Virus record (IMG/VR): IMGVR_UViG_3300008107_000145
Coordinates: 1 to 38,011 of that record
Reading direction: 5' to 3' (one strand)
Source: a virus
DNA length: 38,011 nt
A model generated the notes under the pieces. The model did no database searches and was not told where the DNA came from. It saw nothing but the letters and a program-made list of their open reading frames with translations. This document shows, piece after piece, positions 1-38,011 of this stretch. How positions within the stretch are numbered: position 1 is the stretch's first letter; each line of letters starts with the position of its first letter. The position numbers were made by a program, and so were the translations under genes.

Positions 1-321
1 AATAAGTTTATTAAAGAAACTTCAGATTTTCTTTGGGAAACTTATGGCATTGGCTCAGACCAAGACAAACATATTCTTGGCGCGTTGGCTATGCAGTTGG
101 AGATTTATATTTCTTGCATAAAAGGAATCCAAGAACAGGGAATAGTCACAACTTTTAATTCTGGACAGACACAAGGTATAAGCCCTTTCTTAACTGGCGC
201 AGACAAAGCCTTGTCCCGTGCAGTTGTGCTTATGAATGAACTTGGGCTTACACCTAAAGGTCGGCTTGCTACCAACAAAGTTGAAGGTGGCAAATATTCC
301 AAATTGTTAAATGGACCATGA
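1..321 (+). CDS. terS: Terminase small subunit, P27 family (5' end missing)
   Basis: The frame is open from base 1, so the start lies outside the window; 106 residues are visible. The tail has the P27 (Terminase_4) pattern: a helix, then SPFLTGADKAL, then a helix ending in GLTPKGRLA. This family recognises phage DNA and hands it to the large subunit for packaging. The stop overlaps the next start (ATGA), as is usual for terS-terL pairs. Family members are commonly around 150 residues, so roughly 30-50 residues are probably missing. Family assignment is from pattern recognition plus position before terL. Confidence 0.85.
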   Translation, partial: NKFIKETSDFLWETYGIGSDQDKHILGALAMQLEIYISCIKGIQEQGIVTTFNSGQTQGISPFLTGADKALSRAVVLMNELGLTPKGRLATNKVEGGKYSKLLNGP

Positions 322-1979
322 CCTACGAAGACGGGATTCTTTATGCCGTACAAGTTGTTAAGGGTGAAATCCTTGTTTGTCAAAATGTACGGCTTGCGTG
401 TCAGCGATTTCTTAATCAACTCGAAGACCGAAATTGGGGTTGGGAATTCCATACAAAATATGTTGAACATTTCTTGGAATTTGCATCCACACTAAAACAC
501 ACCAAAGGTCCAGACGCTGGCACGGCTTTAAAACTTCAGCCATTTCAAGTTTTCATAATCTGCGCCATTTACGGGTTTCGCAGTAAAAAGAATTTAGCCA
601 ATCGGATGGTGTCGGATGTGATTATTTTCATTCCGCGCAAGGCTGGCAAGTCAACGCTGATTGCGGCAATTGGTCTATACGAATTGGTTTTTGGCGAAGC
701 GGGTGCAGAGGTTTACACATTGGCAACCAGCCGCGACCAAGCATCAATTGTGTTTAATGCCGCATCTGGTTTTGTCGAATCTATGCCATCTGATGTAGCA
801 GACTTATATAAGGTTCAGCGAAATCAAATAACCAAAACTGGTGATGCCCAAACAAAATTTAGGGCGTTGTCCCGCGACACCAAAAAATCGGGTGATGGTA
901 TGAACCCATCATGCGCGATCATTGACGAAGCCGCCCAGATCGTAGATAGAAATTCCATAGAGGTTATATTTTCTGGAATGGTCGCACGGCAAAACCCGTT
1001 GCGGGTTTATATTACAACCGCTAGTTTCACCAAGGAAACCAAATTCTATGAAGACATGAGCATTCTGGAATCTATGCTGAAAGGTGATGTGGTCGACAAC
1101 CCGCGCTGGTTTGGTTTACTGTATGGACTAGACCCACAGGATGATTGGCGCGAACCATCTTCTTGGATGAAGGCAAATCCCATGCACGGGATTTCTGTTT
1201 ATGACGAAGCCATTGCACAACGCGCAGAAGAATCAAAACATAAGCCAGCCGCATTAAATGAATTTCTTTGCAAGACCTTAAATATCTATGTAAGCGCAAA
1301 TTCTGCTTGGGTCGACCGCGCATATTGGGATGATGAAAGATGCGCGATTGTTGGAGGGCGCGAACCAGAAGCGGTATTTATTGGGTTTGACTTGGCGGCA
1401 ACCCGTGACTTAAACGCAGTCTGTACGCTGAAGCGTTTTGGTGATGATGACTTTGAAGCGGAGTTTAAATTCTTCTTGCCAGAAGATGGATATGCCCTTA
1501 TACCCAAGCACTACGGGGATATTTTTAGGGTTGCCCGACAGTCTGGGATTCTCCATGTGACCGAAGGCAATGTTATGGATGACCGCGAAATTAGCGACTA
1601 CATCATTGCCCAATGCGCCAAATATGATGTTAAGGAAATTGGCTTTGATGCTTATAACGCGGCAAGCCTAGTGGCTCGGCTACATGATGCTGGCTTGCCT
1701 GTGAAAAAGGTTGGTCAGGGCATGGCGGTATTAAGTAACCCAAGTAAACATATTGAAAAACTGATAATGAACTACGGGGTTAAGCACAACGGCAATCCCT
1801 TTGTTGGGTGGCAATTGGGCAACTGCGAAGTTTACGAAGATGTAAACGGCAATGTAAAAGTCAGGAAAAACGAAGCCGACAAATCCGCAAAGGTTGATGG
1901 CATAATATCTTTAATCATAGCAATGCATTGTTCGTTAGATAATCCTACAATGTCAGGGTTTGGATTCAGAACCTTTTAA
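318..1979 (+). CDS. terL: Terminase large subunit (ATPase-nuclease packaging motor)
   Basis: This 553-aa protein is the DNA-packaging motor, which uses ATP to pump DNA into the prohead and cuts the concatemer. A Walker A motif (PRKAGKST) lies near residues 106-113 and a Walker B with catalytic acid (AIIDEAAQ) near 200-207. The C-terminal RNase H-like nuclease half has acidic strands IGFDLAATRD (about residue 355), IGFDAYNAAS (about 442) and a late D in AKVDGIISL (about 525). Length and order fit the Terminase_1 family found with P27 small subunits and HK97 heads. The start at 318 overlaps the terS stop. Confidence 0.96.
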   Translation: MTYEDGILYAVQVVKGEILVCQNVRLACQRFLNQLEDRNWGWEFHTKYVEHFLEFASTLKHTKGPDAGTALKLQPFQVFIICAIYGFRSKKNLANRMVSDVIIFIPRKAGKSTLIAAIGLYELVFGEAGAEVYTLATSRDQASIVFNAASGFVESMPSDVADLYKVQRNQITKTGDAQTKFRALSRDTKKSGDGMNPSCAIIDEAAQIVDRNSIEVIFSGMVARQNPLRVYITTASFTKETKFYEDMSILESMLKGDVVDNPRWFGLLYGLDPQDDWREPSSWMKANPMHGISVYDEAIAQRAEESKHKPAALNEFLCKTLNIYVSANSAWVDRAYWDDERCAIVGGREPEAVFIGFDLAATRDLNAVCTLKRFGDDDFEAEFKFFLPEDGYALIPKHYGDIFRVARQSGILHVTEGNVMDDREISDYIIAQCAKYDVKEIGFDAYNAASLVARLHDAGLPVKKVGQGMAVLSNPSKHIEKLIMNYGVKHNGNPFVGWQLGNCEVYEDVNGNVKVRKNEADKSAKVDGIISLIIAMHCSLDNPTMSGFGFRTF

Positions 1980-1988
1980 GGGGAAATC

Positions 1989-3383
1989 ATGGGAATGTTT
2001 GACATATTCAAAAGAAAAGACAATATTTCCAAAGAATCTAATACGCTATTTGGTCAGACTGCGTTAGGTAATAACATTGTTTATCAGGGCAACAATAAAG
2101 TCCCGACAGTAAACACGCAGATTCTTTATGTCACAACTGCCACAACAACAACTGCTGGCAGACCAGTTGACACAACATTACTTACCCGTAATAGCACAGT
2201 CATGTCTTGCGTGGCGGTCAAAGCCCGTGCATTGGCGCAGTTGCCAATTAAGATCATGGCTTTGTCTGATGATGGCACTTATGTAAATGCATTGACAGAT
2301 GAAAGCGTTGCAGAGCGAAATAAAACAAAAGCCAAACAAGTTTATTCATTACTGACCAACCCAAATAACTTTCAAAGCAGTTATGAATTTTGGTATCAAT
2401 GGATGATGTGGCATGAATTGCTTGGTGAAGCCTTTACCCTGTGGTGGAGAAAAGACCAAAAAGATTCAATGCAAACCCCGTTGGAAATGTATGAAATGGA
2501 CAGCACACTTATTGCCGTTCAGATTACGCCAACCCGTTACCCAAGTTATCGCCTGTCTACGCCTTCTTATGGGTTTAGCAAAGATCAACCATTGGAATCA
2601 CATCAAATCATGCATTGCAAGGATATGGCATGGCAAGGTTCTGCTGGTTTCAATAAAGGCATTTTGGCGGCAGAATTGGTCGGTCTAGACCAAGACATTG
2701 ACTTATATGCAAACTTTGTTATGCTTAATGGCGCAAAGCCTTCTGGAATGTTTATTACTGAAAATGTAATCCCAGATGGCAAATATAAAGAAATTGCGGC
2801 ACGATTAAAAGAAGCGTGGTCTAGTATGGTTGGCAGTCAACAAACCGACCCAAGCAAAGTTGGTCAGGGTATGTTGCTAGATCAGGGCATGAAATATGAA
2901 CCTTTAAAAATGTTGACTTTGCAAGATGCAGATTTGGCTAATTTAAAGATGCAAACTATGAAACGGATATGTGGCTTATATGGCGTACCGCCAGCCATGT
3001 TGCATATTGGCGATCAGAAATACAACAATACACAGACAATGATGGATGAATTCTATAAATCCACAATGTATCCAATCATTGTGAATGTCCAGCAGAAATT
3101 GAAACAGTCTTTGCTAAAAGGCTATCCCAATTTGTGCGTAGAATTTGATGTGCAAGATTTCCTAAAAGGCGCACCACTTGATCAAATGAACTATGTGGTT
3201 GCTGGTGTAAATGCGGGGATACTCACGCCTAACGAAGCGCGTGAATATCTTGGCAAATCAAATATGGATGGTGCAAATGAACTCAATTATTCAAAATCTG
3301 GTGACCCGATTAAAGGCAGTAGCCCTCAAGATACGGGCGGTGGTGGCGGGAATCAAACCAACAAAATGAACATTGGCAAATAA
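1989..3383 (+). CDS. Portal protein, HK97 family
   Basis: This 464-aa protein would form the dodecameric portal ring at one capsid vertex, through which DNA enters and to which the tail joins. Family-like features are the early RNSTVMSCVAVKARALAQLP segment (about residues 67-86), the LLTNPN patch followed by an aromatic-rich helix, the MLHIGDQKYNN segment late in the protein, and LTPNEAREYLG near the C-terminus. The C-terminus is a flexible Gly/Asn/Gln tail (GGGGGNQTNK). A GGGGAAA Shine-Dalgarno-like run lies just before the ATG, and the gene follows terL by 9 bases. Confidence 0.95.
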   Translation: MGMFDIFKRKDNISKESNTLFGQTALGNNIVYQGNNKVPTVNTQILYVTTATTTTAGRPVDTTLLTRNSTVMSCVAVKARALAQLPIKIMALSDDGTYVNALTDESVAERNKTKAKQVYSLLTNPNNFQSSYEFWYQWMMWHELLGEAFTLWWRKDQKDSMQTPLEMYEMDSTLIAVQITPTRYPSYRLSTPSYGFSKDQPLESHQIMHCKDMAWQGSAGFNKGILAAELVGLDQDIDLYANFVMLNGAKPSGMFITENVIPDGKYKEIAARLKEAWSSMVGSQQTDPSKVGQGMLLDQGMKYEPLKMLTLQDADLANLKMQTMKRICGLYGVPPAMLHIGDQKYNNTQTMMDEFYKSTMYPIIVNVQQKLKQSLLKGYPNLCVEFDVQDFLKGAPLDQMNYVVAGVNAGILTPNEAREYLGKSNMDGANELNYSKSGDPIKGSSPQDTGGGGGNQTNKMNIGK

Positions 3384-3385
3384 AA

Positions 3386-3598
3386 TTGTCCAATAATTTT
3401 GATTTAATGGTAGCATTGCTTACAAAATACAGACACAAATCTGTCCCAAATAAGCGTGGCAGACCATTGACTACAATAAAAGACATAGATCGTACTAAAG
3501 TCAATGAGGTAATCCATGACGCAAAACTTAATGATGGTATGCGAAGCGAAATTGGTTTTGGAAAACCAAGGCAACGCAGAACCGACAGGGAAGATTGA
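3386..3598 (+). CDS. Possible small hypothetical protein between portal and protease
   Basis: An open frame of 70 codons begins with TTG two bases after the portal stop (or ATG at 3407) and overlaps the protease start by 83 bases. The product is basic and has a KRGRP patch. No convincing ribosome-binding site precedes either start and no family is recognised. It is listed because it would fill an otherwise empty 130-base gap in a tightly packed operon. It could equally be non-coding. Confidence 0.3.
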   Translation: MSNNFDLMVALLTKYRHKSVPNKRGRPLTTIKDIDRTKVNEVIHDAKLNDGMRSEIGFGKPRQRRTDRED

Positions 3599-4295
3599 AG
3601 CCGTTGTAACTACATGGGGTGCGCGTGAAGGCGCAGATGGTAGGCGTTTTAACTATCAGCCAGAAGCCTTTATGGATTGGGCAGAAGCCTTTTCTAAAGA
3701 AGGTCGACCATTGCCAATGTTTGTAAACCATGATGCTGATTCAATACCAGTTGGCGAATGGACTTCATTTGAGTTTGACGATAAAAACATGACCGCAGAA
3801 GGTCGCATTTACATGAACACCACACAGGGTTCAGACCTTTACCAAGTAATGTGCGAATCACCAAATATGTTTGGTGGCGTTTCAGTTGGCGCGTATGCTG
3901 AAGAATTTATGATGGTCAACGCAGATGGCGAACCCGACCAAAGTGATGAAGCATATTTCCAAATCACCAAAGGCGGTTTGCGTGAAGTGTCTGTGGTGAT
4001 GTACCCAAATAATCCAATGGCAGAAGTGCAGAAATTAGAGTATTTCCGCGCTGATGGAACTGCCGATTTAAAAGTTTTGGAACGGGCATTGCGAGATGCA
4101 AGCCTGTCTAAAAAGGATGCGGTCACAGCCGCATCTATCTTCAAGAAAGTTTTGGAATTGCGTGATGCATCCAAGCCTATTGAAAATGCGCCCCAACTGA
4201 GCGACTCAGATGTGGATGTGACCGAAGCAGAGATTCTCAAAGCCTTAAATGACCGCGAGATTCTTAAACAACTCAATACCCGACTGAAAGGTTAA
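3516..4295 (+). CDS. Prohead maturation protease, HK97/S78 family
   Basis: The 259-aa product has the herpesvirus-assemblin-like serine protease layout. A histidine lies in MFVNHDADSIPVGEW (about residue 69) and the nucleophile serine in GGVSVGAYAEEF (about 124). The family cleaves the capsid N-terminal delta domain and itself during head maturation. The start at 3516 gives MTQNLMMV; ATGs at 3531 or 3534 are alternatives. The C-terminal third is helical and charged, like the scaffold-binding tails seen in this family. It sits directly upstream of the first capsid gene, which keeps a long coiled N-terminal domain suited to cleavage. Confidence 0.93.
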   Translation: MTQNLMMVCEAKLVLENQGNAEPTGKIEAVVTTWGAREGADGRRFNYQPEAFMDWAEAFSKEGRPLPMFVNHDADSIPVGEWTSFEFDDKNMTAEGRIYMNTTQGSDLYQVMCESPNMFGGVSVGAYAEEFMMVNADGEPDQSDEAYFQITKGGLREVSVVMYPNNPMAEVQKLEYFRADGTADLKVLERALRDASLSKKDAVTAASIFKKVLELRDASKPIENAPQLSDSDVDVTEAEILKALNDREILKQLNTRLKG

Positions 4296-4297
4296 TC

Positions 4298-5647
4298 ATG
4301 TCAAAAGAGATCATTGAAAAATTAGACGCAATTGAAGCGGCAAATACCGCCAAGATTGAAGAAGTAACTTCACAAGCACAAGCATCTGTGGAAGCCGTTA
4401 AAGCGGAATTCCAAGAATTAGTTTCTGCTTTAGAAGCCAAAGTAGCATCTGTTCAAGCACCAGCAATCATTCGCGCCCCACATAAAACTGTTCGCGGTGA
4501 TGTGAATCGTGCGGTGAAAGAACAAATTGCCTCCTACTACAAAGGTGGTCGCAATGTTGAAAAAGAACTGAAGATGTTTGAAGACGAAAGCCAGTATGGT
4601 GCATACATGGCTGAAGCATCTGCATTGACTGCTGGCGGTAATAACCAAGGTGGTAGAACTGGTTATGACCCTGTGTTTGTTGCTTTGCGTTTGGCTAACC
4701 CAATGCGTGGCATTTCTCGCACAGTTGCAACTGATGGTTCTTCTTATCAGTTCCGCGTTAAAACTGGCAATGCTGGTGCGGCATGGGGTTACACCATTCA
4801 AAACAATGGCGCAACCACAACTGAAGACACTTCAATTTGGCAATTAGTTTTGCAAGACTTGAATGTGCAATTTCCAATTCGTACAGCCGCGCTAGACGAT
4901 ATTGATGGTTTAGAAGCCAATGTGGTTGACGATATGCTGGTTGAGTTTGCTCAATCAGAAGCATTGTCAATGGTGCAAAACAATGACCAAGCCGCACAGT
5001 CTGGAACTAATCCTTATGGTGGTACTAACGGCTTGCGTGGTCTTGACCAATACGCTGGTGCAAATGCAACCTACGCTGGTGGAACAACCTCTACTGCCGC
5101 TTTTGGCTCTAGCGGTACTGGCTCTAGCACAGGCTTGCATAGCCTTGCAACCTACGATCAGTTGACATCTAATGTAAACACAGTAGGCGCAAACGCAATT
5201 TCATACAAAGATGTAATTAACACTATGTATGCATTGCCACAACAATATTGGACTGCCAATGCTAAGTGGATGGTTAACCCAATATTGGCTCAAGCAATTC
5301 GCGGTCTGCAAGACACTAATGGTCGACCAATCTTCAATTCAATGGAATCATTGAATCCAGATGGCATCATTGGTCAGATGTTGGGCTTTGATGTTGTGAT
5401 GAACAAGTATCTTGACAACCCATCACAAGCAACTACTGGCTCTGCTGGAACTACAAGTTTGTACCCAATGTATTTTGCTGATTTCTCAAGATTTCACACA
5501 ATCATTGATCGTTTGAACATGGTTATGCGTAGATACGACCAGACAGCCCCTGGCTTTATCACCTTCTTTGGTGAAAAGCGTTTGGCAACTTCTGTGCGTG
5601 ACCCTAACGCTGGTGTTCGCTATCGTTCAACTGGTACTGCGACCTAA
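4298..5647 (+). CDS. Major capsid protein 1, HK97 fold with delta domain
   Basis: This 449-aa protein starts with about 75 residues of Lys/Glu/Ala-rich coiled coil, typical of the HK97 delta domain that acts as built-in scaffold and is removed by the protease. The capsid body follows from about residue 108 (ALTAGGNNQGGRTGYDP). It ends with a P-domain/A-domain-like region and the GFITFFGEKR...SVRDPNAGVR motif. It begins two bases after the protease stop. A strong intrinsic terminator follows directly, then a second capsid paralogue. With its delta domain and adjoining protease, this is probably the main shell subunit. Confidence 0.95.
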   Translation: MSKEIIEKLDAIEAANTAKIEEVTSQAQASVEAVKAEFQELVSALEAKVASVQAPAIIRAPHKTVRGDVNRAVKEQIASYYKGGRNVEKELKMFEDESQYGAYMAEASALTAGGNNQGGRTGYDPVFVALRLANPMRGISRTVATDGSSYQFRVKTGNAGAAWGYTIQNNGATTTEDTSIWQLVLQDLNVQFPIRTAALDDIDGLEANVVDDMLVEFAQSEALSMVQNNDQAAQSGTNPYGGTNGLRGLDQYAGANATYAGGTTSTAAFGSSGTGSSTGLHSLATYDQLTSNVNTVGANAISYKDVINTMYALPQQYWTANAKWMVNPILAQAIRGLQDTNGRPIFNSMESLNPDGIIGQMLGFDVVMNKYLDNPSQATTGSAGTTSLYPMYFADFSRFHTIIDRLNMVMRRYDQTAPGFITFFGEKRLATSVRDPNAGVRYRSTGTAT

Positions 5648-5659
5648 TCGTTGCCAATT

Positions 5660-5687
5660 GGTGGGGGGTTCGCCCCTCACCTTTTTT
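5660..5687 (+). terminator. Intrinsic terminator or attenuator after capsid gene 1
   Basis: A nine-pair stem (5660/5661-5668 with 5673-5681; one G-T pair) is closed by a TTCG tetraloop and followed by six Ts at 5682-5687. The next gene in the same operon lies downstream, so it probably reduces rather than ends transcription. That would set a high ratio of capsid protein 1 to capsid protein 2 and all later genes. Confidence 0.85.
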
Positions 5688-5712
5688 CTGCAACCCAATT
5701 TGGATAAACAAA

Positions 5713-6744
5713 ATGACCATCACCGAAAAAATCCTATCAGGCATTAAGCAAACACTAGAGACAGGCGATCAAGTCAAAATTGATTTGCGCGAAGCGTCTG
5801 CAATCACAGGCTCTGGTTATGGGGTTGGTGGTCGCACTTATTTTGATGATGCGTTTGCGGCTTTGCGTTTTGCAAACCCAATTCGTCAAGCGGCACGGGT
5901 AATTCCCGCACAAGGTTCTGCGGTTCAGTTTGTTGCTAAAACGGGTAATGCCGCAAGCCAAACTAATCCTTGGACTTATACATTCACGCCTAATAGTGGC
6001 ACACCAAACACAGACACAAGCATTTGGCAATTGCCTACTCGCGTGATCACGGCACAGTTGCCAATCCGCACGGCAGTAATGTCAGATGTAAATTATTTAA
6101 ACGAAACAATCGTTGAAGATTTAGCAATGGAATTTGCGTCTATTGAAGGCGCATCTATGATTCTTAACAACGATCAATCTGGAACTACCACTACTACAAC
6201 TGGTGGAACAAATGGCTTGCGTGGTTTAAATTACTACACAAGCGCGGGAACTGCGGCTTACGGCTCTAGCGGTTACGCAATCACAGACGGCATTCATTCC
6301 ATTGCAACTGTTAGTCAGGCTGGCGCATCAATTGCCTATGATGATATTGTCAATCTTTGCAATGCTTTGCCAGCACCTTATTGGTCTTGTATGGGCAATG
6401 CATGGATGATGCATCCAAGCACTATCCAAGCCCTACGCAAACTTAAAGGCTCTACTGGTGGCGCACCAATGTTTGCTGAGGTAGGGGATGATGATGGTGG
6501 CGCGGTTACTTATATCTTTGGTTTCCCCGTTATTCCTAATGCCAACATGGAAACTATTGGGGCTGGTAAATTTGCAATTTATTTAGCCTGTTGGAATCGG
6601 TTTGTAACTATTGCAGATGTTGAAGAAATGACTGTGCAAGCAATGGAACAAACTCAGGCTGGCTTTATAACCTTATATGCTGAAAAGCGCATGGTCAGTT
6701 CTGTGCGTGACCCGTTTGCTGGTGTTCGTCTAGTCGGGGTTTAA
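5713..6744 (+). CDS. Second HK97-fold capsid protein (paralogue without delta domain)
   Basis: This 343-aa protein is clearly related to the preceding capsid protein. Shared landmarks in the same order are GGRT, ALR-ANP-R, KTGNA, DTSIWQL, PIRTA, NNDQ, GGTNGLRGL, GFIT, EKR and SVRDP-AGVR. It lacks the roughly 75-residue coiled N-terminus and starts only about 30 residues before the common core. It may be a minor shell component (for example pentamer-specific), a decoration-like variant, or a second major subunit. The ribosome-binding site is weak (GGAT, 9 bases upstream), and a terminator hairpin separates it from paralogue 1. The fold assignment rests on similarity to its neighbour. Confidence 0.9.
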   Translation: MTITEKILSGIKQTLETGDQVKIDLREASAITGSGYGVGGRTYFDDAFAALRFANPIRQAARVIPAQGSAVQFVAKTGNAASQTNPWTYTFTPNSGTPNTDTSIWQLPTRVITAQLPIRTAVMSDVNYLNETIVEDLAMEFASIEGASMILNNDQSGTTTTTTGGTNGLRGLNYYTSAGTAAYGSSGYAITDGIHSIATVSQAGASIAYDDIVNLCNALPAPYWSCMGNAWMMHPSTIQALRKLKGSTGGAPMFAEVGDDDGGAVTYIFGFPVIPNANMETIGAGKFAIYLACWNRFVTIADVEEMTVQAMEQTQAGFITLYAEKRMVSSVRDPFAGVRLVGV

Positions 6745-6746
6745 TT

Positions 6747-7415
6747 ATGTCTGTTGATCAAACAGGCTTCTTAAACTATGGCGCACCAACGCGCAATCCT
6801 TTCAACTATGCAAAGGTTGAACAGATTGCCCGTGATCTAACAACGCCTTGGTTATCGCTGGATGAAATCACCCAACAATTAAATTTGTTTGATGACACCA
6901 GCCAAGCAGACTACCTATATGGGCTGGAATTAGCCACTAGACAGGCTATTGAAGACTATCTGGGTATGTCTATATTCCCAACCAGTTATCGCGTCTGGTA
7001 CAACATAGCAAGCCTGTATGGAACACCTTTAACGCTGGACTTGCCAGAAGTCAGCCAAAACTTTAATCCGACCCAATCGGGAGTTACTATCAATGCGGTT
7101 AAGTATTGGTCAGATGCACAACCGCCTGTTTTATATACAGTTTCAGCAACGACTTACTACTATGACCCGTCTGGTAATAAAATTGTTTTGCAGACCTTGC
7201 CGACAAATTTAAATTCCAGCATGACAAGTCCTGTGTTTTGTGAATACACAACTTCAGTAAATCCTTTGTCTGCTTATCCTGTGATTAAGCAAGCGGCACT
7301 TTTGCTTTTAACCCATCTTTACAACAACCGAAGTGATACGACAGACAGCCAGTTAAAGAATATTCCTTTTGGCGTGTCGACTTTGTTGCGCCCCTATAAG
7401 CCATTGGTGATGTAA
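6747..7415 (+). CDS. Head-tail connector, gp6-like
   Basis: This 222-aa protein has the helical gp6-like/phiE125 gp8-type pattern near residues 30-75: WLSLDEITQQLN, then LYGLELATRQAIEDYLGMSI. This family forms the adaptor ring beneath the portal. It begins two bases after the second capsid gene and ends one base before the next start, in the usual connector position. The C-terminal KQAALLLLTHLYNNR helix also matches the family. Confidence is high for role and moderate for the exact subfamily. Confidence 0.85.
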   Translation: MSVDQTGFLNYGAPTRNPFNYAKVEQIARDLTTPWLSLDEITQQLNLFDDTSQADYLYGLELATRQAIEDYLGMSIFPTSYRVWYNIASLYGTPLTLDLPEVSQNFNPTQSGVTINAVKYWSDAQPPVLYTVSATTYYYDPSGNKIVLQTLPTNLNSSMTSPVFCEYTTSVNPLSAYPVIKQAALLLLTHLYNNRSDTTDSQLKNIPFGVSTLLRPYKPLVM

Positions 7416-7760
7416 ATGGCAATAGCGCGGTTTGAAAACATAACTGTGAATAGCCTAACCTTTGGTAAAAGTACCTTTGGTGAGCAAAGCACAACGCAGA
7501 CCTTATGGTTTCAGACCCGTGCGCGTGTGCATTCGGTGGCTAACAATGTGAAGATTTCTGAGAAATATCGCGTGTATTCTGACATTGTGGATTTCACTTT
7601 GAACTACACGCCAAATACTAAAACAATAATTGACAACCAAAATCTTTATTCCATCAACTGGCGTGGGTTTGATTGGCGCATTGACAATGTGCGGGAAGCG
7701 GATGATCGCATGACAGTCAGAATCCTTTGTGTTCGCAATGACCCTGTGGTGGCGGTGTAA
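7416..7760 (+). CDS. Head-tail joining (stopper/closure) protein
   Basis: This 114-aa, mostly beta-strand protein is typical of the SPP1 gp16/Phage_H_T_join class that closes the connector after packaging. Supporting features are small size, position directly after the gp6-like connector, and the pattern of RVYSDIVDFTLNY followed by YSINWRGFDWRIDNV and a final RILCVRNDP strand. Its ATG directly follows the preceding stop, and its own stop overlaps the next start. Confidence 0.78.
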   Translation: MAIARFENITVNSLTFGKSTFGEQSTTQTLWFQTRARVHSVANNVKISEKYRVYSDIVDFTLNYTPNTKTIIDNQNLYSINWRGFDWRIDNVREADDRMTVRILCVRNDPVVAV

Positions 7761-8176
7761 TGGCACAAATGAACCCCGTTCTATACGGCAAGGCAATCCA
7801 GTATCAGTTGGAACAGATTGTTACGCCTGTGCCTGTATATGCGGCTTTTAACCGCAACTTTGCAACTCAACCCAAATTCATTACTTGGAATCTAAGAAAT
7901 GTCCATCAGCCTGTTTACACGGGTATATATCAAGGCGTAAAAGGAATTGATACCCCGACATTCCAGATTTCCATATTTACCCAACTGATAGAAGATGGTT
8001 TCACAATCAGTAATTTGATACTACAATCATTGCACGGGTATAGCGGTCTTTTAGGCGGTTCGCCCAATCAGGTTTATGTTTCCAAAGCAGATGTGCAATG
8101 GTTATATAACTCATACGACAACACAGACAAATTGGCGCAGATTTTTCTGGATTGCACAATTGATGTACCAACATAA
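7760..8176 (+). CDS. Tail terminator/completion-like protein
   Basis: This 138-aa protein occupies the slot where lambda gpU-like or DUF3168-like tail terminators normally lie, between the head-closure protein and the tail tube protein. It has an N-terminal helix followed by beta strands (PTFQISIFTQ, then VYVSKADVQWLYN). No catalytic motif is visible. These proteins cap the finished tail and dock it to the head. The assignment is mainly positional, with supporting size and composition. Confidence 0.6.
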   Translation: MAQMNPVLYGKAIQYQLEQIVTPVPVYAAFNRNFATQPKFITWNLRNVHQPVYTGIYQGVKGIDTPTFQISIFTQLIEDGFTISNLILQSLHGYSGLLGGSPNQVYVSKADVQWLYNSYDNTDKLAQIFLDCTIDVPT

Positions 8177-8214
8177 GATAATTTCACAAACTCTTTTTTT
8201 GAAGGAAAATCAAA

Positions 8215-8709
8215 ATGGCACTACCCGCTAAAATTCTTGCTGGTTTCTCAGCAACGCTATATGCCCAACCAAGCGCAACCCCAACGCCTTTGACTGTGGC
8301 TAACCTTTCTGTTTACGCAAGCGTAAGCGCATTGGCAATTTCTGGCAACCTAGTGCCTGTGGAAGCAATTCCCGCATTTGGTCAAGATGACGCTATGGCA
8401 TCTTTCTCAATTGCTGGTTCACGCCAATCCGACAAAATCCCAACGCAATCTGCACCTACTAGCATGACGATTACTGCCGCATGGAATCCAAGCGACACAG
8501 TATTGTTGTTGTTGCGCGGTGATGCTTATAACGGCATGATTGACCGCACCTTTGTTATCTCTGCTACTGATGGCACAGGAATCGTTAACTACGCTTTCAA
8601 TGGTCGCGTGGGCGAGTGGCAAATTGATAGTCAGCCAAACGCTGAAGCCAAAGTAACTTTTACTATCCATCCCCGTGGCAATCAGTACGGCTGGACTGCA
8701 AGCACTTAA
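8215..8709 (+). CDS. Major tail (tube) protein
   Basis: This 164-aa protein is rich in Ala, Ser, Thr and beta strands, as tail-tube subunits are. It is preceded by the best ribosome-binding site in the area (GAAGGAA, 8 bases before ATG), consistent with a very abundant product. It lies between the tail terminator and the chaperone genes upstream of the tape measure. The NYAFNGRVGEWQIDSQPNAEAKVTFTI region resembles the closing strands of tube proteins. A short 38-base gap precedes it. Confidence 0.82.
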   Translation: MALPAKILAGFSATLYAQPSATPTPLTVANLSVYASVSALAISGNLVPVEAIPAFGQDDAMASFSIAGSRQSDKIPTQSAPTSMTITAAWNPSDTVLLLLRGDAYNGMIDRTFVISATDGTGIVNYAFNGRVGEWQIDSQPNAEAKVTFTIHPRGNQYGWTAST

Positions 8710-8710
8710 T

Positions 8711-8926
8711 ATGTCTAACCTAAAAGATGTGCTGGCGGTAATGGTCAGCAGTTATTCCGACCTAACCCTTTTAGCAAAGGGTCAGGTTGTGGATGCTAAT
8801 GAAGTTGCACAAGCAATCACAAAGGCAGACCCCGATTCAGCCGAAATGGTTGCATTACAAGCCTTGGCTAAATGGAATCCTTTGGCAACTCAGGAAGCCT
8901 CACCAGTAGAACAACCAGAAGAATAA
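8711..8926 (+). CDS. Small acidic protein downstream of tube gene
   Basis: This 71-aa acidic protein (MSNLKDVLAVMVSSYSDLT) begins one base after the tube gene stop. The ATG at 8711 was preferred to a further-upstream GTG inside the tube gene. Helical composition and an acidic C-terminus suggest a small tail-assembly accessory. No family is recognised and no motif is visible. It is almost certainly translated, given the packed operon and the ATG directly after its stop. Confidence 0.65.
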   Translation: MSNLKDVLAVMVSSYSDLTLLAKGQVVDANEVAQAITKADPDSAEMVALQALAKWNPLATQEASPVEQPEE

Positions 8927-9151
8927 ATGCAAATAAAAGACTCAAACGATCTGCTTGGCTTTTTGGTATCGCAAGCCGACACGGGAAACAAGCAATGGTT
9001 TGGGTTTTTGCAACAAAAGATTATCGGCATTACGCTGGCGCACCAGATTGCCGCCAACCATGCGGATAAGTTAACACCATCCCAAATTGTTGATTATGTA
9101 ATTGAACTTAACAACGAATTATTCCAACGGGTGATTAGCAAGAAGGCTTGA
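8927..9151 (+). CDS. Hypothetical helical protein in tail operon
   Basis: This 74-aa protein (MQIKDSNDLLGFLVSQADT) starts immediately after the previous stop and ends one base before the next ATG. It is predicted to be helical, with no membrane segment or known motif. A second frame over the same bases looks less protein-like. Position between tube and gp10-like genes suggests a tail-assembly accessory, but no function can be assigned. Confidence 0.6.
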   Translation: MQIKDSNDLLGFLVSQADTGNKQWFGFLQQKIIGITLAHQIAANHADKLTPSQIVDYVIELNNELFQRVISKKA

Positions 9152-9152
9152 T

Positions 9153-9719
9153 ATGGCTACTTACAGTAAAGTTGAGGTAACTGGACTGAGTGAAGCATTA
9201 GCCGTATTTGATGAATTAGCAGATGAAATAGGCGATAAAAAGGCAACCAGCAAAGTGCTAGTGCCAGCCGCACGGGAAGCCATGAAACCCGTTCTAGCAA
9301 CTGCAAAACTACTAGCCCCTAAAGACACAGGCGATCTTGCTAGAACATTGCAGATTGAAGCGCGTAGACCTAACAAACGTGACCAGCGTTCTAAGTATGC
9401 AAGCCAGACTGATACTGTCATTGCTCTGGTGACAACTAAAGCCTTTCCTAAAAAGAAACGCCAACAGTTTTATGCAGAAAATGCTTCTTTGTATGCGTCT
9501 GATAAAACGGCTTATAGAAAGAAGTTTAAAGAATATGCCGCATCTTTAAACATTCCTTATGACGCTAGGGCTATTGCACAGGAATTTGGTTCTGCTCACA
9601 ATGGCGCACATCCATTTATGCGACCAGCATTAGAAACAAATGCAACTGCCGTGGCTAACAAACTTGGTGAGATAATCGGAAGGCGCGTTGAGCAATTCAG
9701 GGCGAAAAACATTAAATGA
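9153..9719 (+). CDS. HK97 gp10-like tail completion/minor tail protein
   Basis: This 188-aa protein starts with VTGLSEALAVFDELAD, continues through APKDTGDLARTL near residue 52, and closes with GAHPFMRPALETN near residue 150. These are hallmarks of the HK97 gp10 family. The family helps complete the head-tail junction and usually lies before the tube gene; here it lies after it. A lysine/arginine-rich insertion (about residues 70-130) separates the two hallmarks. Confidence 0.83.
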   Translation: MATYSKVEVTGLSEALAVFDELADEIGDKKATSKVLVPAAREAMKPVLATAKLLAPKDTGDLARTLQIEARRPNKRDQRSKYASQTDTVIALVTTKAFPKKKRQQFYAENASLYASDKTAYRKKFKEYAASLNIPYDARAIAQEFGSAHNGAHPFMRPALETNATAVANKLGEIIGRRVEQFRAKNIK

Positions 9720-9731
9720 TAGGTAAAAGAC

Positions 9732-10214
9732 ATGACAAAACTAGCATCACTTCTTGGCTCTCAATATGAGGGCAAACGCAAAGGCTTATTTATTCGCCAG
9801 TTTGAACTAGGCGGTTATAACTTTAAAGTCAGAGTGCCAACTTTGGCTGAATCGGATGCCATGTATGAGCGCATTCAGAATCCCAAAGAAGAAGATATTG
9901 CGGTGGTCTATGATCAGATCGCCAAACCTTTGGAACAATACAAAGACCAAGAAACTGAAGAATTTAAGTTTGTTGATAACGACATTTTGGTAAATGGTCG
10001 GTCTATGCGCGAGACTGCCAAACTAAAGTTAATGACCCAGAACCGCATAACTGAATTTATTAAGTTGCTTATTCCAGAAAACGAAGCCGATTCATTAGCC
10101 GACTTAACTTATGAAGAAGTAGAAGCGGAATTTCCAATGACTGTGCAGATCACTTTAATTGAAAAGATTTCAGAAGCGATTAGTCCAACCTATAAGGAAT
10201 CAAGGGGAAACTGA
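9732..10214 (+). CDS. Tail assembly chaperone (lambda G-like, zero-frame product)
   Basis: This 160-aa acidic, helical protein lies just before the tape measure, where lambda has gpG. It ends with GGA AAC TGA, in which the last two codons complete a G GGA AAC slippery heptamer. The downstream frame lacks a good start and lies in the -1 frame, as in lambda G/GT. The short form would coat the tape measure during tail assembly, and the frameshifted form would recruit tube subunits. The chaperone role is inferred from position and the frameshift arrangement. Confidence 0.82.
   Translation: MTKLASLLGSQYEGKRKGLFIRQFELGGYNFKVRVPTLAESDAMYERIQNPKEEDIAVVYDQIAKPLEQYKDQETEEFKFVDNDILVNGRSMRETAKLKLMTQNRITEFIKLLIPENEADSLADLTYEEVEAEFPMTVQITLIEKISEAISPTYKESRGN
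10205..10211 (+). promoter_or_regulatory. Programmed -1 ribosomal frameshift site (GGGAAAC)
   Basis: Read in the frame of the upstream gene, the bases are G GGA AAC followed at once by TGA. This is an exact X XXY YYZ heptamer. After a one-base backward slip the ribosome reads CTG ATT GGC TCA and continues in the downstream frame to 10570, giving a fusion of about 279 residues. Confidence 0.82.
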
Positions 10215-10570
10215 TTGGCTCATTGAAGAAACAAGTTGAAGTCGCAATGATCTTCAATGGGCATACACATGATTCACTTGCAGACATAGACGATATAACA
10301 ATGGCACAAATTCAAACAATGTATGCAGACGGGTTGATTGGCAATCGTGGGACATTGGAAGTTTTGGGGTCGTTAACGGCTGGCGTGTTTAATTACATGA
10401 GACAGGCAAATTCCAGACCTTATAAACTAGCCAACATTTTGGGTAGCGCGTATGATTACATCTACCCGCCACAGAGCGAACAAGATAAGAAAGCCGCAGT
10501 AAATAATAGTCTTCTGGCGTTTATGACCCAAGCCCCAGATTTCAAACAGGATAGGTTCAAGCATGGCTAA
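10211..10570 (+). CDS. Frameshift extension of the tail chaperone (lambda T-like)
   Basis: This segment is probably read only as the C-terminal part of the 9732-10570 fusion, as lambda T is in gpGT. Its only nearby starts are an in-frame TTG at 10223 or an ATT overlapping the previous stop, both poorly placed. From 10223 the independent product would be 115 aa. It contains IFNGHTHDSLADIDDITMAQ followed by a helical region and overlaps the tape-measure start by 8 bases. Confidence 0.78.
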   Translation: MIGSLKKQVEVAMIFNGHTHDSLADIDDITMAQIQTMYADGLIGNRGTLEVLGSLTAGVFNYMRQANSRPYKLANILGSAYDYIYPPQSEQDKKAAVNNSLLAFMTQAPDFKQDRFKHG

Positions 10571-12509
10571 TACGATTGCTAGACTAGGTGTAAGACTTGG
10601 CATAGATAGCGCGGAGTTTTCCAAAGGCATAGAAGCCGCCAAAAAAGACCTCGCATCATTTGCGTCAGAAGCAAAAAATTATGCATTAGTAGGCGCAACT
10701 GCATTTGCCGCAATGACCTACAAAGCATTGGCATTTGCCGATTCAATAGCAGATGTTGCCAAAGCCAATGACATTGCTATCACCACAGTTTTAAAGTTAG
10801 GCGAAGCATTAGCGCAAAATGGTGGTGATGCAGAAAATGCTGGAAAAATATTAAATGCTTTTACAACATTTGTAGACAAAGCGGCTACTGGTTCTTTTGA
10901 AGCACAGCAAGCATTTAAAGAAGTTGGAATAAGTCTCAAAGATTTAGGCACTTTGAGCATGGAAGAATTGTTTGCTAGAACATTAAAAGGTCTAAAAGAA
11001 ATACCAGACCAATTAACACGACAAGCAAGGTCTTACGAAATACTTGGTAGAGCAATGAAAGGCGCAGAAGTTGCTGGCGTTGCTGATGACATGGAAAAAA
11101 CTAGCCATGTATCAAAAGAACAAGCAAAGAGCATTGAAGATGCCGCTAAAGCATGGGATATGTTGCATAAGATTACGCATGAAGTATTAGTAACTTTTAC
11201 TGCTTTTGTTGGAACGCCAGCATTAAAGTTTACGCAATGGCTTGAATCCTCATTACATGAGATAGACAAACTTTCAGATGCGTTTACGAATTTAGGTCGC
11301 AACATGAAAATGTTGATGGACTTTTCTTCTGCATTTGGCTTTGCTATGTTTGGTGCAAACTCAGAAAAATTAAAACAGTTTAATGATGAATACGCTAAAT
11401 TTAAAAGAATACAGGAATTAGGTAAATTTGATTCTGGCTCTGGTGATGGTTGGGATGCTACTAAAGCAGATGGTTCACAAAAAAGAAAAACAAAAGAAGG
11501 CAAAGACCCAGAAGCCGCTAAAGCAGAAGCATTAAGACTAAAGCAACTTCAATTTAATATTCAGCAACGCCAAAAAGAAGGTAAAGAAATTGCTGATAAT
11601 AATAGACGCATACAAGAAGCCTATACCTCAGAAAGTATTAGGCAAGATAACCTTGCTAGATCATTAAAAGATGAACAAGAAAGATTTGCATTAGGTTTGC
11701 AATTTAGACACATGAGGGTCGAAGATATTCAACTTAGTATAGATTTATTAGATATAGAACAAAGACGCAACGCCACTATTAGAGAAATAAGATTAAATAC
11801 TGATTTAAACCTAGACGCACAAAACGATCTTATAGATAGAGAAAACAGATTAGCCACAGAAGCAGAGCGTTTTGCAAGAGCAAGAAAAAATGTAGCAATG
11901 GAAATGCGAGAAGCCTCAGTAGGAGAGGGTTTTAATAAAGCAATGGAACAGTATTTCATAAATGCAAAAACGCAAATGGAAAATGGTGGACAAATGTTTC
12001 AAGCAGTAATTGGAAACATGGAAGCGGCTTTAGATAGGTTTGCTAGAACAGGAAAATTATCTTTTAAGGATTTAGCACGAAGCATTATGCAAGATATGTT
12101 TGCTATACATTTAAAAGCGCAAGCCTTGCAAATATTTAAAGGTATAAGTAATGCATACACAGGGAATGCAACTTCAAATTTATTTCAAGGTAGTGCAAAT
12201 TATTCTGGTGGCTTTGGAGGTTATGCGGCTGAAGGCGGGGATATATCCGCAAACAAAACTTACGTTGTGGGCGAGCGTGGTCCAGAATTGTTTGTGCCGA
12301 AATCATCTGGCACAGTCATTCCAAACAATATGCTTGGGTCAATGGGTAGCAATCAGGCAAGCGTTGTTTACAATGGTCCATACATAAACAACATGAATGC
12401 AATAGATACAAGAACATTTGAAGATTATTTATACGCTAGTAACAAAGCGGTGTGGTCTGCTAACCAATACGCAAACAAATCACTTGCTATTGGACAGGGG
12501 AGAACGTAA
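10563..12509 (+). CDS. Tail tape measure protein
   Basis: This 648-aa protein sets tail length. The N-terminus (ARLGVRLGIDSAEFSKGIEAAK) is the usual tape-measure opening. An Ala-rich, partly hydrophobic stretch is followed by long charged coiled coil (about residues 320-460). FARTGKLSFKDLARSIMQDMF (about 495) resembles the lambda gpH-like C-terminal region, and the VVGERGPELFVPKSSG motif near 575 is typical of phage tape measures. At about 0.15 nm per residue, the length predicts a tail near 95-100 nm. Confidence 0.94.
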   Translation: MANTIARLGVRLGIDSAEFSKGIEAAKKDLASFASEAKNYALVGATAFAAMTYKALAFADSIADVAKANDIAITTVLKLGEALAQNGGDAENAGKILNAFTTFVDKAATGSFEAQQAFKEVGISLKDLGTLSMEELFARTLKGLKEIPDQLTRQARSYEILGRAMKGAEVAGVADDMEKTSHVSKEQAKSIEDAAKAWDMLHKITHEVLVTFTAFVGTPALKFTQWLESSLHEIDKLSDAFTNLGRNMKMLMDFSSAFGFAMFGANSEKLKQFNDEYAKFKRIQELGKFDSGSGDGWDATKADGSQKRKTKEGKDPEAAKAEALRLKQLQFNIQQRQKEGKEIADNNRRIQEAYTSESIRQDNLARSLKDEQERFALGLQFRHMRVEDIQLSIDLLDIEQRRNATIREIRLNTDLNLDAQNDLIDRENRLATEAERFARARKNVAMEMREASVGEGFNKAMEQYFINAKTQMENGGQMFQAVIGNMEAALDRFARTGKLSFKDLARSIMQDMFAIHLKAQALQIFKGISNAYTGNATSNLFQGSANYSGGFGGYAAEGGDISANKTYVVGERGPELFVPKSSGTVIPNNMLGSMGSNQASVVYNGPYINNMNAIDTRTFEDYLYASNKAVWSANQYANKSLAIGQGRT

Positions 12510-13156
12510 TGTCATTTCAAACAATAATAAACATTCAGCAAAGAATGAATGTAAACAATCGTAGGGTTGTGGGTCAGCAAGTTAGTCGTGGGGGTTATGT
12601 AACAACCGCACAGTATTTAACTGCCGTGCCTTGGGTGTTTACAGTTCAACCTCACGCCTTTTTATACTATCCGCAAGTGCGTGATGTAATACAGTCAATA
12701 GACAACGCAGACAGACAAAACCCACAAAACATAACTTTTAACACAGACACACTTTCATGGTTTACTGCATACCAAGGAAATCTTACAACGGGACAAGCAA
12801 ATGCTTTAACGCTATCTGCTGTACCAGCCGCAAACTCGCAAACGATTAGCGTAGGAAATTTGCCATCGGTAGGCTCTACAGTAATAATTTTTAAGGCGGG
12901 AGATTTTTTACAACTTGGCTCATATGTTTATAAAGTAACGGCAGAAGTTTTGCGTGGGGCAACATCTACAGTATCAGTAAATTTGCATAGACCCGTAATA
13001 GGAACGCCAACAGTAGGAACATTAACAGCCGTTGGTAGTGCGGTTGTTTTCCCTGTAGTAGCAGAAGTATGCCCAACATATACGCTTAATCCTATGACTA
13101 ATGGCGCGTTTGTTGAATGGACAGGAGAATTTGTGTTTAGGGAATACATAATATGA
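12509..13156 (+). CDS. Minor tail protein (distal tail-like)
   Basis: This 215-aa beta-rich protein directly follows the tape measure, with its start overlapping the tape-measure stop. In lambda-like phages this slot holds gpM or a distal tail protein at the tail tip. Residues about 95-190 contain repeated strand patterns (GDFLQLGSYVYKVTAEVLRG), which may be a small beta-barrel domain. The final GAFVEWTGEFVFREYII resembles the closing strands of tail-tip proteins. Role is mainly positional. Confidence 0.65.
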   Translation: MSFQTIINIQQRMNVNNRRVVGQQVSRGGYVTTAQYLTAVPWVFTVQPHAFLYYPQVRDVIQSIDNADRQNPQNITFNTDTLSWFTAYQGNLTTGQANALTLSAVPAANSQTISVGNLPSVGSTVIIFKAGDFLQLGSYVYKVTAEVLRGATSTVSVNLHRPVIGTPTVGTLTAVGSAVVFPVVAEVCPTYTLNPMTNGAFVEWTGEFVFREYII

Positions 13157-13779
13157 CAACTATTAATGCAGTAACAAGTCCATCTATACGTCATGCCGAA
13201 TTTGTAAAACTTAGCATTGGAACATTAGGCTCTCCAACAACTGTGTATGCATTTTGTAATGCTGGTGCGGCTATTACTGTAGACGGCACTTCCTATACTA
13301 ATCTTGGTTCTTTGCTTGGTGTGGGTGATGTGCAAAGAGACATTAAGGCTACAAGTGACGATATGACTGTTACTCTTACAGGCATAGACCCAGCCAATGT
13401 TGCTTTGGTTTTATCGGCAAATATTAAAGGCTCTATAGTAGAAATATTTAGGGGATTTTTAGACACTAATAATCAAATAATTACTACGCCTACGCAACAA
13501 TTTTTTAAACGCTATCAGGGCATCATAAGCAACGTAAGTATTAATGAATCTTTTGATATTAAATTAAGAACACGCATAGCAACTTGTTCTATATCATCAT
13601 CAAGCATGAGGAGAGTTTTAGATAATAGATTGGCTGGAGTGATTACAAATCAAAATTCATGGCAAACTTTTTATCCTAACGACACTAGCATGAATAGAGT
13701 GGAAGTTATACAAAGTACGTTCTTTGATTTTGGTGCGCCCGTTAAACAACAAACACAAACAAACGCTAGTGCAGAATGA
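13153..13779 (+). CDS. Minor tail protein (gpL/DUF2163-like)
   Basis: This 208-aa protein follows the distal-tail-like gene with a 4-base overlap. The opening FVKLSIGTLGSPTTVYAF with GTSYTNLGSLLGV, a central GIDPANVALVLSANIKGSIVEIF and RGFLD region, and a late segment with VLDNRLAGV recall phage baseplate/tail-tip proteins of the DUF2163 or gpL type. No cysteine cluster like lambda gpL's iron-sulphur site is visible. The role is inferred from order. Confidence 0.6.
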   Translation: MTTINAVTSPSIRHAEFVKLSIGTLGSPTTVYAFCNAGAAITVDGTSYTNLGSLLGVGDVQRDIKATSDDMTVTLTGIDPANVALVLSANIKGSIVEIFRGFLDTNNQIITTPTQQFFKRYQGIISNVSINESFDIKLRTRIATCSISSSSMRRVLDNRLAGVITNQNSWQTFYPNDTSMNRVEVIQSTFFDFGAPVKQQTQTNASAE

Positions 13780-14240
13780 TAAGAAAAGCAACAAAATATG
13801 ATTTGCCTTGTCTTGTAGAAATGATGCGTCATTATGCAAATGAATCGCCAACACAAGCACAAAACAATTCAAAACAAAACAACGCTACTTATGTGCAAGA
13901 TTTATTTTTTTCCTTAATTGTAGGAAAGGGCTTTATTCTTGTAGATGAAAACCTAAATGGTTTTATAGCCGCAATAAAAATAAAAAACATATGGCGACCT
14001 ACTGTGTACGAGTTACATGAATTAGCGTGGTGGGTAAAGCCAGAAAAAAGGAATACAACATTAGGCGGCAGATTGTGGACTACATTTAATGAAACTGCTC
14101 ATGCAATGCTAGAACAAAAAGAAATAGATATGATTTGTTGCACAAAGATGGCAACAAGCCCAACTATTAATTACGAAAAACGCGGCTATAAATATCTGGA
14201 AACCAGATACTTTAAGGATGAACTATGCCAGCAACTCTAA
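13776..14240 (+). CDS. GNAT-family acetyltransferase-like protein in the tail operon
   Basis: This 154-aa protein begins with the GNAT pattern IRKATKYDLPCLVEMM and has a GFILVDENLNGFIAAI strand pair. A region ELAWWVKPEKRNTTLGGRLW lies where the acetyl-CoA pyrophosphate-binding loop (R-x-x-G-x-G/A in classical members) would be, but the loop is degenerate. It ends with MATSPTINYEKRGYKYLETRYFKD, the usual closing motif around the YEKRGY turn. It lies between tip genes and overlaps the J-like gene by 16 bases. The substrate is unknown; a virion protein or host target is possible. Confidence 0.72.
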   Translation: MIRKATKYDLPCLVEMMRHYANESPTQAQNNSKQNNATYVQDLFFSLIVGKGFILVDENLNGFIAAIKIKNIWRPTVYELHELAWWVKPEKRNTTLGGRLWTTFNETAHAMLEQKEIDMICCTKMATSPTINYEKRGYKYLETRYFKDELCQQL

Positions 14241-17200
14241 TAGCGTATGCCGCAACAATTACTATTGAACAAATCATAGTTTCATTTGTTGTTAACTACG
14301 CTTTGTCGTATGTTATGAATGCAATATTTGCAGAAGGTGGTGGCGCAGTACCGCCAGAACCAACCGATCAAGGCACTAGGCAACAGATACCTCCATCAAC
14401 TGCAAACACAATCCCAATCGTTTATGGCAAAGCATATTTAGGCGGCACATTCGTAGATGCGGCATTAACTACCGATCAAAAGGTTATGTATTATGTTTTG
14501 GCTGTAAGTAGCATTTCGCCAACTGGAACATTTACATACGACACATCTGATATGTATTTTGGCGATAGAAAAATTGCTTTTGCTGGTGCGGGTAATCCAG
14601 CAGTCGCAAGTCTTGCAGATCAAGCAATACCGCCAAATGTAGACACAACAATTGCTGGCAATTTAGAAATCTATTTGTATACATCTACTACTGCTGGCGT
14701 AGTTAGTGGGGCAAATACTGCTTTGATGCCGTGGGATGTTATGGGCGCGTCATCAGGATTAGAAGCAAGTCTAAGATGGTCAAGCACTAACAGAAATATG
14801 AATGGGTTGGCTTTTGCTATTATTAAACTTACATATAACAGAGAAGCAAATACAACACAACTTACGCCCGTGACATTTAACGTCACACAAAACCTCAATG
14901 GACTTAATAGAGCAAGACCAGCCGATTGCTGGTATGACTATTTAACTAATTCAGTTTACGGAGGTGCAGTAGATGCAACTTATGTTGATACAACAACTAG
15001 AGATGCATTAAACACATACTCTGATGAACTTATTACATACATTCCAAGCGGTGGCGGTAGTGCAACGCAACGCAGATACACTATTAATGGAGTAGTAAAT
15101 GCTGGTCAGAATGTTTTATCAAATCTTAGCAAAATACTTGTATCGTGTGATTCATGGATGGCGTATAACCCGCCTAATGGAAAATGGTCAATCGTAATCA
15201 ATAAGGCGGAAACAACCTCTTATTATTTTGACGATACAAATATTATTGGTGAAATACAAGTTAGTTGTATTGACATAGCAAGTTCAATAAATAAAGTAGA
15301 AGCCAAGTTTCCAAACAAAGATAACAAAGATCAATACGCCTATGTAAATGTGGAAACACCAGTTGGGCTTTTGTATCCTAATGAACCAGTTAATAAATAT
15401 TCTTTAACATTAGATTATGTAAACAACAACATACAAGCAACGTATTTAGCAAATCGTATGCTTGAGCAAGCAAGAGAAGATTTAATTGTTAATTTTTCTA
15501 CAACGTATTACGGCATACAAGTTGACGCGGGCAATGTAATTGCTGTAACTAATAGCGGCTATGGTTGGAATAATAAATTATTCCGCGTAATGAAAGTAAA
15601 TGAAATAGCCTTAGAAGATGGAACGCTTGGTGCAAAACTAGAATTGAATGAATACAATGCACAAGTTTTTGATGATATAAGCATTACGGCATTTAGCCCC
15701 GCGCCTAATAGCGGGTTGCCATCACCAATTTATTTTTCTGCGTTAACCGCGCCAACTGTAACTTCGTCTGCACCAAGTGCAACTGTTCCAACATTTAATG
15801 TGCAAGTAACAATACCTACAACGGGTCGAGTTACTTTTATTAATCTTTTCTACACAACATCTGCAACGCCTACGGCATCAGATTGGGCAAGCCTAGCCAC
15901 ATTTGAAAATCCAAGTTCTTTGCCGTTTACAAATGCAACAACTGTTAATTTCTTAAACAATTCATTGCCATCAGGAAATTATTACTTTGGATACCTAGTC
16001 GGCAACGATATAAGCCAATCAGCAATTAGTAGTTTAAGTAGCGTCTTTGCATGGTCACCCGTAGGCGCGGGATTGCAAGTTGCTACTGTATCTTTGTATC
16101 AATGGCTTGCAACAACACCAGCATCTCCAACGGGCAATTCAACTTATACATGGGCTACTGTTACAAATAGCGCATACACAGCCGCAGATGGATGGGAAGT
16201 TGCAATACCAACAAACCCTTTAACTGCGGGTTACAAATTATGGTCAGCAACTAAAAACATAAGTGCGGCAGTAGGAACAGCAACTACAACTATAAATTGG
16301 ACAACTGGTTCTACTTTGGCGGCATTGTCTATAAACGGGTCGCAAGGTACGTCTTCGCGTATTTGTTTTGCAAGAGTACCAAGTAATCCAACGCCAGTAA
16401 GCGGAACGATTACAACAAGTGGCGGGGCATCTTTCCCTGGTGGCGCAGAATCATTGGCAACAAGGGGATTTACCACCACATGGGTGGCAAGCGACCCAGA
16501 CCCCTCAAGTACCAATTCCCTATTTCAATCAGAGGGCTTATACAACCCAGCAACAAACACTACGGCATGGTCTACGCCATACATCAGTAGTTTAAAAGTT
16601 GGCACATTGTCAGCAATTACAGCAGACATGGGAACGCTTACTGCGGGTGAAATTATTGTTGGTACATCTCCAGCAGTAAGTGGCAACACAATGACGGGTA
16701 CGGGTACGCATTTGTATAGCAATGGAAGATTTGTTATGGGTAACGCCACAACAAACATAACATTTAATGGAACAAATGCATATCTAAATGGCTTTACATC
16801 ATTAGCACAAATATATGGCTCATCAACAACAACAGAATATTGGACTGCAAACACTCAAATTTATGATCAATACACAAGCCCAGTAACTATTACAAACTCT
16901 GGGTCAAGTGGCTTTGATAGCACTAAGCCCATATTTTTATTGTTAACTACGCAACTTGGTTTAGGTTGCACTACTGCTGGTAATAGCGCACCTCCAGCAC
17001 TTGTCGTACAACAAGCATACATAGAATATTCTTACTCAACTAATAATGGTTCAACTTATACGGCATATACAACATTTGGTTATCCAGCCAGAATTAAGTC
17101 TATTTCTGCAAACTACACAACCATATACGGGTTTAATAGAAACTTTATAAATAGTGGTGCATTTAATTTGCAGTTTGATATTGCCGCACAAGCCCCGTCA

Positions 17201-17365
17201 GCAACTAATATTAGATACAGAATATGGCGAAGGTATATTGCCTATGGTGATAATTCAGCAACAACAACTGGTTATTTTGGTGGTGTTGTTATTGCACCTT
17301 CTTTTACAGAAGTTGAAACATACTTTAATGCGGCAACATTAATGATCTTACAAGTAAAGGCATAA
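14225..17365 (+). CDS. Tail tip attachment protein J-like (central fibre/hub)
   Basis: This 1046-aa protein has the lambda gpJ-like hub order: a hydrophobic N-terminus with NTIPIVYGKAYLGG, then NLNGLNRARPADCWYDYLTN, then a beta-rich hub region with LVSCDSWMAYNPPNGKWSIVI (about residues 307-327). Fibronectin-like repeats rich in Ser/Thr follow (about 510-760). A C-terminal section includes GTLSAITADMGTLTAGEIIVG, resembling the interrupted-helix stalk near the end of J-like proteins. It would trigger DNA release and help receptor binding. The variable Ser/Thr-rich C-terminus is probably the host-specific part. Confidence 0.88.
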   Translation: MPATLIAYAATITIEQIIVSFVVNYALSYVMNAIFAEGGGAVPPEPTDQGTRQQIPPSTANTIPIVYGKAYLGGTFVDAALTTDQKVMYYVLAVSSISPTGTFTYDTSDMYFGDRKIAFAGAGNPAVASLADQAIPPNVDTTIAGNLEIYLYTSTTAGVVSGANTALMPWDVMGASSGLEASLRWSSTNRNMNGLAFAIIKLTYNREANTTQLTPVTFNVTQNLNGLNRARPADCWYDYLTNSVYGGAVDATYVDTTTRDALNTYSDELITYIPSGGGSATQRRYTINGVVNAGQNVLSNLSKILVSCDSWMAYNPPNGKWSIVINKAETTSYYFDDTNIIGEIQVSCIDIASSINKVEAKFPNKDNKDQYAYVNVETPVGLLYPNEPVNKYSLTLDYVNNNIQATYLANRMLEQAREDLIVNFSTTYYGIQVDAGNVIAVTNSGYGWNNKLFRVMKVNEIALEDGTLGAKLELNEYNAQVFDDISITAFSPAPNSGLPSPIYFSALTAPTVTSSAPSATVPTFNVQVTIPTTGRVTFINLFYTTSATPTASDWASLATFENPSSLPFTNATTVNFLNNSLPSGNYYFGYLVGNDISQSAISSLSSVFAWSPVGAGLQVATVSLYQWLATTPASPTGNSTYTWATVTNSAYTAADGWEVAIPTNPLTAGYKLWSATKNISAAVGTATTTINWTTGSTLAALSINGSQGTSSRICFARVPSNPTPVSGTITTSGGASFPGGAESLATRGFTTTWVASDPDPSSTNSLFQSEGLYNPATNTTAWSTPYISSLKVGTLSAITADMGTLTAGEIIVGTSPAVSGNTMTGTGTHLYSNGRFVMGNATTNITFNGTNAYLNGFTSLAQIYGSSTTTEYWTANTQIYDQYTSPVTITNSGSSGFDSTKPIFLLLTTQLGLGCTTAGNSAPPALVVQQAYIEYSYSTNNGSTYTAYTTFGYPARIKSISANYTTIYGFNRNFINSGAFNLQFDIAAQAPSATNIRYRIWRRYIAYGDNSATTTGYFGGVVIAPSFTEVETYFNAATLMILQVKA

Positions 17366-17366
17366 G

Positions 17367-17783
17367 ATGAATTACTCAGCACTTGTCTATCCAAAACAAA
17401 CAACAATAAACTTTACGCAACCAGAAATCCCGCAAGGCTATTTGTATGCTTCTTTTCAATCAGTTTCATGGAATTTGTTGAGCGAATTGGAGATTGACAG
17501 GACAGAATTTTGGACAAACGAAACAGGCGAATACACATTAGAGCAAGCAACAGAACTTGCAAACTCAAATGCATCCGCAAGTTTTAATTCGCAAAAAGCA
17601 AAAGCGTTGCTGGCTGAAACCGATTGGTCAGAAATTCCTAGCGTGTCTGCTTTGACAAGTACGCCACGACTTGTTAACACGCAAGAATATATTACATACA
17701 GAGTGGCATTGCGAGAGATTGCAATAAACCCCACGGCTGGCTACATTGCGTTTCCAGTTAAGCCATCCTCTGTTTGGGCTTGA
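17367..17783 (+). CDS. Tail fibre assembly/chaperone-like protein
   Basis: This 138-aa protein has a C-terminal pattern typical of phage fibre chaperones: LLAETDWSEIPSV, then an N, then YRVALREIAINPTAG and FPVKPSSVWA. It starts one base after the J-like gene. Such proteins help trimeric fibres fold. The N-terminal half has no recognised domain. Function is inferred from this C-terminal pattern and the neighbouring fibre genes. Confidence 0.6.
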   Translation: MNYSALVYPKQTTINFTQPEIPQGYLYASFQSVSWNLLSELEIDRTEFWTNETGEYTLEQATELANSNASASFNSQKAKALLAETDWSEIPSVSALTSTPRLVNTQEYITYRVALREIAINPTAGYIAFPVKPSSVWA

Positions 17784-17879
17784 CCGCTAGGTTAAACTAC
17801 GGCACAATACAAACAAGACAAGACATCCGAACCTTGCGAGTACGCGGGGCGCGTCACAACCTGAGAACAGGGAACTGTC
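17784..17879 (+). other. Gene-free GC-rich leader before the fibre genes
   Basis: This 96-base gap separates two tail genes in an otherwise packed operon. It is locally GC-rich around 17837-17855 and contains small inverted repeats, including AGGTT/AACCT spaced about 45 bases apart and ACAG-GGAA-CTGT next to the ribosome-binding site. No clear -10/-35 pair or terminator was found. It may be a leader, promoter or RNA-processing region. Confidence 0.4.
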
Positions 17880-18362
17880 ATGGCACTATTTTCTAAGAAT
17901 ACCCTTACGCAAGTGTCGGGGTTTGACAACCAGATCATTTCTGGCGAACTTGTTTACAACCAAAAAACCTTTTGGAATTTAGCCCTTGCAACTGATGGCA
18001 TACCTATTGATTTAACTGGCGTTACTATTGACGCACAGATTATTCGTAGGCAGATTTCCAACTTAATTGATACGCGGTATGGACTAAGTTTTGATATTGC
18101 GGATTACACAGTATCAACGCCAACGGCAGTAAACCTAACCATTTCTAATCGTGTAAACGCATCAGGATTGTTTACTTTAGTCATTGATGAATCTACTTGG
18201 TCAGTTATTTCTACAGACCCACAATTAGACATTAACGCAACAGACCCTGTAGCGTTTAGTGGTCGCATCAAATTAAGTTTTCCTGTGGCTGGAACAAACC
18301 CCGCGCAAGACCAAATAATTTTCTTGTTGTTCTTGGTTCGTTCTGATGGTGTGGTGAATTGA
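17880..18362 (+). CDS. Hypothetical virion/fibre-associated protein
   Basis: This 160-aa protein (MALFSKNTLTQVSGFDNQII) is beta-rich. An AGGGA Shine-Dalgarno lies 6 bases before the ATG. The segment PIDLTGVTIDAQIIRRQIS followed by VSTPTAVNLTISNRVNASGLFTLVI resembles an Ig/BppU-like beta-sandwich base of a receptor-binding complex, but this is only suggestive. It ends one base before the collagen-like fibre gene, so it may anchor that fibre. Confidence 0.6.
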   Translation: MALFSKNTLTQVSGFDNQIISGELVYNQKTFWNLALATDGIPIDLTGVTIDAQIIRRQISNLIDTRYGLSFDIADYTVSTPTAVNLTISNRVNASGLFTLVIDESTWSVISTDPQLDINATDPVAFSGRIKLSFPVAGTNPAQDQIIFLLFLVRSDGVVN

Positions 18363-18363
18363 T

Positions 18364-21096
18364 ATGTCTATACAAGTCACAGTTGTTAATGAAAACAACA
18401 TTGCCGTTGAGGTAACCCCTACTGCCACGCAAACAATTAACATTGATCGTGGTTTATATGGTCCTAGCGGTTTCTCTGGCTATTCTGGTGCATCTGGCTA
18501 TTCTGGGTACTCAGGCATTAGCGGATTTTCAGGTAGCGGCATTAGTGGTATCTCTGGTTATTCTGGAATAAGCGGTTTCTCAGGTTATAGCGGTATTGGT
18601 ATAAGTGGCTATTCTGGTTCTGGAGTTTCTGGTTACTCTGGTTTTAGCGGAATTGGAACAAGTGGCTTTAGCGGGATTTCTGGCTACTCTGGTTTTAGCG
18701 GTTCTGGAATTTCTGGTTACTCTGGGATTGGCGTTTCTGGGTTTAGCGGTTTCTCTGGCTATTCGGGAATTGGCTCATCAGGCTTTAGCGGAATATCTGG
18801 CTATTCGGGAAGTGGCATAAGTGGATATTCAGGATTTTCTGGTAGCGGCATTTCTGGTTTTTCTGGATTCTCTGGTGCTAGTGGTCAGCAAGGTGTTTCT
18901 ATTACTATCAAAGGTGAAGTTGCCACAGTTGCAAATTTGCCAATGGTCGGCAACCAAGTCAATGACGCATACATTGTTGCGGATGATGGTAACTGGTGGA
19001 TTTGGAACGGCACGGCTTGGTATGACGGGGGACAGATTGTTGGTCCACAGGGCGCAAGCGGTTACTCTGGTTACTCAGGCATTGGCACAAGTGGTTATAG
19101 CGGATACAGCGGTTTAGCAACTTCTGGTTACAGCGGGATTTCTGGTTACTCAGGAAGTGGCGTTAGCGGCTATTCAGGCTTTAGCGGTAGCGGTGTTTCT
19201 GGTTATTCTGGAAGCGGTATAAGCGGTTATTCGGGAAGCGGAATCTCTGGGTATTCAGGCACAAGCGGTTATTCTGGAATTGGCACAAGTGGATTTTCTG
19301 GATATTCTGGAAGCGGTGTAAGCGGGTATTCTGGCTTTTCTGGTGTGTCTGGTTATTCTGGTTCTGGCGTATCTGGTTGGTCTGGATTTTCTGGCATATC
19401 TGGGTTTAGTGGTATCTCTGGCTACTCAGGCATATCTGGATATTCTGGACAATCAGGCGCGGCTGGTTTGGGTGGAACAGTTGGGGCTTATGGTTCTTTC
19501 TATGACACAACAAACCAAACAACAACTGCCAATACGCCAACGGCTGTCACGCTAAACACAACGGCTGGCAACAATGGTGTAACCCTCATATCGGCAAGCC
19601 AATGGCAATTTACTAATGCTGGAACTTATAGCATTACCTATTCCATACAGTTCACAAACCACAGCACGGCTTTGGGGACTACGCAAGTTTGGTTAAAGAA
19701 AAATGGAATTAATGTTGTTGATAGTAATACACATTTTGATGTGCCAGACAAACAAGGTAGCGCATATTCATCTGAAGTTTTAACAGTTAACTATGTTTTA
19801 AATGTTTTAGCAAATGATGTGTTTCAACTTTTCTGGGACACAACAAATGCAAATGTCTACCTTGAAACTCTTGCTGGCAATGCAACATATCCATTAACGC
19901 CTTCTGTAATCTTGACTGCTACGCAAGTAATGTATACCCAAAGCGGGTATAGCGGCACAAGCGGATTTAGTGGCATATCAGGTTTTAGCGGTCTGTCGGG
20001 ATATTCAGGCGCATCAGGCTATTCTGGTTCAGGCATTAGTGGTTATAGCGGCTCTGGTATCTCAGGCTATTCTGGAAGCGGTTTGTCTGGTTACTCAGGC
20101 ACATCTGGCTATTCAGGTTCAGGAATAAGCGGCTATTCAGGAAGTGGCATAAGCGGGTTCTCAGGCATTTCTGGATACTCAGGTTCAGGCATAAGTGGAT
20201 TTTCAGGTAGCGGCATTAGTGGTTATTCTGGTATATCAGGATATTCTGGTTCTGGTATTAGCGGTTACTCAGGCACAGACGGCACATCAGGTTTTAGCGG
20301 AATTTCTGGCTACTCTGGTTCTGGTGTAAGTGGCTTTTCAGGCTTTAGTGGATTTAGTGGGATAAGCGGATTCTCAGGAATTTCTGGGTATAGCGGTTCT
20401 GGTGTATCTGGTTATTCAGGGTCGGGCATATCTGGATTCTCAGGCTTTAGTGGATTCTCAGGAATTTCTGGGTTCTCTGGCATATCGGGTTATTCTGGTT
20501 CTGGCATTTCTGGCTTTTCTGGTTTTAGCGGTATCTCTGGATACTCAGGCAGAAGCGGTTATTCTGGTAGTGGCATAAGTGGTTACTCAGGATTTTCTGG
20601 AATTTCTGGTTATTCTGGTTCTGGGATAAGCGGCTTTAGTGGTTTTAGTGGCATAAGTGGATTTTCTGGAATTAGCGGATATAGTGGTTCTGGCATATCG
20701 GGTTACTCTGGTAGAAGCGGATACTCTGGAAGCGGCACAAGCGGCTTTAGCGGATTCAGCGGAGTATCAGGTTATAGCGGTTCAAGCGCGGCAAGTATTT
20801 CTATAACCAATGACACAACAACCGCAACAAATGTTTATCCAACTTTTGTAAATGCAACAAGTGGAACGGCAAGCACACTTTATACTGGCAATGCAAAACT
20901 TTTGTATAAGCCAAGCACGGGTGAATTGACTGCGCCAGTTCAAATATCAAGCAACGGCATTAACATTAACAATGCAACTATAAGCACAAGTTATACGATT
21001 GCTACGGGTAACAATGGATTGTCTGTTGGTCCTGTCACAGTTGCTTCTGGTCAATCTGTAACAGTATCTAGCGGTCAACGCTGGTTAGTTTTGTAA
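18364..21096 (+). CDS. Long collagen-like tail fibre with Ser-rich GXS repeats and jelly-roll domain
   Basis: This 910-aa fibre has an N-terminal anchor (about residues 1-32), a first GXS repeat tract (33-172), a short tryptophan-rich insert with NWWIWNGTAWYDGG (about 176-226), a second tract (229-365), a C1q/TNF-like jelly-roll domain (about 366-527), a third tract (528-808) and a C-terminal beta region. Triplets are Gly-X-Ser with X mostly Tyr, Phe or Ile, and almost no proline. One-residue Gly-Ser-Gly or Gly-Ile-Gly breaks recur every few triplets. It probably forms trimers and serves in host adsorption. Confidence 0.88.
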   Translation: MSIQVTVVNENNIAVEVTPTATQTINIDRGLYGPSGFSGYSGASGYSGYSGISGFSGSGISGISGYSGISGFSGYSGIGISGYSGSGVSGYSGFSGIGTSGFSGISGYSGFSGSGISGYSGIGVSGFSGFSGYSGIGSSGFSGISGYSGSGISGYSGFSGSGISGFSGFSGASGQQGVSITIKGEVATVANLPMVGNQVNDAYIVADDGNWWIWNGTAWYDGGQIVGPQGASGYSGYSGIGTSGYSGYSGLATSGYSGISGYSGSGVSGYSGFSGSGVSGYSGSGISGYSGSGISGYSGTSGYSGIGTSGFSGYSGSGVSGYSGFSGVSGYSGSGVSGWSGFSGISGFSGISGYSGISGYSGQSGAAGLGGTVGAYGSFYDTTNQTTTANTPTAVTLNTTAGNNGVTLISASQWQFTNAGTYSITYSIQFTNHSTALGTTQVWLKKNGINVVDSNTHFDVPDKQGSAYSSEVLTVNYVLNVLANDVFQLFWDTTNANVYLETLAGNATYPLTPSVILTATQVMYTQSGYSGTSGFSGISGFSGLSGYSGASGYSGSGISGYSGSGISGYSGSGLSGYSGTSGYSGSGISGYSGSGISGFSGISGYSGSGISGFSGSGISGYSGISGYSGSGISGYSGTDGTSGFSGISGYSGSGVSGFSGFSGFSGISGFSGISGYSGSGVSGYSGSGISGFSGFSGFSGISGFSGISGYSGSGISGFSGFSGISGYSGRSGYSGSGISGYSGFSGISGYSGSGISGFSGFSGISGFSGISGYSGSGISGYSGRSGYSGSGTSGFSGFSGVSGYSGSSAASISITNDTTTATNVYPTFVNATSGTASTLYTGNAKLLYKPSTGELTAPVQISSNGININNATISTSYTIATGNNGLSVGPVTVASGQSVTVSSGQRWLVL
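18463..20790 (+). repeat. Three tracts of degenerate short repeats encoding GXS triplets
   Basis: Tracts at about 18463-18885, 19048-19455 and 19948-20790 code for GYS, GFS and GIS triplets. Serine is encoded by both TCN and AGY codons and glycine by all four codons, so the DNA repeats are far less exact than the protein repeats. Confidence 0.85.
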
Positions 21097-21105
21097 AGGA
21101 TAACT

Positions 21106-22185
21106 ATGCCCTACGGCACGATTAACGCAGACAAGATGACAACCTCAGACGGAGTGAGTTCGTCTGGTTTGTATGGGTTTAAAAATAGGCTGATAAATTC
21201 CGCAATGGTGATTGACCAGCGTAATGCGGGGGCTAGTGTTACGGCTACGGGGTCTAATTATTCTTTAGACAGATGGCAGATGTTGGCTTCTGTAAGTTCT
21301 AAATTTACTGTTCAGCAATCCTCAACTGCGCCATCAGGATTTACAAAATCTTTATTAGTCACATCTTCTGCGGCAACCTCATTGGGTGCAACAGACTATT
21401 ACCTCATTACACAAAAAATTGAAGGTTTTAATACGGCAGATTTAGGGTGGGGTGCGGCTGGCGCATCTCCTATTACTGTTTCTTTTTGGGTTCGTAGTTC
21501 TTTAACTGGAACATTTGGATTTGTTGTTAGAAATGGTGCTGGAAATAGACTTTATCCCGCAAGTTACACAATAAATTCTGCAAATACATTTGAATATAAA
21601 ACTGTAACTATTGCTGGAGATACGACTGGAACTTGGTTAACAGATAATAGTATTGGTATTGAACTAGATTTTGGATTGGGTGTTGGCTCTACTTATAGCA
21701 ATACAGCGGGAACATGGACAACTGGCGGTCTTGGTACAACAGGCGCAACAAGCGTAGTCGGCACAAATGGCGCAACCTTCTACATCACAGGCGTACAACT
21801 AGAAAAAGGCAGTACCGCAACGAGTTTTGATTACAGACCTTATGGTACTGAGTTGGCTTTGTGTCAGAGGTACTGCTGTGTAATACCCGTAAACGCTTCT
21901 GGTGTTGGAACTGGAATTATTGGCCCTTGGGGTGCTAATTACAACGCAACAAATGGTCGAGTTTGGTACAGCATGCCAGTAACAATGAGGGCAACACCAT
22001 CTGTTTCTTTAAGTGGAAACCAATATTCTATTATTGGCGTAAATGATGTGTCAACGGGAACAAATAATAACTTTCATTATTCCAATCAAATTATTAGTTT
22101 TGATGGGACAAGTCTTTCCACTAGTTCGGCAACAGGACAACCACTTTCTTATCGTGGTGGTGGTTTAATAACAGCGGAGTTATAG
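21106..22185 (+). CDS. Tail fibre / carbohydrate-binding-like protein
   Basis: This 359-aa protein contains FKNRLINSAMVIDQRNAGASV followed by YSLDRWQ (about residues 24-61), then TVSFWVRSS, and FYITGVQLEKGSTATSFDYRPYGTELALCQRYC (about 225-255). This order is a widespread phage fibre module with a carbohydrate-binding-like jelly roll and is often found beside tail fibres. The final 100 residues are variable and may contact the receptor. A GGA-type ribosome site precedes the ATG 9 bases after the collagen-like gene. Confidence 0.8.
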   Translation: MPYGTINADKMTTSDGVSSSGLYGFKNRLINSAMVIDQRNAGASVTATGSNYSLDRWQMLASVSSKFTVQQSSTAPSGFTKSLLVTSSAATSLGATDYYLITQKIEGFNTADLGWGAAGASPITVSFWVRSSLTGTFGFVVRNGAGNRLYPASYTINSANTFEYKTVTIAGDTTGTWLTDNSIGIELDFGLGVGSTYSNTAGTWTTGGLGTTGATSVVGTNGATFYITGVQLEKGSTATSFDYRPYGTELALCQRYCCVIPVNASGVGTGIIGPWGANYNATNGRVWYSMPVTMRATPSVSLSGNQYSIIGVNDVSTGTNNNFHYSNQIISFDGTSLSTSSATGQPLSYRGGGLITAEL

Positions 22186-22186
22186 G

Positions 22187-22354
22187 ATGTATAAACTTTT
22201 AAAAAACACGCTTAACGGGGAAATTTATTCTGTTTTAAAAACAGACACTAACACGGCTATCCCATTTGACCCCGCTAACACAGACTACCAAGCCTATTTA
22301 AAGTGGGTGGCTGAAGGCAACACGCCTACTCCCGCAGACGAAGGAACACAATAA
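22187..22354 (+). CDS. Small fibre-associated protein (55 aa)
   Basis: A short gene begins one base after the preceding stop (ATG at 22187) and ends overlapping the next ATG. The product MYKLLKNTLNGEIYSVLKTD... has IPFDPANTDYQAYLKWVAEG and a TPTPAD end. I recall this pattern in small proteins beside phage tail fibres, where it also occurs at the ends of fibre assembly proteins. No catalytic residues are visible. Translational coupling at both ends supports it. Confidence 0.72.
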   Translation: MYKLLKNTLNGEIYSVLKTDTNTAIPFDPANTDYQAYLKWVAEGNTPTPADEGTQ

Positions 22355-22905
22355 TGGCGGCACTAATCCCATCAGCAAGCGCAACAGGGTCAGGAACAAT
22401 GACCTTGGCTGGCCCTTCTACAAACTCTAATCAGACTATCACGATTCCAGACGCTACTGGAACAATGATGGTTAGTGGCAATATGCCAGCGTTTAGTGCT
22501 TATGCAAGCGGTAATCAATCGATTAGCAATGCTACATTTACAAAACTTCAATTCAACACAGAAGAATTTGATACTGCAAATTGCTTTGATAACGCTACAA
22601 ATTATCGTTTTACACCAACTGTCGCTGGATATTATCAAGTAAATGGTGCTGTGTTATTTGGTGCTATTACATCTGCAAATAGTTTTGTTGGTATTTATAA
22701 AAATGGAAGTAGATTTAAAGATGGTAGCGGGTCATCAACGGTTTCCTCTTATAGTTATATGTCGGTAAGTGCTTTGGTTTATTTAAATGGCTCAACGGAT
22801 TATGTTGAACTTTATTGTTATCAAAGTTCTGGTTCTGCACAAAATACTCAAGTAAGTACGCCAGCAAATCCATATTTCCAAGCCGCAATGATTAGGGGCG
22901 CATGA
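22354..22905 (+). CDS. C1q-like jelly-roll fibre protein
   Basis: This 183-aa protein has a short shaft-like N-terminus with SNQTITIPDATGTMMVSG (about residues 25-42), then a C1q/TNF-like domain: AFSAYASGNQSISNATFTKL, YRFTPTVAGYYQVNGAVLF, VGIYKNGSRF, and VYLNGSTDYVELYCYQSSG. The family forms trimeric heads on fibre shafts. It overlaps the 55-aa gene by one base and the next small gene by four bases. It may be an alternative or accessory receptor-binding head. Confidence 0.82.
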   Translation: MAALIPSASATGSGTMTLAGPSTNSNQTITIPDATGTMMVSGNMPAFSAYASGNQSISNATFTKLQFNTEEFDTANCFDNATNYRFTPTVAGYYQVNGAVLFGAITSANSFVGIYKNGSRFKDGSGSSTVSSYSYMSVSALVYLNGSTDYVELYCYQSSGSAQNTQVSTPANPYFQAAMIRGA

Positions 22906-23063
22906 TGCTATACGACAAAATAAAAACCCTATACCCAGAACTTACAGACAAAGACTTCATGACTGTAATCACATTACAAAACGACTCTGACGGCAAAGGC
23001 GATTACATAGCCAAGTGGGAACACCCAACCCTTGCTAGACCTACTGAGGAGCAATTAGCATGA
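22902..23063 (+). CDS. Small XkdW-like protein
   Basis: This 53-aa product (MMLYDKIKTLYPELTDKDFM...) has a segment ITLQNDSDGKGDYIAKWEHP followed by LARPTEEQLA. This resembles XkdW-like small proteins found with phage tail genes. The ATG at 22902 (or 22905) overlaps the previous stop. The stop overlaps the next start in an ATGA. Function beyond an association with fibre genes is unknown. Confidence 0.7.
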   Translation: MMLYDKIKTLYPELTDKDFMTVITLQNDSDGKGDYIAKWEHPTLARPTEEQLA

Positions 23064-23143
23064 GCGCCAAAGGTGACCAAGCACAGATTGACAAATACAT
23101 TGCCGATTGTCAGGCAGTTAAGGCAAAATATCCTAAACCCTAA
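23060..23143 (+). CDS. Very small hypothetical protein (27 aa)
   Basis: ATG at 23060 overlaps the preceding stop in an ATGA and opens a 27-codon frame (MSAKGDQAQIDKYIADCQAV...) ending 11 bases before the glycosyltransferase gene. The start is well placed after GAGGAGC, about 11 bases upstream. No family is recognised. Translational coupling and the ribosome site are the only evidence. Confidence 0.45.
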   Translation: MSAKGDQAQIDKYIADCQAVKAKYPKP

Positions 23144-23154
23144 GAAAAGACAAG

Positions 23155-24426
23155 ATGAAATACAGCATAGTAATACCCACATACAACCATTGCGAAAAAT
23201 ATCTTAAACCCTGTATAGATTCCATAATCAAATACACAGACATGAACCAAGTCGAATTGGTTGTGTCTGCCAATGGTTGCACAGATAACACGCAAGCCTA
23301 CTTAAACTATTTACATTCCGCGATACCGCATCTGCGCGTTACATGGAGTGATAAACCATTGGGTTATGCCAAGGCAACCAATGAGGGTATCAAGATTAGC
23401 ACGGGTGAATACATCATCTTGCTAAACAACGATACAGTTTTTTTAGAACAGGAACAGAACTATTGGCTACGCCTGTTTGACAAGCCATTTGAAAAATATC
23501 CCAAATGCGGAATATCTTGCATCATCAAAGGCGCATCAGAACCAGCCGCGCATGACTTTGCCGTGTTCTTTTGCGTGATGATTCATAGAAAAGTTTTTGA
23601 CCATCTTGGTTTTCTAAATGAAGAATATGGCGTAGGCGGTGGGGAAGACACAGAGTTTTGCATTGAAGCGGAACGCGCTGGCTTTGAAGTTATTGAAGTG
23701 CTAAACAAAGAATGGGAAGGCATCCAATACACGGGCGGTTTTCCTATCTACCACAAGGGCGAAGGCACAATGCACGACCCTGATTTGGTACAGGGTTGGG
23801 ACAACATCTTTTTACGCAATTCACTAAAACTTGCCAAGAAATATAACTTTGATTGGTATAGGTGGAGACTGTCTAACTATTGGGAACGGGCGGTTTTCCT
23901 AAAGGGTGACGGGGTTTATCCAAGGGAAGTAACCCGATACAACTACGCAAAAAAAAACCTACTTGGCAAAAAGATTTTGGAGATTGGTTGTTCTAGTGGG
24001 TATGGCATACAGTTTTTCCCACAAGATATTGACTACACGGGCGTGGACTATGACCCCATCATTGTGGAAGTTGCGGCAGAACAGGGCTGGAACGCCAACG
24101 CAAAGTTTGTCAATGCAGACATAAACAAATTCCCAATGGAACATTACGACACCATTGTGGCGTTTGAAGTTATTGAACATTTGGACAACGGGTTAGAAGT
24201 TGTGGAAATACTGAAGAAGCATTGCAAGCGATTATTGATAACTGTGCCTATGAATGAACCATTTGGTTTCTGGGGTCCACATCACAAACTGCACGGCTTG
24301 AACGAATCTAATTTCCCAGACTTTAAGTTTCATTACATCAATGAACAGGGGGAAATCAGCAACCAGCCACAACAGATAACTCAAACCAATCCATGTAACT
24401 TGATGATTTGTAGGTGGGATGCATGA
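23155..24426 (+). CDS. Fused GT2 glycosyltransferase and class I methyltransferase
   Basis: Residues 1-220 form a GT2, GT-A-fold domain: YSIVIPTYNH at the start, PLGYAKATNEGIKISTGEYI, a metal-binding LNNDT near residues 90-94, and GGGEDTEF near 160. Residues about 260-423 form a SAM-dependent methyltransferase with KILEIGCSSGYG near 272-283, TGVDYDP near 293 and a later VAFEVIEHL. It therefore could transfer a sugar and methylate a sugar or other acceptor. The ATG is 11 bases after the small gene, and its end overlaps the next gene by 13 bases. The acceptor is unknown; the upstream fibres are possible substrates. Confidence 0.88.
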   Translation: MKYSIVIPTYNHCEKYLKPCIDSIIKYTDMNQVELVVSANGCTDNTQAYLNYLHSAIPHLRVTWSDKPLGYAKATNEGIKISTGEYIILLNNDTVFLEQEQNYWLRLFDKPFEKYPKCGISCIIKGASEPAAHDFAVFFCVMIHRKVFDHLGFLNEEYGVGGGEDTEFCIEAERAGFEVIEVLNKEWEGIQYTGGFPIYHKGEGTMHDPDLVQGWDNIFLRNSLKLAKKYNFDWYRWRLSNYWERAVFLKGDGVYPREVTRYNYAKKNLLGKKILEIGCSSGYGIQFFPQDIDYTGVDYDPIIVEVAAEQGWNANAKFVNADINKFPMEHYDTIVAFEVIEHLDNGLEVVEILKKHCKRLLITVPMNEPFGFWGPHHKLHGLNESNFPDFKFHYINEQGEISNQPQQITQTNPCNLMICRWDA

Positions 24427-25388
24427 TTCTTTGTTCTGTGGCTACGCGGGGTCGGTACTTTACGACTTTGCCTTTAACACTTCAAGCAATCATTAATCAG
24501 ACACATAAGGTAGATAAGTTAATCATCTTTGATGACAATGACGAACCGCAAGATATGCGGAATGAACTTATATACGCGCATTTCTTTCAGATGCTAGACA
24601 TTAAAGGAATTGCTTGGGAATGGATTTATGCTGGCAAACAAGGTCAGCACCACATTCACCAGATGGCAAATAGCATGGGCTATGAATGGGTTTGGCGCGT
24701 AGATGATGATGCAATACCAGAACCTAATGTGCTTGAACGCCTATATTCTTTTACAAAATTCTTTGACAAAGTTGGCGCAGTAGGTGGTTCAATACTAACC
24801 CCGCCTGTCATGGATACATCTAGGGTATCTGGCATTATTGACTTAATAGACTTAGAACCAAATATCCAATGGGGAATGATTGAAGGCTACAAAAAGGTTG
24901 AACATCTGCATTGTTCATTTTTGTATCGGTCTGGTGTCTATGACTACAACCTAAATCTTTCGCGTGTGGCGCACAGGGAAGAAACTCTATTCACCTATGG
25001 ATTGCATAAGAAGGGTTACGGGATTTACGCGGTATCCAATGCGGTATCGTGGCATTTAAAGAACCCTAGCGGTGGCATTCGTAGCGAGACAAAACGGGAA
25101 ATGTATGAGCATGACGAAAAGATATTTCGCACACATATTCAGTTTAAAGATTACACAGTTGTGGTGCTTAACTGTGGTCTGGGTGACCATATTGTGTTCA
25201 GCAAAGTCTTGCCAAAGATTAAGAAGCCTTTAGTTTTTACTTGCTATCCAGATGTTGTAGAGGGAAAATCCATAGCAGAAGCGTATTCTATATTTGGCAA
25301 CATTGATCAATGGAATATCTATGGGCAAATGGACAAATGGAAATGGTCACAAAGCCTAGAAAAAGCATTTGAAAGGATGTATCTTTGA
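24414..25388 (+). CDS. GT2 glycosyltransferase with heptosyltransferase-like C-terminal segment
   Basis: The N-terminal part of this 324-aa protein is a GT2-like domain with CSVATRGRYFTTLPLTLQAI and YEWVWRVDDDAIPEP, placing the DDD metal-binding motif near residues 97-99. A later HREETLF resembles the GT2 catalytic acid region. From about residue 243 the sequence changes to VVVLNCGLGDHIVFSKVLPKIKKP, like the first Rossmann half of GT9 (heptosyltransferase-type) enzymes. That second fold appears incomplete and continues in the next gene. The TGA overlaps the next TTG start (TTGA). Confidence 0.8.
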   Translation: MGCMILCSVATRGRYFTTLPLTLQAIINQTHKVDKLIIFDDNDEPQDMRNELIYAHFFQMLDIKGIAWEWIYAGKQGQHHIHQMANSMGYEWVWRVDDDAIPEPNVLERLYSFTKFFDKVGAVGGSILTPPVMDTSRVSGIIDLIDLEPNIQWGMIEGYKKVEHLHCSFLYRSGVYDYNLNLSRVAHREETLFTYGLHKKGYGIYAVSNAVSWHLKNPSGGIRSETKREMYEHDEKIFRTHIQFKDYTVVVLNCGLGDHIVFSKVLPKIKKPLVFTCYPDVVEGKSIAEAYSIFGNIDQWNIYGQMDKWKWSQSLEKAFERMYL

Positions 25389-25813
25389 TAGTCATTTCAC
25401 CTTATTCAAGACCACTTAACAACGGCAAAACAAACCCCAAGAACTATCCATTCTGGGAAGAACTTATATCCATGATTGAAGAACCGATTGTGCAAATTGG
25501 TGTGGAAGGCGAAGCGCAGTTGGTGGATGACTTTAGAAAGGGCTTGCCCATAAGCCAACTAAAAGAATTGTTGCGTGAATGTCGCACTTGGATTTCTTGC
25601 GATAGTTTCTTTCAGCACCTCGGTTGGATAGAGGGAAAGAAAGGCATTGTCCTGTGGTCGGTCAGCGACCCTTTAATCTACGGGCATCCAGAGAACACTA
25701 ACCTTTTAAAAGACCGAAAGTATTTGGCTGGCAATCAGTTTCTTTGGTGGGAAGCCTACGACCACAATGAAGAAACATTTGTCTCAGCGCGTGAAGTATT
25801 TAAGTGTCTTTGA
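25385..25813 (+). CDS. Separate C-terminal half of a GT9/GT-B-like enzyme
   Basis: This 142-aa product starts with MIVISPYSRPLNNGKTNPKNYP and continues with IVQIGVEGEAQLVDDF, LRECRTWISCDSFFQHLGW and a closing SDPLIYGHPENTNLL. This is the order seen in the donor-binding half of GT9-like enzymes. The TTG start overlaps the stop of the preceding gene, whose last 80 residues look like the matching acceptor-binding half. The two proteins may assemble as a split enzyme, or this may be an old frameshift. No convincing slippery site was seen at the junction. Confidence 0.72.
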   Translation: MIVISPYSRPLNNGKTNPKNYPFWEELISMIEEPIVQIGVEGEAQLVDDFRKGLPISQLKELLRECRTWISCDSFFQHLGWIEGKKGIVLWSVSDPLIYGHPENTNLLKDRKYLAGNQFLWWEAYDHNEETFVSAREVFKCL

Positions 25814-25821
25814 TATACTTT

Positions 25822-25841
25822 CCCCTAATTAAATTGCGGGG
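25822..25841 (+). promoter_or_regulatory. Hairpin over the holin ribosome-binding site
   Basis: CCCC at 25822-25825 can pair with GGGG at 25838-25841, and AA at 25827-25828 with TT at 25834-25835. The GGGG is the presumed Shine-Dalgarno, 5 bases before the holin ATG. Such a weak fold could limit holin synthesis. A TATACT at 25814-25819 resembles a -10 box but lacks a good -35. Confidence 0.35.
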
Positions 25842-25846
25842 TAAAG

Positions 25847-26029
25847 ATGACTGACAGCAAAGAAACATTAGCGGCAATAGCGGTCAAAGCAACCCCGCCA
25901 GTTGGCGTATCCATAGCGTCTATTTTTGGGTATCCCGTATCGGATGTGCTTATTTGGGCAACCCTTATCTACACGTTATTGTTGATAATCCAGAAGTGTT
26001 ACCAAATCTACAAAGAGGTTAAAGATTGA
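25847..26029 (+). CDS. Holin, T7-type small membrane protein
   Basis: This 60-aa protein reads ATPPVGVSIASIFGYPVSDVLIWATLIYTLLLIIQ (about residues 15-49), matching the layout of T7-like holins: a Pro-Pro pair, an Ile/Ser-rich stretch, GYPVSD, then one strong membrane helix ending in a charged tail. Holins open the inner membrane so endolysin can act. It begins the lysis cluster; a GGGG sequence precedes the ATG and can be folded into a small hairpin. Confidence 0.8.
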   Translation: MTDSKETLAAIAVKATPPVGVSIASIFGYPVSDVLIWATLIYTLLLIIQKCYQIYKEVKD

Positions 26030-26726
26030 CCCGTTCACAATTGGCGCGGCATTCAAGGCATTGCAACTTGCCTATGACGGCATTACCTATTGTTGTAACG
26101 CCTTAAATGAAGGCAAGGTAGCCGTAAAAAAAATAAAACAGGCAACGGATGACATTAAGACAATTACCAATGACGCAAAGTCAATCTGGGGGTTCTTTAC
26201 AGGGTTCTTTAGCAAACCAAAGCCAACCACAGAAGCCAAGCCTGTGGAGAAAAAGAAGGAAACTTATAAAACCCACATTCCCAACGAACGGGAAATTGTC
26301 CAGCAATTTATTGGACACTTAGGTGAATTCTTTAGAAACCATAAGACACTTACAGAATATGTAGAAGTTAAGTACGAAGAAATATTTTCTAGTGCAGACC
26401 CAAAGCCAGAAGATATTTTGGAACTGAGCGTTTATAAGAATGAGTTAGATCAGTTCTATGTAAAGTTAAGCGGGATGATGCGTGGGGCTGGTGTCCCATC
26501 CCAACTTGGTCCACTATGGGATAACTACAATGAAATTTATACTAAAGTCCAATCCGAACAACAAAAGAGAAAAGAGCAAATAAGAATCAGAAGGCAACGC
26601 GAAGCCTACAAGAAAGAAAGGTTTAGGCAAGAAAAGATTGAACTTGGCATGGGATTGTTTATGGTTCTACTTATCGTTTCTTGGCTCTATGCGGTATGGA
26701 TAAATTCATTTATCGTGGAATTTTGA
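26025..26726 (+). CDS. Lysis-cluster protein with coiled coil and C-terminal membrane helix
   Basis: The likely product is 233 residues from an unusual ATT start at 26025, which overlaps the holin stop and has AGAGG 6 bases upstream. The next possible start is TTG at 26061, with a poor ribosome site, and would remove IDPFTIGAAFKA, which reads like a normal N-terminus. The middle is Lys/Glu/Pro-rich, then a coiled coil with many Arg/Lys/Glu (about residues 175-205), and a final membrane helix MGLFMVLLIVSWLYAVW. No known domain is recognised. It may be a lysis accessory or membrane-anchored structural protein. Confidence 0.72.
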   Translation: MDPFTIGAAFKALQLAYDGITYCCNALNEGKVAVKKIKQATDDIKTITNDAKSIWGFFTGFFSKPKPTTEAKPVEKKKETYKTHIPNEREIVQQFIGHLGEFFRNHKTLTEYVEVKYEEIFSSADPKPEDILELSVYKNELDQFYVKLSGMMRGAGVPSQLGPLWDNYNEIYTKVQSEQQKRKEQIRIRRQREAYKKERFRQEKIELGMGLFMVLLIVSWLYAVWINSFIVEF

Positions 26727-26728
26727 TA

Positions 26729-26872
26729 ATGCTTTGCGTGATTCTTTCTATCATCTTGATCATTACGCCTGTGATTATTATGATGTGGATAAAGATTCAA
26801 AAAGCAGAAATAAGAATAGAGAAAAAAGAAAAACAGATTAACAGATTGATACACCAGTTAAAGGAAAAATGA
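26729..26872 (+). CDS. Small membrane protein, inner-spanin-like
   Basis: From ATG 26729 the 47-aa product has one N-terminal membrane helix (MLCVILSIILIITPVIIMMW) and a charged coiled tail (KAEIRIEKKEKQINRLIHQLKEK). This is an i-spanin-like layout, although the periplasmic part is very short. Alternative in-frame starts are ATG 26696 and TTG 26681, both inside the previous gene. It lies between two membrane/lysis genes and its stop overlaps the next ATG. Confidence 0.6.
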   Translation: MLCVILSIILIITPVIIMMWIKIQKAEIRIEKKEKQINRLIHQLKEK

Positions 26873-27270
26873 TGCTACCCCTAACTGCACTTATAGACAT
26901 TGGTGGAAAAATACTTGATAAAGTATTTCCAGACCCCGCACAAGCAGAGCAAGCAAAATTGAAACTGCTGGAGATGCAACAAAATGGCGAGTTAGCCAAA
27001 CTTAATGCTGATGTTGCAGAAGCGCATGAATTGACTGAACGGCTTAAAGCAGACATGGGTTCTGATTCGTGGCTGTCAAAGAACATTCGCCCTATGACGC
27101 TGGTTTTTATTTTGTTGACCTATACAACCTTTGCCATGATGTCTGCTTGGGACATTGAGGTTAACAACAACTATGTTGAATTGCTTGGTCAATGGGGAAT
27201 GTTGATCATGTCGTTTTATTTTGGCGGCAGAACGCTAGAAAAGATTATGGACATGAAGGCTAAGAAATGA
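26869..27270 (+). CDS. Holin of the 3TM superfamily
   Basis: This 133-aa protein begins LIDIGGKILDKVFPDPAQAEQAKLKLLEMQQNGELAKL, then has SWLSKNIRPMTLVFILLTYTTF and LLGQWGMLIMSFYFGGRTLEKIM. The amphipathic start, the RP motif before the first strong membrane helix, and the FYFGGRTLEKI end are characteristic of 3TM holins known from gene-transfer agents and phages. It lies directly before endolysin, overlapping its ATG by four bases. Together with the T7-type holin at 25847, it gives two holin-like genes. Confidence 0.85.
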   Translation: MMLPLTALIDIGGKILDKVFPDPAQAEQAKLKLLEMQQNGELAKLNADVAEAHELTERLKADMGSDSWLSKNIRPMTLVFILLTYTTFAMMSAWDIEVNNNYVELLGQWGMLIMSFYFGGRTLEKIMDMKAKK

Positions 27271-27728
27271 ACTTAACAGAACACTTTACGCTGGAAGAAG
27301 CCACATTTTCTGAGACTGCATCCCGTCTAGGTATCAACAACCAGCCATCAGAATTGCAGTTGGAAAACATGAAGAAGGCATCAGAAGGCATGGAAAAGGT
27401 ACGCGCCTTGTTGGGCAAGTCTATCCATGTCAATTCTTGGTTGCGTCTGCCAGAAGTCAATGTGGCGGTCGGTGGCTCTAAGATTTCCAGCCACATGGAT
27501 GGATGGGCGATTGATTTTGTTTGTAAAGACTTTGGAAACCCATTGGCAGTTTGCAAAGCCATTGAAGCATCTGGCATCCAGTTTGACCAAATGATTCACG
27601 AATACGCTAGTTGGACACATATAAGTTTTGCACCAGAAATGCGTGGGCAAAAACTTACCATCTTTAGACCGCAAAGCAAATATGCGATTGGGCTATTGTC
27701 TAAAGAAGAATACAATAAGAACGTATAA
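27267..27728 (+). CDS. Endolysin, M15-family peptidase
   Basis: This 153-aa protein has the Peptidase_M15_3 arrangement. KSIHVNSWLR lies near residues 51-60, SSHMDGWAIDF places zinc ligands at H76 and D83, and WTHISF gives the third ligand H118. It would cut the peptide part of peptidoglycan. No signal peptide is visible, so release through a holin is expected. It ends exactly where a minus-strand gene begins its stop, leaving no space between convergent genes. Confidence 0.9.
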   Translation: MNLTEHFTLEEATFSETASRLGINNQPSELQLENMKKASEGMEKVRALLGKSIHVNSWLRLPEVNVAVGGSKISSHMDGWAIDFVCKDFGNPLAVCKAIEASGIQFDQMIHEYASWTHISFAPEMRGQKLTIFRPQSKYAIGLLSKEEYNKNV

Positions 27729-28097
27729 CTATTCAAGTATTTTGTAACCTCTAGCGATTAGGCATTGCCTGACAATTGCATCTCTACGCTTGTATGTTGC
27801 GTGTGCGCCAGACCCAGCACCAACAACCCCGCCAGAAATTGCGCCAACTTGCGCGGCAGACCTAACTTGTATTGTTCCACTTTTACGCGCCAACCATGCC
27901 GTAAACAAAGCCGATACTGCGCCTTGTATAACGGCTGATTTTCCCATTTCTTCGCCATAACTAACTTGTTCTGAAATGTTTTCACATTCCACTTTGTCTG
28001 CAAAATAGTTTGCTGGATTGGTGCTGGATTTAGGGTCAACAATTATTTTTGACGCACAACCAGTTAGCAGAACTAACGCAAGGATTTGTATTTTCAT
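27729..28097 (-). CDS. Outer-membrane lipoprotein with glycine zipper
   Basis: This 122-aa product starts MKIQILALVLLTGCASK, a lipoprotein signal with the lipobox L11-T-G-C14. A small-residue-rich stretch follows near 53-70, and GAISGGVVGAGSGA (85-98) is a glycine-zipper-like membrane segment. Lipid attachment at C14 would place it in the outer membrane or periplasm of a Gram-negative host. As the last gene of the minus-strand operon it might be an outer spanin, a superinfection-exclusion lipoprotein or another membrane factor. Sequence alone does not choose among these. Confidence 0.8.
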   Translation of the reverse strand: MKIQILALVLLTGCASKIIVDPKSSTNPANYFADKVECENISEQVSYGEEMGKSAVIQGAVSALFTAWLARKSGTIQVRSAAQVGAISGGVVGAGSGAHATYKRRDAIVRQCLIARGYKILE

Positions 28098-28109
28098 ATC
28101 TTGTCTTTC

Positions 28110-28214
28110 TTAATCTTTGTCTACGCTAAACCATAGGACTGCGATTATTACGCCTACGCCCACACACGCGCCAGTTATTAACAGGGCAATAATGGTTAAT
28201 ATACTTTCAAGCAT
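28110..28214 (-). CDS. Small single-helix membrane protein (34 aa)
   Basis: Read on the minus strand, ATG at 28214 opens MLESILTIIALLITGACVGVG and continues VIIAVLWFSVDKD. One membrane helix fills most of the product. The start overlaps the stop of the gene at 28207-28419, implying translational coupling. It lies between a coiled-coil protein and the lipoprotein. No function can be assigned; it could be a small toxin-like or membrane-stress peptide. Confidence 0.55.
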   Translation of the reverse strand: MLESILTIIALLITGACVGVGVIIAVLWFSVDKD

Positions 28215-28419
28215 ATTGGCTCAATTCTTTAAGTCTTTCTTCAAGTCTGCGAATTCTTTGGCGGTTGTATTCAACAACGCTGGTGGCGTACTCAAGTGAT
28301 TGCTCTGCTTGCATTTTGGAAATGTAGGCTTCACGCAATTCTTTGTTAATGATTTCCTCTAGTGTTCTTGGTCGCAGAACATCACGCATAAAGTTGACAA
28401 GTATTTCTCTATTGGTCAT
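28207..28419 (-). CDS. Hypothetical coiled-coil protein
   Basis: This 70-aa, highly charged helical product starts MTNREILVNFMRDVLRPRT and ends with coiled coil (SVVEYNRQRIRRLEERLKEL). Its start overlaps the previous gene stop in an ATGA and its stop overlaps the next small membrane-protein start. No catalytic motif is visible. The overlap chain is good evidence that it is translated in the early operon. Confidence 0.65.
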   Translation of the reverse strand: MTNREILVNFMRDVLRPRTLEEIINKELREAYISKMQAEQSLEYATSVVEYNRQRIRRLEERLKELSQYA

Positions 28420-28625
28420 TTCTTTTCCAATGCAGTAATTCGGTCAGACATAGCCCGTACACATTCTGTCAGCAATGCAACTTCAATCCGCAACTTGGCT
28501 TCTTGGCTTGGGTTATTGATGATTTCTTGTTTGACTTTGCTTCTGCGTTCTATTTCGTTGAAGGCTTCTAATTCTTCAGAAGTTGCATAGCGATAAGGTA
28601 CAGAAATGTTTATTGGTCTATTCAT
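28416..28625 (-). CDS. Hypothetical helical protein
   Basis: This 69-aa product (MNRPINISVPYRYATSEELEAF...) has an N-terminal Pro/Tyr patch and a helical C-terminal half ending in SDRITALEKK. It overlaps both neighbours by four bases, typical of translational coupling in this operon. No known domain or binding motif was recognised. Confidence 0.62.
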   Translation of the reverse strand: MNRPINISVPYRYATSEELEAFNEIERRSKVKQEIINNPSQEAKLRIEVALLTECVRAMSDRITALEKK

Positions 28626-29125
28626 TTATAACTTTCAAAAGGTATTAACTCAGATTGTTTAACAGAATAATATTCCCCGTTGCCAATGTCAATGCGGTTT
28701 TCATCAACCAAGAATTCTTTGCGTGGAATCCAGCCAATGACCCTAACGCAAGTGGAATGCAGTTCTGTCAGCACAAACACATCCACAGGCTTAGTCCCAG
28801 ACCATCCAACTGCATTTAGATTTCCCCCGATTTTGCTGGCGCACTTAACATCAATTAACTTTCCTTTATGGCTTATAAGGTCAGTCCCAAATTTTCGATA
28901 ATCACAGTTCAAATCAAAATGCAATTTGAGCAACTTAGACACGGCATATTCGGTTAATACGCCATTAATGGATATTTGCACACCATCTTGTTTTTTGTCT
29001 TGCTGGCGGTCTTTTGCATTTTGACTTGTTATATGATTCCGCATTTTCCCAATGTAATTACAGATTGAAATTTCAGTTGGGGAAAGCGGAACATCTACAT
29101 ATTGTTGATTAAAACCCAACATCAT
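28622..29125 (-). CDS. PD-(D/E)XK-type nuclease-like protein
   Basis: This 167-aa protein has the core of a PD-(D/E)XK nuclease. E59 lies in the GVLTEYAVSKLL helix, D82 in FGTDLISHK and D92-V-K94 in LIDVKCASK. A following beta region with VFVLTELHSTCVRVIGWI resembles restriction-endonuclease-like phage enzymes. It is translated after the small gene at 29109-29330 with a 17-base overlap, near the ERF protein and another PD-(D/E)XK nuclease. Target specificity cannot be read from sequence. Confidence 0.75.
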   Translation of the reverse strand: MMLGFNQQYVDVPLSPTEISICNYIGKMRNHITSQNAKDRQQDKKQDGVQISINGVLTEYAVSKLLKLHFDLNCDYRKFGTDLISHKGKLIDVKCASKIGGNLNAVGWSGTKPVDVFVLTELHSTCVRVIGWIPRKEFLVDENRIDIGNGEYYSVKQSELIPFESYK

Positions 29126-29330
29126 CAGGTCTATTGCCCTGTTCCTCTGGGTCGTTTAAAAAAGCCGTGCCATCCCAATTATTAAAAGGCATTAAATCAA
29201 GGGCAAGCATCTGACCGCCATTGCCAAGATCAATGACCTTACCAATCACACGATAGCGTTGTTTTGTTTTGCCGTCTTTGTCGGTATAACTGCCGACAGA
29301 TGCTTTTACAAGTTTAAGAGTTTTAGACAT
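29109..29330 (-). CDS. Small protein beside recombination nucleases, possible ssDNA-binding protein
   Basis: This 73-aa protein is beta-rich: MSKTLKLVKASVGSYTDKDG, then RYRVIGKVIDLGNGGQMLALD, then WDGTAFLNDPEEQGNRPDD. Strand spacing and the acidic C-terminus could fit a small OB-fold ssDNA-binding protein, and it sits between two nucleases in an annealing operon. No diagnostic SSB motif is present, so this function is inference. An AAAG run lies upstream of the ATG. Confidence 0.6.
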   Translation of the reverse strand: MSKTLKLVKASVGSYTDKDGKTKQRYRVIGKVIDLGNGGQMLALDLMPFNNWDGTAFLNDPEEQGNRPDDVGF

Positions 29331-29340
29331 TTTGTTTCTT

Positions 29341-29973
29341 TCAAAAAGTGTGTTCTGCGGAGATTTGTTTTACGATTTCTTGGTAGAAGTCTCGCGCACC
29401 TTCTACTTTGACTTTGATTTTTTCTTCTAATGCCAGATCGCGTTCATAGAAAACACGGGTCACGCGCAGTTCTGGATTGATGTGGTCGACTTGGTGCAAG
29501 GCTTTATCTTCATAGCCAATTAAGTTTTCTGGTGTGTTAACCAAGCAATAGCACAGTTCAAACTTATCCAAATTGGTCAACATCATGTAAGCGCGACCTT
29601 GCCATTCATAGCCCTTATCTTTGCCCAGATCGGATAGACAAGGAAAGGTAGTAAGCGACCAAGAAGATTTAATATCGCGCACCACACCATCATCACAAAT
29701 AAGGTCTGGCGTACCTCTCAGCCAATCGTTTTCCAGCATTAATTCATTCTTTTTGTAATTGCTAAACAAAACAGAATTAAGCAGTCCAATGGATTGGTCT
29801 TCAACATCAATACCTTTGGTCATGTATTTGCTAGTAATCTTTTCATCAAAGCCATAGACAAATTCCTTTGCCATTTTGATGATGGTGGTTTTAGCCCCGA
29901 CCGACAGGATTTCATCTTTGCCTTTGGGGTCGGTCATTATTTCCCCAATCATGTGCGGTCTGAATTTAAGCAT
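29341..29973 (-). CDS. PD-(D/E)XK exonuclease of the recombination module
   Basis: This 210-aa protein has GTPDLICDDGVVRDIKSSWS, with D90 and D100-I-K102 forming the nuclease metal site, and GYEWQGRAYM with Q125, a common RecB/YqaJ-like feature. It is coded in the same operon as ERF and overlaps its gene by 8 bases. A phage exonuclease that makes single strands would supply substrate for the annealing protein, as in Red-like systems. Substrate polarity is unknown. Confidence 0.83.
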   Translation of the reverse strand: MLKFRPHMIGEIMTDPKGKDEILSVGAKTTIIKMAKEFVYGFDEKITSKYMTKGIDVEDQSIGLLNSVLFSNYKKNELMLENDWLRGTPDLICDDGVVRDIKSSWSLTTFPCLSDLGKDKGYEWQGRAYMMLTNLDKFELCYCLVNTPENLIGYEDKALHQVDHINPELRVTRVFYERDLALEEKIKVKVEGARDFYQEIVKQISAEHTF

Positions 29974-30508
29974 TGGCTAAAGCCTTTACAAGTAATTCAT
30001 TTTGTTGTTTGGTAAGTGCAAACTGTTCATGCAATTGAACTGTGGTGTATTTGCCTTCTTTGATTCGCAAAATAGCATCAGAAAAGCGTTTGTCAGTTAG
30101 CGTTTGTTTTTCTGATTCTTTAGGCATTGCGGATTCCCCATCATCATCTTCTGGGGCGATACAGCAAGCCGCCATAAGCGAACCCCTACGGGCATAGGTC
30201 AAAGCCGACATAAAGCCCTGTGGGTCATTCTTGGTGGTTGGAAAGCGAAGGATTCCACATTCAAGCATTTCGCCAGATTCATGGATAAACATAGTTTCCA
30301 CTTCAATGGCATCAACGCATTCATAAGACTTCTGAATAAGCGCAATTCCATTGTTGTTAAGCGCATCCATGACCGCATCAATGCAAGATGCTAGATCGGC
30401 ATACCGACCGCCAGTTACGCTATTTTTAAAAGCGGGATTGACTGAGTTTTTAAGTGCTGGTGCAAACTCTTTCTGAGCGCGTACCAGCGCAGTTGCTAAA
30501 TTCTTCAT
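29966..30508 (-). CDS. ERF-family single-strand annealing protein
   Basis: This 180-aa protein has GGRYADLASCIDAVMDALNNNGIALIQ near residues 33-59, then DPQGFMSALTYARRGSLMAACCIAPEDDDGES near 95-127. These are characteristic of ERF recombinases that coat and anneal single-stranded DNA. An ERF plus a nearby PD-(D/E)XK exonuclease fits phage recombination and repair. It follows a small membrane gene, with the stop of that gene next to its ATG. Confidence 0.9.
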   Translation of the reverse strand: MKNLATALVRAQKEFAPALKNSVNPAFKNSVTGGRYADLASCIDAVMDALNNNGIALIQKSYECVDAIEVETMFIHESGEMLECGILRFPTTKNDPQGFMSALTYARRGSLMAACCIAPEDDDGESAMPKESEKQTLTDKRFSDAILRIKEGKYTTVQLHEQFALTKQQNELLVKALANA

Positions 30509-30649
30509 TTAATTTCCCGTTGCAAGTAAAGCGATCACAAAGCCCGTTGCGACCCCAAAAAGCCACAGTAGGGTAAGGTCAGCCAAGGTTGGTTTTGTTG
30601 GCTTGTATGGACCATCTAAGCCGTTCTGGGTGTAGTTCTGATGTTTCAT
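30509..30649 (-). CDS. Small membrane protein (46 aa)
   Basis: On the minus strand, ATG at 30649 opens MKHQNYTQNGLDGPYKPTKP, then a hydrophobic helix LADLTLLWLFGVATGFVIALL. The stop TAA directly precedes the ERF ATG, and the start overlaps the previous gene stop. It probably has one membrane helix with a short hydrophilic N-terminus. No family is recognised. Confidence 0.58.
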   Translation of the reverse strand: MKHQNYTQNGLDGPYKPTKPTLADLTLLWLFGVATGFVIALLATGN

Positions 30650-30933
30650 TTGTGTATCGCCTTATCAAGTTGTTGAGTTTGCCATTTATCAATTGCGGAA
30701 TCGGTCGCATCATCAATGCGTTGTTGTTCTGCCCACTTGCGAACAGTTGCCATATATTCGGTTTCAAGAATCTTGATAACTGAATCACGCAATAGATCGT
30801 TTATTTCTATGCCATTGCAATAAGCAAAGTGAAGATTGCCTGTGTAGCGGTCAAAGAAACAATCAAGCGGGATTACATCCGCATACATAAGCAACATTTG
30901 GGATAGTTCTGGGTGTTCGTCTGCGTAGTTCAT
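30646..30933 (-). CDS. Hypothetical early protein
   Basis: The preferred start at 30933 (MNYADEHPELSQMLLMYADV) has AAGGA 5 bases upstream. The frame reaches further upstream but would cross a GC hairpin and the preceding gene. This gives 95 residues, with YTGNLHFAYCNGIEINDLLR and a charged helical C-terminus. No family is recognised. Its stop overlaps the small membrane-protein start. Confidence 0.65.
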   Translation of the reverse strand: MNYADEHPELSQMLLMYADVIPLDCFFDRYTGNLHFAYCNGIEINDLLRDSVIKILETEYMATVRKWAEQQRIDDATDSAIDKWQTQQLDKAIHK

Positions 30934-30946
30934 AAAATTCCTTAAT

Positions 30947-30960
30947 GGGGCTTGCGCCCC
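30947..30960 (-). promoter_or_regulatory. Short GC hairpin between early genes
   Basis: GGGGC/GCCCC forms a 5-pair stem with a GCAA (GNRA) loop on the minus strand. It lies just after an early-gene stop and before the AAGGA ribosome site of the next gene. There is no T-run, so it is more likely an RNA stability or processing element than a terminator. Confidence 0.45.
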
Positions 30961-30967
30961 GTTTGGT

Positions 30968-31216
30968 TTAATAATCTTGACCAGCCTGTGCTGGTTCTGC
31001 GCCCAAAAACTGTAAGTTAAATGGTGCATCATGTTTCCATGCTGTCACATCTTGATTCAAGATGGACAATGCTTCTTTGCTGGTAGATGCTTCGTAGTCA
31101 CGGCAGATAGCCACTTCAATGCCATTTTCGTATCTGGCAACCCATGCGCCTGATACTGTGCAATTAAGGCGTGGATTAAACTTTTCTTCTTGTAAATAAA
31201 CTTCTATGATTTTCAT
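30968..31216 (-). CDS. Hypothetical small early protein
   Basis: From ATG 31216 the 82-aa product reads MKIIEVYLQEEKFNPRLNCT and continues with a WVARYENGIEVAIC strand region. The longer frame upstream overlaps the preceding gene and was not preferred. The ATG overlaps the stop of the preceding early gene in an ATGA. No known family is recognised. Confidence 0.62.
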   Translation of the reverse strand: MKIIEVYLQEEKFNPRLNCTVSGAWVARYENGIEVAICRDYEASTSKEALSILNQDVTAWKHDAPFNLQFLGAEPAQAGQDY

Positions 31217-31443
31217 GCTGTTACCCCTTTTGACTGAAGGAATAATGAAATATCTATATTGCTTTTGCGTGTATCTCTTTCGCAATCTTTTACAGAATCA
31301 AAACCGCGAACACCACAATCAAATTCATCTGCAAATTTATAGCCGTTGTAAAGCGTAACAATAATGCTGTTACCTTCTGCGCGTTCATCATCAATGAAGG
31401 CTATCCAAGGGCGGGTGGCTAATAATTTATCTAATGTTTTCAT
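31213..31443 (-). CDS. Hypothetical first gene of the ERF early operon
   Basis: This 76-aa product (MKTLDKLLATRPWIAFIDDERAEG...) has an alternating hydrophobic/acidic strand and no known motif. AAAAGG lies 8 bases upstream of the ATG, inside a leader nearly duplicated before the gene at 31578-32198. The -10 box at 31494-31499 gives a leader of about 45 bases. It would be the first gene of the leftward operon containing ERF and the nucleases. Confidence 0.68.
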   Translation of the reverse strand: MKTLDKLLATRPWIAFIDDERAEGNSIIVTLYNGYKFADEFDCGVRGFDSVKDCERDTRKSNIDISLFLQSKGVTA

Positions 31444-31451
31444 GTTAATTA

Positions 31452-31501
31452 CCTTTTAAAAGACCCTTTGCGGAATTGCTTTGGGGATAAATAATTATAA
31501 G
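31452..31501 (-). repeat. Promoter-leader repeat, copy 1
   Basis: On the minus strand this region reads TATAAT, then ATCCCCAAAGCAAT, then AGGGTCTTTTAAAAGG, then the start codon. A close copy occurs at 32208-32258 before another minus-strand gene at the same distance from the start. The shared blocks extend through the -10 box and the leader. Confidence 0.78.
31494..31499 (-). promoter_or_regulatory. Early leftward promoter -10 box, copy 1
   Basis: Minus-strand TATAAT is an exact -10 match, 50 bases before the ATG at 31443. A clear -35 was not found at 16-18 bases, so a phage or host activator may be needed. The associated leader is conserved with copy 2. Confidence 0.65.
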
Positions 31502-31554
31502 AAAGATTAAGCCCTAAAACCATTTATGCAAAAATAATTTATAGGACAAACCCT

Positions 31555-31579
31555 AAGAAGGGGCTTTCGCCCCATTCTT
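31555..31579 (-). terminator. Hairpin after the early gene at 31578-32198
   Basis: A ten-pair stem with one bulge (AAGAA GGGGC against GCCCC A TTCTT) has a GAAA loop on the minus strand and directly overlaps the gene's stop. The downstream minus-strand tail is TTCTT, weak for a T-tract but consistent with partial termination. Confidence 0.6.
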
Positions 31580-32198
31580 ATGCAGTTGCTAAATTTCTCC
31601 ACTTTGTTGTTGATACATACATAGACCATGAAGTATTTATACCTTCTGGCTTGTAAAAAACTGAACCGCCTTCAACGCGAACGCTAACAATGCGATTGCC
31701 GTTTAATATTTTTACTTCATTGATGCCAACTGGTGTTGGTGCTACTTTTTTAGCAACTTCAGATAATGGCTTGCCGTGGTATTCATTAGCAATTCTTTCC
31801 ATAGTTTCAATAAATGTTTTGCCAGCACTTGCGCGATTGCGTAATTCCCAAACCATTTGATCACGGGCATGGCGTTGGTCATAAGTAGTTGCTTCTGCGT
31901 AAGGGATGGTTACTTTTTGGTTGTATCGACCAGTAACAACAACTGCTGGCAATAATTTGCCCATCACTACTTGTTCTGCTTGGGCAAGCAATTGTGGAAT
32001 TTCTGCGCTAATGTCAGCAATGATTTTGTCGGTCTGTGTGCGACTAACTTGGATAGGTGCAAAAAACTCACCAGAGCAAACACCATTGAACCAGCCGTGT
32101 TCTTTTGTGTAACCATGTTTAGCCATCTTGCCATTCTTAACGGCTTGGTCACGACCACAGCATTGGCAGTTACCGCGAAGTTGTTTAGTTGCTTGCAT
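31578..32198 (-). CDS. Hypothetical early protein with Cys/His cluster
   Basis: From ATG 32198 the 206-aa product starts MQATKQLRGNCQCCGRDQAV. C11, C13, C14, H28, H34 and C41 could form a zinc site near the N-terminus. A helical middle with TYDQRHARDQMVWELRNRASAGKTF and a beta-rich C-terminus follow. I recall similar uncharacterised early proteins in phages but no function. The promoter-leader at 32208-32258 precedes it and a hairpin ends it. Confidence 0.75.
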   Translation of the reverse strand: MQATKQLRGNCQCCGRDQAVKNGKMAKHGYTKEHGWFNGVCSGEFFAPIQVSRTQTDKIIADISAEIPQLLAQAEQVVMGKLLPAVVVTGRYNQKVTIPYAEATTYDQRHARDQMVWELRNRASAGKTFIETMERIANEYHGKPLSEVAKKVAPTPVGINEVKILNGNRIVSVRVEGGSVFYKPEGINTSWSMYVSTTKWRNLATA

Positions 32199-32207
32199 AT
32201 GTAATTT

Positions 32208-32258
32208 CCTTTTAAAGACCCTCCGCACTATTGCTTTGGGGATGATGAATTATATAAG
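32208..32258 (-). repeat. Promoter-leader repeat, copy 2
   Basis: This sequence aligns with 31452-31501 at TATAAT, ATCCCCAAAGCAAT and AGGGTCTTTAAAAGG. It gives almost the same distance from -10 to start (about 50 bases). It controls the gene at 31578-32198. Confidence 0.78.
32249..32254 (-). promoter_or_regulatory. Early leftward promoter -10 box, copy 2
   Basis: Minus-strand TATAAT lies 50 bases upstream of the ATG at 32198. As with copy 1, a strong -35 is not obvious. It partly abuts the TAAGT-AA-ACTTA symmetrical site at 32255-32266. Confidence 0.65.
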
Positions 32259-32266
32259 TAAACTTA
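32255..32266. promoter_or_regulatory. Possible operator at the divergent control region
   Basis: TAAGT-AA-ACTTA has 5-base inverted half-sites with two bases between. It touches the -10 box of leftward promoter 2. It is a candidate binding site for the Cro-like regulator encoded next door, though only one clear copy was seen. Confidence 0.35.
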
Positions 32267-32398
32267 TTACCCAAGTAAAGCATAAGGTCTATAACATAGA
32301 TTGTTTTCAGAAATAAATTATAAGAAATATTACAAGAAACAAAAGTTTTACAAATTAAAATGCTTTAAAAGTTAGATGCCTTATGTATAATTTAGCGT
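32267..32398. other. Gene-free AT-rich divergent control region
   Basis: This stretch separates leftward early genes from the rightward regulator. It is very AT-rich and has CATAAGG near 32280 and CCTTATG near 32379 in opposite orientations, which could be paired operators. No coding frame is supported here. Confidence 0.45.
32386..32391 (+). promoter_or_regulatory. Rightward promoter -10 box for leaderless Cro-like gene
   Basis: Exact TATAAT ends seven bases before the ATG at 32399, so transcription would be expected to begin at or beside the start codon. No strong -35 is visible at 16-18 bases. Confidence 0.65.
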
Positions 32399-32554
32399 AT
32401 GACTAAACAAGACTTAATCAAACTGGCTGGTTCACAGAACAAACTTGCACAACTCATTGGCGTTAGCCAAGCGGCAGTTTCGCAATGGAAAGAAGTGCCA
32501 CAGTCAAGAATCTGGCAATTGAAATTACTGAAGCCTGAGTGGTTCGCAGTATAA
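32399..32554 (+). CDS. Cro/YdaS-like transcription regulator (51 aa, leaderless)
   Basis: This 51-aa product reads MTKQDLIKLAGSQNKLAQLI, then GVSQAAVSQWKEVPQSRIWQ. It has the short helix-turn-helix of the Cro/YdaS-like family: a scaffold helix, GVSQAAVSQW recognition turn, and a VPQSR end. It lies beside the divergent early promoter. TATAAT is only seven bases upstream of ATG and there is no Shine-Dalgarno, suggesting a leaderless mRNA. It probably controls the early leftward and rightward promoters. No CI-like partner is visible in the window. Confidence 0.82.
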   Translation: MTKQDLIKLAGSQNKLAQLIGVSQAAVSQWKEVPQSRIWQLKLLKPEWFAV

Positions 32555-32571
32555 TTTTTGAGACACGGCTA

Positions 32572-32653
32572 GGTACGAAGTCATGAGCGTACCGAAAAAG
32601 GAACTCCCCCTCTGCCGTTGTTTCTTTTCTGGGAGTTACGCGGAGTTTGCTAA
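32572..32653 (+). promoter_or_regulatory. Structured leader upstream of replication gene
   Basis: GGTACG at 32572-32577 pairs with CGTACC at 32588-32593, with a 10-base loop. AACTCCC at 32602-32608 can pair with GGGAGTT at 32631-32637. Its AACTCC can also pair with GGAGTT at 32642-32647, which contains the GGAG ribosome site for ATG 32654. The alternatives make this a candidate translation switch. Confidence 0.55.
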
Positions 32654-33376
32654 ATGCGAATCAAAAATTGGAATAAGTTTCAGCACTTCAAGGATAGAAA
32701 ACCGCCTTGGGTAAAGTTATATCGTGATCTTTTAGATGATATTGAATGGCACGAATTAGACCCACAGGCATCAAAAGTTTTGGTAATGCTATGGCTAATT
32801 GCCAGCGAAGATGAAGGCAACATTCCAGCCCTTAAACAACTGGCATTTAGATTAAGATTATCTGAAAAAGAAACAGAAGTTTGCATTATCAAACTGTCCC
32901 ATTGGCTGGAACAAGATGATATCAATGCGATATCAACAAGATATCAAGATGATGCACCAGAGACAGAGACAGAGACAGAGACAGAGTTAGAGAAAGAGAA
33001 AGAGACAGAGTTATTCGTTGAAACCGATAAATCGGTTGTCAACCCCAAACGCATAAGTTGTCCAACAGAAGAATTATTAAATCTCTATCACCAAGAATGC
33101 AAAAGCCTACCAAGGGTTTTAATGCTGAACGACACAAGGAAAAAACATTTGGTAAGTCGCTGGCGGGATGTAGATGCTGAAGACAACTTACAGACCAAAG
33201 AAGAAGGCTTAACAATATTTAGGCAAATATTCCAGCAAGTGCATAAGTCTGATTTCCTGTCAGGCAGAACACAAAACCGCAATGGTCGGGTCTGGAAAGC
33301 CAGTTTTGATTGGTTAATGATGCCTACCAATTTTCTGAAAGTGGTTGAAGGTCAATACGATAACGGGAGAAAATAA
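32654..33376 (+). CDS. Phage replication initiation protein
   Basis: This 240-aa protein starts with RIKNWNKFQHFKDRKPPWVKLYRDLLDDIEWHELDPQASKVLVMLWLIASEDEG, a phage replisome organiser/O-like N-terminus, followed by ALKQLAFRLRLSEKE as a likely winged-helix region. A repeat-coded ETETETETELEKEKETE linker (about residues 103-119) is followed by a C-terminal region with RVWKASFDWLMMPTNFLKVVEG, like helicase-loader/replication proteins. It would recruit the host replisome. The origin was not located. Confidence 0.8.
   Translation: MRIKNWNKFQHFKDRKPPWVKLYRDLLDDIEWHELDPQASKVLVMLWLIASEDEGNIPALKQLAFRLRLSEKETEVCIIKLSHWLEQDDINAISTRYQDDAPETETETETELEKEKETELFVETDKSVVNPKRISCPTEELLNLYHQECKSLPRVLMLNDTRKKHLVSRWRDVDAEDNLQTKEEGLTIFRQIFQQVHKSDFLSGRTQNRNGRVWKASFDWLMMPTNFLKVVEGQYDNGRK
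32959..33010 (+). repeat. GAGACA microsatellite inside the replication gene
   Basis: About four and a half copies of the hexamer AGAGAC, then related AGAGAAAG and AGAGAC units, code for the Glu/Thr/Lys linker. Because units are six bases, expansion or loss keeps frame. Confidence 0.85.
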
Positions 33377-33615
33377 TGTCATTCAAAGATAAATATTCCA
33401 GCAAAAAAGATGATTCTGAATTTGACGAAGTGCAACGCCTTATGTGTTCTGTATCTGGATGCAGTAAGCGTTGGACAGTTCACATAAGCGGAGACAAGCC
33501 CAAGTGTTCAGAACACCAATGGACTACTGAAAAGCCAGCGTTTAAGCGCGTGATAACAGAAGTGTTGCCCAAAGAAGTTGAAGTACCGCAATGGTGGAAT
33601 AAGGATGCTTTTTAA
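33376..33615 (+). CDS. Hypothetical zinc-ribbon-like protein
   Basis: This 79-aa product has C24, C29, C44 and H47 in MCSVSGCSKRWTVHISGDKP followed by KCSEHQW, which could bind zinc. It starts in a TAATG overlap with the replication gene and ends in another with the glycosyltransferase gene. Position suggests a replication or DNA-metabolism role, but no family is recognised. Confidence 0.65.
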   Translation: MSFKDKYSSKKDDSEFDEVQRLMCSVSGCSKRWTVHISGDKPKCSEHQWTTEKPAFKRVITEVLPKEVEVPQWWNKDAF

Positions 33616-34799
33616 TGGAAACACAAAACATTGAAAACTTTTATCAGGTAGAAATCTTTGATGATTTAGAAAATCCAATAGCAGATGATTGGATAAATAT
33701 GCCTGAGTATAAAAATGTTAGCCAACCAGAACCAGAAATTACGGCAACATTTAAATTTAGAAACAAGACTGATTTTGAAACATTTAATGAATTATTAAAA
33801 AAATATGTTTATCACACAAACAAAGTTTTTGATGGTGAACAAGAAATTACAAAAAAACAGGCATGGTATCCATTAAAAGAAAAAAGCAGTAAATACCATT
33901 ATGTTTCTTCTAAACCAACAAACCCAAGATTTCCTGTTTACATTGTTAGCAAAGGTAGATTTATTAAAAATCCTACTAGCGCATCATTAAACAGAATGAA
34001 AGTGCCGTTTTATATGATTGTTGAACAACAAGAATATGAACAATATTGCGAATTGGTTGGCAAAGAAAAAGTTTTGATATTGCCAGAAAAATACAAAATA
34101 GAATATGATGTTTTTTGGAAAGATGAAGATACAAGAACTGGTGCTGGACCAGCAAGAAACTTTGCATGGCAACATTCAATGGAAAATGGATTTGAATGGC
34201 ATTGGGTAATGGATGACAACATAGAAAGTTTTGAACGATTTAACAACAATATGAAAATTAGTTGTGCAGATGGCACATATTTTTATGCCTGTGAAGATTT
34301 TGTTTTGCGTTATTCAAACATTGCCATTGCTGGTTTAAATTATTCAAACTTTTATCCAGCCAATGAATCTAGACCGCCTTTTATACTTAATACAAGGATT
34401 TATAGTTGTTTATTGATTAGAAATAACATTCCATATCGTTGGCGTGGTAGATACAACGAAGATACAGATTTATCCTTAAGAGCATTAAAAGATGGTTTAT
34501 GCACAGTTCAATTTAATGCATTTCTTCAAGGGAAAATGTCTACGCAAAAAATCAAAGGTGGAAACACTAAAGAATTTTATGAAAACGAAGGCACTTTAAA
34601 CAAATCAAAAATGTTAGAAGATATGCACCCAGATGTTGCAAAAGTTGTATGGAAATTTAATCGTTGGCATCATCATGTAAATTACAAACCATTCAAAAAA
34701 AATAGATTGAAAAAAATAACAAATTACGAAAACGAAAAGAAAATAAACAATTACGGAATGGAAATATATGAACAAGATACAAGCCCGTGCAATCCTTGA
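33615..34799 (+). CDS. TET/JBP-associated-type glycosyltransferase (DNA-base glucosylation candidate)
   Basis: This 394-aa protein has an N-terminal accessory domain (about 1-95; MPEYKN, ITATFKFRNKTDF and a W-Y-P patch) and then a glycosyltransferase-like core. Landmarks are YIVSKGRFIKNPTSASLNRM, GAGPARNFAWQHSMENGFEW, HWVMDDNIESFERFNNN (metal site near 197-200), RIYSCLLIRNNIPYRWRGRY and NEDTDLSLRALKDG (about 280). This matches my recollection of TAGT/GREB1-like enzymes predicted to glycosylate modified DNA bases. No matching hydroxylase or hydroxymethylase was seen here. The gene is AT-rich relative to neighbours, suggesting transfer. Activity remains inferred. Confidence 0.75.
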   Translation: METQNIENFYQVEIFDDLENPIADDWINMPEYKNVSQPEPEITATFKFRNKTDFETFNELLKKYVYHTNKVFDGEQEITKKQAWYPLKEKSSKYHYVSSKPTNPRFPVYIVSKGRFIKNPTSASLNRMKVPFYMIVEQQEYEQYCELVGKEKVLILPEKYKIEYDVFWKDEDTRTGAGPARNFAWQHSMENGFEWHWVMDDNIESFERFNNNMKISCADGTYFYACEDFVLRYSNIAIAGLNYSNFYPANESRPPFILNTRIYSCLLIRNNIPYRWRGRYNEDTDLSLRALKDGLCTVQFNAFLQGKMSTQKIKGGNTKEFYENEGTLNKSKMLEDMHPDVAKVVWKFNRWHHHVNYKPFKKNRLKKITNYENEKKINNYGMEIYEQDTSPCNP

Positions 34800-35004
34800 T
34801 CAAATCAGATCGGGAGAAAGTAGTTTGTCTTTATCTCTCACAAATGAAGCCTTGGAATGGACAGGGGATTTATCTAGACCACTTGGTGAACCATTACGCG
34901 CTGATGGCTATGAACAAGGGAACGATAGACCATGCGCGTTACATGACGCGACAACTGGAGAAAGAGTGGGATGGTCTAGGTATCTTGATTGCAAAACGAA
35001 TTAA
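34768..35004 (+). CDS. Hypothetical protein with alternative overlapping reading frame
   Basis: The 78-aa frame begins with MNKIQARAILDQIRSGESSL and NEALEWTGDL, which looks like the start of a common small phage protein. Its later part is less natural. The +1 frame over the same bases ends in MNKGTIDHARYMTRQLEKEW and GLGILIAKRIKELQ, which also looks genuine. Thus there may be two overlapping genes, a +1 frameshift or a sequence error. The start overlaps the glycosyltransferase gene. Confidence 0.5.
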   Translation: MNKIQARAILDQIRSGESSLSLSLTNEALEWTGDLSRPLGEPLRADGYEQGNDRPCALHDATTGERVGWSRYLDCKTN

Positions 35005-35026
35005 GGAATTACAAAATGGAGATTAA
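34904..35026 (+). CDS. Possible second small protein in the overlapping frame
   Basis: From ATG 34904 (or 34910) the product would be about 40 residues: MAMNKGTIDHARYMTRQLEK followed by a GLGILIAKRIKELQ helix. The same frame reaches back to ATG 34787, but that N-terminal part looks poor. It overlaps the previous gene out of frame and the next gene by 11 bases. It is supported by its protein-like helix pattern only. Confidence 0.4.
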   Translation: MAMNKGTIDHARYMTRQLEKEWDGLGILIAKRIKELQNGD

Positions 35027-35174
35027 AACCAGTTGGGCAATTCCCATCTTTTGGTCAAAGCCAAGAATCAAATGCGAAGTTTTAGGGGTTTGCCAATCCA
35101 GACCAAAGGTTCATTGCAAATCATGTCCCATACACAAACGCAAAAAAAAGGTAAAAAATGAAGTCAAGAGTTAA
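35016..35174 (+). CDS. Small cysteine-rich basic protein
   Basis: From ATG 35016 (AAGGA eight bases upstream) the 52-aa product has C17, C22, C31 and C34 in KCEVLGVCQSRPKVHCKSCP, followed by a Lys/Arg-rich tail. A zinc-binding or nucleic-acid-binding role is possible. It overlaps the next tiny gene by 17 bases. No family is recognised. Confidence 0.6.
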   Translation: MEIKTSWAIPIFWSKPRIKCEVLGVCQSRPKVHCKSCPIHKRKKKVKNEVKS

Positions 35175-35301
35175 AAAGCCAACTAAAGAATATTGCCTAT
35201 TGATGGCGCATTACTACTGTGTCAATGACTGCCCAAACCTTATGTGGGATTGGCTGGTGGTCTGGGCATTCCATGAAATGTATATGGAAGCCTACAAATA
35301 G
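35158..35301 (+). CDS. Small hypothetical protein (47 aa)
   Basis: ATG at 35158 follows AAGG by six bases and opens MKSRVKKPTKEYCLLMAHYY, then CVNDCPNLMWDWLVVWAFHE. Aromatic and cysteine residues are conspicuous, but the hydrophobic region is short. It partly overlaps the preceding small gene. No function can be assigned. Confidence 0.5.
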   Translation: MKSRVKKPTKEYCLLMAHYYCVNDCPNLMWDWLVVWAFHEMYMEAYK

Positions 35302-35333
35302 ATGCTATGATTGCGTAAATTTGTAAGGTCAAT

Positions 35334-35876
35334 ATGAAAACAATTGAAGATTTTGATTTATCTAATCGGGTTGAAAGATACAAGGCTAGAAAACTTGGCT
35401 TTGATGTACCAAAACTTAAGACTGGTGTTAAACAACCTGATTTTTGGTCTATGGTTGAAAAAAAATCTGAAAGTGAATGTTGGCTTTGGACACGCAAATT
35501 AAATAAATGGGGTTACGGAAGATTTCGTAAAAATGGTTTTAATGCAATGGCTCACAGAATTGCATACGAATTAACTTTTAATAAAAATATTGATGGCTTA
35601 ATTGCAATGCACATTTGCGATAACCCTAAATGTTGCAATCCAAATCACTTAGTTTTAGGTTCTCATGCAGACAACCAAGCAGATAAATTTAAAAAAAATA
35701 GACAAGCCAAAGGTGAAAGCAATGGTCAATCTTTATTGACAAAAGAAAAAGTATTAGAAGCCAGAGAAAAATATAAAAATGGTGGTTTTACATATCAGCA
35801 ATTAGCAAATGAATTTGGCGTTTCTAAAGATACTATGCAAAAAGCAATTCGTGGAATTTATTGGAAACATATATGA
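35334..35876 (+). CDS. Free-standing HNH homing endonuclease with DNA-binding tail
   Basis: This 180-aa protein has the HNH_3-like pattern: CWLWTRKLNKWGYGRF near residues 49-64, AHRIAYEL with H74, and a metal/catalytic region with H93, C95, N97, C100, N102 and H105. The dN-AD segment follows. Residues about 145-172 (TYQQLANEFGVSKDTMQKAI) form a helix-turn-helix. AT-rich composition and insertion beside VRR-NUC/NinB genes support a mobile homing gene. It would cut related DNA lacking the insertion and promote its own spread. Confidence 0.87.
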   Translation: MKTIEDFDLSNRVERYKARKLGFDVPKLKTGVKQPDFWSMVEKKSESECWLWTRKLNKWGYGRFRKNGFNAMAHRIAYELTFNKNIDGLIAMHICDNPKCCNPNHLVLGSHADNQADKFKKNRQAKGESNGQSLLTKEKVLEAREKYKNGGFTYQQLANEFGVSKDTMQKAIRGIYWKHI

Positions 35877-36136
35877 GAGCAAAGCGTGTGGACATGAATC
35901 AGGAACAAGTAGTTTCTGCGTTACGGGCGGCTGGTGCTTATGTTTGGATAATTGGATTGCCAGTTGATCTTCTGGTCGGATATAACAATAGGACTGTGCT
36001 GGTAGAAATCAAAAGCAGTTCTAAAAGCAAACTAACCAAACTGCAAAAAGACTTTTTTGAAAACTGGTGTGGTGACGGGCTGGCGCGGGTCGATACCCCA
36101 GAAGCCGCCTTGCGGATGTTGAAATGCGTGAAGTAA
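35873..36136 (+). CDS. VRR-NUC-type PD-(D/E)XK nuclease
   Basis: This 87-aa protein starts MRAKRVDMNQEQVVSALRAA, then has LPVDLLVGYNNRTVLVEIKS with D32 and E45-x-K47, followed by LTKLQKDFFENWCGDG. This is the compact VRR-NUC layout found in phage repair enzymes. The ATG overlaps the homing endonuclease stop. It might process branched or flap DNA, but its exact role is unknown. ATG 35894 is a less suitable alternative start. Confidence 0.82.
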   Translation: MRAKRVDMNQEQVVSALRAAGAYVWIIGLPVDLLVGYNNRTVLVEIKSSSKSKLTKLQKDFFENWCGDGLARVDTPEAALRMLKCVK

Positions 36137-36441
36137 CACCTACATTAAAAAGCCGTGAACAAGAAAAGATGTATCACGCGCTGATTGGAGATATTGCAAG
36201 ACAAGCAACGCATCTTGGTGCTAAGTGGGACAAAGAAGATTGGAAAAGATTTCTTATATGGCAATACTCAAAAGATGCTGGTTTGCCTACTGGCAGATTT
36301 GTCCAAAGTCTTGATGGCACGGGTATTGTTCAACTTGGGTTGCAAAGCCGTAAGTTTTCTAAAGAAGAAGCAACGGGATTTGTTGAATGGCTTTTGGCAT
36401 GGGGCGCACAAAACGGAATTACTTATGAAAAAACGCACTAA
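36124..36441 (+). CDS. ninB: NinB-like recombination protein
   Basis: This 105-aa protein follows the NinB layout. SREQEKMYHALIGDIARQATHLG is followed by DWKRFLIWQYSKDAG, then FVQSLDGTG, and QSRKFSKEEATGFVEWLLAW near the C-terminus. NinB proteins bind single-stranded DNA and join phage recombination. It overlaps VRR-NUC and the following gene, supporting a repair/recombination operon. Confidence 0.84.
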   Translation: MREVTPTLKSREQEKMYHALIGDIARQATHLGAKWDKEDWKRFLIWQYSKDAGLPTGRFVQSLDGTGIVQLGLQSRKFSKEEATGFVEWLLAWGAQNGITYEKTH

Positions 36442-36883
36442 ACGCAAAATCTGGGCAAAAATAAACCCAGTAGCACACGCTATTGCTGGCGCAAGAATCA
36501 CAGATCAAACCGCATTAGATAAGTTAAGGCTTGGCGAATTGTCTGCGTTGGAATCCATGCGTATGGGTAAAGGCACGATAGAAGATTGGCGATTGCTAAC
36601 CGACATGATGAATATCTGCGAAACATTTGGAAAGAATGGAATTGGCGCAGAAGCATTGGAAGATTGCAGACAAGCACAAGAAAGCCTTTATAAGTCGGCT
36701 AAACGCTATGAGACAACCAAGCGCATGGGTTTGGATGGATTGGGCATCAAAGCCTTGCAGAATGTATTTGAATGGCACGACCTTCAGCGTGTCAGCGTGG
36801 CTAGATCGGTCTATGAAGATATGATCGAAAAAACCCGCAACTACTTACGCAGTCATGGCAAAGATGTGGTCGAAGTCACTTAA
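36425..36883 (+). CDS. Conserved phage protein of unknown function
   Basis: ATG 36425 gives 152 residues. The longer open frame into NinB is not needed. The order INPVAHAIAGARITDQTALDKLR, LSALESMRMGKGTIEDWRLL, MMNICETFGKNGIGAEALED and FEWHDLQRVSVARSVYEDMI resembles a protein I recall in betaproteobacterial phages, usually near replication and recombination genes. It is helical without a visible active site. This recollection is the main host hint at genus/class level. Confidence 0.78.
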   Translation: MKKRTKRKIWAKINPVAHAIAGARITDQTALDKLRLGELSALESMRMGKGTIEDWRLLTDMMNICETFGKNGIGAEALEDCRQAQESLYKSAKRYETTKRMGLDGLGIKALQNVFEWHDLQRVSVARSVYEDMIEKTRNYLRSHGKDVVEVT

Positions 36884-37227
36884 TGCGCCCCAAGCACAAA
36901 TACATTCGTAGTCTCAAGTTATTGAGGGCAGTTGCAGAATTAGATTGCCAAAGTTGTGGGTCTGGTTATGGCGTACAGGCGGCACATACCAATTGGGGCG
37001 GTGGCAAGGGCAGAGGGATAAAGGCAGATGACAACTTGATAGCCGCCCTATGTCAGACTTGCCATTACGAAATAGACCAAGGCAAGAACCTAACCAAAGA
37101 ACAGCGACAGCAATTGTGGTTGAACGCACATCACAGAACAGTTAGAATTCTTTTAGACACTAACAAATGGGCATCTGATGTGCCTATACCAAAGGGCGAT
37201 ACATGGTTAAATTCAGAGCAAGCGTAG
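36883..37227 (+). CDS. YbcO/DUF1364-like HNH-type nuclease
   Basis: This 114-aa protein has C22/C25, H35 in AAHTNWGGGKGRGIKADDNL, C57/C60 and H61-D65 in CQTCHYEIDQG. The combination of two Cys pairs and AH...DDN...CH is typical of DUF1364/YbcO-like small HNH-fold nucleases. The start shares an A with the previous TAA (TAATG). It probably acts in phage DNA recombination or repair. Confidence 0.8.
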   Translation: MRPKHKYIRSLKLLRAVAELDCQSCGSGYGVQAAHTNWGGGKGRGIKADDNLIAALCQTCHYEIDQGKNLTKEQRQQLWLNAHHRTVRILLDTNKWASDVPIPKGDTWLNSEQA

Positions 37228-37610
37228 AAGCGCAACAACCAACTGATGACCCGTTGATGCAGTTTGTTATGTGCCTACTTCATGCGCGTACAACTGCACA
37301 TCTGAAACATTGGATGACCCACAGTAGAAGCGACCATCAAGCCTTACAGTTTTTTTATGATGGCATTGTTGATCTGGTCGATACCTTTGTTGAAGGATTC
37401 CAAGGCGAATATGGATTACTGCATGACATAACAGACGGGTATGTATTCCCTATTGGCGAACCCTATCCCTACTTCTTGGCGTTGGGTGTGGAGATAGATA
37501 CCTTACGCAAACAGGAAAGATTTCCACAAGAATCATGGTTACAGAATGCAGTTGATGAAATCAGAATGCTTGTAAGCCAGACTAAGTATCAATTAAAAGA
37601 ATTGAAGTAA
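37203..37610 (+). CDS. DUF5856/ferritin-like protein
   Basis: This 135-aa protein has FVMCLLHARTTAHLKHWMTH, SRSDHQALQFFYDGIVDLVD and TFVEGFQGEYGLLHDITDGY, ending with WLQNAVDEIRMLVSQTKYQL. The repeated His/Glu pattern in a helical bundle matches DUF5856, a Dps/ferritin-like phage family. Actual metal binding is uncertain. It overlaps the YbcO-like gene by 25 bases and the next gene by one base. Confidence 0.77.
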   Translation: MVKFRASVEAQQPTDDPLMQFVMCLLHARTTAHLKHWMTHSRSDHQALQFFYDGIVDLVDTFVEGFQGEYGLLHDITDGYVFPIGEPYPYFLALGVEIDTLRKQERFPQESWLQNAVDEIRMLVSQTKYQLKELK

Positions 37611-37819
37611 TGCCGTTAAGACACACCAAGGCTGGCTGGATGTGGGGAAGCAAAGGACCATTCACCAGTAAAGCCAAAGCATTGGCGGTCGCACGGGCGG
37701 CATATGCACACGGGTACAAAGAAGATGCCAACCGCACCATTCAATCAGAAGTGCAATCATCTAGGTTGCAAGAATCCCAGAAGCAAACTGAACGGCTACT
37801 GCTTAGATCATGGCGGTAA
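37610..37819 (+). CDS. Small conserved-looking hypothetical protein
   Basis: This 69-aa protein starts MPLRHTKAGWMWGSKGPFTS and continues KAKALAVARAAYAHGYKED. The PFTSKAKALAVARAAYAHGY pattern recurs in small phage proteins that I recall near terminase genes, but I cannot name a function. Its C-terminal part overlaps out of frame with the HNH gene, whose reading is also strongly protein-like. Confidence 0.62.
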   Translation: MPLRHTKAGWMWGSKGPFTSKAKALAVARAAYAHGYKEDANRTIQSEVQSSRLQESQKQTERLLLRSWR

Positions 37820-38011
37820 GGAATATATCAAAGAGATAGACACGATCTATCAGACCCCGTTGTGGAAAGCAATTAGGCGCACACAAATAAGCAGACAACC
37901 CCTATGCCAAGCCTGTTTAGTTGATGGCAGAGTAGAGACAGCAAAACATATTGATCATGTCTTTCCTTGGAAGCAGTATGGCGAACAGGCATTCACCAGA
38001 AATCTATTCCA
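37725..38011 (+). CDS. HNH endonuclease beside terminase (3' end missing)
   Basis: ATG 37725 opens MPTAPFNQKCNHLGCKNPRS, a Cys-rich site, then YCLDHGGKEYIKEI. The HNH core follows: PLWKAIRRTQISRQPLCQAC, then VETAKHIDHVFPWKQYGEQA. It runs off the window at TRNLF, after the central IDHV...P and before the last N/H part. Such HNH enzymes commonly lie immediately before terS in HK97-like phages, matching the incomplete terS at base 1. It overlaps the previous small gene out of frame. Confidence 0.84.
   Translation, partial: MPTAPFNQKCNHLGCKNPRSKLNGYCLDHGGKEYIKEIDTIYQTPLWKAIRRTQISRQPLCQACLVDGRVETAKHIDHVFPWKQYGEQAFTRNLF

Follow-up and report, generated by a model that had tools for sequence, protein, structure and literature searches.

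Conserved tandem HK97-fold capsid proteins in a lineage of small siphophages and a possible division of hexamer and vertex roles between them

The locus described here raises the question of what a second HK97-fold capsid gene does directly behind the first one, in a lineage of small (~38 kb), mostly freshwater phages. As a rule, tailed phages rely on a single flexible protein to fill both hexamers and pentamers, T4 being the textbook exception. The stretch of DNA analysed, referred to as the window, is a virus record of 38,011 bases, in which the genes for the terminase large subunit, the portal, an S78-type prohead protease, the two capsid proteins (MCP1 and MCP2) and a head-tail connector follow one another in this order (Table 1). 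Both capsid proteins are the presumed substrates of the protease, and a gp6-like connector (Ad1) is a common neighbour of a single major capsid protein (MCP). Among the roles offered for MCP2 in an earlier note on this DNA, that of a minor, vertex-specific subunit appears to fit best.

Table 1. Coordinates of the capsid genes, their parts and the neighbouring genes in the window.
Feature	Position	Strand	Evidence or remark
Terminase large subunit	318..1979	+	Pfam TerL_ATPase and TerL_nuclease; PHROG 9
Portal protein	1989..3383	+	Pfam Phage_portal, E 1e-61
S78-type prohead maturation protease	3516..4295	+	Pfam Peptidase_S78, 35.2 bits (cut-off 21); PHROG 80, head maturation protease
MCP1, major capsid protein with delta (scaffold) domain, 449 aa	4298..5647	+	Pfam Phage_capsid; RcGTA capsid profile match
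MCP1 delta domain, residues 1-105	4298..4612	+	Helical; least conserved part of MCP1; no counterpart in MCP2
MCP1 EASALT motif, residues 106-111	4613..4630	+	E106 and A107 invariant in 30 sequences; common to MCP2
MCP1 A-domain insertion 1, residues 254-261	5057..5080	+	Absent from >80% of MCP2
MCP1 A-domain insertion 2, residues 290-296	5165..5185	+	Absent from MCP2
MCP1 A-domain insertion 3, ~residues 376-387	5423..5458	+	Mostly absent from MCP2
Terminator-like hairpin between MCP1 and MCP2	5660..5681	+	GGTGGGGGG-TTCG-CCCCTCACC, then TTTTTT
MCP2, second HK97-fold capsid protein, without delta domain, 343 aa	5713..6744	+	Pfam Phage_capsid; fold match of AlphaFold model
MCP2 short N-terminal segment, residues 1-26	5713..5790	+	Helix 3-17 in a low-confidence model region; length conserved
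MCP2 EASAIT motif, residues 27-32	5791..5808	+	Aligns with MCP1 106-111 (BLASTP); E27 and A28 invariant in 30 sequences
Variable tip of MCP2 A domain, ~residues 190-288	6278..6577	+	DNA identity dips between close relatives; pair statistics
Head-tail connector (gp6-like, Ad1)	6747..7415	+	Pfam Phage_connect_1, barely above cut-off; PHROG 40

Both capsid reading frames are intact, and the two proteins are identical at 142 of 343 positions (41%, BLASTP E 6e-74), with the alignment running from residue 104 of MCP1 and residue 25 of MCP2 through both C-termini. The profile alignment proposed in the earlier note, calculated with profiles from 30 relatives of each protein, relates them with P 100% and E 3e-77 over 316 columns. 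Both score far above the cut-off of Phage_capsid (PF05065; 98.8 bits for MCP1 and 93.8 bits for MCP2, cut-off 24.2) and both match PHROG 10, "major head protein". The closest solved relative of either, by sequence profile, is the capsid protein of the Rhodobacter capsulatus gene transfer agent (RcGTA, Rcc01687; entries 6tb9 and 6tsu). The AlphaFold model of MCP1 is poor (mean pLDDT 44), and its HK97 fold is very likely on the strength of the sequence profile, which matches the RcGTA capsid with E 8.5e-9. MCP2 yielded a model of intermediate confidence (mean pLDDT 59, pTM 0.64); its best fold match is again the RcGTA capsid (Z 18.6 over 247 residues), followed by HK97 entries with Z of 13-14, and the predicted structure clearly places MCP2 in the HK97 fold. 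The lack of such a fold, which the earlier note had named as grounds for giving up its reading, is thus not what was found, and the description of 4298-6744 as two tandem HK97-fold capsid genes holds. Among the solved GTA entries, the matches are to a single capsid protein, with no paralogue seen in the profile and fold searches.

The pair was followed through 401 related loci, which comprise IMG/VR scans, a scan of GTDB genomes, phage P19250A and the window (some of the loci share a contig); these were sampled by similarity to MCP1 or MCP2, so the counts describe the lineage and not phages at large. MCP2 lies directly after MCP1 in 375 of the 401. The remaining 26 consist of 21 loci with a contig end within 400 bp, four with one frame broken and one chimeric contig (L163), and no clean single-copy relative was found among the 401. 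Loss of MCP2 in some relatives was considered and rejected, every apparent case being explained by the end of a contig, by a disrupted frame (L098) or by the chimeric MAG contig; the latter passes, within positions 1-300 of L163, from the phage lineage into bacterial sequence at the MCP1 hairpin and is probably an assembly chimera. Sequencing errors or pseudogenes are taken to account for the broken MCP1 frames of L293, L328 and L402. One contig of 75,987 bases (L240), about twice 38 kb, could represent a doubled assembly or else a larger element. A recent assembly duplication is ruled out as the source of the pair, because the two proteins are only 41% identical (59% divergence) and are kept together across hundreds of contigs. 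The earlier statement that most related HK97-like phages have one MCP is correct for the 13 more distant phages examined (Bordetella PHB09, Microcystis Mae-JY02, Streptococcus Javan124 and ten others), but not for the close relatives, all of which have two.

A cultured member of the lineage is Methylophilaceae phage P19250A (KX815270), with the same gene order and with MCP1 and MCP2 61% and 54% identical to those of the window, respectively. In its annotation there is a single capsid gene ("gene transfer agent capsid protein"), and the counterpart of MCP2 (L001 6066-7124) is labelled "hypothetical protein"; judged by its sequence, this is an HK97-fold capsid protein. MCP2-like genes can therefore go unannotated, as exemplified by this phage.

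In a FastTree phylogeny of 29 representatives each of MCP1 and MCP2, with three single-MCP outgroups, the two proteins are each monophyletic (support of 0.94 for each) and jointly set apart from the outgroups (0.99). The simplest reading of these two clades would be that an HK97-fold major capsid protein was duplicated once, long ago, before the lineage radiated. MCP2 is evolving ~1.8 times faster (mean tree distance of 0.94 vs 0.53 for MCP1), and its mean pairwise identity is 64%, vs 77% for the shell domain of MCP1. Both genes are under purifying selection (dN/dS of 0.15 for MCP1 and 0.19 for MCP2). Sites conserved in one paralogue alone number 80 in MCP1 and 27 in MCP2, while fixed differences between the paralogues are limited to three sites (in the E-loop/P, spine and C-terminal P regions), which are too few to define an interface. 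A non-essential subunit under looser constraint would be another possible reason for the higher rate of MCP2. Duplication followed by specialisation, as the earlier note had proposed, is well supported by the two clades, the fixed gene order, the unequal rates, the purifying selection, and the differences in the N-terminus and the A domain.

At the N-terminus, the contrast noticed earlier between a helical delta domain in the first protein and a short segment in the second is borne out: a helix is predicted for residues 2-50 of MCP1 (pLDDT 72-83), whereas MCP2 has only ~26 residues before the shared motif. The delta domain is presumably removed at maturation. The HK97 propeptide is 104 residues long, and the EASALT motif of MCP1, at a position comparable to its end, marks a candidate maturation-cleavage region. 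Since the shared EASA-L/I-T motif sits where HK97-type propeptides end, one protease may cut both proteins; with its short N-terminus and the EASA motif, MCP2 could be a short-propeptide protein of the T4 gp24 type, cleavage by the common protease being putative.

Differences in length between the paralogues were scored on a joint alignment of 241 distinct pairs. In the shell domain, they are located chiefly in the A domain, the part where subunits meet in the capsomer centre, as three insertions of MCP1 (Table 1). In the E-loop region, MCP2 has three extra residues (84-86) with respect to MCP1.

The hairpin between the two genes is the strongest + strand terminator-like site within positions 1-18400 of the window. 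A hairpin is present between MCP1 and MCP2 in 153 of the 155 testable pairs (median -17.9 kcal/mol), in ~100 different sequences, and this variation in sequence with the pairing kept suggests selection on the structure. The T-run follows in most pairs and is weak or missing in some members. Within ~13 kb, the hairpin is the sole strong + strand terminator in the window and in 11 of 13 other long loci; for the other two, no strong + strand match was obtained in ~13 kb at the threshold used. The preference for C-ending codons, a common sign of high expression, is stronger in MCP1 than in MCP2 in 93% of pairs (medians 0.52 vs 0.37; p 7e-26, the pairs not being independent). Together with the hairpin, this bias makes MCP2 probably the less expressed partner. 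As a control, 13 single-MCP phages were inspected, and a hairpin with a T-run was found after the MCP in K394, K255 and LittleDog, and one with a shorter stem in 689R5 (3-4 of 13), the next gene being a connector or other small protein. This control weakens the case for reading the terminator as specific to vertex genes, since a hairpin that also follows some single MCPs does not by itself mark such a gene. It would mark the end of a heavily expressed MCP, with MCP2 on the weaker side.

The closest parallel is provided by phage T4, in which gp24 forms the pentamers and is thought to be derived from gp23 by duplication (PMC9958956; PMC3012670). The N-terminal residues lost number 65 in gp23 and only 10 in gp24, and some of the gp24-bypass mutations sit in the A domain of gp23 (PMC9958956). 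Downstream of gene 23, the T4 record shows AGGGAACC-TTCG-GGTTCCCT-TTTTT, next the opposite-strand gene segD for a GIY-YIG endonuclease, and next gene 24. The second protein is, in both systems, an adjacent downstream paralogue of the MCP (here in the 375 loci, the others being explained, and at 41% identity), with the order MCP, terminator, (GIY-YIG endonuclease), second capsid protein. The likeness extends to the long propeptide of gp23 and the short one of gp24, to which the long and short N-termini of MCP1 and MCP2 would correspond, to the lower codon bias of the second gene (the C-ending codon measure is 0.55 for gene 23 vs 0.31 for gene 24), and to the A-domain region as the part implicated in specialisation. 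Endonuclease-like ORFs occupy the place of segD in some loci of the lineage: a NUMOD3-containing ORF in the gap before position 5001 of L335, a similar protein (NUMOD3-containing or GIY-YIG-like) at 5415-6001 of L017, and an HNH ORF in the gap between the capsid genes of L357-L360.

No sequence homology of gp23 or gp24 with MCP1 or MCP2 was detectable (the best BLASTP match of MCP2 to gp24 had E 4.2), so the resemblance is best explained by convergence, or by a common placement of minor behind major capsid genes that had these two outcomes. The T4 proteins are also more diverged from each other than MCP1 and MCP2 are, with an identity of 28% over the local match and of ~20% as published (PMC9958956), and T4 has separate scaffold proteins and a genome of 169 kb. 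Placement in pentamers is proven in T4 only.

On balance of the analysis, we think it likely that MCP1 forms the hexamers of the shell and MCP2 its pentameric vertices. MCP1, which retains the N-terminal delta domain as a scaffold, would build the hexamers, in ~360 copies assuming a T=7 shell. MCP2, having no scaffold of its own, would co-assemble into the prohead scaffolded by MCP1, would presumably be cut by this S78 protease, like MCP1, at the EASA-L/I-T motif that both proteins have, and would make the eleven non-portal pentameric vertices (~55 copies). The hairpin may let a part of the transcripts through into MCP2, helping to set the excess of MCP1. HK97 has a genome of 39.7 kb and a T=7 head; the near-complete genomes of the lineage, mostly of 34-40 kb, would fit such a head, with an expected ratio of 360:55. 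As a counterpoint, T=7 phages normally build the vertices from the same protein as the rest of the shell, so that a second protein for this purpose is not obviously required.

Instead of being confined to the five-fold positions, MCP2 might mix with MCP1 within the same capsomers. Both proteins keep the whole HK97 shell domain, an identity of 41% could permit exchange at related contacts, and a mixed, irregular tiling of two HK97-fold proteins in one shell is described for the two-component encapsulins of family 2B (PMC12407261). The length differences, however, lie mainly in the A domain and hence the capsomer centre, which argues for distinct capsomers, and the codon bias and the hairpin suggest unequal amounts, so that a mixed shell is rather unlikely. 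The family 2B encapsulins are cellular compartments without a portal, protease or scaffold; MCP1 and MCP2 as an encapsulin of this kind was rejected, given that genes for a terminase, a portal and a protease lie immediately upstream.

The tip of the MCP2 A domain is exchanged like a cassette between close relatives. Comparing the window with L043, the tip of MCP2 is 58% identical and the remainder 93%, and DNA identity is 0.45-0.73 in the tip, with flanks mostly at 0.85-0.98; a dip at the same location is observed for the pair L193/L177. No such replacement is seen in the MCP1 of these two pairs, and it is rare in MCP1. These swaps would also be expected of a variable minor surface subunit, whose tip diversifies under pressures outside assembly (capsid-sensing host defence, particle attachment or partner proteins) and whose position in the shell is secondary. 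We consider this unlikely, as variation needs no surface role and relaxed constraint would look alike; the swaps are, moreover, compatible with MCP2 at the vertices, where the A tips line the capsomer centre. It is quite improbable that the duplicate, although expressed, can be dispensed with, or that MCP2 acts internally or in assembly without belonging to the mature shell: its faster evolution and fewer uniquely conserved sites would suit such a protein, but its loss is never seen in hundreds of loci, its dN/dS is ~0.19 and the complete shell fold is retained. That MCP2 sets or switches the shell size or makes a second particle type, an idea from the earlier note that is possible in principle for paralogous shell proteins, finds no support and is very improbable, as the sizes of the near-complete contigs are consistent with one capsid size and both genes are kept by every member.

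The placement of MCP2 at the vertices would set this lineage apart from HK97 and the single-MCP siphophages (e.g. Bordetella PHB09). These share with it the HK97 fold, the N-terminal delta domain, and the portal and protease upstream; in them, one protein fills hexamers and pentamers, and the MCP gene is usually followed by one for a connector or another small protein, not by a second MCP. A duplicated and diverged MCP is found in another siphophage, Caulobacter phage Colossus (gp36/gp81; PMC3556154), with the copies ~21 kb apart, unlike the tandem MCP1 and MCP2, and described in one phiCbK-like phage only. No description of the tandem pair was found in the open-access literature searched. A dedicated vertex protein would not be categorically new, because T4 does something similar; what is new here is a conserved tandem capsid pair in small siphophages with delta-domain scaffolding. 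We give about even chances to the wider reading that these ~38 kb, presumably T=7 siphophages evolved a dedicated pentamer protein independently of T4 and swap its A-domain tip like a cassette. If true, this would be a second, apparently independent split of the hexamer and pentamer roles, in a siphophage lineage that is small, common and represented in culture, and why and how a capsid protein divides its jobs could be asked in a shell far simpler than that of T4. As the paralogues are only moderately diverged (41% identical), the residues separating hexamer from pentamer may still be readable.

Elsewhere in the window, a TET-associated glycosyltransferase (TAGT; 33615-34799, Pfam E 2.7e-43) suggests glycosylated modified DNA bases. 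A glycosyltransferase of family 2 fused to a methyltransferase domain is encoded at 23155-24426, with a second glycosyltransferase next to it (24414-25388). The 910-residue protein encoded at 18364-21096, composed mostly of SGYSGISGFSG-type repeats (Pfam Collagen), is probably a tail fibre or surface protein.
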